From Noviherbaspirillum suwonense (GTDB lineage: Bacteria; Pseudomonadota; Gammaproteobacteria; Burkholderiales; Burkholderiaceae_D), in assembly GCF_900182955.1 (NCBI RefSeq), contig NZ_FXUL01000032.1, forward strand, positions 1-64,000: a stretch of DNA of 64,000 nt, written 5' to 3'. The stretch's first letter is position 1; each line of letters begins with the position of its first letter. Positions 1 through 64,000 of this stretch are shown here, piece by piece. Below the pieces are notes generated by a model. It was not told the origin of the DNA and did no database searches. It saw only the letters and a program-made list of their open reading frames with translations. The position numbers and the translations under genes were made by a program.

Positions 1-81
1 GATTTCTTCCCGAAGGCATAGGTCTATCCATAGCAGTATTCCTAGTCGTTAGTTTAAGGAATACCGGCGGTCCGGGGAATC

Positions 82-270
82 ATGGGGCTACTTCAGGAAT
101 TTAAGGTGCGAGACTTGGGGGATCCAAGGCGAGACCAGCATGCGAAGGAGTTGCTAACGCTGTTGGCGGCAAAGCCCAGCGAGAGCATTCCTGGCGCATG
201 CGACGGCGGTCCTCCTCATTGGTACTTGGTGACGAGGAAAATGGCCGGATACGTTTTCAAGAGCCTTTGA
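82..270 (+). pseudogene. IS4-family transposase, N-terminal remnant
   Basis: The 62-residue frame carries the N-terminal DNA-binding motif of Tn5/IS4-type transposases: an F-x3-DLGDPRR stretch, then LLTLLAAKPSESIPGAC. Complete members run to about 400-480 residues with a DDE catalytic core. Nothing of that core follows here; after the GACDGG motif the frame runs into unrelated sequence and stops inside the 3' end of the opposite-strand ATPase gene. This is therefore a broken insertion-sequence relic with no transposase activity. The motif match is seen in the sequence; the family assignment is from memory of the Tnp_DNA_bind domain. Confidence 0.6.
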
Positions 271-2017
271 CGTAATAGCCCCCGAGTGTTGGCGGCGCCT
301 TGACGTCTCCCGCCGTTATCCCGACGCTTCCGCCGTGATCGATCACCCGTCGACGGGCGCCACCCAAGGATACGGCCACACGCGGGTAAAGATCCTCGAG
401 TTCCGGATACGTCTCGACCAACCATGCAGGGAAAGCGGCCGCCTGGGCCAATTTGAGAACTTTCCCGTTGATCTCAATCTCGCCTTCCGCGAGATCTCTC
501 ACCATCGGAAGCGTCGCGCCGCCGCCCGTCAGCGCAACGGCGAGTCTGCCGTTGGGCGCGCCGGCGATGAAACTTTTGTCGACAGACGCCAAAATCTCTT
601 TCATACAGGTGCGAAGGGACGCCGAGAAGCTCGCTACCTGCTGTAACCCCAGGAATTCCTCGCGAGTCACTTCTACGACGTCGCCGTTGAAGAGCGAGAC
701 GGAGACTACGCCGTCGTTGAAGAGAGCTTCCTTATAGTCGCGCAGGTTGAGCTGGAGTGCACCGAGGATGTTGATCCAATATGGGTGGCGGGAATCAATG
801 CCGGCTTTCTTCAGCACGATGCTTTTCAACAAATTGTCAAGATGATTGCCAGCTTCGGTGAGCCCGCGCGCGGAGTTTCTTACTTCGAAGGCAGATGCCC
901 TGCCAGTTTCATCGTTGAAACCGAGACGAAACAAGCTGAAGTCGCTAGTGCCAGCGCCAACATCCACGACCATGACCAACGAATTGGCAGCCGCCTTCCA
1001 GCTCAACAAGGCGCCGGCCACCCCAAGCGGCTCGGTGACAGCCTTGTCAATGAATCCCGACGTGGCCTCTACATTGCCCGCCGCCGAAGCGGCCTTCATG
1101 AATTCGGCCAGATCAATGCCGTCCGCAATACGGGTAGCGAAGGTGTCCGCGAGTATCTGGGCTTCGAAAAGCATCCGTTTCAAGTCCTGCGCCGTCTTTC
1201 TCGATTTCGCGCCATCAAAGCACGGCATGGCGAATCGGCGCGAGATATTTCGTTCGTAGCCCAAGTCGTCAAGGCACTGGTTCATTGTCCAAGTGAGGAA
1301 TGTCAAATAAGCCAAGATCATGTCCCGGTATGTGATGGTAACGTCCGTCGGATTAAATTGACCGGCCACCCTGTCGCCAAATCCTTCCTCCGAGAGATAT
1401 CGTTTGACGTTATCGATTCTCTGTCGCTTCCCATCGAGACCCTCGACTTGCGAGCGCTGGACCGCTTGCGCCCCAAACCATAACAAACCATCGTTATCGA
1501 TGTAGACCGAGGACACCAGCATCTCCTCGCTGATCTCCTCTTGGTCTCCCGGCCTGCCCAACTTGAGCACGTCTATTTCCTCGTAGGGCCGGTTGGCAGT
1601 CTCATCGCTGACAAGCGTCACCTTCGACATCGCGGTGCCGAAATCGATGCAGACACGTCTATCCGTCCCGGGCGCTGGCAGCGATAGACAACTTAGGTCT
1701 AGGAACGGCGCCTCATCCTCTGGAATCGGCCCTTTATCCGTGCCAGAGGTCGAGCGTTCTACCAAGATAACAGGCCTCTCCACGGAGGAAGCCTCGAAGC
1801 CTTCACTCTTCAGAGCGGGCCTTGGAACGAGCGCCGGCGCGGGCTCGACCTCCTGCGGATGCAGTGGTTCGCCCAAGCCAAGCGCCCGCAGCCCGGACCG
1901 CAGCGCTTCGATCTCGTCCTCGGTGATTGTCCCTGACAACAGGCCGGACCCATCCTCCTGTGGTCGTATCCGCTTAAGCAGGTTTTTGAGCAGAATGTGA
2001 GCTTCGGACGTGTCCAT
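257..2017 (-). CDS. Hsp70/actin-like ATPase domain protein
   Basis: A 586-residue protein with the nucleotide-binding signatures of the actin/Hsp70 fold. The phosphate-1 loop CIDFGTAMSKV lies near residue 122, phosphate-2 VVDVGAGTSDFSL near 350, and an adenosine motif ALTGGGATLP near 495. The first 110 residues are acidic, proline-rich and probably disordered. There is no substrate-binding beta domain like DnaK's, so it is not a housekeeping chaperone. It starts 22 bp after the stop of the upstream gene (2040-3506), so the two are probably one operon and may form a complex. ATP binding is well supported; the biological role is unknown. The 3' end overlaps an IS4 remnant on the other strand. 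Confidence 0.75.
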   Translation of the reverse strand: MDTSEAHILLKNLLKRIRPQEDGSGLLSGTITEDEIEALRSGLRALGLGEPLHPQEVEPAPALVPRPALKSEGFEASSVERPVILVERSTSGTDKGPIPEDEAPFLDLSCLSLPAPGTDRRVCIDFGTAMSKVTLVSDETANRPYEEIDVLKLGRPGDQEEISEEMLVSSVYIDNDGLLWFGAQAVQRSQVEGLDGKRQRIDNVKRYLSEEGFGDRVAGQFNPTDVTITYRDMILAYLTFLTWTMNQCLDDLGYERNISRRFAMPCFDGAKSRKTAQDLKRMLFEAQILADTFATRIADGIDLAEFMKAASAAGNVEATSGFIDKAVTEPLGVAGALLSWKAAANSLVMVVDVGAGTSDFSLFRLGFNDETGRASAFEVRNSARGLTEAGNHLDNLLKSIVLKKAGIDSRHPYWINILGALQLNLRDYKEALFNDGVVSVSLFNGDVVEVTREEFLGLQQVASFSASLRTCMKEILASVDKSFIAGAPNGRLAVALTGGGATLPMVRDLAEGEIEINGKVLKLAQAAAFPAWLVETYPELEDLYPRVAVSLGGARRRVIDHGGSVGITAGDVKAPPTLGGYYVKGS

Positions 2018-2039
2018 TATCTCTTCTTATTCCTTGTTG

Positions 2040-3506
2040 TTAGTCGTTCGCGGGCTCGACCCACGGCTTCACCAGCGTTTTTATCTTGCCCGCAAATTCC
2101 TTCTGGATGCCTTCCCGCACGATTCGCACGTGCCTGACCCCTGGCCTGGATCCTCCCAGCAACTCATGCTGCAAGGGGTTGTATTCGATCACTGCATCAA
2201 GCAAGCTGGTCTTTGATAGCCGGCGCATGCGGGCCAACTGCGTGGCTATGCGCGCCATATCTTTATAGGCCACGGCGGCCCGCTTGACGGTCGACGCCAA
2301 TGGCGGCTCCGATATTTCAAGCTGTGGGACAACGGCGCGCTCAAGCTTGTCCATCGTTTCCTTGCATGCCTCTACCTCGATCAACAGCGCCCCTATCTGC
2401 TGGTCCTCTCCGTTCCCGATCTGATGATTGACCTCCCGTTGAACTTGCTGAACTGCGCCCACGCTCACCCACCAGGCGCGAATTTCGGGATCCAGATCGT
2501 GCAGTTCGGCGAAATACGCACTCATCGACCTCGCCGCCTGCTCCCGGCTGGAGAACACGACCTCTAGCGCCGTTGCGATATCTTTATCGGTGCGATTTTG
2601 ACGAGCAAGCACCAGCGCCGATTCCTGAACGCATTGACGAATCTTCAACAACACCTCGGACTTGCCAAGGTACCGGGACCATTGGTCGCGACCGACCAAT
2701 GATTTTGCGCGTTCCAGTGGCTGATAGGTTTCGGCGACGAACGCATTGGAAAATCTCAGTTCCACCACTCTGAGCGCCATCGCCAGCGCATTGTCGACGA
2801 TGTTGAAAACGAGTTGTTCCTCCGTGGAAGCCCTAGCCGCGTTTAGTAGCACCGCCATCCAGGCGGACAACGCGGCGCCGGGGCGCGGCCCAATCGGTCC
2901 GGACCAGCCGCGGACAACTTCCAGCCAGATGGACGAGACGTCGGCCGCGCGCCGCAATTGGCCGTCGGTACCCACGCCCTGTTTAACCATCGCCGCAGTG
3001 ACGGCGTGCCACGCCGACGCCAAGTCGCCCGAACGGCCGATCGCGGTTTGCAAGAGGACTTTACGCGCGTTTTCCGCAGTGTTGATTGCGAACGCTTCGT
3101 TAAAGCAGTAGTCCGTCACCCACGGATTTTCGACATACTGCAAGCTCAACGATGCGTAGTATTTTTCCTTGCCCTGCAGTTTGTCGATAGCGCCTGGTCG
3201 ACGCGCGAGAACTCGCGGAATCGCGTCGATGACGGCACGGGATTGCGCACTTCCAAGCACGCTCGCGAGCCGTCCAAGCGCGGCTCCAGCTAGCAGCCCC
3301 GAATCCTCTTCTGTTCCCTCGCCCAGTCGAGTTATCGCGTCGATTGTCACGCGCAAATCCTCGTCTCTTTTCAGAAGCGAGTGGATGGTCTGCCGCGCCA
3401 TACTGTTGGTTAGGATTTCGTTCAGGTCCCGGAGGCTTCGCGCCTCCCGGATGCTGGCCAGTTGCTTATCCCAGTTGTCGGAATATGTCTGATCTTTGTT
3501 TTCCAT
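2040..3506 (-). CDS. Unknown protein, operon partner of the Hsp70-like ATPase
   Basis: I do not recognise this protein. Starting at the ATG at 3506 it has 488 residues; an 18-residue longer form from 3560 is possible. It is alpha-helical and rich in Ala, Leu, Arg and Glu, with no transmembrane segment, signal peptide or obvious catalytic motif. The C-terminal third (heptad-like stretches around AVAYKDMARIATQLARMRRL) looks coiled-coil or repeat-like. It directly precedes the Hsp70-like ATPase gene with a 22 bp gap, so it is probably its regulator, adaptor or client. No clear Shine-Dalgarno sequence precedes either start. Confidence 0.6.
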   Translation of the reverse strand: MENKDQTYSDNWDKQLASIREARSLRDLNEILTNSMARQTIHSLLKRDEDLRVTIDAITRLGEGTEEDSGLLAGAALGRLASVLGSAQSRAVIDAIPRVLARRPGAIDKLQGKEKYYASLSLQYVENPWVTDYCFNEAFAINTAENARKVLLQTAIGRSGDLASAWHAVTAAMVKQGVGTDGQLRRAADVSSIWLEVVRGWSGPIGPRPGAALSAWMAVLLNAARASTEEQLVFNIVDNALAMALRVVELRFSNAFVAETYQPLERAKSLVGRDQWSRYLGKSEVLLKIRQCVQESALVLARQNRTDKDIATALEVVFSSREQAARSMSAYFAELHDLDPEIRAWWVSVGAVQQVQREVNHQIGNGEDQQIGALLIEVEACKETMDKLERAVVPQLEISEPPLASTVKRAAVAYKDMARIATQLARMRRLSKTSLLDAVIEYNPLQHELLGGSRPGVRHVRIVREGIQKEFAGKIKTLVKPWVEPAND

Positions 3507-3943
3507 AGCGGCAGTTAAAATTAACCCATCTATACTCATGCTTTCCAATTGGAAAATCAATAACTTTCAGCGAATGCAGACCAGAATCACATCCACCGGA
3601 AATCGCATCCCTTTCGTATTCAGCATGGCCGCCTGCTCATTTTTCAAAGACGACAGTCTACCGGACAACAGAAGTCTCCTCGCCCTCACTTTCAAAAATA
3701 CAATGGGTTTCATCAAGACCAAACAGCGTACGCGATTCGCCGTCGACGACCAGTTTCCGGGCTCGTGATGTGGTTGGTTGGTTCATTCGTCTTATCAATA
3801 GCAATAGGCGCCATTTGTTTTTTTCACAAGTATGCGAAAGATGCACGATATGGAACCGCGTTGAGATAGCCTGCGGCACAGGCAGCGATCTTGGTCAGGT
3901 GCGGCATTATCGACGCGTGACAGACAGACAACGCTGGACTTCT
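3507..3943. other. Intergenic region, nothing recognised
   Basis: About 440 bp between the leftward unknown gene and the end of the leftward hydrolase gene. It is AT-richer than its neighbours and should hold the promoter of the 3506-257 operon. I see no RNA gene, strong inverted repeat or credible protein; the open frames on both strands have no ribosome binding site or recognisable content. Confidence 0.4.
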
Positions 3944-4477
3944 TTACTGCGCAGTTTGCGCCATGCGGCGCAGAAACGCGCCGAACAACTCATCGAGCTG
4001 AAGCGTCTGGTTTTGCAGACGATGTCCGTCATCCAGCAGATGGACGCTACAGGCATGCTCACGACCGAAACGCACGGAATGCTCGTATGGGATGATGTCG
4101 TCGCCCCAGCCGTGGACGATCTCAATTGCGCTGCCCGGACAAGCCGCCTGCAGCGGCGGATAGGCCGGCAGGAAGAACGCGGGCGCCAGCAGAAACAGCG
4201 CCTGCGGCTTTAACTTCGCGCTGGCGGCCGTTGCGACCCAGCCGCCCATGCTGGAGCCGACCAGGATCAGCTTTTGCGTGACCGATTCGCAACTGCGTAC
4301 CAGTTTTTCGGCGCGCGCGACCGGATCGTCCATGCCGGCATAATCCAGGCTTTGGACCAGCATAGGATGCGCGCGGGCGATTGCGGCAAGGCGGCTGATC
4401 TTGCTGCCCCACGGGCCGCTCTCCTTGCCATGGACGAAGTGAACCAGATAGTCTACTTCCATAATCTCAGTGCTCAT
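3944..4477 (-). CDS. Small alpha/beta hydrolase, RBBP9/YqiA-like
   Basis: A 177-residue alpha/beta-hydrolase. The nucleophile elbow is GSSMGGW (Ser of G-x-S-x-G) near residue 76. An Asp follows in the HGWGDDIIP loop, and a His in DDGHRL near the C-terminus completes the triad. The ATG at 4477 was chosen because AAAGGA stands 7 bases upstream; the frame is open to 4651, but that extension overlaps recD. The N-terminal FVHGKESGP motif and compact size fit YqiA/RBBP9-type esterases. The substrate is unknown. It lies 34 bp after recD on the same strand and may be co-transcribed. Confidence 0.8.
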   Translation of the reverse strand: MSTEIMEVDYLVHFVHGKESGPWGSKISRLAAIARAHPMLVQSLDYAGMDDPVARAEKLVRSCESVTQKLILVGSSMGGWVATAASAKLKPQALFLLAPAFFLPAYPPLQAACPGSAIEIVHGWGDDIIPYEHSVRFGREHACSVHLLDDGHRLQNQTLQLDELFGAFLRRMAQTAQ

Positions 4478-4511
4478 TGAAGATCCTTTCAACGTAATCG
4501 GACCATGCCGC

Positions 4512-6515
4512 TCACGCCGCTGCGCGGTCGGTCTGCTGCGCAGCTGCCGACAGAAACGCCAACCGTTCCTCCAGCAACTCCCGCAGCCCGCTGGTGCGTT
4601 GTGTCTGCCTGTCCATGCCCTGCTCCAGCATGGACGCCAGCGGCGTGACAAGCGTGAAATTGTCCCGGGCGCGCGTGATGCCGGTGTAGATCAGTTCCCT
4701 GCTGACCACGGGCGATGGTTTGACCGGCAGTACCAGGGCTGCGTGAGCAAATTCGGATCCCTGCACCTTGTGCACGGTCATGGCAAATGCGGTTTCGACA
4801 TGGGCCAGGCGTGACGCCAGCACGCTGCGCACCCCTGCGCCGTCGAGCATGTAGACCCGCATGATGCCGCGCGGTCCCGGCTCCTTCAGGCAGACGCCGG
4901 TGTCGCCATTGGCCACACCCAGGCTGCGATCGTTGCGGGTGATGATGACCGGGCGGCCTTCGTACCACTCTCCGCTGCCGTCCAGCAGTTTCATGCTCCT
5001 GGCATGCTGCTCGATTGCCTCGTTGATCCCGGCCACGCCCCAGACTCCTTCCCGGACCGCGCACAGAATGCGAAAACCATCGAAGCCCTGCAGCACGCGC
5101 CTTGCCCAGTCCGGATGCTCGGCAGCGTCGCGTGGCCTTGCCGCAAGCTCGGCAAAAAAGCGTCCGTAGCCGTCATTGGCCCGCATCCGGCCCCGGATCG
5201 CCAGTTCGAGCAGACTGGCGGTGCTGGCGCGCTCGTCCCAGTGCAGCGTGCCGTCCCCAGCGCCCGCATCCTGCAAGATCGCCAGGGCATCGGACGCGCG
5301 ATTTTCATTGACCGCCAGCGCCAGCGTGCCGATCGGTCCATCGAACCGGCGGCTCTTGCGCAGCATGACGATCTGCTGACACAAGGCATGGCCATGACCG
5401 ATCATGGCAGCCGGCACCGCCTGGCCGCTTGCAGCTTCGATATACCGTGCCGTCGCTTCGGAATAGCCGCCGGCATGTGCGTCGCCGCACAAGTCGCCAA
5501 GCACGGCGCCGGCCTCGACCGACGCAAGCTGGTCCTTGTCCCCAAGGATCACCAGCATTGCCTGCGGCGGCAGCGCTTCCAGCACACAGGCCATCATTTC
5601 GAGATGCGCCATGGATGCTTCGTCCAGTATCAATACGTCCACATCCAGTGGCCGGAATGCGTCGTGGCGGACGGTACGGGTTTCCGCATGCATGCCGATC
5701 AATGCATGCAGAGTGACCGGCTGCCCGAGCCGGGAACACAGCCCGGCAAGATCGATCAGCCCGGCGGCCTTCTCTGTCAATCCGGTCAACGCCGCATCGA
5801 TCGACTCCCGCAGCCGCGCGGCTGCCTTGCCGGAAGGCGCAGCCATGGCGATGCGCAGGTCCGCCGACTCGCCGGCTAGCCCCTGCAGCAGTGCGAGCAG
5901 GCGCGCCACCGTGTAGGTCTTGCCAGTGCCGGGACCGCCGGTGATGATGCTCAGGCAGCCGCGCGCAGCGATGGCGCAAGCCGCCTTTTGCCAGTCAACA
6001 GATTCGCCAGCCGGGAAGGGATCGAACAGTCGGTCTAGGTAATGCCGGACCTGCGCTGCATCAACATCCCGCTCGACACCGACCCTTGCGGCAACCGCGC
6101 GGGCGATCTGGTTTTCTTCGCGCCAGTGGCGGCGCAGATAGAGCCGGTCACGGTGGAGCACCAAGGGATGGCCAGCGTCCCCGCAGCCAGCGCTCCATAC
6201 CGGGCCGCAAGCCACCAGCAGCTCGCGCCAGGCCTGCGACCCGACGGGCAACGGTCCGGCGGCCTCGCACAGGCGCTGCCACTGCGCCTCTTTCCAGGCA
6301 AGCTTTTCCCATGGCTGGTCGGCCAGATCCTCCAGCCGCAGGCAGGAGTGGCCGCGCGCCTCGAACTCGGCGAGCAGGACGCAGCCCAGCAACGCAGCGG
6401 CCGGCACATCGCTAGAGGTGGCGATGAAGCGGGCGAAGGACAGGCCCAGCATGCCGACACCGCCGTTGCCGGCACAGTCATCGAGGCAGTCGAACAACTT
6501 TGAATGGGGCATCAT
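4512..6515 (-). CDS. recD: RecBCD enzyme subunit RecD (exonuclease V alpha)
   Basis: A 667-residue SF1 helicase, the 5'-3' motor of RecBCD, which processes double-strand breaks for recombination and degrades linear foreign DNA. Seen in the sequence: Walker A GGPGTGKT at residues 193-200, Walker B LILDEASM, GDKDQLASVEAG, the motif V region TVHKVQGSEF, and motif VI YTGITRARDNF near the C-terminus. Length and motif order match full-length RecD. The ATG overlaps the recB stop (ATGA at 6512-6515), so translation is coupled and the stoichiometry fixed. It is intact. Confidence 0.95.
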   Translation of the reverse strand: MMPHSKLFDCLDDCAGNGGVGMLGLSFARFIATSSDVPAAALLGCVLLAEFEARGHSCLRLEDLADQPWEKLAWKEAQWQRLCEAAGPLPVGSQAWRELLVACGPVWSAGCGDAGHPLVLHRDRLYLRRHWREENQIARAVAARVGVERDVDAAQVRHYLDRLFDPFPAGESVDWQKAACAIAARGCLSIITGGPGTGKTYTVARLLALLQGLAGESADLRIAMAAPSGKAAARLRESIDAALTGLTEKAAGLIDLAGLCSRLGQPVTLHALIGMHAETRTVRHDAFRPLDVDVLILDEASMAHLEMMACVLEALPPQAMLVILGDKDQLASVEAGAVLGDLCGDAHAGGYSEATARYIEAASGQAVPAAMIGHGHALCQQIVMLRKSRRFDGPIGTLALAVNENRASDALAILQDAGAGDGTLHWDERASTASLLELAIRGRMRANDGYGRFFAELAARPRDAAEHPDWARRVLQGFDGFRILCAVREGVWGVAGINEAIEQHARSMKLLDGSGEWYEGRPVIITRNDRSLGVANGDTGVCLKEPGPRGIMRVYMLDGAGVRSVLASRLAHVETAFAMTVHKVQGSEFAHAALVLPVKPSPVVSRELIYTGITRARDNFTLVTPLASMLEQGMDRQTQRTSGLRELLEERLAFLSAAAQQTDRAAA

Positions 6516-9500
6516 GCGGCCTTCCTGGCAAGGTCATCATCCCGCAGCAGCGCATCGAGGCGGTCGAGGAACGCAGTATCGGGTTTCAGGTGGAAACATC
6601 CGCGCGTGCCGGCATGACCGACACCACGCAGGAAGAAAAACAGCGCGCCGCCCAAATGCTGTTCTGGCACATAGGTGGCGCCGAGCCGGCTGCGCAGAAG
6701 CCGGTGCAAGGCGAGCAGGTACAACGCCCCCTGCACGTCGTAGCGGTTGGCGGCCACGCTGGCGGCCATTGCGTCCGCGGTGTAGGCGGCATCGTCCTGG
6801 CCCAGCCAGCTGGCCTTGTAGTCCAGCACCCAGTAGCGTCCGTCCTGCTCGAACACCAGGTCCTGGAAGCCATGCAGCATGCCGTGCAGCTGACTGGAGG
6901 CCAACGCCGGCACGGCTGTTTCCCTGGCCAACAGCTGCTGGCACAGCACATCCAGCGCAGCGACGCTGGCCTGCTCGGTCGGCAGCCAGAATTCCATTTC
7001 CGGTATGGCGCCGTGGAGGTCGCGCAATGCAACGCCGATTGCCGGCAGCGGCGTGGAAACGATCGCGAGCAGCCAGTCATGCACCGACTGGTGATGCCGC
7101 TCCCACCCGGCCGCCCTGCAACGCGCTAGCACCTGTTCGCTGAAGTCCGGCGCATATGCCGCGGCAAATCCATCCCGCGCCAGCCATTCCAGTTGTGCAT
7201 GCATGAACAGCCCGGGCAATGCGCCGCGCGGCAAGCCGTGCCAGCCGGTCGGTGGCGCCGCAACGACCGGAACGACGTCGCCGGTTTCCTGCAGCAGCGC
7301 GTCCTGTGCGGGCGTCTGTGGCGAGCGCATGCCGGCAAGCTTGTTGCCGAGGGCGCTGTAGCTGGAAATGGACCAGTTACGCTCGAACCGGCCCCGATAC
7401 TCGGGCTGCGTCGACAGCGGCGCCCGCGGGTTCTCCCGTCGCAGCCTTTCGTTACCGGGCTCGCGCCGCGCATCCTCGACCACGATGCCGGCCTGGCCGG
7501 CAGTCATGCTGCAGATGTCGTCGAGCAGCGCATCGGACGAGGTTTTGGTCTCGCCATGAATCAGATAATTCAGCGCCGACCTGCTGATATCTTTGCTGGA
7601 CAGCGACGTCGCGCCCAGCCACAACGCATGCTCGGCCCGGGTCAGCGCGACATAGAGCAGGCGCAGGTCTTCTTCCTGTATGGCAGCATTGACCGCTTCA
7701 ACTGCTTCATCGCCGCCCTTCACCGCAACGACGCGCGTTCCCTGCTCGTCGGTATATTCGTAATAGGTTTCACCGCCTTTAGCTGTCCGTGCCGATACGG
7801 CGAACGGCAGGAAAACCAGTGGGTATTGCAATCCCTTGGACTTGTGAACCGTGACGACCTGCACCAGTTCGGCATCGCTTTCCAGCCGCTGGATCCGTTC
7901 GTCGCCGGTCTCGCTGCCATCCGCGATCTGGTCCGCCAGCCACCGGATCAATGCCTGCTCGCCGTCGAGCTTCTGGCTTGCCGCCTGCAGCAGTTCGGCC
8001 AGATGCAGCAGGTCGGTCAGCTGACGCTCGCCGCCGTCCTGACTGAGCAGCGTCGTCGGCAGGCCGAGGTCGTGGATGAACTTGCGCAGCATGGGCAGAA
8101 CGCCGTGGCGCTGCCATAACTGCCGGAGCGACTTGAGCATCTCGACCCTGGCTTCCCATGCGAGATCGTCGCCGACGGTCGCGGCCAGTTCTGCCAATGC
8201 GACGCGGGCAGTCGACGTGGCGAACGCGGCGCGCCCCAGCGCACCGTCGAACGGGCTGGCCACCGCCTGCAGCCAGCGCAGCACGTCGCGCGCCGCTACG
8301 CTGTCGAATACCGAATCCTTGTCGGACAGATAGACGCTACGCACGCCGCGCTTCTGCAGCGCGCGGCGCACCGCGGCCGCTTCATACCGGTCGCGCACCA
8401 GCACGGCGATATCGGCTGGCTGCAGCCGGGTGAAGCCAGGCGCCCCGACCCGTCGCTCGAAGCCACATTGGGCGTCGTTGAGCAACGTGACGATACGCTC
8501 GGCGCACAAGCCCGCGAAATGCTTCTTGTATTCGTCGGCTTTCATAGGCTCGGGCCGGACCCAGATGGTCATCGGCTTCACGTCGCCGCCCGCCGCCACC
8601 AATGTTTCCTTGCGTCCGTTCGCCCGCACCGGTTCGAACGGCAACTGGTTGCTGCCATTGCTGCGGAAGCAGAATGCGCCCGCAGGATGGCCGGTTCCGC
8701 CGGCCAGCGACTCGGCATGGCTGAACAAGTGGTTGGCGGCCTCCACCAGCGCAGCGGTCGAGCGGAAATTGGTATCGAGCCGGTAGTGCCGGCCGGCAGT
8801 GGCGACACGCGCAGCGAGATAGCTGTGGATATCGGCGCCGCGGAAACTGTAGATGGCCTGCTTCGGGTCGCCGATCATGAACAGCGCACCGCGATCGGCG
8901 ACACCCTGGCCTACCCGGTACAGGGCATCGAGGATGCTGTACTGGTCGGGCGAGGTGTCCTGGAATTCATCGACCAGCGCCACCGGATACTGCTGGACGA
9001 TGCGCTCGCGCAGTGCTTCGGCGCTGCCCCCCTGCGCGTCGAGCGCCACGCGCAGCCGCGAAAGCATGTCGGCAAAGCCGAACTGCCGCTGCTTCTGCTT
9101 GAGTTCGGCCATACGCCTGGCTACATGGACTGCGGCGTGACGCAGCAGCATCGCGTCCAATGGCTGCAGGCTCTGTATCGCTTGCTGCAACTGCGGCGTG
9201 AGATCGAATACCGCGGGCACAGTTGCGGCGATTGTGGTCTTGTGAGCGGCGTTTGCGCAATCGACGATACCGGCACGGCTGAGCTTTTTCCAGACAGAGG
9301 CATCGAAGCCGGGAACATCGATCATGGCAGGCGTAGCGGCCCAAGTCGTCAGGCTGTCGAGCCACTCGGCAACTTTGTTCGGCTTGATTTTGCTGGCATG
9401 AAATGCTCCCGGCGTGCCGGTCAGCACCGACATCAGCCATCCATGCATGGCAAGCGCATGCGCGCCCCATGCCGCCTTCAGCGGACCGAGTACGGTATCG

Positions 9501-10189
9501 CACTCGACCTTGTATGCGTCCAGAAGGCTGCCCAGCGCATCTTCCGCTGGCACGTCGCAGATCAGGTGAGCCCGGTCCACCAGGTAGCGCACCTGCTTCT
9601 CGAAACCGGCAAAGTCGTTGAACACGCCACGCAGCACGGCGATCTGGTCACGGTCGAGCGCATACACCTGCTGCCGCCAGTAGTCACGCAGCGCTTCGCT
9701 GCGCAATGCGCTCTCGCTGCTGATCATTTCCTCATCGAACATGCAGCCGCTGTCGAACGCATGCTCGCGCAGCATGCGCTGGCACCAAGCGTCGATGGTA
9801 AAGACCGCGCAATCATCCATCGCCTCGGCCGCCGTCGCGAGCTTGTACGCTGCGTCGCGCCGCATCTGCGGATCGCTGTATTGCGCCAGCAGGCCTTGCA
9901 GGAATTGGTCGCCTGCGTCGGGCTGCTGCCTGTCCCGGAAACAGGCTGCGGCTTCGACCAGGCGCGCGCGGATGCGGTCGGACAGTTCGCGTGTCGCGGC
10001 GCGGGTGAATGTCATCACCAGGATTTCGGCCGGCATCAGCGCACCGCCGAAACCGTCATCGCCGCCATGGCCCAGCACCAGCCGTACATAAAGCGCAGCG
10101 ATGGTATAGGTCTTGCCGGTGCCGGCACTGGCCTCGATCAGGCGCGTACCATGCAGCGGGAAGGTCAATGGGTCGAGTATGTGGCTCAT
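6512..10189 (-). CDS. recB: RecBCD enzyme subunit RecB (helicase and nuclease)
   Basis: A 1225-residue protein with the full RecB layout. A UvrD-type helicase begins with Walker A ASAGTGKT at residues 20-27, followed by DEFQDTSPDQY, GDPKQAIYSFRGAD, VTVHKSKGLQYP and LLYVALTRAEHA. A C-terminal PD-(D/E)XK nuclease shows the GLFMHAQLEWL His motif and catalytic VLDYKASWLG. RecB is the 3'-5' motor and the only nuclease of the complex, regulated at Chi sites through RecC. Its ATG overlaps the recC stop, and its stop overlaps the recD start. The gene is intact and of normal length. Confidence 0.95.
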   Translation of the reverse strand: MSHILDPLTFPLHGTRLIEASAGTGKTYTIAALYVRLVLGHGGDDGFGGALMPAEILVMTFTRAATRELSDRIRARLVEAAACFRDRQQPDAGDQFLQGLLAQYSDPQMRRDAAYKLATAAEAMDDCAVFTIDAWCQRMLREHAFDSGCMFDEEMISSESALRSEALRDYWRQQVYALDRDQIAVLRGVFNDFAGFEKQVRYLVDRAHLICDVPAEDALGSLLDAYKVECDTVLGPLKAAWGAHALAMHGWLMSVLTGTPGAFHASKIKPNKVAEWLDSLTTWAATPAMIDVPGFDASVWKKLSRAGIVDCANAAHKTTIAATVPAVFDLTPQLQQAIQSLQPLDAMLLRHAAVHVARRMAELKQKQRQFGFADMLSRLRVALDAQGGSAEALRERIVQQYPVALVDEFQDTSPDQYSILDALYRVGQGVADRGALFMIGDPKQAIYSFRGADIHSYLAARVATAGRHYRLDTNFRSTAALVEAANHLFSHAESLAGGTGHPAGAFCFRSNGSNQLPFEPVRANGRKETLVAAGGDVKPMTIWVRPEPMKADEYKKHFAGLCAERIVTLLNDAQCGFERRVGAPGFTRLQPADIAVLVRDRYEAAAVRRALQKRGVRSVYLSDKDSVFDSVAARDVLRWLQAVASPFDGALGRAAFATSTARVALAELAATVGDDLAWEARVEMLKSLRQLWQRHGVLPMLRKFIHDLGLPTTLLSQDGGERQLTDLLHLAELLQAASQKLDGEQALIRWLADQIADGSETGDERIQRLESDAELVQVVTVHKSKGLQYPLVFLPFAVSARTAKGGETYYEYTDEQGTRVVAVKGGDEAVEAVNAAIQEEDLRLLYVALTRAEHALWLGATSLSSKDISRSALNYLIHGETKTSSDALLDDICSMTAGQAGIVVEDARREPGNERLRRENPRAPLSTQPEYRGRFERNWSISSYSALGNKLAGMRSPQTPAQDALLQETGDVVPVVAAPPTGWHGLPRGALPGLFMHAQLEWLARDGFAAAYAPDFSEQVLARCRAAGWERHHQSVHDWLLAIVSTPLPAIGVALRDLHGAIPEMEFWLPTEQASVAALDVLCQQLLARETAVPALASSQLHGMLHGFQDLVFEQDGRYWVLDYKASWLGQDDAAYTADAMAASVAANRYDVQGALYLLALHRLLRSRLGATYVPEQHLGGALFFFLRGVGHAGTRGCFHLKPDTAFLDRLDALLRDDDLARKAA

Positions 10190-12270
10190 GCGATTTCCTT
10201 CTCCTGCATGTCGTCGAACACGACGACGTCAGCCTGGCCGGGCACACACATCCATGCGTACAGATCGCCGTACAGCCGCTCGATGCACTCCTGCCAGTCC
10301 GGGTTTTCCTGCAGCGCATCGAAGTCGGGCCAGAGCCGGGCCAGGCACGGCTGATAGGCGACCTCACCCGGCCGATCGAAGCCGCCGTCGTATGCAGTGC
10401 GTGCACTGCTTTCCTGTTTGTCGCCGCCATGCAGATAAGCCATTGCGGTCCTGCTGCCGACCGGCAGCGGTCGCGCCATGCCGTCGAGCCAACATTCGAT
10501 CAGCTTTTCGAGTGTCCGGCGCGATTCGTCCGGATCGAGCGGCGCCATGTCGACCTGGCCGTCGGCGCCGACCAGGCAGCCTGCGAGAGCCGGGGCTGTA
10601 GCGGTCTGCATTGCAGCGCTTGCCAGTTGGCGCAACCAGGCCAGAAGGATTTTTTCGGCCCTGAGAACCCTATTCCTTCCCTGGGCCTTGAGCACCCGCC
10701 CGAACTGCTGCTCGACCAGCACCTGACCTTCGTCGCCGCGCCGGACATTGTCGATCCAGTCTTCCAGCATCACGCCACGATGCTCGAGCCGGACGCGGAT
10801 GCGCTTGCCAGGTTTGGGAAACCGGATACACAGGTCCAGCCAGGCCAGCCGCGCCGGCACGAAGCCTGTCACCAGTTCCTGCTGGTAGTGCATGCCGAAT
10901 TCCTTCAGAGGCAACAAGCCTTCGCGCGCCAGTCGCCCGGCCCGTTCAGTCATTGCGCGGTCGGCCTCGTCCGCCGACTCCTGCAGCCCGCGGTCTTCCA
11001 GCAAACGGCGCCCGGCATGGTAGTGCTCCAGGCTGTCGAGCTGAAACGGTTCGTTGTCCTGCCCGCCGGCTGCGATGTCATCAAACCCCACCTGCAGGCG
11101 GCGACTGAAGAAATAGGCAACCGGCTGCTTGAGGAATGCAGCCAGTTCGCTCAGGCTCAACCGCTGGCCCGGTTCGGGCGTCCATGCAGGCAGCGCATCC
11201 GCCGCGGCAGGACCGGCTTCGACATGGGCCTGCCGCCATTCGACGGCGTGCGAAGTCAATCCGTCTTCCTCGAAATAGCGGCGGCTGAACGGCTGCATCG
11301 GATGCTCGGTCGTGATTTGCTTCAGATCCAGCTTCCAGCATGTCTCCAGATAGTCGCGCAGCTGGGCAACCAGCACCGATGGCGGCATCGCGCTGTTGTC
11401 GCGAATATTGCGGCCGGTCCAGCTGATGTAAAGCGTGCGGCGTGCCGCCAGCAGTGCTTCGAGCATCAGGTAGCGGTCATCCTGTCGTCGCGACCGGTCG
11501 CCCGGGCGCGCCAGGCTGGCGATCGCCAGCAGGTCGAAATCAGCATTCTGGGCGCGGCGCGGATAATCGCCGTCGTTCATGCCGAGCAGGCAGACCACCT
11601 CGAACGGCACCGCACGCATCGGCAGCAGCGTGCAGAAGGTAACGCCGCCCGAGACAAAGCGCTGATGCAGCGAGGCTTCGTCGACGCCGCCCAGCCAGGC
11701 TTCGCGCGCCACCGCGAAGGGCAGTTCGCCATCGAAACCGGCGGCGGCGCAATGCTGTTGCCAGGCCAACAACGCCTGCTCGAGCGTGGCCTGCGTCAGG
11801 CGATCGCGCTGGCTGTCGATATCGAAGAAAGCAGCCATCAACTCGCGCCCGCGTACCGCCCAACTATCCGGTGTGGCAGGCAGCGCCAGCTTTTCGCGCC
11901 AGATCAAAAGCGCGTGGATCAGGCAGGCAAGCGAGCCGGCCAGCGCCGCGTCCAACCCGCCAACCTCGGCGAACGGCTCGATGTCGAGATAACTGTCGCC
12001 ACTGCCGCAGGCATAGCCCAGCAGCATGCGTTCGACGCCGAACAGCCAGGCATTCTGGCCCCCGGCCTGGCCCAGGCCGAGCGCATCGCGATGCGCCTCG
12101 TCTAGTCCCCAGCGAATGCCGGAACGCTCGATCCACTGCGCCACGCGCGGCAGGTCTTCCTCCGCCAGCCTGAAACGGGCGGCCAGCGCCGGCACGTCGA
12201 GCAGGCTCAGGATCTCGCTGTGCAGACAGCGCTGTTGCGGCAGGCGCATCAGCCAGTCGATTGCCATCAA
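10186..12270 (-). CDS. recC: RecC, C-terminal two-thirds (split gene)
   Basis: This 694-residue frame is the C-terminal part of RecC. It covers the rest of the helicase-like region and the inactive nuclease-like domain that contacts RecB and reads Chi. It continues the protein begun at 13631, and the two frames total about 1148 residues, the normal size of RecC. The expected junction peptide NPLLMAIDWL lies partly upstream of the apparent start, in this frame, so the start (TTG/ATG at 12270-12265) looks like a consequence of a frameshift rather than a native start. Re-initiation at the TGATG overlap could still give a two-piece RecC. Its stop overlaps the recB ATG. Confidence 0.85.
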   Translation of the reverse strand: MMAIDWLMRLPQQRCLHSEILSLLDVPALAARFRLAEEDLPRVAQWIERSGIRWGLDEAHRDALGLGQAGGQNAWLFGVERMLLGYACGSGDSYLDIEPFAEVGGLDAALAGSLACLIHALLIWREKLALPATPDSWAVRGRELMAAFFDIDSQRDRLTQATLEQALLAWQQHCAAAGFDGELPFAVAREAWLGGVDEASLHQRFVSGGVTFCTLLPMRAVPFEVVCLLGMNDGDYPRRAQNADFDLLAIASLARPGDRSRRQDDRYLMLEALLAARRTLYISWTGRNIRDNSAMPPSVLVAQLRDYLETCWKLDLKQITTEHPMQPFSRRYFEEDGLTSHAVEWRQAHVEAGPAAADALPAWTPEPGQRLSLSELAAFLKQPVAYFFSRRLQVGFDDIAAGGQDNEPFQLDSLEHYHAGRRLLEDRGLQESADEADRAMTERAGRLAREGLLPLKEFGMHYQQELVTGFVPARLAWLDLCIRFPKPGKRIRVRLEHRGVMLEDWIDNVRRGDEGQVLVEQQFGRVLKAQGRNRVLRAEKILLAWLRQLASAAMQTATAPALAGCLVGADGQVDMAPLDPDESRRTLEKLIECWLDGMARPLPVGSRTAMAYLHGGDKQESSARTAYDGGFDRPGEVAYQPCLARLWPDFDALQENPDWQECIERLYGDLYAWMCVPGQADVVVFDDMQEKEIA

Positions 12271-13631
12271 CAGCGGGTTGACCCGGCGCGCTCGGCGATG
12301 TCGACGACATCGTAGGGGATATGACGAGGATGCAGCAGCGCATGCTGGCCGAACACGGCATGGATGGCTGGCGCAAAAACTTCGATATCGGGCACCATGA
12401 CCACGATGTCGCGCGGCCGGAGCGCACCCTTGTCTTCATCCAGCATGGTGAGCAGACGGTCATGCAGGACCTCGACCTCGCGCTGGACGCTGTGCGCCAC
12501 CTGGAATTCGATCGAGGCGTCGACCGATGGCGCTTCGGCCGGATGGTCGTCCGGCGGCAGCAGGTCGCGGATGGCAGCCTGCACCTGCTGCAGCAGCGTG
12601 TCGCCCGGCGCGTCGTCGAACAGGTCGAGCTTGTTGACCGGGAACCGTTCACGCGCAGCTTCGTCTTCGTCGAACCCGTCCAGCAGCCGGATGTAGTCGC
12701 GCCCCTGCCGGCCCCAGCAAGCCAGCAACGGATGGCTATGTGCATGCATGTCTTCCAGTGGCATGTCCGCCAACGACTGGCCGTTTTTCAGCTGTTGCCG
12801 GCGCTTCGCCTGCAACATCTCGCGGCCGTCGATGATATCGGCCCAGTGATATTGGCAGGGATTGTGCACGGCCATGATCACCTGCACATGCTTCGACAGC
12901 GCAGCGATGGCTTCCAGCGTCTGGTAAGGCAGCGACGAGATGCCGAAGACGATCACCCGGCGTGGCAGCGGCCGCGCCGGCGCCGCGCCTTCAGCCAACG
13001 CAGCGACGAAACGACGATGCACGGCAGCGCGCGCATCGTCCTGCTGTTCGGCCGCGACGCTGTCCCAAATCGCCCGCCACAACCGCGCTTGCCATGCCTG
13101 ATCCGGCGGCACCGGCTGCGCCGCGCCGCCGCCGTGACCGCGCAGGACATCCTTGCCATCCTCCCAGTCCTGCAGCCAGTCGGCGCGATACACCTGGTAT
13201 TGATCCATCAGGTCCGACAGGCGCTGGCACAGCTGCAGCAGCCGTTCCAGACTGCCGTCGGCCAGGTAACGCTGCAGCGGCGCATAACCATGGCCGGCGA
13301 CCAGTTCCGGCAGCAGCCGCATCAGGCGCCAGGTTAGCGCGGTCTTGTCGAACGGCGAATGGCGCGCGACCTGCGCATGGCCCAGCATGTCGCGATAGGC
13401 CTGCCACAAAAACCGCGCCGGCAGCATCACCCGTGTCGCGGCACATACCTGCAGGTCCGACGCCAGCGCGATTTTCAGCCACTCGGCCACGCCATTGGAT
13501 TGCACCAGCACGACTTCCTCTTCGAGCGGGCCCAGCGGATGCTCGCGCATGAAATTGACGACGACATCCCTGAGGTTTTCGAGGCGATTGCTGTGCAGCG
13601 CGATCAGCGCGGGCGTAATGGCGGATGACAT
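12267..13631 (-). CDS. recC: RecC, N-terminal third (split gene)
   Basis: A 454-residue N-terminal RecC fragment beginning ITPALIALHSNRLENL. It contains the SNGVAEWLK region and the helicase-like fold lacking a working ATPase, as is normal for RecC. It ends out of frame with AERAGSTRC-stop; inserting one base after the Glu-Arg codons (about 12284) would join it to the following frame as AERxRVNPLLMAIDWL. The lesion is therefore a one-base deletion, a sequencing error, or a true split with coupled re-initiation (stop TGA overlapping ATG). It is the first gene of the recCBD transcript. The 229 bp gap to the divergent NERD-helicase gene should hold both promoters. Confidence 0.85.
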   Translation of the reverse strand: MSSAITPALIALHSNRLENLRDVVVNFMREHPLGPLEEEVVLVQSNGVAEWLKIALASDLQVCAATRVMLPARFLWQAYRDMLGHAQVARHSPFDKTALTWRLMRLLPELVAGHGYAPLQRYLADGSLERLLQLCQRLSDLMDQYQVYRADWLQDWEDGKDVLRGHGGGAAQPVPPDQAWQARLWRAIWDSVAAEQQDDARAAVHRRFVAALAEGAAPARPLPRRVIVFGISSLPYQTLEAIAALSKHVQVIMAVHNPCQYHWADIIDGREMLQAKRRQQLKNGQSLADMPLEDMHAHSHPLLACWGRQGRDYIRLLDGFDEDEAARERFPVNKLDLFDDAPGDTLLQQVQAAIRDLLPPDDHPAEAPSVDASIEFQVAHSVQREVEVLHDRLLTMLDEDKGALRPRDIVVMVPDIEVFAPAIHAVFGQHALLHPRHIPYDVVDIAERAGSTRC

Positions 13632-13860
13632 GGGAATCTGTCCCTTTCGTTTTATCTGGATGACCTGTTGAAGCTAGGCCGCACTGTTGCACGCAGCTTG
13701 GCTTGCCCTTGCGACATTCCGTGTCGCAGGCATTGTCGTCTATACTCTTGTTTCTATCAAGAAATTGTTCTAAGAGCGAGAAAACGTGCCGGCATGTGTT
13801 CAGATGGTCCATGCCGCACGACGTTTCTGGCCTTTTTTCGACCGCTAACCGATACATTCC

Positions 13861-15492
13861 ATGGCCTTGCTTAGTCCCAGACTTCCCCCTCCCGCCGCTC
13901 GGCAAGGCGGTCTTTACCGAGAACTCGATGTGCTGGACCGCCTGCAAGCTTCGCTCTCCGACGGGTATGAAATCTTCCACAGTGTGTCGCTGCAGAACGA
14001 CCACGACGGACTGGACCGCCAGCGCGAGATCGACATCGTGGTTCTGGGCCCGGCCGGCAACCTGCTGCTGATCGAAGTCAAGGCAGGAGCGGTGACGCTG
14101 CGCGACGGCAGCATCTACAAGCTGTACGGCAATGGCGAGAAGGACGTGGCGCGCCAGTGCCGGATGCAGTTCAATGCGATGCAGGGTCGGCTGAAGGAAG
14201 CCGGGCTGAACCCGCACATTGCTACCTGCCTGGTATTGCCTGACTACCAGGTGCCGGACGCACACATCGCTGCGATGCAGCGTTCCCGCATCATCGGTGC
14301 GACGCAATACGCGCAACTCGGGTCCCTTGTCCGCGAGATCATGGCTGCTGCAACGGCTACGGATAACGTGGGCGCCTTGCGGCGCTTCCTGCGTAATGAA
14401 TTCCACGTCGTGCCTGATCTATCGGTCATGAGTTTGCAGCTGCGGCAGACTGTGCGTCAGCTATCGGGCGGGCTGGCAGGCTGGGTTCCGCGAATCACTT
14501 CGCCGTCGCGTTGCATCCGGGTGCAGGCAACTGCCGGGTCCGGCAAGACCCAGCTCGCGCACCGCCTTCTCGACGATGCGGTGACGAACGGCCAGGCCGC
14601 TCTTTATGTTTGCTTCAACCGCTCGCTGGCAGACCACATGGTGCGCATCTCGTCTGCGCGGGCGCAAGTGCTGACGTTTCACGAGGCCTGCGTTGCGCAT
14701 CACCGGCGCAAGCATGGAGAACCGGACTTCACGCAGGCCGGAATATTCGCTGAAATTGCTGCGACCTATATTGCCGACAGCGCGGAATTCAATGCGAAAT
14801 ACGACGTGCTGATCGTCGACGAGGGGCAGGATTTCGAGCCGGAATGGCTGCAGAGCTTGCTGACTCAGCTCAAGGACGATGGACGGCTGTATCTGCTGGA
14901 GGACGACAACCAGCGGCTCTATGAACGTGCGCGGTTCGACTTGCCGGAAGCGGTGGTCGTCGATTGCTCGGAGAACTATCGCAGCCCGCGTGCCATTTGC
15001 GATGTGATCAACGCGTTCGGTTTGGCCACGCCGACGGTGCGGTCCTGTAATCCCTACCAGGGCGAGATCCCGGGGTTTCATGTTTATGCGACGCCGGAGC
15101 AGCTTGTTGCGCAGACTGTGCATGCGATCGGTCTGCTACTGGCACAGGGGTTCAGGGTTGAGGATATTGTCGTTCTGACTGGACATGGCCTGAACCGGTC
15201 TGCCCTGCTTGCCCGGGAGACGATCGGATCGTTTAGCACAAGGCGTTTTACCGGGGCTTATGACCGGGATGGGAATCCGGTCTGGACGGCTGGGGAATTG
15301 CTGGTGGAGTCGGTTTATCGGTACAAGGGACAGTCGGCGCCGGCGGTGGTGCTGGCGGAGATGGATTTTGTGGAACTGGGGGAGGCAGAAAGAAGGAAGC
15401 TGTTTGTCGGGATGACGCGGGCACAGGTAGCGTTGGAGGTGGTGGTGTCGCGGGAGGCGGAGAGGTGTTTTGCGGGGGTGCTGGGGGCTTAA
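13861..15492 (+). CDS. NERD-domain UvrD-like helicase
   Basis: A 543-residue fusion of two modules. Residues about 15-130 form a NERD nuclease-related domain (REIDIVVLGPAGNLLLIEVKAG, with the D...E-x-K core). Residues about 215-540 form an SF1 helicase: Walker A ATAGSGKTQL, Walker B VLIVDEGQDFEPEW, a DDNQRLYERA motif, and the C-terminal VYRYKGQSAP plus LFVGMTRAQVAL motifs. NERD-UvrD proteins are thought to act on DNA in repair or defence; the exact substrate is unknown. The start is the ATG at 13861, with no clear Shine-Dalgarno sequence. It is transcribed away from recCBD. Confidence 0.85.
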   Translation: MALLSPRLPPPAARQGGLYRELDVLDRLQASLSDGYEIFHSVSLQNDHDGLDRQREIDIVVLGPAGNLLLIEVKAGAVTLRDGSIYKLYGNGEKDVARQCRMQFNAMQGRLKEAGLNPHIATCLVLPDYQVPDAHIAAMQRSRIIGATQYAQLGSLVREIMAAATATDNVGALRRFLRNEFHVVPDLSVMSLQLRQTVRQLSGGLAGWVPRITSPSRCIRVQATAGSGKTQLAHRLLDDAVTNGQAALYVCFNRSLADHMVRISSARAQVLTFHEACVAHHRRKHGEPDFTQAGIFAEIAATYIADSAEFNAKYDVLIVDEGQDFEPEWLQSLLTQLKDDGRLYLLEDDNQRLYERARFDLPEAVVVDCSENYRSPRAICDVINAFGLATPTVRSCNPYQGEIPGFHVYATPEQLVAQTVHAIGLLLAQGFRVEDIVVLTGHGLNRSALLARETIGSFSTRRFTGAYDRDGNPVWTAGELLVESVYRYKGQSAPAVVLAEMDFVELGEAERRKLFVGMTRAQVALEVVVSREAERCFAGVLGA

Positions 15493-15615
15493 TTTTTGTA
15501 CGCGTTGCATTGTGCCTGTAAGCCAAATCTCAGGCATTAACGGCTAAACCCGGGCCGCTGCCCCTTCCCTACTGAACTTTAAAAGCTGTTCGACCTTTTT
15601 TTACTGACCCACGCA

Positions 15616-16287
15616 ATGTCCAAAATCGATCACGCCTCTTTTGAAGCAACAATATCAGCGCTCACCCAACCACTGAATGGGCAATATCCACGGCCCTGGA
15701 TGACAGATCTTGTCGATCCATTTTCCGCGAGAGTTTTTATCGTGGGGCGCAACCAGGCGAAGGGCTATGACGCTGCACAGTTGACGCATCGCCGTCATAT
15801 GGACGCGTTATTCAGTCGCAATGGAGAATCGTGTCGCAGGCTCTATGAAGAACTGGTTGGAACGTCTTCGCAGACTCGACAGAACACCAACCGCCTGCGC
15901 GATTTGCTGCTGCAAGCGGGTGTGGATTCGGTGCTAGAGACCAATGTCATCTGCTACTCCACGCCAATGAGTGCGATCCTTTCTACGGCTGCCCATGCTG
16001 GCGGCAGAGGGCGCGGCGCCGAAATCTTTCGAACTTTGCTCGAATCTATTCAGCCTCCCGTGCTCATCGTTCATGGAGCCGGGACAATCAAGGATTTATC
16101 CAAGGTGCTTTCGTATGATTTGCCGCCGCCATGCGCCGAGCCTGGAAAACCTGTTAGTGCGCAGATTGGAAACACCACTGTTTTCGTCGTAAGAAGTCTC
16201 GCGCCGACAGAATGGTGGCAATGGCATGGATGGGCATGGTCGCACTTGAAACTCGTTGCTGAGGAAGTTGCTGACTTGCTGAGGTAA
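15616..16287 (+). CDS. Uracil-DNA-glycosylase-like hypothetical protein
   Basis: A 223-residue soluble protein. The pattern VFIVGRNQAKGY near residue 39, a central TNVICYSTP segment and VLIVHGAGT near residue 150 is laid out like motif A, the Asn-containing middle motif and the C-terminal motif of the uracil-DNA-glycosylase superfamily. The canonical catalytic residues are not clear, so activity is uncertain. The fold suggestion is inference from motif spacing only. It stands alone, 123 bp after the NERD-helicase gene, at the edge of an AT-richer stretch. Confidence 0.5.
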   Translation: MSKIDHASFEATISALTQPLNGQYPRPWMTDLVDPFSARVFIVGRNQAKGYDAAQLTHRRHMDALFSRNGESCRRLYEELVGTSSQTRQNTNRLRDLLLQAGVDSVLETNVICYSTPMSAILSTAAHAGGRGRGAEIFRTLLESIQPPVLIVHGAGTIKDLSKVLSYDLPPPCAEPGKPVSAQIGNTTVFVVRSLAPTEWWQWHGWAWSHLKLVAEEVADLLR

Positions 16288-16751
16288 TTTTTGTACCCGG
16301 CGGCAGCGTTTGCAAGGAAGAACGACGTGTTAGTCTGATTGGAATGTCGGTGAATACACGACAACAAATAAATCTAGAAAGAGTTTTGAACCCTATCTGC
16401 CTTAGCGAAAAGCCAAACTATCCAAGCTCCTTTACCTTTGGTTGTCAAGTGATCCGGACGAGCCAGAGAGTTTTTAATATCTCGGATTAACTTAGCGTCG
16501 TGGTGGTTCGATGAATAGGTAAATCATCGACATTATTTAACCGCTCGATAACCGATTTGCAAAAATCGACAGCGAGCATTCCGAAACACTACCCTGCGGC
16601 AATACCCTAAATTAACTATAGGCTTTTACTTAACTACGAGGCATTATTGACGTGCAGAAAATTTTATTGATTCAAAGCCATCTGCGCTAGTCAACGATTA
16701 CATAAAGAAATGTAAAATATTGCACGCAATCTTTAGTTTCAAAGGGCAGCA
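16288..16751. other. AT-rich intergenic region
   Basis: About 460 bp that is clearly AT-richer than the recBCD side and holds no credible open frame. Its 3' end carries AAGGG, the likely ribosome binding site of the small cysteine-rich gene at 16752. No RNA gene, repeat or insertion sequence is visible. The composition suggests that acquired DNA begins near here. Confidence 0.4.
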
Positions 16752-17027
16752 ATGAAAACCAACAACAAAGTACTTAGTAAACGCCCATTCATTCACTGCG
16801 TAAGGTGCAATGAAATGATTAGGTCTGAGGAATTAGCAAAGCATGTCCGAACGGTCCATGCTGACTGCTTACCGAAACCGCTGCCTATGCCTTCATTCCC
16901 AATAAATTTCGGTTCTTCGGCGGCGGGTTACCATAGCAAAAGGGGGACTTCGGAGAAAACAATGTGTAGCGTCTGTGGATCCCCAGCCATTCCAGGTGAC
17001 AACGTTTGTTCAACTCATGCTGGTTAA
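16752..17027 (+). CDS. Small cysteine-rich, probable zinc-binding protein
   Basis: A 91-residue protein with two potential metal sites. The first is a C2H2-like finger, C-x2-C...H-x4-H within HCVRCNEMI and LAKHVRTVHADC. The second is a short C-terminal knuckle, CSVCGSPAIPGDNVCSTH. AAGGG precedes the ATG by about 5 bases. There is no signal peptide or membrane segment. The two sites suggest a nucleic-acid or protein binding adaptor, but the family is not recognised. It is isolated by about 460 bp on each side. Confidence 0.55.
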   Translation: MKTNNKVLSKRPFIHCVRCNEMIRSEELAKHVRTVHADCLPKPLPMPSFPINFGSSAAGYHSKRGTSEKTMCSVCGSPAIPGDNVCSTHAG

Positions 17028-17497
17028 GTCAAGCCTGTTCCAATGACTGCTGACGCATTTTCGTGAAACTGCACCGAATCACCTTGGCTCATACGATCAA
17101 AGAAGACAAGATGTCTTGGTTGTACTTTTAGAGTCTTTCGATCCATCGTCCGACCATCCTCTAATTTTGAAGGTAGGTGGAATTAACCATTTAATGCCCA
17201 GCTCAATGCACTAAACTTTTTCCTTTCTTGTCGAATTTTTGTCGAACCTTTTACAAGATCATAGGTTGCAATCCAAACTGACGATGCGTTAAAGACTCGT
17301 TACAGGCCCCGCATTCCCGTCCCAAGGCGGTCACATAAATCTATTTTGGAACCGCTCTAAAGTATTTCTCCGACCTGTCGTTTACGTATTTGTAATATCC
17401 CAGCCGGCCGCCACTCAGTGAATGCAAAGCCAAGCGGCATTAATAGGCACGTGCAAGAAGGCAGCGTGCCTGCAGCTGACTAAAAAAAGGAATTGTA
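17028..17497. other. Intergenic region, nothing recognised
   Basis: About 470 bp without a credible gene between two small orphan genes. It ends in the ribosome binding site AAGGA before the ATG at 17498. No RNA gene or repeat is evident. Confidence 0.35.
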
Positions 17498-18112
17498 ATG
17501 CAGGAAAAAATCGGGGATGCGCCGGATCATAAAGCAAGCGCAGACGAAAAATTAAAAGTTATCGTACAAAAGCGTAATCAGGATGTACGCGAATATTTCG
17601 ATAAAAGATACGTTTTCGAAACGATAGCGACCGATATTAGACAACTCATTGATCTCCGTGGAAAAAATATCGACGAGGTACTTTCAGATATGTCCGATAT
17701 CGAGTCGAGTTTGGAAGTGGTGAGCGAATTATTTACTGAACTCGGCTTCATGACTGAGCACGGTGGCGAATTCGATATCGATTATTATCGATGCATGAGA
17801 CTCGAACGCAGGATCGCGAATCGGAATATCACCGAACTCGAGGAAATACCGGAAGAATTTCGCGACTCCCTTGGATACATGCTTGATTCCGATGATGACG
17901 AGTATCCGCGTAATACGGCCTCTATTCACGACGACCTGCGTGACGAGTATGAGGAGCTGGGCTATAGGTTAAAATCGTACCATGATTTTTCCGACTACAT
18001 GCCAGAAGGCAGAAAAAAGGAAACGCAAAAGTTGAAGACTGAGCGAGAGCAGCTAAACACTTTATTGGACGAGTTCAAGCGCGCAGCGAAATCCGTTGCC
18101 TATCATTTTTGA
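17498..18112 (+). CDS. Unknown acidic helical protein
   Basis: A 204-residue, highly charged and mainly helical protein rich in Asp, Glu, Lys and Arg. It has an acidic patch DSDDDEYP near residue 128 and a C-terminal Lys/Glu coiled-coil-like stretch. It has no cysteines of note, membrane segment or signal peptide. AAGGA stands 7 bases before the ATG, supporting translation. Codon use and base composition are AT-richer than in the flanking blocks, which suggests acquisition. It probably forms an operon with the gene at 18174. Function unknown. Confidence 0.55.
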   Translation: MQEKIGDAPDHKASADEKLKVIVQKRNQDVREYFDKRYVFETIATDIRQLIDLRGKNIDEVLSDMSDIESSLEVVSELFTELGFMTEHGGEFDIDYYRCMRLERRIANRNITELEEIPEEFRDSLGYMLDSDDDEYPRNTASIHDDLRDEYEELGYRLKSYHDFSDYMPEGRKKETQKLKTEREQLNTLLDEFKRAAKSVAYHF

Positions 18113-18173
18113 TGCAATGATTGTGAGCGCTTCCCATATCAGGGCACCCGGAACGAAGCTTTGCAAGGAAAAA

Positions 18174-18599
18174 ATGCAGCCAATTAGTCGCTGTTCTATT
18201 ATTTTGATCGCGATCGGAAATCTCAGCCCGCGACTTGCCATTGCATCTCAAGAATTTGCGAGTATGGTTGGCTCGAAATTGATGTGGCATCACGTAGAAG
18301 ACGTAGAGTTGAAGCAGGACGTTTTTCTTGAAAGCCTATTCAATGAACCTGCGAAATTAGCGTGGATTTTTGCGAATGACTCGGAGGTGAAAAAACCGAT
18401 GTTGGCCTATTGTCATTCGAGGTTGCAGAGAACCGTTCCAGTGATGATTGCCAGTTTTTTAGACGGGCAGGAACAGGAGATAGAAAATGCAACTCATCCG
18501 ATCCTTAAGGAAGGGGCGATACTTCAACCGTATACCAACGAGACTTTCAGCCTTATTTTGGAAATGATAAGGGGGGCTGTCAGCAAGTCCAATCTGTAG
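18174..18599 (+). CDS. Unknown protein downstream of 17498 gene
   Basis: A 141-residue protein from the ATG at 18174, chosen because AAGGAA stands just upstream; an in-frame ATG at 18096 overlaps the previous gene and lacks a ribosome binding site. A hydrophobic stretch (ISRCSIILIAIGNL) at the N-terminus could be a buried strand or weak membrane segment. The rest is soluble and helical, with no motif I recognise. It begins 61 bp after the stop of the preceding orphan gene. Confidence 0.45.
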   Translation: MQPISRCSIILIAIGNLSPRLAIASQEFASMVGSKLMWHHVEDVELKQDVFLESLFNEPAKLAWIFANDSEVKKPMLAYCHSRLQRTVPVMIASFLDGQEQEIENATHPILKEGAILQPYTNETFSLILEMIRGAVSKSNL

Positions 18600-18764
18600 G
18601 CAGCATGCTTGGGCCACTTCATTACACAGAGCTAAAATTCTGGCGGCCAGGTCCATGATTTTTAAAGCAGTCATGAGCCAAGAATGGCGTCGCGCTTACG
18701 TAAGCCTCCTGATCCTCAAAAGCTCAGCCCGCTTGTACAATCATTTTTTGGAGGATTAAAGCTG

Positions 18765-19208
18765 ATGCCTATCTTCACTGTCGGATATGAAGGACTGGAC
18801 ATTGACGTATTCATGTCGTTGCTCGCAGAGCACAATGTCGAAACTGTCGTGGACATTCGTGAAATTCCTTTATCGCGTAAACCTGGATTTTCGAAGAAGT
18901 CGTTGACCAGCGCGCTGCATTTCTCTGGCTTCAAGTACGTCCACATGGTAAATCTAGGATGTCCGAAGCCGGTGCGCAATTGTTACCGTGAGGATGGCGA
19001 CTGGAAGCGCTACAAACAGGGTTTCCTGAAACACCTCAAGAAGCAAAAAGCTCCCATCGCCGAACTATCGGACCTCGCAGGTTCGTCGAATTGCGCATTG
19101 CTTTGTTATGAGGCCGACTTTAACTTCTGCCACCGTTCGATGGTGGCCAATGCTGTGCGCGACTACAGTGGGATGCGCGTCGAACACATTCGGGCCGTGA
19201 CCGTCTAA
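18765..19208 (+). CDS. DUF488 family protein
   Basis: A 147-residue DUF488 protein. It has the N-terminal TVGYEG motif, then VVDIREIPLSRKPGFSKK, an LGCPKPVRN segment, and the family hallmark cysteine/His cluster LLCYEADFNFCHRSMVA. The start at 18765 places MPIFTVGYEG first, as in the family, with GGAGG about 10 bases upstream. The biochemical role of DUF488 is unresolved. These genes are commonly found beside restriction-type loci, and here the gene faces the defence-like operon; the last 89 bp overlap the end of the opposite-strand gene at 19120. Confidence 0.85.
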   Translation: MPIFTVGYEGLDIDVFMSLLAEHNVETVVDIREIPLSRKPGFSKKSLTSALHFSGFKYVHMVNLGCPKPVRNCYREDGDWKRYKQGFLKHLKKQKAPIAELSDLAGSSNCALLCYEADFNFCHRSMVANAVRDYSGMRVEHIRAVTV

Positions 19209-20034
19209 ACAACGAGATCTGCACTACTTCGACAAGCTCCTGCTTAGGCGGATATACCAGACTGATGATCAGCCACTGGTCTTGAAACCGGTGCTGGTTG
19301 CCCAGTAGGTACATCAAGTCTCTTCCGCCAAGCGTTTTCTCCAGTTTGTCGCGGAACGGTGCTTCCCAATTGACGCCGTAGCTTTGGCGGCAGTTCCAAA
19401 ATAATGCGCCAGCTTCCCAATCGACACTCTTGTGCCTGTGCTCCTTCTCGCCCTCTGGCGTGTCACATACGTACCGGTAGTAAAAGTCGAAAGGCACTTT
19501 GCGCAGTTCTTTTACTTGCCGCTTCGCCTCGGCTTCGGAAAAGAGATCGCCCTGCATCTGCTCACGCATCAGCTTCTCTTTTTCCTCGTCCGTCCAGTCG
19601 TGGTTTCGAGCCTTGACGATCTCGAGGCCTATCAGCCTTTTCGGACGTAGCAGCGCGATAGACAGCCCATCGGTGATCCGCCCTGATTCGATGGAATCAA
19701 AGCTGTGAAATGCCGGGATCTTGTCCAACCACTCCCAACGGAAGGCCCAACCCTTCTTGGCATCGATTATGTCTCCACAGGTAATTGTGTCTATATACAG
19801 CTTGTGACTTTCGGGACGATGATCCTTGTTGGCTTTCTCGACCCGGACATCAATCCATTGCCATTTCTTGAATTGCTGACCCTGCTCGATCATTCGGAAC
19901 GGCACGGGGTACAAACGGCGCATCGAACCGTCCTGACTAATGCCCGCAACACACGATGTCTCGATGTACTGTGCGCTGGGCGAGGGGTATGTCTTCGCCA
20001 AAACAAGGATGCGCTCCAATTGACCCAATGCCAT
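19120..20034 (-). CDS. Unknown protein, last gene of defence-like operon
   Basis: A 304-residue soluble protein beginning LERILVLAKTYPSPSAQYIETSCVAG. Its Trp/Tyr-rich central region includes WEWLDKIPAF and FYYRYVCDTPEGEKEHRHK. I do not recognise a characterised family. Immediately downstream of the res gene (33 bp) and convergent with DUF488, it looks like a dedicated component of the cluster. The last 28 residues are basic, are read from the antisense strand of the DUF488 gene, and probably reflect loss of an earlier stop after the natural end QISLF. A nucleic-acid-binding role would fit the context but is a guess. Confidence 0.6.
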   Translation of the reverse strand: MALGQLERILVLAKTYPSPSAQYIETSCVAGISQDGSMRRLYPVPFRMIEQGQQFKKWQWIDVRVEKANKDHRPESHKLYIDTITCGDIIDAKKGWAFRWEWLDKIPAFHSFDSIESGRITDGLSIALLRPKRLIGLEIVKARNHDWTDEEKEKLMREQMQGDLFSEAEAKRQVKELRKVPFDFYYRYVCDTPEGEKEHRHKSVDWEAGALFWNCRQSYGVNWEAPFRDKLEKTLGGRDLMYLLGNQHRFQDQWLIISLVYPPKQELVEVVQISLFRRSRPECVRRASHCSRAQHWPPSNGGRS

Positions 20035-20067
20035 CGTTATTCCCCTCTCTCCCGATGTTGATTCGCC

Positions 20068-22068
20068 TTACAACAGAACCCGATAGTGTCGGTTGTCCGC
20101 GTCGGTTGACTTCATGAGCCGGTACTCCATGCCGCTCGCCACAGCAATTTGCTGGGCGAAGTCCTTCTTTGCCTGTACCACGGCATCTTCGATCTGGTTG
20201 TCAGCCTTTACTTCAACGATGACATACTTCAGGCTGCCATCCGGCTCTTCGCGCTGAAAAATGAAGTCGGGGTAATAGCTGCGGACAGTATGTGATCCCG
20301 GATCGATGTACTGGATAAAAAAATCGGACTGACCGTGGGTTAGCATTCCGGTGAAGTAGACCTTCTTCACCCTCTTCTCCCGCAGTAAGTCCCAGAACAA
20401 CCAATTCTCCGAACCGGAGTCAAAACAGTAGGTGTCGAGATGGAAGCTCTTGGCGCGTTCTTCATCAGTGAGTTGCAGGTCGAGCCTGCGCACGATCTTG
20501 TTTTTCGCCGCTGTCACTTCGTAGTAGCCGTTCGAGGGCAACTTTATCAGCTCGACCTCGTGTTCTTCGGTCTGCTGAGACTCATCGAGGTCATAGAGCT
20601 GACGGAAAAGTCGAGGGATGATTTCGTCGTACAGCAGCTCGTTGAACTCGTTGGTAATAGCCACAAGTTCATCGGTACCTTCCTTGGTCACGTCAAGCAG
20701 CTCCTCAATTTCCAATGGCTTTCGGTTGAGGTAACGCGACACCTCGGCCACCAGCGTCATGCGCGAAAAGGTTCGCTTTTCACGGCGCGCTGTCAGGTCG
20801 AAGGTGCGGCTGTCCGACGCACGTGCTGCATCGGCTGCGGTCAGTCCTACCTGTTGGGTTTCGATCAACCGGTACTTTTCGATAAGCGTGTTCCAAGTCT
20901 CGCGATCAGCACGCTCGGGCACCAGGTCCTGGCCCGGTATGGGTTGCTTTTCGCGCATCAGGTACTGCTTCCGCACCCGCACCAGTTTGATCTTTACCGG
21001 AGGCGCGACCACGCGCACTTCAACGCGTTCTTTGTCGCTGCCCGTCTTCTGTAACTCGTCGACGCTGATGCGGAAATTTTGCTGCAGCTCGTCATTCAGG
21101 GTGTTCAGGTTGTCGTTCGAGAGGAATACATGGCCGGTATGCTGAGCCTCCCCGATGGCGCGCAAACAGCGCATCGTGGCTTGCAGGACGAATACTTTTG
21201 ACTTCGGCTCGCGGAATAGACCCACCCCGAACAGCGAGCGACAGTTCCAGCCCTCGCGGCCCTTATTGACAAGTAGGACGAACTGCTTTTCTGAGCCTTC
21301 AGTATCTAGGCGATTGAACTCGCGGATGTCGTCGTTGGTGGTGAGCTTGTCGTCGCCGACGTTGACCAGGATGCGCGAGGTCGGGATACCATGCTTGTAC
21401 AGCGCCCGCTCGACCGCTGGTTTCAGCTCACCGGTCAGCTCGTTAACGGTGGCGGCAAAGAAAGCCAACTTGGGCAGCAGGCCCTCCGGGCGCAACTCGC
21501 CTGACTCCTTTAGAAAAGCCTCGACGGCAATGTCCACAAACTCGTCGGTACGGGTGTTGCCATAGCCGTGCAGCACCACCTTTTTAAGGTAGTTCTTTTC
21601 GATGGCCTCTTTCAGGCCATAGGCGTATACCACCTCCGGTAGCACCTCGCGCCCGACGTATGGTGTGCCGGTATAGTTGTAGCAGGCCACGACGCGGGTT
21701 CCTGCTGCATTGAGGCTGGCCGCGAGGAGGTCGATTGTGGTACGCAGGCTGGTGTCGGCTTCCTTCGAGCCAACGCCCATGTCCTTGGCCAGCGCCTTCC
21801 CAAAGGCGTGATGAGCCTCGTCCACGTAGATGCCTAACTGCTCTAGGCGGCGCAGTTTTTCGAAGCGCTGGTTAGTGGTCAGTTCGCCTTCCTCTTCCGG
21901 CTGGTCGAAGTTGTAGAGATCGGCGGCGTCAGCATAGACGCCGGTGGCCGTGAGCGTTTCGCCAGTGGCGCTGAACAGCTTGTTCACGGCGGTCTTTTCC
22001 TTGTGCTGGCGCTTAAGGATAATCTTCTGTGTGTTAGAAACGATAATGTTGAAACGCGAGCGATCCAT
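20068..22068 (-). pseudogene. Type III Res-like helicase-nuclease, C-terminal part
   Basis: The C-terminal three-quarters of a Res-type SF2 helicase. It shows the DEAH-like box YVDEAHHAF, motif III TGTPYVG, an RecA2 domain with NKGREGWNCRSL and QATMRCLRAIG, and a C-terminal PD-(D/E)XK nuclease (YYPDFIFQ...VIVEVKAD). The frame is open upstream to an in-frame TAG at 22099-22101, and the same frame continues beyond it as the N-terminal part (22099-22785). The intact gene would encode about 905 residues. The ATG at 22068 is internal, so any product made from it would lack the Walker A motor motif. Confidence 0.85.
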
Positions 22069-22098
22069 CGTGTCCAGCGACGTACCTGCTTCTTCAAG

Positions 22099-22785
22099 CT
22101 AATGAAAGCGCAGGTGCGTTGTCAGGAAGTTGACGTACTCCGGCGGCACCACGCGGGTGAGGTCGAAGGACTCGATTTCCTTCAGTGAATGCAGCACGGT
22201 CTTGTCCGGCGCGAACACCAGTGCATTGTGGCAGTAGCGCGCATCCTTCTCGAACTTGTTGCCAAGCAGGAACTCGTAGAAAATGCAGGTCGCCATGAGG
22301 ATGGTTTTGCCGGTACCCATCGTCAGCGCAAAGATGTAGTTTGGGTAGACGCGCGAGTTCTTGCGCATCTTGTCGAACAGCACTTTGTACGAGTTCAGTT
22401 CCAATTCATCACTTTCGCCGAACTCGAACATCTCCTGCCCAGCGGTCCCGAGGAAGGTGCCGAACTTGCGGCCCTCAAACTTGCCGCTGCGTTTGTACCA
22501 CGCCTCGAAGATTTCCTCGACCTTGCCGTTGCCGAGAAACTCTTTGAGGAAGACATAGGTTTCCAGCGCCTCAAACTGCGGCTGGCGTAGGAAGGCTTTG
22601 GGATTCTTTTCCGGATTGTTGAAATCGAGGAACTTGCGGGTCAGCTCCTTGTAGTTCTGCCGGATCACGCCCCGGTTGTCTTGGTAGAACCGCCACAGAA
22701 AGCGGAAGAAGGCGAAGTCGAGCGACGCGCCCGATGTGTTGGCCGCCTTCGCACTGACCTTGGCCGCTGTGCGTTTAGTTGCCAT
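22099..22785 (-). pseudogene. Type III Res-like helicase, N-terminal part ended by amber codon
   Basis: A 228-residue N-terminal piece of the Res-like protein. It carries a helical DUF-like lead (FLWRFYQDNRGVIRQNY) and Walker A LTMGTGKTILMAT near residue 155. It ends at TAG in the context THLRFH-stop-LEEAGTSLDTMDRSRFN. The reading frame does not change across the stop, so a single base change (for example in a Tyr codon) explains the break. It overlaps the end of the methyltransferase gene by 11 bp, as expected for a coupled mod-res pair. Truncated here, it has an ATP-binding loop but no DEAH box. Confidence 0.85.
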
Positions 22786-24286
22786 TGCTGACGGTCCCTT
22801 CCCACGATTCCGACAGCAAGTCGGTGATCTTCACGCGAATGGTGCCCGCGTCGTCCGGAACCTTGTACACGCCCTTGACCAGATCGTCTTTGCCCGGAAT
22901 GTCCACCACTGCTGGCTGCAGTACCGCGCCGTCGTAGTTCCAGTCGATCAGCACGCTCTCGGCCAGCTCCTTCCAATCCTCGACCGACTCCTTCTGGAGT
23001 GAGAGCTTTTGCAGCAGATTCATCGGGTAAAACTTTGCGATGACCAAATCCCCCTTCTTGATGGCAACCTTTGCTTCAGAGTCGCGCTTGAACTCGAGAT
23101 TGGCCTTGTCGCGCAAGATATCCACCACCTCCACGTCGATCTTGAAAGGCTTCGTAGCTAGTTCCAGTTGGGCGGTCAAGTCTGGTTCATGGCCCATACA
23201 TACGAGTGAGATTTTCTCGACCGGGCGGTTAGGGTTTTCGTTCTGTTTGCGCTGCCACGCCTTGTAGTCAAAGCCCGCGATCAGCTCGTTCAGGTCGGCG
23301 CGCGTGGCAATGCGGTTGACGGGCATGATCTTGACCATGCGCCCATCCTTCTCACCGTCGAACACGGTGCTGAACTCCAGCTTCTGCACTTCCAACGCTT
23401 CGATCAGCAGTTCTTTGGCCTGAACCGGATTACGGAAAATGTCGTAGTGGTTGACGTTGTAAACCTCGAAGCCAATGAAGTGCTTGCCATCACCATCAAG
23501 CGGTTGTTGGCGCAGTTCATTTGCAATACCGAGCAACCGCTTGGTTGTCGTCTGAACAGCGCCCAGATTGATGTCTGCGCCAATGAAACGGCGACCACAT
23601 TTCATGGCAGCGGCTTGGGTTGTTCCCGACCCCATGAAACAGTCGAACACAAGCTCGCCGGGACGCGTAGAAGCTTTGATAATTCGTTCCACCAAAGCTT
23701 CTGGCTTCTGCGTCGGATAGTCTTGGCGTTCTTTGGCAACAGGATTCACAGGCGGAATGTCATCCCACACTGAATCAATGATATCGCCCTCAACTTCGTC
23801 AAGGTAGATAACTCTTGCACCACCGCCAGTCGGATTCACATCGTCGCGGTAAAGACGGCCATTTTCGTCCTTCTTGAATCGCTTTATGTAATCCGGCCCG
23901 TGGGGGCGGAACTGAACTTTCCAGTAGTAGTCTTCTGTTCGGGCGTATGAAAATATTGTGTCGTGCTTCTGCGGGAATTTCCTAGACGTGGACCGTTTAA
24001 ATCCAAAGTAACTCCAAATTATTTCATTTCTGAAATTGTTTGCGCCAAATACTTCATCGAGGATCATTCGGATGAAGTGGTTCTTATGCCAGTCACAGTG
24101 GACGTAAATACTCCCTTCTTTAGAGAGGAGTTCTCTGGCCAACACGAGTCTTTCGTACATAAACTGGAGATACTCGTCGTTTGTCCAAATGTCCGTGTAC
24201 TGTTTTTCTTCAAAAACGCTCTGTTCAGTTTCGGCTTGATAACCTTGTAACTTGGATTTTTTTCTTATAATCTGCCTTTGAATCAA
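22775..24286 (-). pseudogene. Type III Mod-like DNA methyltransferase, C-terminal part
   Basis: Most of a beta-class amino-methyltransferase. The family order is kept: the DPPF motif lies in the preceding fragment, and the SAM-binding motif FDCFMGSGTT lies here near residue 214, followed by GRRFIGADI. The TQKPEALVERII motif is also typical of type III Mod and related enzymes. There is no true start; the frame becomes open at the A7 tract (plus-strand T7, 24257-24263), where removing one A joins KADYKKK to SKLQGYQAETEQ. The C-terminal 250 residues are probably target recognition and Res contact. Its stop overlaps the res start. Confidence 0.85.
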
Positions 24287-24926
24287 ACGGCGGATCGATG
24301 TAGATCAAATCAACCTTGCCTCGGAATTTTTTGAGCAGATGGCTCATCACCTGTAGATTGTCGCCCCAAAATATCTTGTTGCGCCATCCATCAACTTCTT
24401 CACTGTGCACTTCCTTGAGTTGCGCTGGAAAGTACTGAGTAGACGTAAACGGGCGTTTCCCGCGCCAGCTCAGCATCGGGTACCCCTTGACTGGGGCGAA
24501 CTCGTATTTCTCGATGCTGGTCTTACCGACATCAGCGGCAGTTAGCGGTAGGGGGGGCTGCGAAGGATGTAGGTTACTCAAGATTCTTCTCTGTTGTGGA
24601 TGGTTGACTTTATGCGTGCTGGTAGGTGATCGGCGCGGCGGTATCTGCCTTGGTGTCGGAGTGGATGAAGCGGCTTTCAGGAGCCGAGCAATTAACGCAT
24701 TCTTCCGTCCCGTCGACTCGACGCCCGCAGCCTCGCAAACTTGCTTGACCTCGGACTCGCCGAGATAGCCAAGAAGGGTCTCTGGCAGGCATCGCCGCGC
24801 AGACAAGATCGCGTTGATCAACGCCTGACGGTTGCGCTTGTCATTAACGGACAGCTCAAAGTCGGCAATGATCTGTCGAAGCGTTGGGACGCTGGAAATT
24901 GTGAGGATGTGCGGCTTTAGTCTCAT
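24225..24926 (-). pseudogene. Type III Mod-like methyltransferase, N-terminal part
   Basis: A 233-residue N-terminal piece starting at the ATG at 24926, whose ATGA overlaps the stop of the helicase-nuclease gene. Residues about 45-88 resemble a SAP-type DNA-binding helix pair (LGESEVKQVCEAAGVESTGRKNALIARLL), followed by a Pro/Ser-rich linker. The catalytic motif IYIDPPFDSKADY is at about residues 208-220. The frame shifts just after this at a run of seven A and ends within 20 codons. Type III mod genes are often phase-variable through such tracts, but A7 is short; simple decay or sequence error is equally possible. Confidence 0.8.
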
Positions 24927-26263
24927 TTTGGTTTGGCGAAATTCCAATTCTTGTTGTCGCAGTAAGCGCGCATATCGCAGTCCTGGCACAGCTTGGCCGG
25001 ACGTGCGGCAATCTGATAGTCCTGCCGCTCGATACGCGCCACGATGTCATCAAAGCGCGCGATTGTTTTGCCGATAGCGCGATCGTCCTTAGTGAAGGAC
25101 ACGTAGGGGTTTCCCCCGTCCTCGCCGGTGTAGTACAGGTGCATCCGGCTGACTTTCTGACCAGTGCGCTGCTCGACCAGATGGGCATATACCTCCAACT
25201 GGTGCTGGTACTGTTGGATTCGGCTGCGATCCTTTTCCATGTCGGGCTTCTTCTCCGACTTGAAGTCGATGATCTCAACCGTGTCGTGCTCGCCCCGAAT
25301 GAGGTCGACGCTGCCTTTAAGGATGTACTGATCCTTGACCAACGAAATCTCGACCTCGGCCTCTTTGATGCGATCCCAATTGCCGTTCTCGCGCTCGTAG
25401 TAGCGCATCACGTGCAGCAGCGCTGCCTGCTGCGAACTGGGCGCGAGGTACACGCGCTCCTTCTTGGAGAGCAGCGCGTAGTTGGCCGAAAACCAGTCCT
25501 TGATGGCATTGGAGCTTAGGCTGCCTTCTTCGCCACGCAAAACGGTCTTGTGAATGTCCTCGATGGTCTGATGTACCAGCGTTCCGAACAGCATCGGGCT
25601 TTCACGGATCGCTGCAAACCCCAGCTCCTTGAAGAAGCGGTACTGCTCCGCGCAGTTTTCGAACACGGTTATGTGCGAGGTGAACGAGTATTCGCGCTTA
25701 AGGTTGATCTGCTTGACGGCCTCATAGCTGAGGGCCGCGAGGTCAACATCGCGCCAGCTTGGCAGTTCGTAGAACAGGCGGTCGAAGTATTTGGACGGCG
25801 ACCTGCCGTGCCCTTGCTTTTCTTGCGCGGCCAGCATCAGCAGGTTCTGCGCGCGAGAGAAGGCTGTGTAGAACAGCCTCCAGAAGTCGAAGTTCTTGAT
25901 GTCGTCTAGCGGCTCGAAGCGTTCCTTCGAAAGGTAGCCACCGTCCTCCAGCAGCACGTCTAGTGCGCCGTATTGCTTGCGCGGTACTGCCTCCAGCGAG
26001 CCGCAGACGACGACAGGGAACTCCAATCCTTTGGACTGGTGGATTGTGAGGAAAGATACACAGCCCTTGGGCGCGTACTCGGCCTCATCCTCGTATTCGC
26101 CGATGCCGCCGTCCACAAGAAAGCGCAGGAACTGGTTGAACAGGTCGCGAATGTTCTTTTCCAGCCATTCGGGATTGAGCACGCTGACAAAATGCAGATA
26201 TTCGAACTTGGTGAGCAACTTGGAGAAGGTGCCGAGGTTGCGCGCAGCGCGACCCTTATCCAC
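24923..26263 (-). pseudogene. UvrD helicase / Fe-S nuclease fusion, C-terminal part
   Basis: The second half of a UvrD-type helicase with a C-terminal nuclease. Helicase motifs V and VI are present (FLTIHQSKGLEFP; WRLFYTAFSRAQN). They are followed by a PD-(D/E)XK domain with FGTLVHQTIEDIH, GSVDLIRG and EIIDFKSEKK. Cysteines NCAEQY and the terminal LCQDCDMRAYC cluster fit an AddB/Cas4-type 4Fe-4S site. The frame is open upstream to the in-frame TAG at 26393-26395 and is the same frame as 26393-27838; the ATG at 26263 is internal. The intact protein would be about 972 residues. Confidence 0.85.
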
Positions 26264-26392
26264 GCCCTTTACGGCATCCTCGACGAGGAAGCGCGCGAAC
26301 AGCGGAAACTGGAGCAGTTGGTAGAACAGGCCGGAGAACGAGTAGTCGGTGTTCTGGGCAAGCGCGGCGTGGCGCTTGGCCAGCGGTCGCGC

Positions 26393-27838
26393 CTAATCTA
26401 GCAGTGGCTTGTTTTCCGGCTTGCGCAATTCCGTGGTAAACGCCGTGAAGCACTGTTGGTCGTAGTAGTCCCAGATTGGAAGCGTGACACCTTCGGCCCA
26501 CGCCCGCACCTTTGGAAACTGCGGGAACAAGAAGATCAGCGCGCCAATCATCAGGCGAATTTCCTCGCGCTCGAAGAACATGTTCGAGCGCGGCGAGAAC
26601 ACGGGGACGCCCTCCGCTTCGAGAAATCGCGCCAGCTTAACCACTTTCTCGTTCTTGACCGAACGGAACAGGAAGGCAACTTGATTCCAGTCCGTTAGCT
26701 TGCCGGACGCATTCAGGACTTTAAGAAAGGCCAGCACCTCAGCGTGCCAGTTGGTGGTTTCGTCCTTGTTGTCAGTGGCAGTCAGCCGCAGCGCGGTGGG
26801 CATGTCGGGGAAGTCACCCTCTCGCGGGAGTATCTGCTTTGCAAAGCGGAAGCTGCGTGAGCCGTCATCCCACGTCTGCTCGCGCATCCACTCGTTGTAG
26901 AAGCGGATAATGTCTGGATGCGAGCGGTAATTCACGGAAAGCGTAACGCGCTTGCACTGGCCCTCGTCGAACAGCGCGGGGAACTCCAGGATGTTGCGGA
27001 TGGTGGCCCCGCGGAAGCGGTACAAGCCTTGGTCGTCGTCGCCTACAACGCACAGATTCCGTTTGTCGCCAGCCAGAAGCAGGAGAATGCGCTCTTGAAT
27101 GGTGTTGGTGTCCTGGTACTCGTCGACCATCAGGTAGGTCAGCTTCTCGCGCAGTTGCGCCAGCACGTCTGGGCACATTTCCAGCAAACGCAGCGCCTCG
27201 TATTGGATGCCGGAGAAGTCAAGCGAGTTGTTTTCGTGCAGCAGATCCTGATACTTGTTGAAGCACGCGGCCAGCGCACGGATTTCCACTTCGGGGGCAG
27301 CCGCCAGCGTGGCAGGGTCAATCGCTTCCTCGCTGACCTTGTTAAGCCACTTAAGAAGATTTTCCGACTGCGCCCAGCGGCCCAACTGATCGCCTCCAAT
27401 GACGAGCTGAGCATCGGGCAGTTCGCGAAAATCTTTAATGCGCTGGTAAAGGAAATACTGCTGGTCGAATTGGTCAAATAGCGTGAAGCTGCGCTTGAGT
27501 CGCGTGAACTCGCGGTAGTCCTCCAGCAAACGCAAACATATCGAATGGAACGTGCCGAGGTACATTTCGTTCAAGTTGAACTGGATGCCCAGTTCCGCCA
27601 GCCGGTTGGAAATGCGAGTAGTTAGCTCGCGCGCGGCTTTGTCTGTAAACGTCACCACAAGCAGCGACTCGGGAGCTACCCCTTTGTGGGTAATGAGGTA
27701 AACAATGCGCTCGACTAGCGTGAACGTCTTGCCGGATCCGGGCCCCGCGATGATTAACACCGGGCCATCGGTGGCCAAGATCGCTTCCAGTTGCTGGGGA
27801 TTAGCCTTGCTTTGAAGAGTTACGGTACTAGCAGTCAT
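26393..27838 (-). pseudogene. UvrD-type helicase, N-terminal part ended by amber codon
   Basis: About 481 residues of an SF1 helicase. Walker A is IIAGPGSGKTFTLV near residue 32; then come VTFTDKAARELTTRI, Walker B YLMVDEYQDTNTIQ, the motif III region GDDDQGLYRFRGA and motif IV SVNYRSHPDII. The frame ends at TAG after NKPLLD and continues in the same frame as ARPLAKRHAALAQNTDYSF, so one substitution (for example in a Trp codon) broke the gene. The start is the ATG at 27838; an alternative GTG lies at 27847. It is first in the operon and divergent from the ATPase gene at 28077. Confidence 0.85.
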
Positions 27839-27975
27839 TCCGCCCACGTGTCGAATGTTGTGGCCAGGCGGAAGACGATGCGCTTACCTGCCTTCAGGTA
27901 GGCGCCCGCTTCGTAGATCGTAAGGATCGTGTCCCGTTGGTCGTTCATATACTTGCCTGTTCGCCTATCGCTTAG

Positions 27976-28005
27976 TTGGTCTGCTGGCGTATCTTGGCAT
28001 AAAAT
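27976..28005 (+). promoter_or_regulatory. Candidate sigma70 promoter for the sacsin-like ATPase gene
   Basis: TTGGTC at 27976-27981 and TAAAAT at 28000-28005 are separated by 18 bases, an acceptable sigma70 arrangement. They lie about 70 bases before the GTG at 28077. The region 27848-28076 is the only gap between the two divergent arms of the cluster and must also drive the leftward operon. Confidence 0.35.
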
Positions 28006-28076
28006 GTTTCGATTTGGAAAAATTAGGCAAACTTGGCACTAACTTTGAGGCCGAAATGCTGCATTAAGGGGAAGCT

Positions 28077-31000
28077 GTGGCGTCTAACTACGAAACAATC
28101 TGTGAAGAAAACCGGGGCCGTTATGGCACCGAAGGCGCTCAAAAATCCGGGGGGCTGGCTGCCGGGCTCTACGACAACCGCACGCATTTCATCTTCGAAC
28201 TGCTACAAAACGCCGAGGACGCCCTTGGACGGCGCGGCGATTGGAAAGGTCCACGCAAGATTACGTTTGCGCTGGCACCGACCAGCTTGGCGCTATCCCA
28301 CTTTGGCAAGCCGTTCGACCAAGCCGACGTCCGAAGCGTGTGTGACATCGCTGAAAGCACGAAGAACGAACTCTCCATTGGTCGATTTGGTCTTGGTTTT
28401 AAGTCGGTTTATACAGTTACCGATCTTCCGGAAATTCACTCTGGCGATGAGGATTTCGCCATTGAAGATTACGTTTTCCCGAAAGCGATAGGGCGCACGG
28501 CGCGCGCGATAGATGAAACGCAAATCGTCCTGCCCTTAAAGGAAGGAGACAGGACCGCGTTACAGGAAATCACTGCAGGATTTCGAAACTTGGGCCCCGG
28601 CGCGCTACTTTTCTTGCGTCACATTGACGAAATCAACTGGAGCGTTGAAGGTGGCGCAACCGGTTTCTATATTCGCAACAGCCCCGAATCGCTCGGCTCC
28701 AACGTCCAGCGCATTACGGTGATTGGCCAAGAAAGCGGCCAGCCCGAAGTTGATCAAAATTGGCTGGTCTTCCACCGGGATGTGTTCTCCGTCGGACAAC
28801 AAAAGGTGGGGCGCGTGGAAATCGCCTTTTCGTTGGTGGCCGTAGAAAACGTCTCTGATCGGTGGGTTGTGCAGTCACTGAGCAGCTCACCCTTAGTAGT
28901 TTTCTTTCCGACCGTGGTTGAGACCCACCTTGGCTTTTTGGTTCAGGGCCCGTATCGCACGACTCCCAGTCGGGACAACATTCCGCCAAATGAGCCTTGG
29001 AACCAGCATCTAGTAAAGGAAACGGCCAGTCTATTAGTAGAGGCGATGCAATGGATGCGGGACAAGACAATATTGGATGTCTCCGCGCTGAGTTGTCTAC
29101 CACTAGACCGCAAAAAATTTCCGCAAAATTCGAGGTTTGTGCCGCTGTTCGACGCGGTCCGTCATGCCTTTCTAAGTGATCGGTTATTGCCCCGCTCCGA
29201 TGGCGACTATATAACGGCGAGGCACGCAAAACTGGCGCGTACAAAAGAGCTGCGAGAGTTGTTTGGCCCAGGACAGATGACAGCACTGTTCGGCTCAGAA
29301 GGCATCTCGTGGCTGTCTGGCGATATAACCCAAGACAAAGCACCAGAGATTCAGCAGTATCTGACGAATGAGCTCGACATCGCATTAATGACGCCAGCAA
29401 AACTGGTGCCAAATTTGACCAAGTCATTCCTTGAGGCGCAGCCCGATGAGTGGGTGTTGCGCCTTTACGAGTTTCTGAACGGCCAAGAGGCAGCGGTGCG
29501 TCGCCATCTCGACACGATTCCATTAGTCCGTCTTGCCAATGGCACCCACGTTGTCGCACGGGAGAATGGCGAGGCAAAAGCTTTCCTGCCTAGTGCCCTC
29601 GAAACAAGCTTTCCGACCGTACGCCGAGCGGTGTGTGCCTCGCCAGAAGCGTGTGCTTTCCTAGGTTCGTTGAGGATTACTGGACCCGATCCGGTTGATG
29701 ACGTGATTCGAAACATCTTGCCGAAGTACCGGCAAAACGAAGTTGAATTGAGCAATGATGTCTACGCCGCCGATATCGAACGCATCCGCTCAGCCTTCAG
29801 TACAGACTCAGCAACGCAGCGGGAAAAACTGCGTTCAGCCCTACGTGAAACTGCGTTCGTGAGGGTCGTAGACAGCGGTAACGGAAAAGGTTCTATGGCC
29901 AAGCCCGGCGACATCTACATTGCCACGGATCGACTAAAACAGCTCTTTGCCGGTATTACAGGGGTCTTCATCGTTGATGATGCCTACGACTGCCTGCGCG
30001 GCGAGGATACAAGGGAACTACTTGTGGCTTGCGGCGCAAGTCGTTACCTAAGTCCACGTCCAGTCGTCTCTACACTGGGAGCGGACGAGAAGGCGAAGAT
30101 CCGTAAAGAAGCTGGACTTGAACGGGCAAGCCGGGAGAATCAGCCTGAAGATTTTACTATTCATGGGCTTGCTCAGTTGCTGGAGATCTTGCCAAAGCTC
30201 GATGTTGACGATGCGAAAGTCAGGGCAGAATTACTGTGGGATGCACTGGCTGATTTGGAAGCGCGCGGCACAGGTGCCTTCTACGGCTCTTACAAATGGA
30301 GCTTTTTTCATGAAACGAAAACGGCCAGATTCGACGCCGCTTTTATTCAGACGCTTAATCTGGTCGCATGGGTTCCATGTGCGAATGGAGCACTTCAGCC
30401 TCCTGGCCTTGTAGTATTCGACACTCTTGGATGGAAGCCCAATCCTTTCCTGCTGACTAAGCTCGCCTTCAAGCCGCCAATCATCGACCAGCTTGCCAAG
30501 GCGGCCGGCATCGATCCTGCAGCGCTTGACTTGCTTCGCAAATGCGGCATTACCAACATTACGGAACTAGCAGCCCGATTGGGCATTCCTGCCAAGGAAG
30601 AGTCTAATGTTTACTCCAACGCCCAAGACCTTTACGACCCTGACATGCCAGAAATCAAGCCTGGGACATATGATCCTGACAGTAGTGACGGTGCGACAGG
30701 AGGCGCGGGAGGCGGCGGCAACAAGCACTTTGGCACGAGGGAACAACCTGGAGAGACTACCAGTGGGGGCGCCTACGGTGGCTCAGGCAGCAACAGGAAT
30801 CATACCGGCAGAGGTGTAGGAAATGGAGACGGTGGTCAAGGAAAACGGCCGCCGGGTCATGCTGGCGGGCGGCCATTCATTTCATACATTGGAGCTCATC
30901 CGAATGACGTGGAACCTGATCCAGACGGGCTCGAGCAAGCCGCGCGTATGCAGATTGAAGAGCAAGCGATTAGACTGATTACCAGCCTTGAACCACAGCT

Positions 31001-31310
31001 GCGTCGCACAGCAAACGGAAATCCAGGGTTCGACCTTTACGAAATTGATCATGGCGGTAAGCCAATTCGATGGGTCGAGGTCAAATCGATGACTGGTAGC
31101 CTTGATGAGCGTCCTGTGGGACTTTCGCATAAACAGTTCGAGTGCGCACGGGAGCATAGTGCAGCGTACTGGTTGTACGTCGTCGAATACGCGAGCGCCC
31201 CTGGGAAAGCACGGGTACTAAGGATCCAAAACCCCATTGCCCATGCCCGGACGTTTACTTTCGACAAGGGCTGGGCAAAAATCGCTCATATGAAACCGCC
31301 GGCCGAGTAA
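28077..31310 (+). CDS. Sacsin/Hsp90-type GHKL ATPase with DUF3883 C-terminus
   Basis: A 1077-residue protein starting at GTG with AAGGGG about 6 bases upstream. Its N-terminus is a Bergerat-fold ATPase of the sacsin type: N-box FELLQNAEDA at residues 40-49 and G1 box SIGRFGLGFKSVY near 100-112. A large helical middle follows, then a Gly/Ser-rich linker at about 880-940. The last 110 residues match the DUF3883 pattern (FDLYEIDHGGKPIRWVEVKSMTG), a restriction-nuclease-like fold. Such proteins are found beside restriction and defence genes. It is the only intact large gene of the cluster and presumably the sensor or motor switch; this role is inferred. Confidence 0.8.
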   Translation: MASNYETICEENRGRYGTEGAQKSGGLAAGLYDNRTHFIFELLQNAEDALGRRGDWKGPRKITFALAPTSLALSHFGKPFDQADVRSVCDIAESTKNELSIGRFGLGFKSVYTVTDLPEIHSGDEDFAIEDYVFPKAIGRTARAIDETQIVLPLKEGDRTALQEITAGFRNLGPGALLFLRHIDEINWSVEGGATGFYIRNSPESLGSNVQRITVIGQESGQPEVDQNWLVFHRDVFSVGQQKVGRVEIAFSLVAVENVSDRWVVQSLSSSPLVVFFPTVVETHLGFLVQGPYRTTPSRDNIPPNEPWNQHLVKETASLLVEAMQWMRDKTILDVSALSCLPLDRKKFPQNSRFVPLFDAVRHAFLSDRLLPRSDGDYITARHAKLARTKELRELFGPGQMTALFGSEGISWLSGDITQDKAPEIQQYLTNELDIALMTPAKLVPNLTKSFLEAQPDEWVLRLYEFLNGQEAAVRRHLDTIPLVRLANGTHVVARENGEAKAFLPSALETSFPTVRRAVCASPEACAFLGSLRITGPDPVDDVIRNILPKYRQNEVELSNDVYAADIERIRSAFSTDSATQREKLRSALRETAFVRVVDSGNGKGSMAKPGDIYIATDRLKQLFAGITGVFIVDDAYDCLRGEDTRELLVACGASRYLSPRPVVSTLGADEKAKIRKEAGLERASRENQPEDFTIHGLAQLLEILPKLDVDDAKVRAELLWDALADLEARGTGAFYGSYKWSFFHETKTARFDAAFIQTLNLVAWVPCANGALQPPGLVVFDTLGWKPNPFLLTKLAFKPPIIDQLAKAAGIDPAALDLLRKCGITNITELAARLGIPAKEESNVYSNAQDLYDPDMPEIKPGTYDPDSSDGATGGAGGGGNKHFGTREQPGETTSGGAYGGSGSNRNHTGRGVGNGDGGQGKRPPGHAGGRPFISYIGAHPNDVEPDPDGLEQAARMQIEEQAIRLITSLEPQLRRTANGNPGFDLYEIDHGGKPIRWVEVKSMTGSLDERPVGLSHKQFECAREHSAAYWLYVVEYASAPGKARVLRIQNPIAHARTFTFDKGWAKIAHMKPPAE

Positions 31311-31758
31311 TTCGCGGTCAAATAGTTAAATACGCATCGTAACGCACACGAACTTGGTATCCAAATAAGCAAGCAGACGTGGGGGCGGTGCGGTTCACGC
31401 GGCAGGCGGGATCAGGACCAACCGGCCAAAACGATCGATGCCGAGCATGTTAAACGCCAGCTTTGCAGGGCTGGCGCGACACGTTTCTCGAACAACAAAA
31501 AACAGAAAGCTGAGTGCTAAACAAGAAAACTGAATTTTCCTGACCTTCCTCCTATGACGGCGCTATTGAAAAGGCGACGCCTCAGTCATGGGAACGATTA
31601 CTTAGCGAAAAGCTTTGAGTTCGTTTCTGCTTGGACTGGCGCTACATCAAGGGCACAGCGCTTTTCGATGACAGACATCGTCGGCGATTTTATTGCTATA
31701 TTGAAATAACTTGGCTCGCGTGTTGATGTGGCGTATTGTTTCCAAAAGGAGATTTATC
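31311..31758. other. Intergenic region, possible transposase scrap
   Basis: About 450 bp after the ATPase gene. On the minus strand, around 31395-31490, a short open stretch reads KLAFNMLGIDRFGRLVLIP, which recalls the C-terminal end of DDE transposases; it is too short to assign. The 3' end holds AAAGGAGA before the ATG at 31759. No other feature is visible. Confidence 0.3.
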
Positions 31759-32049
31759 ATGACTTACTATCGTCGTAGCAGACGTCGGCCGAGCCAGTAC
31801 AGATTTTTATTTAAACTAAAGCCAACGGCCTTTGCGTTCGTATTTGCAGTTTTCCTGGACCAGGTTCTCAACGTGCCATGTTCTTTTGCCATCATAGGCA
31901 GAATTCAGCCAGCCTGCCGCGCTGTGGTACCAACATATGTCTGGTGGGGTATCGTTTTTATGGGGATCTATGGGATTGCGGCATGTTTGTACCGCTACTA
32001 CCGGGATTTTTACTTGGGCGAATACGTAATGGATTTAGAAGATAGATAA
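31759..32049 (+). CDS. Small two-pass membrane protein, unknown
   Basis: A 96-residue protein. Its very basic N-terminus (YYRRSRRRPSQYR) is followed by a hydrophobic segment at about residues 22-46 (FAFVFAVFLDQVLNVPC) and a second at about 60-78 (WWGIVFMGIYGIAAC). It ends in an acidic tail. The positive-inside rule places both ends in the cytoplasm. The start at 31759 is supported by AAAGGAGA 8 bases upstream; an earlier in-frame start lacks one. The family is not recognised. It stands between two defence-type genes. Confidence 0.6.
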   Translation: MTYYRRSRRRPSQYRFLFKLKPTAFAFVFAVFLDQVLNVPCSFAIIGRIQPACRAVVPTYVWWGIVFMGIYGIAACLYRYYRDFYLGEYVMDLEDR

Positions 32050-32133
32050 TCCTGCTCGCCAAGCAACTTAGTTAGCGCCGCGTCAAGCAGCTTTCCCCAA
32101 AGCTGTCCTGCACCAGTATCTCAAAATACATGC

Positions 32134-33363
32134 TCAGCCCGCATCGAGATAGTCGCTACACCAGAGCCCGCCCAGCGGCAGCCCCTCCGCCACAAGGTTT
32201 CTGACTACTTCATATTCAGAAACCCGGCGAATCGTTGAAAAACCCTCCTGCCCCTTCTCAAGGATCCACACCTCCTCCGGCGACAGCGCATCGATGAAGT
32301 GCGGATGATGCGTGGTCACAAAGATCTGCGATGCGTTTTTCTTGCCCGTGGCATGGCTGCGGAATTCCTGCGCCAGCGACTCCAGCAGCTTGTGGTGGAG
32401 CCCGTTCTCCGGTTCCCTGATGCAAACGAATGGCGGCGGTTCCGGATCTTCCAGCAGCAAAAGATAAGCAAACATTTTCAGCGTGCCGTCCGACATTTGC
32501 TGTGCGAAAAACGGGTCGTCGAACGTCCCATCGTTAAAACGCAGCAGAACACGCTTTTCCGCGGTTACCTCGGTATCGATCTTGGCGATGCCCGGAATCT
32601 TGCTGGCAATGCGCGCCAGGATGCTTTTGAAACGGTCCTTGTGTTTGCGCTCCATGAACTGCACCACGTTGCCAATATTGTCTCCACGCACGTTCAAATG
32701 CCGTTGAGGCCCGGCGCTAGGCAGACTACGCGCCGCATCCGGGTAAAAATAAGAGAAATACCACCCCTTCAGAAAATCCCGAAAACGTTTGATGCGCGGG
32801 TGCTCTTTCAACGTTTTCAGGGTGGCAATTCCCAGCTGGCGCAGGTCGGTCAGCTCGACGACTGATTGAGTGCGGTCCTCTTCACCCTCGATTTCGACCG
32901 CCTCTTCGCCGGCCCAGGCCAGCCCCTTGCCGCGATCCAGTCTCAGAAAAGGAAAAGGGCGCCCATGGGTCTGCCCCTTGCGCCGCTGTTTCAGCAGTTC
33001 GAATGCCACATATGGCCGGCCCGTGTCGTCCAGATTGATGATCAGTTCATAGCTGATAGCCCGCTCGTTGGGCGCTTCCCGGTAATAAATTTCGAAGCGG
33101 ATCGGACCATCAACGCCTTTGGACCGCAAGCGTTCGAACCCTCCCCGCTGTTTAATATTGCACGCGGTTTCCACATCGCTTGCCAGGCAGTCAACCACAA
33201 AGCCGAAGGCATCGAGCAGGGAGCTCTTACCCACCCCGTTCTTGCCGATCACCGCCGTGATCGGCGTCAGCGGCTTCCTGGCAGCCTGCCCCGAGAGTTT
33301 GCCCAGTGACACATCGCGTAAGGCGCGAAAGTTTTGAACGTGGAAACCTTCGATTATGGCCAA
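32134..33363 (-). CDS. AAA-type ATPase, OLD/RecF-like (AAA_21)
   Basis: A 409-residue ABC-class ATPase. The N-terminal IEGFHVQNFRALRDVSL and Walker A VIGKNGVGKSSLLD lie near residue 40. The C-terminal half has a signature-like QQMSDGTLKMFAYLL, Walker B-like VCIREPENGLH and a final H-motif VTTHHPHFIDAL. These are the parts of RecF/OLD-like predicted ATPases, with no Toprim domain. It starts at TTG, supported by a strong GAGGAG a few bases upstream. It is a single gene; members act in defence or repair, usually with a partner nuclease that is not seen here. Confidence 0.75.
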   Translation of the reverse strand: MAIIEGFHVQNFRALRDVSLGKLSGQAARKPLTPITAVIGKNGVGKSSLLDAFGFVVDCLASDVETACNIKQRGGFERLRSKGVDGPIRFEIYYREAPNERAISYELIINLDDTGRPYVAFELLKQRRKGQTHGRPFPFLRLDRGKGLAWAGEEAVEIEGEEDRTQSVVELTDLRQLGIATLKTLKEHPRIKRFRDFLKGWYFSYFYPDAARSLPSAGPQRHLNVRGDNIGNVVQFMERKHKDRFKSILARIASKIPGIAKIDTEVTAEKRVLLRFNDGTFDDPFFAQQMSDGTLKMFAYLLLLEDPEPPPFVCIREPENGLHHKLLESLAQEFRSHATGKKNASQIFVTTHHPHFIDALSPEEVWILEKGQEGFSTIRRVSEYEVVRNLVAEGLPLGGLWCSDYLDAG

Positions 33364-33680
33364 CTAGCTCTCCTCGGTTCCAGTCAACGCGCGATCATAA
33401 AAGATCAGCAGCATTTCGCCCTATTACAGCGTTTCCTCGGGAAATTTATTTGCGATGATGATAATCGTTGCGTAGTTTTTATTGGCGCATGCGACGCGGA
33501 TGCCGGCACGCAGAAACTCGGGACCGGATTCCTTTATCTTGAGACCAAACCGAGATGTTCGCTTTCACCCTTCGGGCGCAGACTGCGCTTGCGTTCGCAC
33601 CTACTCTGGAAATCTGGAAACACTGGTTTATTGATTGACAGAAGCAAGAGTAACGACTTGGTACCGACAACACCTCGCTG

Positions 33681-33930
33681 TCAATCCGCTGACGCCATAG
33701 GCGAGTCACAAATTGTCAAATGTTCTACGGGCGTAGCCTGCTGACGTATTTCGTCGCGCCAGTTGGGCGGCTGGCCACGGAGCTGCGTCTTGATTGCATA
33801 CAGCTCGCCGATCCGGCGCAACGCTTCGGTCGCCGTTGCAGTGGCCCGACGCACATGCAACCCCCGCATGCCGCGGCGCGCATGGGCCACGCCTGCAGCC
33901 TCCGTGATGCGCCCATCGCCGCATATTTGT
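33681..33930 (-). mobile_element. IS66-family transposase remnant
   Basis: Read on the minus strand, this segment encodes CGDGRITEAAGVAHARRG, then LHVRRATATATEALRRIG and ELYAIKTQLRGQPPNWRDEIR. It matches the middle-to-late part of IS66 TnpC transposases (a GDGRITEAAC-WAHARRK-like block, then the LYAIE-EIRG helix). The frame has a stop just upstream and key aromatic residues are lost, so it is inactive. No terminal repeats or tnpA/tnpB partners are found nearby. It marks past insertion at the edge of the defence region. Confidence 0.7.
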
Positions 33931-34180
33931 CAGGCCAGCTTCTGCACGTGCGACACAAGCGCATCACGGAAGGCATCCAGCTGCGTAGCACTGGTCTTCG
34001 CCGACAATGCGCTCCTCTCTTTCCGCCCCGGGAAATGCGCGATATGTTCGGCATTGGCACCGGCCGAATGTGGCATCCCATGCAAAATCCAGTTTTGCTT
34101 GTAGTTGCATGTCTTCGCTTTTTTCCGCCAGTCAGCTAATTTTTCTGCGTCGGAAAATGTCTCATACGTCTTTCATGACA

Positions 34181-34567
34181 TTATTTTTTACGCAAAAACT
34201 CAGGAATATCCTCAGGCTTGAGCGATGCAACCCAGTCATCGTAAGTCTTGCCGAACTCCCCTTCGCGGCGCCAGATACCACTTAACCGCGAGACGACCTC
34301 GACGAGCGGCCCTGCTTCTTGCCCAGGCATTTTAGGCACCGGACCATCTGCTTCGGTAGCCGGGATCGCAACGCAATAGTTCAATGACGTGTACAACGCC
34401 AGATCCTCATCGGTGTGGCACATGTACACGTTGCGGTCGCAAGCGTCACAGTGCCGGACGTTAGCGCTGAAGCCGGCCTTCATGTTGGTCCAAGCCTTTG
34501 GACAAGCGAAATCGAAGTCGTCTGCTGTGCAGTTGCGGATGCGGAAATCGGACGGGCCAGTAGTCAT
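34181..34567 (-). CDS. Cysteine-rich hypothetical protein
   Basis: A 128-residue soluble protein from the ATG at 34567; the frame is open to 34633. Its first half contains IRNCTADDFDFACPKAW and then VRHCDACDRNVYMCHTDEDL. This C...C...C-x2-C...C pattern probably binds zinc. I recognise the F-x-C-P-x-x-W ... C-x2-C-x-x-x-V-Y layout from small uncharacterised bacterial proteins but know of no function. The C-terminus is helical and charged. It stands alone beside IS66 debris, and no clear ribosome binding site precedes the chosen start. Confidence 0.55.
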   Translation of the reverse strand: MTTGPSDFRIRNCTADDFDFACPKAWTNMKAGFSANVRHCDACDRNVYMCHTDEDLALYTSLNYCVAIPATEADGPVPKMPGQEAGPLVEVVSRLSGIWRREGEFGKTYDDWVASLKPEDIPEFLRKK

Positions 34568-35821
34568 GACTTGTTTTTCAGCGCGATAAGTGCCGTAGTT
34601 TACGCCCAAGGCCTCTGTGTTCGCATGGCACAAAATTAACCAAGGTCTTGCGCCGTTCCTTCGAAGCCAATTGGGTTAGGCGCATGCACACAAGTCCATC
34701 CATGTTTTTTACCAAAGGTTTGCGCGAAGAGCGCTGTTTCTGCGCGAATTTGACGTCGAGCGAAGCCTCGCCTATCTCTGACCAGTGCCAAATATAGCGT
34801 GCTCGGGCGTAAGGGTATCGCCGTGTTCGGCCGCTTCGCCATTTTTCAGAATCGCTGCCTTGTTGTGCGGCAGCGCTGTGCGCTCAGAGAGCTGGATACC
34901 GATCCGGCGGTCCAGCCTCCGCGCAGGGCTTCGGTTTCATAAAAGGTATGGGCTTGCGGTTTCCTAATCGAAAGCAGACGGACGTGGGCCGGCCAAGGCA
35001 GCGGAAAGCTTGCGCCAAAACGGATAGGTCTGATGCGTGTCCCGAAACGGTTTTGAGATTTCCTAGGGCAGCAGATTCGCCAGATAGCGTCTGACGAACC
35101 TGCTGCCCTGGCCAAGCCAAGTAAAAGCACGCATTGAATTGTTCCTTCGCTCCTGCGCTAGTCCTTTCAGGCTGAACAAATCAGGTTGGCTTGTCATTTT
35201 TGCCAAATGGAACGAGAGCGTAAGAAATTTCAGTGGGGCTTGCGTTGCTGCCGTGAGACGTTTTATTTAAGCGAATACGACCTAAGCGTTTCATTAAATT
35301 TGCGACTACCTAAAGTTCACAATCAGGCGTATTATTTCTTTTAGGAATCTTATTCCCTGAACAGGGGCCTGAGTTATGGCATTAGGCTAAAGACGAAAAT
35401 CATGAAATTGTTAACCCACTTGTTTTCCGTATTATGTCGCTCACGTGCACTTGCCGCTCATGATGACAACCTCCGTGCCGGCAGCGACGGTCCCACACGT
35501 CTCGTGCAATTCAACAGTTTGAATAGCCTGCTCTTGTAAGTTTTAGGCTAGTGGATAACTCAGGTCGTCGTCACATGGCATCAGCGTCGCAAATTTTCAG
35601 CTCAAGATCTTGCGCTTAGTGCAAACCTTGCATTGGATGAAGTCAGCCGCATCGACGTTGGAGAGATTGGCCTGGCTATCTCACGGTGACGCGCCCGACC
35701 TAGGTCCTCCAGGAAAGCCTTGCAAATTTCGTTCTTGTGCGAATTGCTTGCTGCTTTTTTCGGAAAAGTCGCACCGCACGGCCATTTTAGTAAAACCTTG
35801 ATAATGAACCCAGGAGTCTCC
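34568..35821. other. Gene-poor stretch of decayed sequence
   Basis: About 1.25 kb with no gene I can support. Open frames on the minus strand at 34636-34842 and 34846-35130 show no recognisable domain and are probably fragments or chance. A 45-codon frame at 35402-35539 has a weakly hydrophobic start but no ribosome binding site. Composition drops to AT-rich near 35250-35420. Together with the IS66 remnant this looks like a scarred insertion site. Confidence 0.35.
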
Positions 35822-36397
35822 ATGAAAATCTTCCGTGCAGTGTCTCGCACTAACTTTGATCCGGAGCGTGAGCACACGCGGCACCCTGGCACCCGCCTTC
35901 CAGCAAATGTCCCGTATCTGGTCGATAACCTCTGGGAGTTCACGCGTCCGGACGACATGCCTTCCCGGCGCAATGGTGTGTATGCCAGCCCGACCGCTGC
36001 ACTGGCTCTGGATGGTGCAGCCGGCGTCGGACAGCCACAGGATGGCTTCATTGCATGCCGGGTCGCATGCCGCAGCACACCGAAGATCTTCCAGATGTCG
36101 GTCGCCGATGCCCGTTACCATCCGGACGTCAAAAGACTGCAGAAAACAGTCCACGATAAACTGGTCGGGCAGGACCTGGTCGGGTTCGAGGGCAAGCTCG
36201 CGCTGGCGCCGCTGTTCGTGCCCGGGATGACGCGCGATGAATTGAAGGCGGCCATGGAAGGAAATGCCGGACTGCGCGATTTGGTGATGGAACTTGCCAC
36301 CCTCGTCACCTTGTGGACGGACACGCCAAATTCCGCTGTCGGTGAACTGTTCTTCGAGATCGACGAAGACAACCACTACAAATTGCATCCGGTTTGA
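35822..36397 (+). CDS. Unknown protein, possible ADP-ribosyltransferase-like fold
   Basis: A 191-residue protein starting MKIFRAVSRTNF, with AGGAG about 6 bases before the ATG. The order of an N-terminal F-R-A-V strand, a central VYASPTAALAL motif and a C-terminal GELFFEID segment recalls the R...S/T...E pattern of ADP-ribosyltransferase or RES-type folds. The family itself is not recognised and the catalytic assignment is a guess. No signal peptide or membrane segment is present. Its stop is 18 bp before the SGNH-hydrolase gene, so the two form an operon. Confidence 0.55.
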   Translation: MKIFRAVSRTNFDPEREHTRHPGTRLPANVPYLVDNLWEFTRPDDMPSRRNGVYASPTAALALDGAAGVGQPQDGFIACRVACRSTPKIFQMSVADARYHPDVKRLQKTVHDKLVGQDLVGFEGKLALAPLFVPGMTRDELKAAMEGNAGLRDLVMELATLVTLWTDTPNSAVGELFFEIDEDNHYKLHPV

Positions 36398-36415
36398 AAG
36401 TCGAGGAGATCCGCA

Positions 36416-37066
36416 ATGCGTCACGTTTTCTTATTAGGTGATTCGATCTTCGACAACGCTCCCTATGTACCAAAAGGCTGTGAAGTTCAGGCCCAACTGC
36501 AGGCAATGCTGGGTGACGAGCATCGTGTAATTCTGCTGGCGCGCGATGGCGACGTACTGGCAGATGTAAAAACACAGGTAAGCCGTCTGCGGAATATGCC
36601 GGCGCAGTTCAATCACGTCGTTGTAAGTTGCGGCGGCAACGATGTCTTGGGCCTGGTCGGCCATATGCAGTTGGGCGTCAAGTCGGTGCTCGAGGCGGCA
36701 GAGCTCCTGGCCTCGTGGCAAGCGGAGTTTCGCATCGAGTATCGCCGCATGCTCGATGAGGTATTAGCACCGGGCCTGCCAGTGGTTATCGCGACCATCT
36801 ACGACGGCGTGCCCGGCCTCTCGCCAGGCTTGCGTACCGCCCTGGCCGTGTTCAACGACGTGATCTTGCGCGAAGCGGCAGCACGGCGGCTGCCTGTACT
36901 CGATCTTCGACTTGTCTGTGATCACCCCGGCGATTATTCACCGGCCTCGCCGATTGAACCATCGCAGCAGGGAGGGCGCAAGATCGCCGCGGCGATCGCG
37001 GAACTGGTACGCTCGGAGGACATGTCAGTGCTGCGGACGGTCGTGTTCGGAGCTGGCCTGAACTGA
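36416..37066 (+). CDS. SGNH/GDSL-type hydrolase
   Basis: A 216-residue SGNH hydrolase. Block I is FLLGDSIFDN (nucleophile Ser near residue 10), block III is SCGGNDVLGL, and the C-terminal catalytic region reads YSPASPIEPSQQGG. In classical members that last block holds D-x-x-H; here Glu occupies the usual His position, as in a subset of the family, so catalysis may differ. GAGGAG precedes the ATG. There is no signal peptide, so it acts in the cytoplasm. It follows the unknown gene at 35822 by 18 bp and presumably works with it. Confidence 0.75.
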   Translation: MRHVFLLGDSIFDNAPYVPKGCEVQAQLQAMLGDEHRVILLARDGDVLADVKTQVSRLRNMPAQFNHVVVSCGGNDVLGLVGHMQLGVKSVLEAAELLASWQAEFRIEYRRMLDEVLAPGLPVVIATIYDGVPGLSPGLRTALAVFNDVILREAAARRLPVLDLRLVCDHPGDYSPASPIEPSQQGGRKIAAAIAELVRSEDMSVLRTVVFGAGLN

Positions 37067-37080
37067 ATATTCCTGCGCCA

Positions 37081-37350
37081 TCATTTTGGTTTGCAGACCG
37101 TCGTTAATAACGGGTTGTTGAACATGATCTTGGCCTGCGTTTTCCACGCATCAGCAGCGTCTTCACAGGTTTCCTTACTTGTAAATTCCGCGGTAGTCAT
37201 CGTCGCGGGCATAGTCCGGTTAAGGACAAGAGTCAGGATGAGGATGTACAGGGTTATCCTTTCGTAGGGCAAGTCTGGCTTTGTGGGCTTGGAGCGAAAT
37301 GATCGACAAGTCGCTGGCGCCAGGGAAGGCAGGAAGATTTTTGGTGCCAA
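37081..37350 (-). CDS. Small probable secreted protein, start uncertain
   Basis: The last 60 codons look real: a hydrophobic stretch LYILILTLVLN, then TTAEFTSKETCEDAADAWKTQ and a terminal LLTTVCKPK. This layout is typical of tiny exported proteins with two cysteines. The first 33 codons of the listed frame are probably not translated. A ribosome-binding-like AAAGG lies before a CTG at about 37251, which would give a signal peptide start. No better start codon is visible, so the gene may be decayed. Function unknown. Confidence 0.35.
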   Translation of the reverse strand: MAPKIFLPSLAPATCRSFRSKPTKPDLPYERITLYILILTLVLNRTMPATMTTAEFTSKETCEDAADAWKTQAKIMFNNPLLTTVCKPK

Positions 37351-37636
37351 ACAATGCGTCAGTCGACGCTATGAATACGCCGGAACATGCTTCCATCCGG
37401 GTCAGCATCTCGTTGACCGTTGTTATATCCCAAGACTCGTTATTGCCGCATATAAGCCAAGCGTTTCTCACGGCATATATCTTCCCATAACTCGCTTTGT
37501 CCACAGTGCAAACCATTCGGATAGTTATCTCAATCATTGATAAGTCGTGTTATCAATGGTTGCCGAAAACGTGGTTAAATACCCTACTTCTATTTGCAGC
37601 GGGCCCATTTCCGCTGTTCGCCCGAGAGAAAACCGC

Positions 37637-39709
37637 ATGCCGCTCCACCCGTTGCCCACCGCTATTGCTCCCCCGCGTCTGCCCATCGATACCACCCGGA
37701 AGCTGCACATCGGTCATTTCGCGTTCATGCGGGCGCTCATTCAAGGCGCCGACAGCAAAGCCGCCTGGGAACGCTATTTACAGATCGAGGGGGCGCACAG
37801 CGATGCCCGGATCGTCCGGAAAACCATCCTCTGGGTTCGGGATGCGTTTGCTGCTGCCGCCAAGCGGGAACACAAGTTTGGCACCGCCCGCCTCGTCGTC
37901 GCGGATTTGTCCAGCTTCGATGACAGGACAGCAACGCAGCCGAGTCTGGATGCGTTCGTGGCGGACCGGAGCTTGGAGGAATTTTCCGAGTCCGAGCAGA
38001 TCGAAGCTTACCTGGCTGAGTATCCAGGGAATGCGGCCCAGCAAAAACGCCGCGCAAAACTGATTTCTAGGCAACTCGAGGCGCTCAAATGGCTCGAATC
38101 CTTGGCCGCGCAACCGCCCGGTGCCGGCGATCCGGTTGCTTCCTGGCTGAATCCGGACCAGGCCAGGCGCCTGCAGGCAGCCGGGCTATGGACGCTGCGC
38201 GCGCTCATTACCCATATCAACGGCATCGGCCAACGCTGGTATGCAAGCATTGCCGCGGTGGGTCCGATCAAGGCCAGGCGCATCGAGGAATGGTTGCGCC
38301 ATCATGAAGCAAGCATCGGCTTGACGCTGGGTAGCCATGTCTTGGTGGCGCCATCGAAGGTAGGCCGGGACCTCTTGGCGCATGTCGTGCCGCGCCAGAC
38401 GGCGATCGTGCCGATCGACAAATTAATTATCCCAGGCGCGTTGGATGGCGCAATGGGGCGCTACCGGGCACCCCGCGAGCGCTGCATGATCCGCGCCGAC
38501 AATGACTATGAAGCGGTGCTGCTCTGGATTAAAACCCGGCAGGGAATCGCACCAGAGAAAAAGCAAGCGCTTCGGCAGCGGCGTGGTACCGCGCCTGGAG
38601 GAACAGAGGGACCGCACGATTGGCTGCAGACTCTCTCCCATACGCAGCGCTCCTATTTGAAGGAAGCCGAGCGCTTCATGCTCTGGGCGATCGTCCAGCA
38701 CAAGAAACCGCTTTCCTCCTTGGCGCTGGAAGACTGTCAGGCATACCAGGCATTTCTTGCCGATCCATCGCCGCGAGACCTGTGGTGCGCGCCGCGTGGG
38801 CGGGACAAATGGTCGACGCTTTGGCGCCCGTTCGAGGGTCCGCTCTCCCGCAGCGCGCAAGCGCATGCGGTACGCGTGCTCAAGTCGCTGTATAAATTCC
38901 TGGTCGACCAATGTTATTTGGTTGGCAACCCGTGGAATGGCGTCACGGTCCCGAAGCCAACCCGCGTTGCTGTCTCTCGCGGTCGCAGTTTCACGCAGGC
39001 GCAGTGGGCGTTTATCGAACGTCAGGCGGCGCAACTCTCCGACCGGTCTGCCGATCGCCGGCTGCGCTTCGCGCTACGACTGTATTACTCGACCGGAATA
39101 CGGCTGATTGAAGGCGTGCAGGCCCGTGTCGACGACCTTCGCTGGGTACAGTATCCGGATCCGGCATCTGATGACGTGATCTCTGGTTGGGAACTGAGAG
39201 TGACTGGGAAAGGCGACAAGGAACGCATTGTCCAGGTGCCGCAAGAGGTAGTGGACGAGTTGGCCAAGTATCTGGCATCGCGCGGGCTTGATCCAAACCC
39301 GGAGGCGCCAAGCAACCGGGGGACGTACCTGCTTGGCCACGCCACCGATGTAGCAACGCGGGCGCCGTGGTCACCCCGTGCCCAGATGGCTGTCGACCCG
39401 AAGGCAGGCATATCACACGGGATTGTGTACGCGGCAATTAAAAAATTCTTCAAGGGGTGCGCCGAGCAACTTGCTCCGATCGATCCGATAGGAGCAGAGC
39501 GACTGGCGACAGGGTCCACGCACTGGTTGCGGCACACACATGGCACCCATGCGGTCGCTGCGGGGATGCCACTGGACTTGCTGCAACAAAATATGGGGCA
39601 CGCGTCCTTGGACACGACAACGGGATACACGACCAGCGAAGAACGCCGGCGCATGAAAGCAGCGCAAGCGGCCTGGAAGCGTATGCCGTTGGGATCGGTC
39701 CGGTCTTGA
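37637..39709 (+). CDS. Large tyrosine recombinase / phage-type integrase
   Basis: A 690-residue site-specific recombinase. The C-terminal catalytic domain carries the full set of residues: Arg in YYSTGIRLIEG, Lys in TGKGDKER, the H-x-x-R box HWLRHTHGTH, His in MGHASLDTT and nucleophile Tyr in TTGYTTSEE. The N-terminal half is long and helical (DUF3701-type), with the core-binding SAM-like domain about residues 340-440. Such long integrases accompany rep/par loci of Burkholderiales plasmids and chromids and may resolve multimers or mediate integration. The ATG at 37637 was chosen because the protein body begins there; the frame is open to 37547. Confidence 0.85.
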   Translation: MPLHPLPTAIAPPRLPIDTTRKLHIGHFAFMRALIQGADSKAAWERYLQIEGAHSDARIVRKTILWVRDAFAAAAKREHKFGTARLVVADLSSFDDRTATQPSLDAFVADRSLEEFSESEQIEAYLAEYPGNAAQQKRRAKLISRQLEALKWLESLAAQPPGAGDPVASWLNPDQARRLQAAGLWTLRALITHINGIGQRWYASIAAVGPIKARRIEEWLRHHEASIGLTLGSHVLVAPSKVGRDLLAHVVPRQTAIVPIDKLIIPGALDGAMGRYRAPRERCMIRADNDYEAVLLWIKTRQGIAPEKKQALRQRRGTAPGGTEGPHDWLQTLSHTQRSYLKEAERFMLWAIVQHKKPLSSLALEDCQAYQAFLADPSPRDLWCAPRGRDKWSTLWRPFEGPLSRSAQAHAVRVLKSLYKFLVDQCYLVGNPWNGVTVPKPTRVAVSRGRSFTQAQWAFIERQAAQLSDRSADRRLRFALRLYYSTGIRLIEGVQARVDDLRWVQYPDPASDDVISGWELRVTGKGDKERIVQVPQEVVDELAKYLASRGLDPNPEAPSNRGTYLLGHATDVATRAPWSPRAQMAVDPKAGISHGIVYAAIKKFFKGCAEQLAPIDPIGAERLATGSTHWLRHTHGTHAVAAGMPLDLLQQNMGHASLDTTTGYTTSEERRRMKAAQAAWKRMPLGSVRS

Positions 39710-39867
39710 ACGGGACTGGCATCTTTGCATGGGATAGGCACCCTCCCCTCTCCGCAGGCAGGCCACGCGCCACCGTTTTCCATTTGTCATCGTCCGCCGC
39801 GCGTGGGGTCAACGCAGCTTCAAATTAATAAACAACAGCAGGTGAATGGCAGCTGGTTAACGTCCCG

Positions 39868-40128
39868 ATGGCTTTTACGGTACGACATGGCATGACGGTA
39901 AATGTGTTTCTGGACGGTCGGTCAAGGCGGATAGCATGGGACAAATCGGAGCCCGATGCCGATGCCGATGCCGATGCCGATGCCGATGCCGCATTCAAGA
40001 TGATCGATCAAGCAGTGAATGCATTGACTTTTTCACGCAATCGACGCACCAAATTCAATACGCAGAAGTGCAATATACGTTTAATTGATAAAAATACTCT
40101 GGTAATGAATATTTATCCGAGGCACTAG
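39868..40128 (+). CDS. Possible small protein containing an Asp-Ala repeat
   Basis: An 86-codon frame with a (Asp-Ala)6 tract encoded by six perfect GATGCC units, followed by a basic, plausible-looking end (NALTFSRNRRTKFNT, KNTLVMNIYPRH). There is no clear ribosome binding site and no recognised family. It lies between the integrase gene and the partition-site palindromes. It may be a chance frame across a repeat. Confidence 0.3.
   Translation: MAFTVRHGMTVNVFLDGRSRRIAWDKSEPDADADADADADAAFKMIDQAVNALTFSRNRRTKFNTQKCNIRLIDKNTLVMNIYPRH
39955..39990 (+). repeat. Tandem repeat, six GATGCC units
   Basis: Six perfect copies of the hexamer GATGCC (36 bp), read as alternating Asp-Ala if the surrounding frame is translated. 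Because the unit is a multiple of three, slippage would change length without breaking the frame. Confidence 0.9.
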
Positions 40129-40205
40129 GAAGTTGAGATGTCTGCATTGTCGTGGTGGCTTCGCTCACGTGGCGTGCGCTTCTTCCACATACTCGTAATA
40201 GCTTC

Positions 40206-40242
40206 GTTGCGCAGCCAGCGCGATCGGCGATGGCTGCGCAAC
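40206..40242. repeat. Stem-loop, perfect 12 bp inverted repeat
   Basis: GTTGCGCAGCCA at 40206-40217 is the exact reverse complement of TGGCTGCGCAAC at 40231-40242, with a 13-base loop. There is no T-tract, so it is not a typical terminator. It sits 12 bp before the first partition-like palindrome and could be a recombination or nicking site, or part of a transcript end. Confidence 0.6.
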
Positions 40243-40253
40243 GTACGCGGGGA

Positions 40254-40273
40254 ATTATTCCGCGCAGAATAAA
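40254..40273. repeat. Partition-site-like palindrome, copy 1
   Basis: ATTATTCCGCGCAGAATAAA, an imperfect palindrome centred at 40263/40264 with two mismatched pairs. It shares the TATTCCGCGC-R-GAATA core with copies 2 and 3, which lie 453 and 772 bp away towards parA. Repetition of one palindromic core upstream of parAB is the expected layout of a parS centromere. Confidence 0.6.
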
Positions 40274-40701
40274 TACGGTCCCATGGCGAGGAGTGAAACA
40301 GTTTCGTCGTCGCAAATTAAATGGTATAACCAAATGGATGCGGAAATATCACTCAATATAAAGACATTGTACTAGACATGAAAGCACTGAAATGCTTTGA
40401 AATGTCGCATCAATTACTCACAATGCCAACTCGCTCAATGTTGTGACTCGCACTTTAGAATTGCAACGTGCCAGCACAATACGGCTCTAAGTTTCCTAGA
40501 ATATCGTTAGGCACATGAAGTTCGGCATCGACGTAAGAGTCTACGGTGCGCGGTCCCTTGCGAAATTTAAAACTTACCGATCATCTGCTGGGTTGTGCGT
40601 GTCGCTTATGGAATCATGCAAGTGGGTACAAATCGCAATTTTTTGAACCACGCATCTGTGATTCGACGGTCAGCGTCGAATGTTTGCTCAAGACCCTGCT
40701 A

Positions 40702-40731
40702 CCCAATTTATTCCGCGCGGAATAAATTGGG
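40702..40731. repeat. Partition-site-like palindrome, copy 2 (30 bp, perfect)
   Basis: A perfect 30 bp palindrome with centre between 40716 and 40717. Its central 16 bp are TATTCCGCGCGGAATA, and both arms extend to CCCAAT/ATTGGG. It has no loop, so it is suited to binding a dimeric protein rather than acting as a terminator. It is the best-conserved copy of the three-site set. Confidence 0.75.
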
Positions 40732-41015
40732 CCCAGACACATTTCCACGAGTACTGCCAAGTCGCAATAGGAAGACTAGCAATCAGGCTATGTGCGTATC
40801 TGGGAATCGGATTACGCATACGACACTTGTGTAAGGACATTGCTACAGGTACCGAAAAATTCGTTTAGCACTATTTCGACTGTTGAAGGCACTGATTATT
40901 ATGTGCGGGCTTTCGTGAGCCGTGCACGAAGCGATTTCGCGGACAAATAGACTGCACAGTGAGGGAATAGAAAGAAAAAACACGGATGCTGGAGCAGGAG
41001 CAACGGGGTCCGCCA

Positions 41016-41055
41016 GTGGCACACAATTATTCCGCGCAGAATAATTGTGTGCCAC
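41016..41055. repeat. Partition-site-like palindrome, copy 3 (40 bp, one mismatch pair)
   Basis: A 40 bp palindrome centred at 41035/41036 with a single mismatched pair (C against T) next to the centre. It contains the TTATTCCGCGCAGAATAA core flanked by long arms beginning GTGGCACACA. It ends 98 bp before the parA start, so it could serve as centromere, as parAB operator, or both. Confidence 0.75.
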
Positions 41056-41153
41056 AAGCGTTGCTAATCTGCCTTTGACGCCAGTGCCGACGGTTGACAG
41101 ACCAGTACATAGGCAATAGTCTTGCAAACTTACTCCCCAGACGACCAGAAAAA

Positions 41154-41831
41154 ATGGCAAAAATATTGGTGATATTTAATCAAAAGGGTGGGCCTGGAAA
41201 GACCACGCTTGTCATGAGCCTGGCTGGCTATTTGATTAAACAGGGGAAGCGAGTCGTGGTGGTCGATTCCGATCCCCAGGCATCGTCCCACAAATGGGAA
41301 ACGCGGCCGATTGAACAATTTCCCCAGCACCCAGCAAGCGTGCGTCCCATTGTGGGGGTGACCGTAAGCCAATACGCGGCCAATATCGAGAAGTTGATCA
41401 ATGAAGGCTATGACTATATTGTCATCGACACGCCGCCCCGGCTCGACTCCGCCGATCTGGCGGCTGCGCTGTTCGTTGCCGACCGCGGATTGATTCCATT
41501 TGTCCCGGATATCATGCACAAGGATGCGCTCGAGGAAGTTCAAGAGTTACTGGACACCGTGAACGAGAAGCGGATACGCAAGGGATTCGAGGCGCTTCCT
41601 GTCGGTCTGGTCGTCAATATGATGAAGCCCGGTCGCGTCGCGCAAAAGCACCTCGCCGAGCGCGCATCCGACATGTCCGGTTTTCCCGTTCTTGCAACGA
41701 TCGGAGACCTGGCCCCGTTCGAATCTGCTTCCAACTTCCGCACTACCATCGAGGCAGTTTCCAAACCGTCTGATAAGGCGCGCAAGGAACTTGCCGCTCT
41801 CGCCCGTGCAGTCGAGGAGTTCATGAAATGA
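41154..41831 (+). CDS. parA: ParA partition ATPase
   Basis: A 225-residue ParA/MinD-type ATPase. It has a deviant Walker A QKGGPGKTTLV near residue 10 (KGG-x-GKTT with the signature Lys and an unusual Pro at x), VVVVDSDPQASS and YIVIDTPPRLDSADLA. It is a short, type Ib-like ParA without an N-terminal helix-turn-helix, so it should not repress its own promoter. The ATG at 41154 is preferred to 41094 because the ParA fold begins immediately. It drives segregation of the replicon together with ParB, whose ATG overlaps its stop. Confidence 0.9.
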   Translation: MAKILVIFNQKGGPGKTTLVMSLAGYLIKQGKRVVVVDSDPQASSHKWETRPIEQFPQHPASVRPIVGVTVSQYAANIEKLINEGYDYIVIDTPPRLDSADLAAALFVADRGLIPFVPDIMHKDALEEVQELLDTVNEKRIRKGFEALPVGLVVNMMKPGRVAQKHLAERASDMSGFPVLATIGDLAPFESASNFRTTIEAVSKPSDKARKELAALARAVEEFMK

Positions 41832-42859
41832 CATCGAAAAAGAAAACCAATCTGCTCGCTGCGCTCGATGCGTCGTCTACGCGTGGCGCGGATAGCCGCG
41901 GCGCAGCCGAGCGTCGCGCTGCTGCCCTCCGCGAAGATGCGCCTGATTCCCCGCCGTCCGATCCCGCTCCGCACCCGCAGAGTATGCCCATAGCGGAGAG
42001 CGCTGTTCCGCCAGGCAAGCCAGACCCTGTGGTCACGGGTCCGGCCCAGGCAGGCGTGCAGGACGTGCCTCTCATGTCGATCACCGATAACCCGTTCAAT
42101 GCACGTCGGGTCTATCGTGATTCGGATATTGAGGGGCTCGCTGACAGCTTTCAGAAATATGGGCAGCAGTCTGCCGCCCGGGGGTTTTGGCGGGACGGAA
42201 AATGCGTGTTGATCTACGGGCACCGTCGCAAGCGGGCAGCATTGCAGTTGGGCTGGAATTACCTGAAGGTGGACCTTGTTGCGGAGCCGGAAGGCGACAA
42301 GGCGCTTTATCTTGCCTCGCGCGAAGAAAATGCCCAGCGCTCTGCGCAAACCTTGTTCGACGACGCGCTGGTGTGGCACGACTTGCTCGATAAGGGAGTC
42401 TATGCGACCCAGGAGGAACTGGCCGACTCGCTCAAGATCAGCCAACCCGTGATTGCAAAAACGCTGTCATTGCGCAAGCTACCGATGCACATCATGAAAG
42501 AGTGCATCGCCAAGGACCTGACCTCGCGCGCCGTGCTGTATGCGCTGTCGCAATATCACGACGACGTGGGCGATGAGCAGAACACGATGAAGCTGATCGA
42601 GGAGGCAAGCAGCAAGGGTATGTCGTCACGCGATGTCGAGGCCCGTGTCCGTTATCTCAAGGAGCGCAGGCGGGCAGGGAATGCAGTGATCCCAAAACCG
42701 CGGTCCGAATCGTACAAATTCACCTACGGTAATAAGGACGGAATTCTCAAGGAATTCGTCACCAAAGGGCGCGTCGAACTCCGGATCGACGGCCTGGACG
42801 AAGAGACCCGCACCGCGCTGGTTGATCAGCTCCGGCGAATCCTGCCAGCCCAGGCTTAA
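41828..42859 (+). CDS. parB: ParB partition protein
   Basis: A 343-residue ParB. After a Pro/Ala-rich low-complexity leader (residues 1-75) comes the ParB/Srx nuclease-like CTPase domain with NPFNARR and the YGHRRKRAAL box. A helix-turn-helix of the KorB type follows (QEELADSLKISQPVIAKTLSLRKLP, about residues 197-221), then a C-terminal dimerisation segment. The ATG overlaps the parA stop (ATGA), giving coupled translation. It should bind the palindromic sites upstream of parA and nucleate the segregation complex. Confidence 0.9.
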   Translation: MTSKKKTNLLAALDASSTRGADSRGAAERRAAALREDAPDSPPSDPAPHPQSMPIAESAVPPGKPDPVVTGPAQAGVQDVPLMSITDNPFNARRVYRDSDIEGLADSFQKYGQQSAARGFWRDGKCVLIYGHRRKRAALQLGWNYLKVDLVAEPEGDKALYLASREENAQRSAQTLFDDALVWHDLLDKGVYATQEELADSLKISQPVIAKTLSLRKLPMHIMKECIAKDLTSRAVLYALSQYHDDVGDEQNTMKLIEEASSKGMSSRDVEARVRYLKERRRAGNAVIPKPRSESYKFTYGNKDGILKEFVTKGRVELRIDGLDEETRTALVDQLRRILPAQA

Positions 42860-44240
42860 GGCGGACAAATTCGCGCATGGCTCCACCGACGGAGCGCTGC
42901 GGACTACAGCATGGCTAACGCAGCTCCACCCAAAGCGCTCAGCAGGGTAGGGGGCAGGATTTGACCTGCTCCTATCGGCAGACCTGATGCTCACCAGACC
43001 ATCCGATTGCATCCAACCCTGTTCAACCACGTCAAAACGCAAGGATTGCTGCTCATCGGTTCTGCCGGCGTGGGGACGATTTCGCTGGAGCCTACGTGCG
43101 CAACCCATTTGACCAATGCCCCGTCGATGTGGAGGGCGCGGACCAAGGAGATGCAAGCCACGCCAGAGGACACGGCCAACAAGGGCAACGCCGGGTCGCA
43201 GCGCCTCTGAAGGCATATCGCTACTGCAGCCGCACGCTAGCACTCTTGGTGTGCCTCACCGGCTCGCCAGGACGCCTTATTTCGTTGCTCGCTCGGGTCT
43301 TCCTAGCTTTTCCGAAGTCTTTCCACACGACCTGATCTGGAAAGGCGCGGCAAGCTTCTTTTTCGACAGTGACGGTTTGCTTTCCAAAAGCAAGCCTTCC
43401 TGCCTTGCCAAGGGGTTGACGAAAGCCGGCAGTAGTAACGCCGAGGTTTGACAGAATCTTTGTGCGCCACGTGAATGGCGCGGCTCTGGCAAGAAGGCGC
43501 TAGACCAAATCGGACCTCGATGCAGACTGGAGCGATTCCGGACCATCTGCAGCAGATGCCGGTTTTTACCCATGTAGCGCTAGGTGACAAACGAAGCCGG
43601 GCAATCCAAACTTGTAACTGTCATACAACTGACGCCGCCTGGAAAGATGGGAACCGCCCTCCAGGTGGGGCGCGGACTCGGCAAAATGGCGGCCATGCAA
43701 TCCATCCGGTAGGCTTCACCAGAACGTCCATGCTGGGAAGGGCATTACATGGTCAAGTTGCAGAACGCTCCCTCACCCCGAATACGGCAGGATGCGAACA
43801 CCGGAGAATAAAGGAAATCGCAAAACTGATCCGAAGGCAGTAACGACAAGGGACCGAGCCGACCGAGACAGCTCCATCAGTTTGATTGAGGCGGAGGCAA
43901 TGATTGCCTTCCAAGCATTCTGAGCCCGGCAATCAAGCAAAGGGGAAATGTACGGATATTCGACCTCCCGTCTAGGCAGAATGTCCGAACGCTCAAATTT
44001 CAAACGACTTCACAAAAGTTCTCACCAGTGGAGCATGTTGGAACAGGAGTCGCAGAGTAAAGCTGCCCGATCGCTCCAAGTCCGCCGTCCCGGACCTGGA
44101 GGAATGTCATTTCACGGCTGCTGCACCACGATGAACCGTCCCGTTGCCATCTCGGAACCGCCATGGCGGCCAACAGCTGACTCAGGTAGATCCGCACGAC
44201 AACTGCAGAGCAGCACGAGACGGTCCACCGCCCCGATCAG
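42860..44240. other. Long region without recognisable genes, before the origin
   Basis: About 1.4 kb between parB and the first iteron. Frames on both strands (for example 42626-43243 and 43277-43590, minus) contain no known domain, lack ribosome binding sites and have poor codon structure. No IS ends, tRNA or CRISPR are visible. It may be degenerate plasmid backbone or carry untranslated control functions. Confidence 0.4.
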
Positions 44241-44243
44241 CCA

Positions 44244-45016
44244 TCAGTGAATCACTAAATTTCCACTCGCACCTCATTTAGTGATTCGCTGATGGGCCGG
44301 CAGGTGGCAAGAACCCGAACAACCTTGCTGGCTGCTCCAACCAACGAAAATGAGGTTCTGGTACTAGTGATTCACTGATGAGCCGATCTTTTCCACAACA
44401 AAAAGCCAGGAAACGCGCGCCGAGCCGGGATTTTCTTCCGCGCTAGTGTTGTAATTTACGCGTCATCACGCTGCCTGCAGGAAAAAGCATCAGTGAATCA
44501 CTAATAGCGATCCGCTGATCTCACTAAATGGATCTTACTGGCTCCACTTTTCGTGGCGGGATCAGTGAATCACTAGGCCCAAAGACCCCATTTTCCCTAT
44601 GAAGACGGTTAAGAACGCCCGCATCGCATGTCACGCTGGAGCTCTACCGTAGCGCATGCCAGCTTGTCAGACGGATCAGACATAGTGAATCAGTGAATCA
44701 CTAATAGCTGATCAGTGAAGCACTAACAGTAAATCAGTGAATCGCTAACAGGGAAATCAGCGAATCACTAGTAGCGGAATCAGCGAACCACTAATAGTGA
44801 AACCACCGAAAAACCATCTGCAAGTGCATGAATAATAAGAACTTTTCCCCACTATAATCTTTTGATTTTAATCTTCTTCTTTAATCATAAGCACCATCAA
44901 CACATACTCTCTAGCAGCATCGGGTGTCTGTGTGTCGTCCAGTGATGGTGAAACCAACTGCAGCAATGACGAACCCCGAGGATGCACAACGCAAAGCATC
45001 AGTGAATCACTAAATG
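44244..45016. other. Candidate replication origin (oriV)
   Basis: Scattered and clustered copies of a 17-18 bp iteron with consensus ATCAGTGAATCACTAA lie at about 44244, 44277 (inverted), 44364 (inverted), 44488, 44561, 44689-44797 (five direct copies) and 44998. TTTTCCACA at 44389-44397 differs from a DnaA box by one base. The stretch 44820-44895 just after the five-copy array is strongly AT-rich and is a likely unwinding element. This order, five iterons then an AT-rich element, next to a trfA-like gene mirrors the RK2 minimal origin. Confidence 0.8.
44689..44797 (+). repeat. Five direct iterons, 22-23 bp period
   Basis: Direct copies of the CAGTGAATCACTAA core start at 44691, 44713, 44735, 44758 and 44781. 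The intervals of 22, 22, 23 and 23 bp are about two helical turns. The later copies vary (CAGCGAATCACTA, CAGCGAACCACTA). Same-face spacing is what an iteron-binding initiator needs. Confidence 0.85.
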
Positions 45017-45086
45017 TCCGCATTGACACTATTTCCAGACCATTGATAATCAGGCCTCATCAGAAGTATCCACTGAAGGAAGCAGC

Positions 45087-46031
45087 ATGGCCGAAATCGC
45101 TAAAAAGAAAACCGGAGCCAAAGACCCAATGGAAGCGGTTGCGAGGCTGAATCGGTCCGTGCAGGCTAAACAACGCGTCAAGGAAGAAATCGCCTCCAAT
45201 GATCCGGTCCAGTTGCCGATGTGGGACGACGACCTCCGGGGTGTGCCAAACTGCCTTGCGCGGGGAGCATTATTCACCGCGATTAAGTCGGACGGATCAA
45301 AACGCGAATTCTACCGGGGTAAGGAAATAGCCACCCTGGCAGGCATCGACGTGAGCTACCGTGGAGAGGAATTGAGGCAGGACGATTACTCGGTGTTTCT
45401 GAACATCCTGCACTTCGCCCGGCATTACGATCTCGGGAAGCCCATCCCCTTTACCGCGTACCAGATGCTCAAGGAACTCGGTTGGAGCATCAACACGGAC
45501 GAGTACGCCCACTTACGTGAGTGCTGCGAGCGACTGCTCGCCACCAGCATCACTGTGGCGCTGCCGAAGATGGGCGGTTCCCAGGGCTTCAGCGGTAGCT
45601 TGATCCAGTCTTTTGCGTGGAAGGATGACGGGGGCAAGCAATTATCGCAGTGGCAAGTGATGCTTGAGCCAAGGATCGCGGCATTGTTCATCGATCCCCT
45701 GCTGTCGTTGATGAATCCCGCGGAGCGCAAGGCAATCGGTGGGCGTTCGCCTCTGGCGCAATGGCTACACAGTTTCCTTTGCACGCACCAGAAGCCTTTC
45801 GCCATCTCGGTGGAAAAATACTATGAATTGTCCGGGAGCCGGACCGCAAACATGGGCGATTTCCGCGCCCGTCTGAAACTGGCATTTCTCAAGCTGATGA
45901 ACGTGGGCTTCTTAGAGAGCTTTGAATTCCGAAATGATGTCGTGCACGTGGTCAGAGTCCCGCGACACTACCCGGCGCCTGTATTCCACCGCCTCGGGAA
46001 CAATGCCGATCAGGCAGGACTACAGATTTAG
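45087..46031 (+). CDS. trfA: TrfA-like plasmid replication initiator
   Basis: A 314-residue replication initiator of the TrfA family. The family landmarks occur in order: ARGALFTAIKSDGSKREFYRG near residue 58, YRGEELRQDDYSVFLNILH near 91, FTAYQMLKELGWSINTDEY near 118, MLEPRIAALF near 190, and LAQWLHSFLCTHQKPF with FRARLKLAFLKL (winged-helix recognition) further on. AAGGA precedes the ATG. TrfA binds iterons, opens the AT-rich element and loads helicase. Iteron copies on both sides (44998 and 46028) suggest autoregulation. Confidence 0.9.
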   Translation: MAEIAKKKTGAKDPMEAVARLNRSVQAKQRVKEEIASNDPVQLPMWDDDLRGVPNCLARGALFTAIKSDGSKREFYRGKEIATLAGIDVSYRGEELRQDDYSVFLNILHFARHYDLGKPIPFTAYQMLKELGWSINTDEYAHLRECCERLLATSITVALPKMGGSQGFSGSLIQSFAWKDDGGKQLSQWQVMLEPRIAALFIDPLLSLMNPAERKAIGGRSPLAQWLHSFLCTHQKPFAISVEKYYELSGSRTANMGDFRARLKLAFLKLMNVGFLESFEFRNDVVHVVRVPRHYPAPVFHRLGNNADQAGLQI

Positions 46032-46103
46032 TGATTCACTGACGGTACTGAAGAGTCCTGGGATTTCCTGATCGATTCAAGAAATCTAGTGATTCGCTGA
46101 TTG
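46028..46103 (-). repeat. Two inverted iteron copies downstream of trfA
   Basis: TTTAGTGATTCACTGA at 46028-46043 overlaps the trfA stop codon, and CTAGTGATTCGCTGA at 46086-46100 follows 58 bp later. Both are reverse-orientation copies of the oriV iteron. They may titrate the initiator or couple plasmids (handcuffing). The remaining sequence to 46606 contains no supported gene. Confidence 0.75.
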
Positions 46104-46606
46104 ACCGGATTGCGTGAAGCACGCCGCGGGCTGCCAGCACGATTTTTCTCTAGCCACAAGCGTCAATGGTTCAAATGGCAATAGGTGCAGCCGACCGCAG
46201 CAGCTGCGCCGCTGAAGCCGACTTCGTCGCTGGGGCAAGGGTTAGAAGCAACCTGCGTCCCAATACCTTCAACAGTTGCGGACGCGTTCGACAAGGAGCC
46301 GCACGTAATTCGTCAGCCTGCTTTCACCGGAAGGGATTTCGCTTGTATCGCCATGTGCAGACGCTTGATGTCGGCCCGTCGCGACCTAACTCAAGTCATT
46401 TGCCGGAAACCGTGATGCGCAGCTCTCGTGCCAACAGCTATGGGTTCGTCGCGAAGAGGGGACACCGACAGGCGTAGTTCACCCCAAGCCGCACAGAAGG
46501 CGCCTACCGACGCCTTCTGCCTTCCGTTGCTGCATATCCTGTAACTTGCCGCAGCGTCGAATCTTCGGCTTCTATCGGGACTGAAGGTCGACGGCAAGCC
46601 ACCGCA
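46104..46606. other. Intergenic boundary between replicon and catabolic genes
   Basis: About 500 bp with no supported gene. It separates the replicon backbone from the leftward catabolic operon. Short open frames on the plus strand have no ribosome binding site or known content. One inverted repeat near the right end is listed separately. Confidence 0.35.
46495..46518. terminator. Weak hairpin downstream of the catabolic operon
   Basis: AGAAGGCG and CGCCTTCT form an 8 bp perfect stem with an 8-base loop, about 90 bp after the stop of the binding-protein gene. No T-tract follows on either strand, so intrinsic termination is uncertain. Confidence 0.3.
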
Positions 46607-47608
46607 TCAATCGGGCTGGATGTTTGCCGTCTTGATAACCTTGGCCCACTTCGTCGTTTCCGCGCCAACGAATTTGCCAAAGTCTGCCGGGGAGCCCGGA
46701 GTCGTCACCGCGCCGAGTTCGCCCAGCTTCTTTACCACCGCCGGATCCGCCAGCGCCGCACGCAGGCTATCGTTGAGCTTGGCCACGACGTCGGGCGGTG
46801 TGTTTTTCGGCGCCACCAGGCCCCACCAGACCGTCGCGGAACTGCCGGGCAGTTGCAGGGTGTTGACCGTGGGTGCGCCCGGCAGCAATGGCGTAGGCTG
46901 CTTGTCCATCACGGCAAGCGCGCGCATTTTCCCACCCTGGATGTGGGAAATCACTTCCAGCGGATTGATCGACATGAAATCGATCCTGCCGCCCAGCAAA
47001 TCCGTAATCGCAGGCGAGCCGCCCTTGTAAGGGACGTGCAAAGCCTGGAATTTTCCTTCTTCCTTCAGCAGTTCGCTCGCCAGGTGTCCGGAGCTTCCGT
47101 TGCCCGCCGAAGCGTAGGTGAGCTTGTCCGGGTTGGCCTTACCGAAAGCAATCAACTCAGGCAGGGTCTTGTAGGGAGATGCTTGCGGAACGACGATCAC
47201 CAACGGTGCATAGCCGATGCTTCCTACCGGTGTGAAATCGTGGGCGATGTCGAAATCCATATTCTTGTACAGCGCGCCATTGCTCGCCAGAGTATTGGAC
47301 GCCGTGAGCAAGGTATAGCCATCGGCCGGCGACTTGGCCGCCGCACTCATGCCGAGATTACTGCCAGCGCCGGGACGGTTGTCGACGATGACAACCTGCT
47401 TCAGGCGTTCGGCCATCTTCTGGCCGACGAGCCGCGTCACGATATCCACCGCGCCCCCGGCAGCATAAGGCACGATCACGCGGATGGGCTTGCTGGGGTA
47501 AGCGTCCTGCGCATGCGCGGCGGTGACAGACCCCGCCAGCACGGCGAATGCGACGGCAAGGCGACGGGTCAGACAAGCAAACTCTGGCAATGACAGCGGT
47601 ATCGACAT
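46607..47608 (-). CDS. Bug/TctC-type periplasmic substrate-binding protein
   Basis: A 333-residue TctC-family (Bug) receptor. A signal peptide with Arg-rich start and hydrophobic core (RRLAVAFAVLAGSVTA) likely ends AHA-QD. The mature protein begins YPSKPIRVIVPYAAGG and shows the usual ADGYTLL, ASAGNGSSGHLASELL and VPYKGGSPAITDLLGG segments. Bug proteins bind carboxylates in the periplasm, with or without a TctAB permease; none is encoded here. It lies 68 bp after ligK on the same strand, so the ligand is probably an aromatic-derived dicarboxylate or tricarboxylate. GGAG precedes the ATG. Confidence 0.85.
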   Translation of the reverse strand: MSIPLSLPEFACLTRRLAVAFAVLAGSVTAAHAQDAYPSKPIRVIVPYAAGGAVDIVTRLVGQKMAERLKQVVIVDNRPGAGSNLGMSAAAKSPADGYTLLTASNTLASNGALYKNMDFDIAHDFTPVGSIGYAPLVIVVPQASPYKTLPELIAFGKANPDKLTYASAGNGSSGHLASELLKEEGKFQALHVPYKGGSPAITDLLGGRIDFMSINPLEVISHIQGGKMRALAVMDKQPTPLLPGAPTVNTLQLPGSSATVWWGLVAPKNTPPDVVAKLNDSLRAALADPAVVKKLGELGAVTTPGSPADFGKFVGAETTKWAKVIKTANIQPD

Positions 47609-47676
47609 CTTCTTTATCTCCGTTTGTAAAAATTAATGAGCGAGTAAAACAGTCCGGAATATCCCGGAGGACAGGC

Positions 47677-48375
47677 TTAATCGATGTAGACCAGTCCAGC
47701 CGCCTCGAGCGGACCGCGCATGTTGTACATGTCCAGACCCAGCACACCGGACGCCAGCTTCGCGCGCTTCTCGCCTTCGAGGTCTTCGCGCTTTCTTGCC
47801 GCGGCGGCCACGCGGGCAGCATCGGCGGCCGGAACGATGACGATGCCATCGTCGTCGGCCACTACGACATCGCCGGCGTTCACCAGGGCGCCGGCGCAGA
47901 TTACCGGGATATTGACCGAGCCCAGCGTGGCCTTGATGGTGCCCTTTGCGCTGATCGCCTTGCTCCACACAGGAAAACCCATCTCCTTCAGGATGCGCAC
48001 GTCACGCACGCCGCCGTCGATGACCAGGCCTTTCGCGCCGCGCGCCATGAAGCTGGTCCCCAGCAGGTCGCCAAAATAGCCGTCGGTGCATTCGGTGGTG
48101 ACCGCCGCGACCACGATGTCGCCGGGTTGTATCTGTTCAGCCGCCACGTGCATCATCCAGTTGTCGCCCGGCTGCAGCAGCACGGTCACGGCGGTGCCCG
48201 CCACTTGTGCGCCAGCATAAATCGGGCGCATATAGGGGCGCATCAGGCCGACACGTCCCATGGCTTCATGGACGGTCGCGCTGCCGAACGTTTCAAGCTG
48301 GCTGGCGGCATCGCGGTCGGCGCGCGTGATGTTGCGCTTGACGACGCCGAGCTGGTTCATCAATGGAGTAGTCAT
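47677..48375 (-). CDS. ligK: 4-carboxy-4-hydroxy-2-oxoadipate aldolase (RraA/HMG-aldolase fold)
   Basis: A 232-residue class II pyruvate aldolase of the LigK/GalC type, which splits 4-carboxy-4-hydroxy-2-oxoadipate into pyruvate and oxaloacetate. It shows the metal/catalytic blocks [15 protein letters not shown] and [11 protein letters not shown] (the R-D pair characteristic of the family), plus [11 protein letters not shown] near the N-terminus. The RraA fold alone would be ambiguous, but its place 2 bp after ligJ fixes the role. AGAGGA stands about 8 bases before the ATG. Confidence 0.85.
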
Positions 48376-48377
48376 CG

Positions 48378-49418
48378 TTAATATCCTCTGGTTTCAAGTG
48401 CCGCATTCAGCCGCGGGAAGACCCGGCGGGCATTGCCTTCGTAAATCTTGTAGCGTTCGTCTGCGCCGAGCTGTGTCGACGCATCGATATAGCGCTTCGT
48501 ATCGTCGTAGTGGAACCCCGTTTCCGGGTCGATCCCGCGCACCGCGCCGATCATTTCCGACGCGAACAGTATGTTGTCGACCGGGATGACCTTGGTGAGC
48601 AGGTCGATGCCGGGCTGGTGATAGACGCAGGTGTCGAAAAAGATGTTATTCAGCAGGTGGTCCTTCAGCAGCGGCTTTTTCATTTCCTGCGCCAGGCCGC
48701 GGAACCGGCCCCAGTGATAGGGCACCGCGCCGCCGCCGTGGGGAATGATGAACTTGAGCGTCGGGAAATCCAGAAACAGGTCGCTGGTCAGGCATTGCAT
48801 GAACGCGGTGGTATCGGCATTCAGGTAATGCGCACCCGTGGTGTGAAAGCAGGCATTGCAGCTGGTGCTCACATGCACCATCGCAGGAATATCGAGTTCG
48901 ACCATCTTTTCATAGACCGGGTACCAGCTGCGGTCCGACAACGGCGGCGAGGTCCAGTGGCCGCCCGACGGATCCGGGTTGAGATTGATGCCGACGAATC
49001 CATAATCGTTGACGCATCTTTCGAGCTCGGGCAGGCAGGTGGACGGAGCGACGCCCGGCGACTGCGGCAGCATTGCAGCGCCAATGAAATGCTCCGGAAA
49101 GAGCGCCGAGACCCGGTAGCACAGCTCATTGCAGATCGCGGCCCAGGTCGCACTCGTATTGAAGTCGCCGATATGGTGGGCCATGAAGCTGGCGCGCGGC
49201 GAGAAGATCGTCAGGTCGGAGCCGCGCTGTTTCATCAGGCGCAGCTGGTTCGTCTCGATCGACTCGCGGAGTTCATCGTCGCTGATCCGGAGTTCCGACG
49301 GTTTCGGACCCCGTTCCGGCGTAGCCAGATTCGCAATCTGGCGGTTGCGCCATTCTTCGAGCGCCTTGGGCGCAGTGGTGTAGTGGCCATGGCAATCGAT
49401 GATCAGGGGTTGCTGCAT
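48378..49418 (-). CDS. ligJ: 4-oxalomesaconate hydratase, amidohydrolase type (LigJ)
   Basis: A 346-residue amidohydrolase-2 protein. The N-terminal metal motif is [12 protein letters not shown], a conserved VHVST lies near residue 180, and a C-terminal HGGG ([15 protein letters not shown]) and metal-ligand region [11 protein letters not shown] complete the barrel. Length and sequence feel match LigJ of the protocatechuate 4,5-cleavage route, which hydrates 4-oxalomesaconate to 4-carboxy-4-hydroxy-2-oxoadipate. GalB of Pseudomonas does the same step with a different fold. It overlaps galD by 16 bp and precedes ligK by 2 bp. AAAGGA precedes the ATG. Confidence 0.85.
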
Positions 49419-50560
49419 GTCTCTTGTCCTTTCCAGGCAATGGCGGGAATCATGACTTCTCCCCGCATGATGAGTCGGGCGGTTCGTAGTAGCGCGGCGC
49501 GGATGACGTGCTGCGGATTCGCCGGATCGAGCGCCAGCTCGACACTGAATTCACCGGCGGGATGCTCGACCGAGATGCTTTTGCTCAGTCCCTCCGGCAC
49601 GACCGCAAGTCCGTCTGCGATCGACCCGCGAACCACGCAGGCGGTGGCGACTGTGACGGCGGCCAGCACACCGATGGCGTCATGGCATACGTGTGGAATG
49701 AAACAGCGGGTCGCAATGCTGCCGCCGTTACGGGGTGCGGCGACCAGGCACATCTTCGGGTAACTGGAGGCGCTGACATCACCCAGTCCCATCAACGGGC
49801 CGGCCCGCAGGCGCAAGGCTTCCAGCCTTGCCTTGAGGTCGCTGTCGGCATTGAGCTGCGCGACCGGTTCGTCACCGCGCAGGCCAAGATCGGCGGCCCG
49901 CACCAGCACCAGCGGCATGCCATTGTCGATCAGCGTGGCGTCGATGCTGAAGGGCGCGATGTGGGTGCCGTCGACAGTGATCGTGTCCCGTGCGCGGCCG
50001 GTCGGCAGCAGCGCCGGGCAGAACGAGCCCGCAATGTCGATAAGGTCGATGGCGATCGGCGCGGCCGTGCCTGGCACGCCATCGATCCGGGCGTCGCCGC
50101 CATACCGCACGCGCCCGTTGGGCGTCTGCACGGTGATATCGCATTGCATGCCGGTGTTCAGGATCATTACCCTGGCCGTGGTCGTCGCGCCACGAGCGGC
50201 GACAATGCTGCGCTCCAACGCGAAGGGGAGCACGGCAGCCAGCATGTTGCCGCAACTAGCCGTGGCATCGACGGTATCCGATTCGGGCTGCACCTGCACA
50301 AAAAGAAAGTCCAGGTCCACCCCAGGCGTCGCACTGGCCCGCACAATGCCGATCTTGCTGCTCAGCGGGTGCGCGCCGCCGAGGCCGTCAATCTGGCGGC
50401 GGTCAGGCGACCCCATGACGGCCAGCAGCACGCGGTCACGCGCGGCCCGATCCTGCGGCAAGTCGGATTCCAGAAAAAAAGGGCCTCGCGAGGTACCACC
50501 GCGCATCAACATGCAGGGCAGGGCCAGCAGGTCGGCATCCGTATCGTAGGGCGTGAGCAT
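49403..50560 (-). CDS. galD: 4-oxalomesaconate tautomerase (GalD/PrpF family)
   Basis: A 385-residue PrpF-type isomerase from the ATG at 50560; the frame is open to a GTG at 50602. Family marks include LPCMLMRGGTSRGPFF at the N-terminus, DGLGGAHPLSSKIGIV near residue 70 and the Cys-containing ASCGNMLAAVLPFA near 100. These resemble the catalytic halves of the diaminopimelate-epimerase-like fold. In context it should interconvert keto and enol forms of 4-oxalomesaconate before LigJ. It is first in the operon galD-ligJ-ligK-bug and divergent from the LysR regulator. Confidence 0.8.
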   Translation of the reverse strand: MLTPYDTDADLLALPCMLMRGGTSRGPFFLESDLPQDRAARDRVLLAVMGSPDRRQIDGLGGAHPLSSKIGIVRASATPGVDLDFLFVQVQPESDTVDATASCGNMLAAVLPFALERSIVAARGATTTARVMILNTGMQCDITVQTPNGRVRYGGDARIDGVPGTAAPIAIDLIDIAGSFCPALLPTGRARDTITVDGTHIAPFSIDATLIDNGMPLVLVRAADLGLRGDEPVAQLNADSDLKARLEALRLRAGPLMGLGDVSASSYPKMCLVAAPRNGGSIATRCFIPHVCHDAIGVLAAVTVATACVVRGSIADGLAVVPEGLSKSISVEHPAGEFSVELALDPANPQHVIRAALLRTARLIMRGEVMIPAIAWKGQETCSNP

Positions 50561-50685
50561 GGCAAATCGGTTATCGAGCCAAAAGCCGGCTATTATCGCC
50601 ACACGCCATCCCGCACTGGTTGCTTTCTACCCTGTCGGGCGTTCTAATTTACTTATGTACGACTGTCGATACCCTGTCTTGCCTG

Positions 50686-51903
50686 ATGCGGCCGCTTACT
50701 CCAAAGATCAATCTTCATCATCTTCATGCGTTTGGCATCGTGGCGGCGACCGGCGGCATTCGCCGCTCGGCTGACATCCTGTTCCGGGCCTCGTCCGCGG
50801 TCGCGAGGTCGGTCGCGGCGCTCGAAGAAAGCCTGGGCACGCAGCTGTTCGAACGCAAGGGCAGCGGCATGCTGATGACCGCCGCGGGCCAGGCCGTGCA
50901 GTTGCGGGTGCTGCGCATCGAGGCGGCGCTCAGGGAAGTCCGCGACGACGCCGCCCGCCTGGCCGCCCGCGACGGTGCGCATCTGGGCAGCACCGATCCG
51001 TTATTCAATGAACGGCGCCTGCAGGCTGCCGTGCTGCTGGCCGAGGTGCACCACATGCCCAGCGTGGCGCGCGTCATGGCCATTTCGCAGTCCGCGGTCA
51101 GCCAGGCGATCACGAAGCTGGAAACCGTACTGGGACAGGCGCTGTTTCGCCGCTCGCCCTACGGCACCGTTCCCACCGACGCAGGCACCCGCTGGATCAT
51201 GCGTTTCAACCGCGTGCTGGCTGAACTGGACCATATCCTGTCCGACATCGCCGCCCTGGAGGGCGAACTGACGGGCAGCATCACGGTGGGCGCGTTGCCG
51301 CTGGCGCGCACTTCACTGCTGCCGACCGCCATTACGTCGCTGCTGGCGAAATATCCCAGGCTGCGCGTGCGTTCGCTCGAAAGCACGTATGAGGAACTCG
51401 CTGCCGGCCTGCTGAGTGGACGCGTGGATTTCATCATCGGCGCGCTGCGTTTGCCAACCGAGCAGGGCTTCCAAGCCTATCCATTACTGCAGGACCAGAT
51501 CGCGGTAATTGCCCGCGCGGGGCATCCGCTTGCATCCAGTTCCACGCTGGATTTCGATGCCCTCGAAAGGTACCCGTGGGTGCTATCGCGTGCCGGCACG
51601 CCGCTGCGGATTGCGCTTGAGGCCTTCTTCCGGGAGCGCGGCAGGCAGGCGCCACAGCCCGCAGTCGAGACAGGGGACCTGGCACTGCTACGCGGACTGC
51701 TGGTCTCCAGCGATATGCTGACCGTACTCTCCGCGCACCAGCTGCATTACGAAATCGCGACCGGGCAGTTAGGCGTGCTGCCGTTTCCGATGTTTGGCCT
51801 AGAGCGACCTATCGGCGTCATCACACGGGCAGGGGCTTACTTATCGCCCGGGGCAGATGCGCTTTTGGCGGAGCTTAATGGCGTCATACGCACCAGGCAA
51901 TAG
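50686..51903 (+). CDS. LysR-type regulator with two N-terminal HTH domains
   Basis: A 405-residue LysR-type protein, longer than the usual 300. Two winged-helix DNA-binding domains occur in tandem. The first, about residues 9-70, reads HLHAFGIVAATGG then SSAVARSVAALEESLGTQLFER. The second, about 105-170, reads LQAAVLLAEVHHMPSVARVM then SAVSQAITKLETVLGQALFRR. The effector domain follows (SITVGALPLARTSLLP). The double HTH occurs in some regulators of gallate/protocatechuate genes. It is divergent from galD across 125 bp and is presumably its pathway-specific activator. The ATG at 50686 is preferred to the TTG at 50620. Confidence 0.85.
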   Translation: MRPLTPKINLHHLHAFGIVAATGGIRRSADILFRASSAVARSVAALEESLGTQLFERKGSGMLMTAAGQAVQLRVLRIEAALREVRDDAARLAARDGAHLGSTDPLFNERRLQAAVLLAEVHHMPSVARVMAISQSAVSQAITKLETVLGQALFRRSPYGTVPTDAGTRWIMRFNRVLAELDHILSDIAALEGELTGSITVGALPLARTSLLPTAITSLLAKYPRLRVRSLESTYEELAAGLLSGRVDFIIGALRLPTEQGFQAYPLLQDQIAVIARAGHPLASSSTLDFDALERYPWVLSRAGTPLRIALEAFFRERGRQAPQPAVETGDLALLRGLLVSSDMLTVLSAHQLHYEIATGQLGVLPFPMFGLERPIGVITRAGAYLSPGADALLAELNGVIRTRQ

Positions 51904-52077
51904 GCGCTCTGCCACGTAATTCGTGCAGCGGTCGGATGGGCACTGCCCGACCCGAGGCCGATCGTCGTTGATGAATGCGGCTTTACCCTGGACAGTCCAA
52001 AGTGCGGCCTTCGACGGAGGATGGCGGTTTCCGTCCGTGCTTCCAGCATTCTCGCAGGCAAAGGACGGCAGGCTCGA

Positions 52078-52374
52078 CTAGGGCCCGTCGCCAGGGATGC
52101 CTGCTTCATTCCCGAGAATATCCCGCGTGGCAATCGGGCTGCGCTCGGAGATGCCTGCCTGCCCGGCGTCCTCGGCTTGCGTACATGCCGCTTCCACCGC
52201 GTCCCGTAATTCATCCAGAGTAGCCTGGGCCGGGACCATGACGCCGAGATTCCGGGCCTTCTCCGTCAAGGGGAGCAGGGACCAGTGCTCGGTAATCTCA
52301 TGGTCTTCGGCGGCAGCGCCAAACTCGCAGATTTCCATAAGCAAGGCCTGAAGCGCGTTCGATCCCGTGACCAT
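52078..52374 (-). CDS. Small hypothetical protein
   Basis: A 98-residue acidic, helical protein with no membrane segment, signal or known motif. The start at 52374 is preferred because GGAGG stands 6 bases before it, although another ATG lies at 52389. The N-terminal half looks folded (MVTGSNALQALLMEICEFG, ITEHWSLLPL) and the C-terminus is flexible. Single gene between the LysR regulator and the histidine-kinase gene. Function unknown. Confidence 0.5.
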   Translation of the reverse strand: MVTGSNALQALLMEICEFGAAAEDHEITEHWSLLPLTEKARNLGVMVPAQATLDELRDAVEAACTQAEDAGQAGISERSPIATRDILGNEAGIPGDGP

Positions 52375-52601
52375 GGCAACCTCCTGCAATGACGGTGCAG
52401 ATTGTAAAAATTTAGTCTAGCACCTGCGGCATCAGGATTAAATGGGACAGCGGGCCGATTTTTGGCAGGTGCTTTTCTGCAAGGAACCATCTTTTGCTGC
52501 ACGACGTCCAGGCGGCGTTTCGCAGGCAAGCCCATTCCCGCACCGGGCCATGCGAGCCGTCGTCCGGTGCTACCTGCCGGCTTTGCCCATGGGTGCGCCG
52601 C

Positions 52602-54554
52602 TCAGGAAAGGCTGCGCGGCAGCGTGAGCGAAAAGATACTTCCCATGCCATCGCCATCGCTGCTCACCCGGACCGTGCCGCCGTGGGCTTCCACGAGGCT
52701 CTTTACCAGCGCCAGGCCCAATCCAAGGCCGCCGCCCTTTCGATCCGTCGAACGTTCAGCCTGGGTATAGAAATCGAAGATGCTGCCAATGGCGTCGGAG
52801 GGAATTCCGATTCCGTTGTCGGTGACCTCGACCAGAATCTTGTCGTGCTCGGGCACGACCCGCAGGCTGATATTCCCGTCGCCCGGCGTGTACCGGGCGG
52901 CATTGCTCAACAGGTTGGACAGGACCTGCACCAGCCTGGTCTTGTCCCCAAAGGTCTGGCAGGGGATAAGGGGCAAGTCCAGGGTCAGGGCATGCCGTTT
53001 CGCGACCATCATCGGGCGGATCTGCTCGACAGCCTCGTGGGCGATGCGCCCGATGTCGACCATTTGCTTATTCAGCAGCACCAGTCCCATGGTGACCCGC
53101 GACATGTCGACCAGGTCCTCGACCAGGCGCGACATATGGCCGACCTGGCGCTGGATGACTTCGCCCAGCTGTACCGCGCGCGCACTGGTCGTCGCCGGCG
53201 ATTCGATCAGCCTGGCCGCCATGCTGGTGGCAGCCAGCGGGTTGCGCAGTTCATGGCTGAGCACGGCGAGAAACCGGTCCTTGCGCTCATTGGCCAGGCG
53301 CATTTCCTCGGCCTGCATGATTTTGTCGGTGGTGTCAGTGCAGGTGCCGATCCATTCGAAGACATGCCCGTTCTGGTCCCTGAGCGGCACGGCGCGGGAT
53401 TCGAAGTGACGGTATTGACCATCCATGCGGCGGACGCGGTAGGAGTCGATGGCCGGCATGCCCTCCGCCAGGTACCGTTTCCACGCGGCCTGCACGCGAG
53501 CACAATCCTCCGGATGCACGGAATTGATCCAGCGCAGCTCGTCGCTCCAGTCGTCGGTATAGCGCCGCCAGGACGTGGTGTCGCCGATCGGCTTGCCGTT
53601 GGCGTCCGCGCGCCATACCAGATCCGATACGGTTTCGCTCAGCATGCGGTAGCGCTGGGCGCTTTCCTCGATCTCCTGCTGCGCCAGCTTGCGCTGGGTG
53701 ATGTCGCGAAAGTAGAGCGCCAGGCCTTCGTCGATCGGCTGGGCGCTGAGCTCGAACCAGCCGGTGCGTCCCTCCGGGTCGGTCCACATGTTTTCCAGCT
53801 GAACGGGGACGCGCTCCCGCATCGCGCGCCGGTATTCCCGGCCGACCGGGGAATCGACCGTGTCCGGCCATAATTCCCAGTGGGACTTGCCTATCATGTC
53901 CTCGACCGGACGCCTGTTGATATGCACCGCGGTTGCGTTCATTTCCAGCACACGAAAGTCGTGATCGACGACGCACAGGCCTTCCGCCATGCCGCGCAGC
54001 ACCTGGTCACGCCGATCCCGTTCCCGCCGCAACTGGTCTTCGATCGAATCGCGCTCCAGGATGGCTGCCACCGTGCCCGCGCAGATCTCGGTGAGTTCGA
54101 CCTCGTGCTGGGCAGGTATATGCGGCGCGTCGAAATAAACGGTCAGCACCCCCAGGACATCGCCAGCCGTTGTGAACATCGGTGTCGAGTACCCGGCGCC
54201 GATGCCATGCTGCTGCGTCCAGTCGCGGAACTTCTCGAATAAGGAATCCGTGTCGAAATCCGCAACGACCACGCGGCGGCCCTGCGCAAATGCCATGCCG
54301 CAGCAACCCTGCCCAAGTTCGATCTGCGACAGGTCTTCCACCACGGTCGCACTCAGGCCGGTGCTTGCGCGCACGAACAGGCGTGCGCGGCTGGAGTCGA
54401 GCAGGGAAATGAGCGCCTTGGTCGTGCCATGGAAATGGTTGATCGCTTCCAGCACACGCTCCAGCTTGCGTGTCGTGTGCTCCGAATTGAGCAGGTGCAC
54501 GCTGAGTTGGTGCAGGATCTTCCAGTCGTCTAAATGCGGCACATCCATCACCAT
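52602..54554 (-). CDS. GAF-PAS-PAS sensor histidine kinase
   Basis: A 650-residue cytoplasmic hybrid-type sensor without membrane segments. Order: GAF domain about residues 15-170 (GMAFAQGRRVVVADFD), PAS about 185-300, a second PAS with PAC about 310-420 (SVHPEDCARVQ, IGTCTDTTDK), HisKA with the H-box FLAVLSHELRNPLAAT near 430, and HATPase_c with NLLSNAARYT, DNGIGIPSD and GGGLGLGLALVK. It should autophosphorylate on the H-box His. No response regulator gene is adjacent, so it is an orphan. The input is probably a small molecule or redox state. Confidence 0.9.
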   Translation of the reverse strand: MVMDVPHLDDWKILHQLSVHLLNSEHTTRKLERVLEAINHFHGTTKALISLLDSSRARLFVRASTGLSATVVEDLSQIELGQGCCGMAFAQGRRVVVADFDTDSLFEKFRDWTQQHGIGAGYSTPMFTTAGDVLGVLTVYFDAPHIPAQHEVELTEICAGTVAAILERDSIEDQLRRERDRRDQVLRGMAEGLCVVDHDFRVLEMNATAVHINRRPVEDMIGKSHWELWPDTVDSPVGREYRRAMRERVPVQLENMWTDPEGRTGWFELSAQPIDEGLALYFRDITQRKLAQQEIEESAQRYRMLSETVSDLVWRADANGKPIGDTTSWRRYTDDWSDELRWINSVHPEDCARVQAAWKRYLAEGMPAIDSYRVRRMDGQYRHFESRAVPLRDQNGHVFEWIGTCTDTTDKIMQAEEMRLANERKDRFLAVLSHELRNPLAATSMAARLIESPATTSARAVQLGEVIQRQVGHMSRLVEDLVDMSRVTMGLVLLNKQMVDIGRIAHEAVEQIRPMMVAKRHALTLDLPLIPCQTFGDKTRLVQVLSNLLSNAARYTPGDGNISLRVVPEHDKILVEVTDNGIGIPSDAIGSIFDFYTQAERSTDRKGGGLGLGLALVKSLVEAHGGTVRVSSDGDGMGSIFSLTLPRSLS

Positions 54555-55057
54555 TCAAAAATTGCTAAAAAATCCAAACACGGTCGCAGCGCCGCCCTGA
54601 CCGGGAGTCAGTGTTTCCCGATCAGGGATTTTACGGGAATAGTGGTTTCGAGAACGGTAAAGAACGATTTACTAGGAACTGCTTTTCAGTAGCGGTCCCG
54701 GCCAGCGCCATCCACGCGGCTTTGTGGATAGCAGTGTCCGGGCAGCTACGGTCGCTGGCCTGATGCCGGACCGGTCGATAAATCGGCGCCATTCAGCAGA
54801 TTGTCAGACAGGAACCGGATAATTCCTTTACCCCGTTCACGATCGTTCACGCACGGCCAGGATTTCATCTGTTTGACAGCCTGCATCAGTGGGCGTGCAA
54901 TCGGCGATGGGATTGCGTCCTGCGCTGAACGCGTTGAGCCTGGCCAATTACAAGCAGGGGTGGCGTCGCAAGCTGCACAGATTCCAGAGGGCAATGGATT
55001 GTTGGCGCGAACGACGCGTTGATTACCTTGGTTCCCCAATAGCGCATAGGAGGCGTC
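54555..55057. other. Intergenic region, nothing recognised
   Basis: About 500 bp between the divergent histidine-kinase gene and a small gene. It should hold the kinase promoter. The last bases carry AGGAGG for the gene at 55058. The minus-strand frame covering it has no domain and crosses the small gene. Confidence 0.35.
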
Positions 55058-55294
55058 ATGGATCGCAAAATGCTGGCAATGAAGGCCGACAGGTACTGGA
55101 AGATGTGGCTGCCGGAGAAAACAAGGAAACTCAAGGCGATGGGCCATTTCGACGCTGCGGTCCAGGCTGCCGCCTCGCGCGCCGCCGCCGAGCTTGCCTC
55201 CCTGTCGGCCCAGGGCTACCGCGGGGGTGAGGCAAATGACATCGTGCTTCCCAAGTTTATTTATCCGCAGCCGGAATCGCGGGAATACGACTGA
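55058..55294 (+). CDS. Small hypothetical protein
   Basis: A 78-residue basic, helical protein (KADRYWKMWLPEKTRKLKAMG, then an Ala-rich helix) ending in a short FIYPQPESREYD tail. AGGAGG lies a few bases before the ATG, which argues for real translation. No membrane segment or known family. The AVQAAASRAAAELASL helix could pair with another helix. It stands alone upstream of the diguanylate-cyclase gene. Confidence 0.55.
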   Translation: MDRKMLAMKADRYWKMWLPEKTRKLKAMGHFDAAVQAAASRAAAELASLSAQGYRGGEANDIVLPKFIYPQPESREYD

Positions 55295-55636
55295 GTCCGG
55301 TTGTAGACCCCGGCGCAGATGACAGGCGCCCGGTGACGATCTGCCATTCGCAGTATTTGACGCGACCAAGCCTGGAATGCCTCCATTTTTTCCAAGCTGG
55401 AAGCAAGCGGCGCAGCCACCTAAGCTGCCAAGCCAGCGCAGTGGCGGGGATGAGTTAACTGTTTGTTGCTTATCCGCCGCAAACTAGAACTTGGTAAAAT
55501 TGTTTATAGGAAATATTTCTTGGTTTAAATATAATTAAACCTCGGGTCATTAACGTCCGCGCGTCGAACGAACCTTCTCCTTAACGGCCATGCCGGTTTC
55601 ACCTATTCATTTTCTTGCTACCGTTTCCAACCGCCC
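55295..55636. other. Leader of the diguanylate-cyclase gene with AT-rich promoter region
   Basis: About 340 bp whose right part (55485-55545) is strongly AT-rich. TATAAT at 55530-55535 is a good -10 candidate, but no convincing -35 stands 16-18 bases upstream, so an activator may be needed. No riboswitch or RNA structure is evident. Confidence 0.4.
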
Positions 55637-57175
55637 ATGTTTAAAAAAGTTCTCGGCCAATCGATAGAAAAGGCTGCGCCGGCCCCTTCGTCCGTGAATC
55701 CTGCGCTGGTGGAAAGCGCCGGGAACGTGCTGCATGCAGTTGCAGAACAGTTGCTGCAGGCACGGGGCGAGCTGTCGGTCTTCGGTTCCCGGCTGAACCG
55801 GTCCCTGCAACGCGAAGACTGGCCGCTGGCGACCAGGACTTTGCTCGACCTGGTGGAAACGTCGGCTGAACTGTCGACCCGCGTGACGCCCGCCAGGCAT
55901 GAGGCCGCCGATCATTTGCTATCCCGGCAGGCGCATTCCGCCGTAAGCGACGCCAGCGCCGCCGCCTGGAAGGGAAGCGTCAGCGCGCTGCTGGAAACCG
56001 GCATCCCGGCGCTGCTTCCGGCGGATGCGGCTATTGCGGAACAGGTACGGCAGGCAGCGCGTCAGGTCGAGAAGTCCGGACTGGACGAGACAGGCGAAGC
56101 GCTGGAACGTATCCACGCATTCGTGACTTCCTGCAACGGTCACGGCGCCAGCATCGACGCCAGGCAGGCGCTGTTGCTGGACGTGCTGCGCCAGCTCACC
56201 GCGAATGTCGCCGTGCTGTCGGAACAGGCATCGTGGGCGCATGGCCAAGTCGCAAACATCGAAAGCCTGCTGGCCGGGCCGCTGAGCGTCGACCTGCTGC
56301 AGGCTGCCATCGAGAACTTGAAAGATGTGGCGCAGCGGCAGGGGGATATCCGCAAGGACCGCGACAGCACAAGGGACTCGGTCGAACACATGCTGCAGGC
56401 CTTCTTGTCCAATCTCGACACGGTCGCCAGCGCGACCAGCCAGTACCATGCCAGGATCGGCGATTACGCCGAGCAGCTGGCGTCCGTGCTGACTGCCGAA
56501 CAGCTGCAGCCCATCCTGGCAGGCGTGCGCCGGGACACCGCGGCCGTGGAGGTGCAGGCCCGGACCGCGCGGGAGCAGGTCAGCGCTGCGCGTTCGGAAC
56601 TGCACGAGGCGCAGGCGCGGGTGCGGGCGCTGGAAGCCAAGCTCGAAGAAATGAGCGAGCTGGCAAGGGAAGATCCATTGACGAAAAGCCTGAACCGGCG
56701 CGGCATGATGGAAGCACTGGGCCGCGAGATGAATCGTTCAAAACGGTATCGGATTCCGCTGTGCATTGCCTTGCTGGACATCGACAACTTCAAGCAGCTC
56801 AATGACAGGCTGGGACATCAGGCTGGCGACAACGCGCTCGTGCACCTCGTCACGGTCATCAAGGCCACGCTGCGCCAGATGGACGTGATCGCCCGGTTCG
56901 GCGGCGAGGAATTCCTGCTGCTGCTGCCGAGCACCAGCCTGGATGACGCGATGCTGGCCGTCACCCGGATACAGCGCGAACTCACCCGTTCCATCTTCAT
57001 GCATGAACACCAGCGCGTGCTGGTGACCTTCAGCGCGGGCGCCGCGCTGGTCGACGGGAACGAGAGCCAGGACGGGCTCATCCAGCGGGTCGACGCGGCG
57101 CTGTACCGGGCCAAGCGCGAAGGCAAGAACCGGGTGGTGGCTGCCGATTGCGCTGCGGCCGAACTGGCTGCGTGA
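55637..57175 (+). CDS. GGDEF diguanylate cyclase
   Basis: A 512-residue cytoplasmic diguanylate cyclase, making c-di-GMP from GTP. A long helical N-terminal region (about residues 1-340) ends in a coiled coil (AREQVSAARSELHEAQARVR). The GGDEF domain at about 345-505 contains the DPLTKSLNRRG lead, DIDNFKQLND and the A-site RFGGEEFLLLLP, an active GGEEF variant. RQMD five residues upstream is the I-site for product inhibition. There is no membrane segment or known sensory domain; the N-terminal helices are reminiscent of cytoplasmic DGCs. It is followed by a chemoreceptor gene. Confidence 0.9.
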   Translation: MFKKVLGQSIEKAAPAPSSVNPALVESAGNVLHAVAEQLLQARGELSVFGSRLNRSLQREDWPLATRTLLDLVETSAELSTRVTPARHEAADHLLSRQAHSAVSDASAAAWKGSVSALLETGIPALLPADAAIAEQVRQAARQVEKSGLDETGEALERIHAFVTSCNGHGASIDARQALLLDVLRQLTANVAVLSEQASWAHGQVANIESLLAGPLSVDLLQAAIENLKDVAQRQGDIRKDRDSTRDSVEHMLQAFLSNLDTVASATSQYHARIGDYAEQLASVLTAEQLQPILAGVRRDTAAVEVQARTAREQVSAARSELHEAQARVRALEAKLEEMSELAREDPLTKSLNRRGMMEALGREMNRSKRYRIPLCIALLDIDNFKQLNDRLGHQAGDNALVHLVTVIKATLRQMDVIARFGGEEFLLLLPSTSLDDAMLAVTRIQRELTRSIFMHEHQRVLVTFSAGAALVDGNESQDGLIQRVDAALYRAKREGKNRVVAADCAAAELAA

Positions 57176-57540
57176 CAGACCGCTACGCCGGAATCGATGC
57201 AGGGACGGGAACTGGGCGACGTGCCATCCGATGAACTGGCAGGCTGAATCTGCCCACGCCGTCCGGATACAGGAAGCGACGATTTCCAGGCAACGCCGGC
57301 CGGCAAACCCGCGCCTCCATGCCGCGCCCGGGATCAGGCCGGCCGATATGCACGCCCAAGGCCGTGCGCAGAAACCCCATCAATCTGGCCGTGCATCGAA
57401 GTGGTGCATGGCGACTAAAGTTGTGCCCGTTTATTCCGTAATACCCACTGCGCACAAGGGCGCCTTTATCGAAAGACGGCATGTCGCCGGTCAGGAGAAC
57501 GTCCTTGCAACACTATATCAATACGAGGATAGACCCTGCC
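57176..57540. other. Intergenic region before the chemoreceptor gene
   Basis: About 365 bp with no supported gene. The chemoreceptor frame is open back to an ATG at 57481, but neither start has a good ribosome binding site. No repeat or RNA is visible. Confidence 0.3.
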
Positions 57541-59262
57541 ATGTCGTTCATAAGAAATGCTTCAATCGGCAAGAAGATTGCGATCTTTTTTGGCGTCGTG
57601 TTATTGGTTGCCACCATGACCACCGGTGTCGGGCTCTGGCAGCTGCACAAGATGACGGTTTCCACCGAAGAGCTGATGCACCGGCCATTGATGAAGGAAC
57701 GCCTGATCAGCGACTGGTACCGCATCATCTTCGCCGGCTCGCGGCGCAATGCCGCCATCGCCAAGAGCGCCGACAACAGCCTGGTCGCCTTTTTTGCCGA
57801 CGATGCCGCAAAGGGATCGAAGGAATCGGGCGAAATCCTGAAGCAGGTCGAGACCCTGTTGACCTCGGAAGAGGAAACCCGGCTGCTGAAAGAAATCGGC
57901 GTCGCGCGCGATTACTACCTTGCCCAGCGATCGGCCATCACCAAAGCCAAGCAGGCGGATAACGCAGAGGAAGCAACCAGGCTGCTGAACGAGAAATTCG
58001 TGCCGGCAGCAGCCCTGTACCAGGATAAGTTGCGCGACCTGCTCGCGATGCAGCGCCAGCAGATCGATGCCAACGCCGTTGCGATAGCGACTGCGTCGGC
58101 AACCAGCTTTCGCCTGCAGATCGCGTTTACCGTCTTCCTCACGCTGCTTGTCGTGTTCTGTGGATATGCGCTGAAGAAAAGCATCGTCGGTCCGCTGTCG
58201 TCCGCGGTCAATGTCGCGCGCCGCGTGGCCAAAGGCGATCTCGGCACCGAAGTCCAGGTCACTTCCAGGGACGAGGCTGGCCAGATGCTGGAAGCATTGG
58301 GCCAGATGAATCAATCGCTGCGCGGGCTCGTCGTCGAAATCATGCAGGGCGCCGGCACCATCGCGAGCGCCTCAAGCCAGATTGCGCAGGGCAATGCGGA
58401 GTTGTCTTCCCGTACCGAGCAGCAGGCGAGCGCACTGGAAGAGACGGCTTCGTCAATGGAAGAGCTGACGTCCACCGTCAAGCAGAATGCCGAGAACGCC
58501 CGCCAGGCGAATCAGCTGGCGGCGTCGGCGTCCGACGTCGCTACAAGGGGTGGAAACGTGGTGCACCAGGTTATCGGCACCATGGCGTCGATCGATGCGT
58601 CATCGAGAAAGATCGTCGACATCATCAGCGTCATCGATGGCATTGCATTCCAGACCAACATTCTTGCGCTGAATGCAGCGGTGGAAGCCGCCCGCGCCGG
58701 CGAACAGGGGCGTGGATTCGCAGTGGTGGCGACGGAAGTGCGCAGCCTGGCCCAGCGCAGCGCCGCCGCCGCGAAGGAAATCAAGACCCTGATCGGCGAC
58801 TCTGTCGAAAAGGTCAATGCCGGCAGCAAGCTTGTCGCGGAAGCGGGAAGCACGATGGAAGAAGTGGTCAGCAGCGTCAGGCGCGTTACCGACATGATGG
58901 GAGAAATCACCGCAGCGAGCCAGGAACAGAGCGCCGGCATCGAGCAGGTCAATCAGGCCATAACCCAGATGGACCAGGCCACGCAGCAGAATGCGGCTCT
59001 GGTCGAAGAGGCGGCGGCCGCCGCCGGCTCGCTGCAGGAGCAGTCGAGCCACTTGGCGCAAGTCGTGAGCGTGTTCCAGCTGGGCGGCAACATCGCATCG
59101 ACAGCTGCCATCCCAGCGTCCTTGCCTGGCGACTGGAAAGACGGAGCGGCACCCGTCCTGACTTCGACGCGTAAATCGGTCTCCGCACCCGCCCGCCTGC
59201 CCGCAGCGCCTCGCGAAAGGACCGCTGCTGGCAGCGATGCGGATGGATGGAGAGAATTTTAG
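57541..59262 (+). CDS. Methyl-accepting chemotaxis protein
   Basis: A 573-residue chemoreceptor of the Tar/Tsr layout. TM1 is at about residues 11-32 ([17 protein letters not shown]), a four-helix-bundle periplasmic ligand domain (4HB_MCP) extends to about 185, TM2 is at about 190-210 ([18 protein letters not shown]), then a HAMP domain and a long signalling hairpin. The hairpin tip is intact ([17 protein letters not shown]), so it should couple to CheA/CheW. Glu/Gln-rich methylation helices flank the tip ([16 protein letters not shown]). The ligand is unknown; proximity to aromatic-acid genes is only suggestive. Start 57541 is preferred because TM1 then begins normally. Confidence 0.92.
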
Positions 59263-59326
59263 CCGCAGCGGGAATCAGGCAGCGGTGCGCCTCTTCTTAT
59301 CCTGGATCGAACGCGCATTTGCATGA

Positions 59327-59821
59327 GACAGGCGCTTTGCCGCCGAAGTCGGCGTGCCCGAGCATGTGATCGTCGACACCGGCCATCCGAACGGCAGGCG
59401 GATGCGCGACGATGCCGGTTTCGGCGATGCGCACAGCGCAAAAAACGCGCTGCTGATCGAAACCGGGCAGCACTTCTCGGCCCGTAGCCGGGACGTGGCG
59501 CTGGATGCCGCATGCCGCTTCCTGATCGTGACCGGCGCGGTGAGGGCCGAAGACCTCGAAAGCTTCCTGACCCAGGCGAAACCTGTCCGCCAGCGCGTCC
59601 TGCAGGTGACGCAGCCGGTCGTCGCCGAGACGATGGAGTTCGCGTTTACCGAAGATTTCCGCGGACTCGAATCGATCGCAACGGCCGGCACGGTCATCGC
59701 GCGCGACGGCGAGCGGGAAATTGTCACACCTTACGATAACTGCATCCTGATCCAGCCTTCGCTGCGGCATGTCGGCCCCGGCGTCACGGTCGTGCGGCTG
59801 GCAAGGGTGATGGACGTTTGA
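59327..59821 (+). pseudogene. Aspartoacylase/succinylglutamate desuccinylase (M14) C-terminal fragment
   Basis: About 160 codons matching the C-terminal end of the AspA/AstE zinc carboxypeptidase-like family: HVIVDTGHPNGRRMRDDAG, then NALLIETGQHF with the catalytic Glu, DVALDAACRFL, and a beta-domain PYDNCILIQPSLRH. The zinc-binding N-terminal half is missing; the frame hits a stop just upstream at 59324, and the only start is a GTG at 59354 without a ribosome binding site. It lies 65 bp after the chemoreceptor gene. A deletion has removed roughly half the gene, so it should be inactive. Confidence 0.7.
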
Positions 59822-60047
59822 TTGCGCAGATGCAGCGCGCCCGGAGGCAATCGCGTCGGTCGTGGGCGGCCGTGCGGGTCGCATGCAAGTATCGCGCATT
59901 GGTTTGTCATCGCGCTATCGTTGCGGCCGGCAGCGCTTGCGCCTGGCGGCATACACCCTAGAATAGTGCCGTCGTTTGCGCCGGCACTGCGCTGCAGTGC
60001 CGGCGGAGCGGCCGAGGCCCATCCCACTGGCACAAGGGGTATGCGCG

Positions 60048-62984
60048 ATGGAAGGATACTTTCTGCGGCGTCCGCGTACGCTGCGGCAATGGTCGGCCCT
60101 GCTGATGGCCGTCTGCCTGCTGCCCGCAACCGTGGCCACGCTGCTGCTGGCTTACCAGTCGTATCAGCGCGAACGCGTGCAGCTCGAACAGGCCACCTTG
60201 CAGACGGCAAGGGCGCTGGTGCTTGCCGTGGACCGCGAACTGGCCGGCATGGAAGCGGCGCTGCGGGTGCTGTCGACCTCGGTGCTGCTGCAGTCGGGCC
60301 AGATGCATGCATTCGACGCACAGGCGCGCGAGGCGCTGCATAGCCTGGGCGCAGGCGCCTACATCACCGTCAGCGATGCAGCCGGCCGGCAGCTGCTCAA
60401 TACGCGGCAGCCGCGGGGCGCCGCCGTGCCGCCCGGCGACGGGGCCGCGCAGGCGAGGGCGGTATTCGCCGCCGGCAGGACGGTGGTGTCCGGCGTGAGC
60501 CGCCTGCCTGCGCAACAAGGCCATGTGTTCAGCATCGGCGTGCCGGTGCGGCAGGACAGGCGCATCGTGTATGCGCTGTCGCTGGTCGTGCCGGCCGGCC
60601 AGGTGGGCGACATCCTGAAGCTGCAGAGGGTGCCGGCAACCTGGCCGGTCGCGATCCTCGACGATGGCGGCGTCATCGTTGCACGCAGCAAGGAAGGGCC
60701 GCGCTTCGTCGGCCAGCAAGCGATTCCCGCGCTGAAGCAGCGCGTTGCGCAGGACATCGAGGGCAAGCTGGAGGCGCAGACCCTGGAAGGCATCCCGGCG
60801 CTGATTTCCTACAGCCGTTCCCCGGTCTCGGCCTGGGCCGTGGCAATCGCCATTCCCGAGGCCGAACTGCTGCTGCAACTGACGCGGGCGATTGCCTGGA
60901 CGGTGCTCGGCGCGCTGCTCTTGTGGCTCGCCTGCCTGGTCCTCATCAGCCGGATCGGCGAACAGATCGCGCGCTCCATCCGGGCGCTGGCTGGCCCGGC
61001 CATGGCGCTCGGCTATGGGCAGCCGGTCCGTGTCGGTTCGCTGCCGCTGCGGGAGGCGAACGAGGTCGGGCATGCGCTCGGCCAGGCATCCGAACTGCTG
61101 CAGGCGCGCACCGCCGAGCGCGATCTCGCCGAACAGACCGCCGAAGCGCTGCGCAGCGCCAAGCAGCAGCTGGAGTACAACGAGACCCTGCAGCGGGCGA
61201 TATTCGAGCAGGCGCCGGACGCGCTGCTGCTGGTCGCGCCGGACGGGCGCATCGTCCGCGCCAACGAGCAGGCAGCGATTCTGTTTGGCTACAGCGCGCA
61301 GGCGCTGCTGGCCATGACGGTGGAAGACCTGGTGCCGCAAGCCATGCGGGAACGGCATACGGCACTGCGGCTGGCTTACCAGGCTGCGCCGTCGCGGCGA
61401 CCGATGGGCAGCGCGGCAACCCTTTCGGCCCGGCGCAACGACGCCACAAACTTTCCCGTCGACATCATGCTCAGCCCGCTGCGCGGCCTGCCGGCTGAAC
61501 TGGTGATGGTCACCGTGCGCGACATCACGGCACGCCGGCACGACGAGGATGCGCTGAGAGAAAGCGAAAAGCGTTTCCGTTTGACCATGGAGCATGCGCC
61601 GATCGGCATGGCCGTGGTGGCGCTCGACGGACGCTGGCTGGAAGTCAATGCCGCCATGTGCGAACTGCTGGGCTATGACAGGACCGCGCTTCTGGGCTTG
61701 CGTTTCCAGGACGTGACCCATCCGGAAGACCTGCAGGCCGACATGACGTTCGCGTCCCGCCTGCTTTCCGGCGAGATACGTTCCTACCAGATGGAGAAAC
61801 GCTATATCCGCAGGGACGGCGTCACGGTGCAGGCAATGCTGACAGGCTCGGTGGTGCGCGACGACAGCGGCCAGCCGCTCCATTTCATCGCGCAGGTGGA
61901 GGACATCACCGTCCGCAAGCGCGCGCAGCAACAACTTGCCACGCTCAACAAGCGGCTGGCGCTGGCCACGCGCGCCGGCGGAATGGGAGTCTGGGAATTC
62001 GACATCGAAGCGCGCTTGCTGTGGTGGGACGACCAGATGTATGCGCTGTACGGGATGCGCCCGGCCGAGGCGCCCGACCTGTACCAGGCCTGGCGGGCGC
62101 GGGTGGACCCGGCCGACCTTGGCCGGGTCGAGGCGCTGTTCGAGGAAGCGGTGCGCCACGGCGCACCTTATGCCACGCAGTTCGCCATTCTCCTGCCGGA
62201 CGGGGGGCGGCGCATGATCAGCGCCAACGGCGTGCTGTCGCTCGACGATAGGGGCGAACCGGTATGCATGACGGGCATCAACTGGGACGTCACGGAAAGC
62301 CTGCAGCGCGAGCAGGCGATCCGCGCCGCGCTGGAAGAAAAGAACACGCTGCTGCGCGAGCTGTACCACCGGGTGAAGAACAACCTGCAGGTGATCACCA
62401 GCCTGCTCACCCTGCAGGCGCGCGCCCTGGCCGACCGCGCCGCGCGGCTCGCACTGCAGGAAGGCGCCGACCGCGTGCGGGCGATGGCGCTGGTGCACGA
62501 GAAGCTGTACCAGTCAAAGAACCTGTCGTCGATTGCGCTGGATGCGTATATCGACGACCTGTGCCGGCAGCTGGGCAATGCCGCCGCCGCGAAAGCGCGC
62601 GGCATTGCCATCGACACCGCCGCCATCGGGGTGGAAGTCAGCCTGCAGACCGCGGTGCCGCTGGGACTCATCCTCAACGAACTCGTGGCCAACTGCCTCC
62701 GCCATGCCTTTCCCAACGCGCGCCACGGACGCATCACGGTGCGGCTGGAGAGGACGGAAAATGCAGTGTTGCAGTTGACTGTCGCCGACGACGGCGTTGG
62801 CTTGCCGCCCGGTAGCGATCCAGGCAAGTCGCACACACTGGGTCTAAAATTGGTTTACGCACTGGCCGGGCAGCTCGATGGCCGTTTTTTCATTGAAGGC
62901 GGGAAAGGCACCACCGCGCGCCTGACCTTCCCGGCAAAAGAAGCCGGCGCGCGTGCCGCACCCGCTGCGCTGTCCACGGCCTGA
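60048..62984 (+). CDS. Membrane PAS-PAS-PAS sensor histidine kinase (HisKA_2/HWE type)
   Basis: A 978-residue membrane sensor. TM1 is at about residues 16-38 (ALLMAVCLLPATVATLLL), an extracytoplasmic Cache-like domain to about 280, and TM2 near 283-305 (TVLGALLLWLACLVLI). Three PAS domains follow (starts near 385, 515 and 640, with PAC motifs such as VMVTVRDITARRHDE). The kinase is of the HisKA_2 type, with H-box LYHRVKNNLQVITSLL near 770 and HATPase motif LILNELVANCLRHAF. The ATG at 60048 has AAGGGG about 10 bases upstream. It is 72 bp before a response-regulator gene, its likely partner. Confidence 0.92.
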   Translation: MEGYFLRRPRTLRQWSALLMAVCLLPATVATLLLAYQSYQRERVQLEQATLQTARALVLAVDRELAGMEAALRVLSTSVLLQSGQMHAFDAQAREALHSLGAGAYITVSDAAGRQLLNTRQPRGAAVPPGDGAAQARAVFAAGRTVVSGVSRLPAQQGHVFSIGVPVRQDRRIVYALSLVVPAGQVGDILKLQRVPATWPVAILDDGGVIVARSKEGPRFVGQQAIPALKQRVAQDIEGKLEAQTLEGIPALISYSRSPVSAWAVAIAIPEAELLLQLTRAIAWTVLGALLLWLACLVLISRIGEQIARSIRALAGPAMALGYGQPVRVGSLPLREANEVGHALGQASELLQARTAERDLAEQTAEALRSAKQQLEYNETLQRAIFEQAPDALLLVAPDGRIVRANEQAAILFGYSAQALLAMTVEDLVPQAMRERHTALRLAYQAAPSRRPMGSAATLSARRNDATNFPVDIMLSPLRGLPAELVMVTVRDITARRHDEDALRESEKRFRLTMEHAPIGMAVVALDGRWLEVNAAMCELLGYDRTALLGLRFQDVTHPEDLQADMTFASRLLSGEIRSYQMEKRYIRRDGVTVQAMLTGSVVRDDSGQPLHFIAQVEDITVRKRAQQQLATLNKRLALATRAGGMGVWEFDIEARLLWWDDQMYALYGMRPAEAPDLYQAWRARVDPADLGRVEALFEEAVRHGAPYATQFAILLPDGGRRMISANGVLSLDDRGEPVCMTGINWDVTESLQREQAIRAALEEKNTLLRELYHRVKNNLQVITSLLTLQARALADRAARLALQEGADRVRAMALVHEKLYQSKNLSSIALDAYIDDLCRQLGNAAAAKARGIAIDTAAIGVEVSLQTAVPLGLILNELVANCLRHAFPNARHGRITVRLERTENAVLQLTVADDGVGLPPGSDPGKSHTLGLKLVYALAGQLDGRFFIEGGKGTTARLTFPAKEAGARAAPAALSTA

Positions 62985-63056
62985 TTTGTCGCGATCGCCG
63001 GCAGACAACGTCATTGAAGCACTGACGTGCAGGATCAAAAAAGTACAGGAGGAAAC

Positions 63057-64000
63057 ATGAACACCGTTACCGCCGCGCCCGGCAGTCCGGCGCCGCCCAG
63101 CATCCTGGTGGTCGAGGATGAAGCCGTCGTGGCGATGGACCTGCGTAGCCAGCTGGAAGACATGTGCTACCGCGTCTGCGCCATCGCCGACAATGCCCGC
63201 GAAGCCATTTCGCTGGCGCACAAGGAGCGTCCCGGCCTGGTGCTGATGGATATCGTCATCAAGGGCGCCATGGATGGCATCGAGGCCGCCGCGCAGATTG
63301 GGCGCAGCCTGCATATCCCGGTGATATTCCTGACTGCGTACAGCGACGAGAGCATGGTCGAACGGGCTGCCCGCACGAATGCCTACGGTTACCTGACCAA
63401 GCCGTTCCAGGCCAAGGAGCTGCGCGCCGCCATCGAGGTGGCCCTGCACAAGGCGCTGCTCGAGCGCCAGCTGCGCGAGTCCGAACAGTGGTTCGCGGCC
63501 ACCCTGCGCTGCGTCGGCGACGGCGTCGTCGCCACCCGCAGCGACGGCGTCGTGCGCTTCATGAACCCGGTGGCGGAAGCATTGCTCAGTTGCGGCGACG
63601 GCCAGGGCCTGGACCGCGACATCGGCGAGCTGATGCAGTTGCGCGACCGGCTCACTGGCGCGCCGCTGGAATCGCCCGTGCACCGGGCGCTGCGCGGCCA
63701 GACCGTCGTCGGCATCGACTTCGGCTCGATGCTGCTGGCCTGCGACGGCACGCAGGTGCCGATCGACGATTCCGCCTCGCCCATACGCGGCGACGATGGG
63801 GTTGCCCTGGGTGCGGTAGTCGTCTTTCGCGATGTGCGGGAACGGCTGGCCGCCGAAGCGAAGCTGCGGCAAAGCGAGGAACGGTTTCGCAACGCGTTCC
63901 ACTTCGCGCCGGTGGGCATGGCGCTGGTCGGCCTGGACCACCGCTTCCTGCAAGTCAACGGCGCCCTGAGCACGATCCTGGGCCGCAGCGAGGCTGAGCT
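63057..64000 (+). CDS. Response regulator with PAS output, cut by window end
   Basis: The first 314 codons of a gene that runs off the window. GGAGG precedes the ATG. Residues about 15-130 are a receiver domain: acidic VVEDEA, phospho-acceptor Asp in VLMDIVIKGAMDG (near residue 65), Thr in FLTAYSD and Lys in YLTKPFQ. A PAS domain follows (VGDGVVATRSDGVVRFMN, VVVFRDVRER) and a second one begins (RFRNAFHFAPVGMALV) at the edge. The downstream output, perhaps GGDEF/EAL or a kinase, is not visible. It should be phosphorylated by the kinase encoded 72 bp upstream. Confidence 0.88.
   Translation, partial: MNTVTAAPGSPAPPSILVVEDEAVVAMDLRSQLEDMCYRVCAIADNAREAISLAHKERPGLVLMDIVIKGAMDGIEAAAQIGRSLHIPVIFLTAYSDESMVERAARTNAYGYLTKPFQAKELRAAIEVALHKALLERQLRESEQWFAATLRCVGDGVVATRSDGVVRFMNPVAEALLSCGDGQGLDRDIGELMQLRDRLTGAPLESPVHRALRGQTVVGIDFGSMLLACDGTQVPIDDSASPIRGDDGVALGAVVVFRDVRERLAAEAKLRQSEERFRNAFHFAPVGMALVGLDHRFLQVNGALSTILGRSEAE

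Follow-up and report, generated by a model that had tools for sequence, protein, structure and literature searches.

The usual view of restriction enzymes is that they cut DNA, the clean-up being left to RecBCD or AddAB of the host. Tiamat, to which we presume the TmtA models of PADLOC correspond, is a stand-alone single gene. In its text on the UvrD-Cas4 fusion, PMC5704561 (Hudaiberdiev et al. 2017) gives the Mod and Res proteins of Type III restriction-modification (R-M) systems as the commonest neighbourhood of the fusion, which is also recorded with Dcm or as a stand-alone gene, and which is proposed to be a defence component. The relevant passages of PMC2292703 (2008) describe a MORC/paraMORC GHKL ATPase accompanied by an SF2 helicase, a nuclease and a methylase in R-M operons, and propose that the ATPase loops DNA between the recognition and cleavage sites. 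DUF3883 is presented, in the part of PMC3710099 dealing with it, as a novel REase domain encoded in an operon with R-M components.

Here we describe a locus of Noviherbaspirillum suwonense, residing in a 64,000-nucleotide stretch of DNA (the window), which is probably a Type III-like R-M system extended by a resection enzyme; the copy in this genome is broken (Table 1). Gene order, strands and joints are as given by the first-pass annotation, i.e. uvrD and mod share an ATGA overlap, mod and res overlap by 11 bp, and a 33 bp gap separates res from an ORF of 304 aa, with a divergent sacsin/NOV_C gene and a convergent DUF488 gene at the two ends. Its family assignments were borne out by Pfam (UvrD with PDDEXK_1/Cas4-like, N6_N4_Mtase, a TnsA-like nuclease on res, SACS with NOV_C, and DUF488). 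It had also set the locus apart from BREX, DISARM and Druantia, in agreement with a Pfam scan of ten ORFs at E 0.001, which detected neither PglZ nor DUF1998. The locus adjoins genes for an integrase, ParA, ParB and TrfA; the surrounding island contains further defence candidates, and recC, approximately 6 kb from the locus, is also split.

Table 1. Features of the locus and their positions in the window
Feature	Position	Strand	State and basis
uvrD-like SF1 helicase with C-terminal Cas4/AddB-type PD-(D/E)XK nuclease	24923..27838	-	broken; Pfam, frame map
mod-like DNA methyltransferase	22775..24926	-	broken by frameshift; Pfam, profile of relatives
mod hypervariable target-recognition region, approximate	23741..24040	-	projected by hand from residues 181-280 of L005
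res-like SF2 (DEAH) helicase with C-terminal TnsA-like PD-(D/E)XK nuclease	20068..22785	-	broken; Pfam
sacsin-type GHKL ATPase with C-terminal NOV_C (DUF3883) nuclease-like domain	28077..31310	+	intact; SACS, NOV_C
PDC-M19B (304 aa ORF)	19120..20034	-	accessory, rarely linked; PADLOC
DUF488 gene, PDC-M19A	18684..19208	+	accessory, rarely linked; Pfam, PADLOC

A search anchored on Res (the presence of Res in the loci is thus circular) yielded 88 loci: 80 genome loci from nine phyla and 8 plasmid loci, the latter hand-picked from 16 with at least 80% query cover (51 records in all) and including two, L006 and L007, that are near-identical in the core. In 76 loci the sequence extends 5.2 kb or more upstream of res; 75 of these have the order uvrD-mtase-res on one strand, L065 being the single exception, and both core gaps, measured between match ends, are shorter than 200 nt in 63 loci. 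Seven of the 88 loci have no UvrD match: L033, L044 and L076 are cut off by the edge of their contig, while L063-L066, from cyanobacterial and Chloroflexota-type records, show no UvrD in the 0.4-4.2 kb available ahead of the MTase match. Silanimonas lenta (L030) and Extensimonas vulgaris (L025) are examples of genomes whose three core genes are intact. Of 369 genomes sampled from the class, four have a UvrD of this subfamily, and Res is present in the same four (one a fragment) and, as a C-terminal remnant, in one other. Phage records gave three Res matches, one of them at 97% cover and 48% identity, and the Enterobacter hormaechei locus (L072) had no megablast match in 20,395 E. coli records.

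With such recurrence of the core over nine phyla, it is hardly credible that these genes are chance neighbours in a defence island forming no functional unit. That explanation does suit the 304 aa and DUF488 genes, present in 5/88 and 4/88 loci, respectively, and other defence candidates do lie in the same island. The first-pass annotation had treated the whole set as one functional unit; this holds for uvrD-nuclease, methyltransferase and res, which are near-obligate companions, and extends to the sacsin gene as a real but optional partner (22/66 loci), whereas the 304 aa and DUF488 genes make up a pair of their own that is seldom linked to the core and is incidental to it. The former corresponds to PDC-M19B of PADLOC (1.6e-55), and the latter matches DUF488 (5.6e-27, Pfam) and PDC-M19A (2e-33, PADLOC). 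Five other genomes of 274 encode proteins distantly related to that of 304 aa, and no Res match is listed for any of these genomes. Translation of four relatives places their stop at residue 272-277 of the match, so approximately the last 28 residues of the ORF in the window are a run-on. A conserved antisense overlap of the two genes was considered and rejected, since in the four relatives the frame of the first gene ends before or near the overlap.

The methyltransferase has the character of a Type III Mod. DPPF precedes FxGxG (beta order), the recognition region lies between the motifs, the protein matches N6_N4_Mtase (1e-46, Pfam), and a profile built from seven relatives recovers Type III Mod chains (6k0w, 4.8e-32; EcoP15I 4zcf_A, 9e-31); the N-terminal stretch is SAP-like, at 23.5 bits just below the cut-off of 23.9. 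Pairwise identity in the recognition region is 0.14-0.33 (25 related rows), as against 0.58-0.97 in the rest of Mod, except for residues 1-20 (0.35) and 101-120 (0.42). Loci L016 and L030 are 2.3% apart in Res, 1.2% in UvrD and 66% in the recognition region, while L017 and L030 are 2.7% apart in this region and 9.4% in Res. These comparisons indicate that the recognition region is exchanged between near-identical loci, a feature absent from section 8 of PMC5704561.

The Res protein of the window matches Tn7_TnsA-like_N (1.6e-08, Pfam). ResIII scored above the cut-off in both intact relatives scanned (26.9 bits on one) and was not reached by the pieces from the window; the motif residues, including those of the nuclease, are invariant in 26/26 rows. 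An AF2 model (pLDDT 74.9) matches RadD, a TFIIH helicase and, at rank 6, EcoP15I Res (4zcf_C, E 3.6e-9), the TM-scores with the latter being low (0.31/0.42). The locus resembles the EcoP15I Mod/Res system in its beta-order Mod with a central recognition region and, as the motif residues, the ResIII scores and the fold match suggest, probably also in an SF2 Res with a C-terminal PD-(D/E)XK domain. It differs from the two-gene mod-res arrangement of Type III systems in the uvrD-nuclease gene that precedes mod, and in a far diverged Res with a TnsA-like nuclease, whose profile has no sequence match to any solved chain at E 0.01. Two intact Res relatives matched none of the PADLOC models at E 0.01; such loci may therefore be scored as lone methyltransferases. 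The earlier statement that the locus does not match classical R-M needs to be narrowed accordingly: it is Type III-like, with a near-obligate third gene and a Res lacking a PADLOC match (two relatives).

The UvrD pieces match UvrD-helicase (7.8e-75), PDDEXK_1 (1.3e-23) and Cas_Cas4 in Pfam, with the helicase, nuclease and four cysteine positions retained, and an intact relative also matches PF12705 and UvrD. A UvrD helicase fused to a pfam12705 Cas4-like nuclease, beside Mod and Res, is the arrangement described in the text of PMC5704561, and, judged from that description, the core likely belongs to the same subfamily. The label "undescribed" was hence too strong for the core, for which no name was found in the open-licence PMC literature. 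The partners do differ: in the context reported there they are WYL, HTH and Schlafen-like proteins, with MORC ATPases given only for the Dcm/Vsr pair, while here the partner is a sacsin/GHKL ATPase. Gabija was also considered on account of a PADLOC GajB match on UvrD and was rejected. This match covers mainly the helicase part, and the only GajA-like match, a weak one (41 bits), is to the ATPase at positions 32134-33363, which is far better assigned to HEC-01A (609 bits, PADLOC) and does not recur as a cluster.

From these relationships we infer a series of steps and, with it, a role in phage defence. Mod, with its swappable target-recognition region selecting a short DNA site, would methylate that site and, on unmethylated incoming DNA, would recruit Res, an ATP-driven SF2 motor predicted to cut with its TnsA-like C-terminal nuclease. 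From the cut, the UvrD-Cas4-like helicase-nuclease would unwind and degrade the DNA, in the manner of AddAB or RecB. In a mostly proteobacterial branch, the sacsin-type GHKL ATPase, which carries a putative nuclease (NOV_C) itself, may serve as a further sensor or effector. It is very unlikely that UvrD-nuclease and sacsin instead act in DNA repair or in the maintenance of an element, which would make the locus an epigenetic or plasmid-addiction module and not one of phage defence. An ancillary, repair-like role of the UvrD-Cas4 fusion is suggested in the text of PMC5704561, and several loci are carried by plasmids, that of the window lying by integrase, ParA, ParB and TrfA genes; yet the invariant nuclease residues of Res and the exchange of recognition regions are what is expected of restriction under phage selection.

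The sacsin protein (1077 aa) matches SACS (2.6e-14) and NOV_C (2e-07) in Pfam. Residues E41..N45 and D986..E1001-V-K1003..Q1020 are invariant in 22/22 rows (without L013, which has a stop inside, L029 and L049, which are cut, and L083, a weak match). The second set looks like a PD-(D/E)XK-type signature and the ATPase thus looks like a second nuclease, as judged from NOV_C, the invariant residues, the predicted strand-helix order and the account of DUF3883 in PMC3710099, where this domain is fused to an SNF2 helicase and not, as here, to a sacsin-type ATPase. A model of the protein (pLDDT 64.3) matches HSP90 chains and sacsin SR1, with no PD-(D/E)XK nuclease among the 50 matches listed.

The gene occupies the same divergent place in 20/66 loci, 136-407 nt from uvrD between match ends, and is also close to uvrD in L113 and L114. 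It is missing from 44/66 loci, so the core does not need it (the tree count covers 64/66 loci, leaving out L059 and L090, both without sacsin). The protein appears to share with TmtA a sacsin-type GHKL N-terminus and a related C-terminus, and nine TmtA models of PADLOC, of 1063-1782 positions, match partial stretches of it (41-206 bits). These matches, together with the loci in which the core stands alone, would suit a defence gene of the Tiamat kind that acts alone and whose only tie to the core is a common divergent promoter region. Both copies of the gene in this genome are open, one in the window and one in a second locus (L103), beside cores that are both broken; they keep 97.8% and 98.1% of the invariant positions, within the range of the other 20 rows (89.1-100%), and distant relatives (30-37%) stand away from the core. 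Among 72,556 plasmid records no close relative was found at E 1e-30, and five distant matches are partial.

We nevertheless consider it rather doubtful that the gene is independent of the core. Place and orientation are identical in 20 loci, and pairwise sacsin distances track those of Res (r 0.81, 19 loci). In L114 (one genome), the sacsin gene is co-directional, the last gene of a divergent mtase-res-uvrD operon, 3 bp behind uvrD, the gene in the position of res being named BPTD_3080 (mtase-BPTD_3080-uvrD). In samples of the class and the phylum (369 and 398 genomes, which may overlap), two full-length matches of at least 50% were found outside this genome, both beside an mtase-res-uvrD-type set. 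The gene therefore differs from Tiamat in its linkage to an R-M core, although this genome keeps it without a working one. It is conceivable, and we propose it only tentatively, that a four-protein class of restriction exists, in which Mod, Res and UvrD-Cas4 have an HSP90/sacsin-like ATPase-nuclease as their dedicated partner, and that it was assembled at least twice (divergent to the core and in the L114 operon); the ATPase might license cutting or couple it to resection, or might be a back-up effector that outlives the core. Sacsin as a partner of UvrD-Cas4, Mod and Res was not found in the open-licence PMC literature, and a report in a subscription journal or a preprint is possible. MORC/paraMORC are another GHKL family, and the available text of PMC2292703 has no match for sacsin or DUF3883, its two matches for UvrD concerning MutL.

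The first-pass annotation was silent on breaks, but the frame map reveals that uvrD, mod and res, out of the four leftward genes, are interrupted. There are in-frame TAG stops in uvrD (26393-26395) and res (22099-22101), and the frame of mod changes between positions 24228 and 24304; the sacsin gene is undamaged. The window thus holds a damaged copy of a widespread system, which cannot work as it stands. Rows that were cut short or contained stops were dropped from the alignments, leaving 80 MTase, 68 UvrD, 86 Res and 21 sacsin rows. At the near-invariant positions defined over the core rows, the broken pieces keep 239/240 (UvrD), 171/171 (Res) and 87/87 (MTase), a retention that points to more than chance. 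The dN/dS values are low (0.065-0.127 for sacsin of the window and 0.05-0.11 for four core pieces) and carry little weight, since many pairs are close to saturation at synonymous sites.

This retention, the run of A adjoining the mod frameshift and the split recC nearby would all be compatible with sequencing or assembly errors in a functional locus. We regard such errors as an unlikely cause of the breaks, given that two of the three are in-frame stops, that open frames look ordinary in six 20 kb samples of the genome (a coarse check), and that the core of the second copy is damaged differently, by a large deletion. Codon reassignment was set aside as an explanation of the two TAG stops, in view of the mod frameshift and of the deletion in the second copy.

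If the system indeed has its own resection helicase-nuclease, it would degrade what it cuts, independently of the host enzymes that phages inhibit, and the set of three genes, widespread and compact, lends itself to a direct test of this. The link between sacsin and restriction parallels the proposal made for other GHKL families in the passages of PMC2292703 cited above, and with sacsin as a partner, restriction would gain an HSP90-like ATPase-nuclease.

The gene joints that the first-pass annotation had described from the sequence alone were borne out by a frame map of the window. Breaks absent from that annotation also came to light: an in-frame stop in uvrD, another in res and a frame change in mod. 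The broken pieces retain 239 of 240 near-invariant positions in UvrD, all 171 in Res and all 87 in the methyltransferase, the sole lost one sitting at the uvrD stop; breaks aside, the core pieces appear fresh. The window defence genes adjoin what looks like an integrated plasmid (features in the table). The recB and recD genes look open, while recC is split; of 14 relatives, four have a matching recC, in each case a single open frame (1147-1259 aa). No Pfam family was found for the PDC-M61B/M61A-like pair.

Features of the window, of the second copy and of related loci (L numbers)
Feature	Position	Strand or direction	Remarks
UvrD helicase with C-terminal Cas4/AddB-like nuclease (uvrD)	window, starts 27838	leftward	first gene of core
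DNA methyltransferase (mod)	window, after uvrD	leftward	
DEAH helicase with TnsA-like nuclease (res)	window, after mod	leftward	
304 aa gene	window, after res	leftward	
Sacsin-type gene	window, from 28077	rightward	
DUF488 gene	window, from 18684	convergent	
PDC-M61B/PDC-M61A match (PADLOC candidates)	window, 257-3560	-	772 and 575 bits
recC	window, 10186-13631	-	two overlapping frames; 749 aa
NERD-domain helicase	window, 13861-15492	+	adjoins recC
AAA_21 ATPase	window, 32134-33363	-	full-length PADLOC HEC-01A match, 609 bits
Phage-type integrase with DUF3701, ParA, ParB, TrfA-type replication initiator	window, 37547-46031		
Second copy (L103)	contig C6, 8709-13188		
L114 operon (genome G533)	5185-17157	-	sacsin is last gene
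Overlapping gene pair, L116	7038-13702		
Overlapping gene pair, L117	20-6837		
Overlapping gene pair, L094	32-4599		
Overlapping gene pair, L096	2-4569		
GHKL protein, L113	2767-4536	-	after res, in complete locus
Res relative, phage record PV036426.1	355-2895		48% identity, 97% covered

A scan with the Res alignment, using one genome per species, confirmed 209 relatives, and the best 80 of these 209, which were retained, represent nine phyla (58 Pseudomonadota, 6 Chloroflexota, 4 Bacteroidota, 4 Bacillota, 2 each of Thermodesulfobacteriota, Cyanobacteriota and Poribacteria, and 1 each of Myxococcota and Verrucomicrobiota). Using tblastn, UvrD was detected in 81 of 88 loci, the methyltransferase in 87 and sacsin in 24, including one weak partial match only (L083). 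Among the 76 loci with at least 5.2 kb upstream of res, uvrD, the methyltransferase gene and res follow each other on one strand in 75 (the exception is L065); both gaps are below 200 nt in 63 loci and wider in 12, reaching 4.9 kb in L089. The three genes are likewise on the same strand in all eight plasmid loci, picked out of 16 in which coverage of the methyltransferase query reaches 80% or more, and all eight lack sacsin, DUF488 and the 304 aa gene. In Spirosoma (L008), two additional ORFs separate uvrD from the methyltransferase gene. Within an even class sample of 369 genomes, where at most two candidates were scored per genome and misses are possible, Res occurs in at least five (our own, G133 and G249, plus G258 with a fragment and G416 with a C-terminal remnant), and UvrD of this subfamily in at least four (our own, G133, G249 and G258).

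The 304 aa and DUF488 genes, initially counted as part of the unit, are not supported as members of it, being present in 5 and 4 of the 88 loci, with 304 aa protein relatives (31-34% identity) in 5 other genomes of 274. They correspond to the PADLOC pair PDC-M19B/M19A, found downstream of res in L013, L016, L025 and L057, as a fragment in L018 and beside a res remnant in L106. This pair is a module of its own, which accompanies the system at some loci.

The top matches of the methyltransferase profile are Type III Mod structures (6k0w, 4.8e-32; EcoP15I 4zcf_A, 9e-31). Across 25 closely related rows, pairwise identity in the recognition region of Mod (residues 181-280) is 0.14-0.33; mean identity in the same rows is 0.87 for UvrD and 0.855 for Res. 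At the 19 loci with all four genes, UvrD and Res distances correlate at 0.93 and those of sacsin with UvrD or Res at 0.81-0.82, but recognition-region distances correlate with those of UvrD or Res at only 0.20-0.27. Exchange of this region was seen directly in the locus pairs L016/L030 and L017/L030; we found no report of it for the uvrD-mod-res set in the open-licence PMC literature. The pattern is that of a specificity subunit, whose exchange gives an otherwise constant machine new specificities. Res is a predicted SF2 helicase; the ResIII model scores two of its relatives at 26.9 and 25.1 bits (cut-off 22.5), and the nuclease signature E...PDF...ExK is invariant in 26 of 26 rows. Its predicted structure (pLDDT 74.9) matches RadD, a TFIIH helicase and EcoP15I Res, with low TM-scores. 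In the UvrD protein, helicase motifs are joined by a nuclease and by four cysteines arranged in the AddB/Cas4 pattern.

The cluster had been proposed as undescribed, which is too strong for the core: in PMC5704561, Mod and Res are the most common context of a UvrD-Cas4 fusion, the same context as here, and defence is proposed; the fusion is also found with Dcm and alone. The open-licence PMC literature yielded no published name for the three-gene set and no report of its sacsin partner. Other GHKL ATPases have been linked to Type III-like operons, with DNA looping proposed (PMC2292703). The GHKL protein of L113 is related to the BbrUII/HgiDII family restriction enzymes (160 bits, under the 550 cut-off).

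Sacsin is present in 22 of 66 loci with at least 9 kb upstream, and 20 of these genes are divergent from uvrD, with 136-407 nt between match ends; in L029 it lies 3.5 kb away and in L048 behind res. On the Res tree, 23 sacsin rows (window included) fall inside one 37-row branch, nearly all Pseudomonadota, and the sacsin state requires at least eight changes, five of them forced by well-supported branches, as against 19.2 in shuffles. This clustering, with fewer changes than in shuffles, suggests that sacsin was probably gained and then frequently lost. The ATPase box E41..N45 and the NOV_C residues D986..E1001-V-K1003..Q1020 are kept across 22 aligned full-length proteins, including the window and C6 copies; DUF3883 is named a novel REase domain in PMC3710099. 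Seven of 398 phylum genomes gave sacsin matches: our own, G626 (72%, complete core alongside), G533 (50%, locus L114), G735 (a fragment; the 15 kb read show no core) and three further genomes (36-37%).

The compact, co-directional L114 operon encodes a methyltransferase (over some stretches, 33% to that of the window), a restriction enzyme of the BPTD_3080 family (1129 bits against a cut-off of 800), a UvrD-nuclease different from that of the window (26%) and, 3 bp after the latter gene, sacsin. By composition, therefore, the same four predicted protein kinds recur in divergent form, in one genome so far. Four of six distant or partial sacsin relatives overlap a large upstream gene by about 4 bp; that of L116 matches a DrmD model (404 bits), and those of L094 and L096 are, judging by motif, presumably helicases. 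Such pairs are possible two-gene helicase and ATPase systems.

Most likely, Mod would mark self DNA, Mod-Res would cut at unmarked sites and the UvrD-nuclease would degrade DNA starting at the cut, while sacsin, where present, may couple or back up these steps; composition, signatures and evolution are observed, and the steps themselves are inferred.

The N. suwonense genome (6.45 Mb, 78 contigs) also carries a second copy of the locus, on contig C6, whose sacsin gene is open and 72% identical to that of the window, and whose core is a remnant that joins an early stretch of uvrD directly to the end of res. Since the window core has stops and a frameshift and the C6 core is reduced to a remnant, the cores are broken and the ATPase genes kept in both copies. 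Sacsin has thus been kept without a working core twice in this genome. This is the main observation against its role as a mere subunit, and is also the behaviour that would be expected of a free-standing effector.
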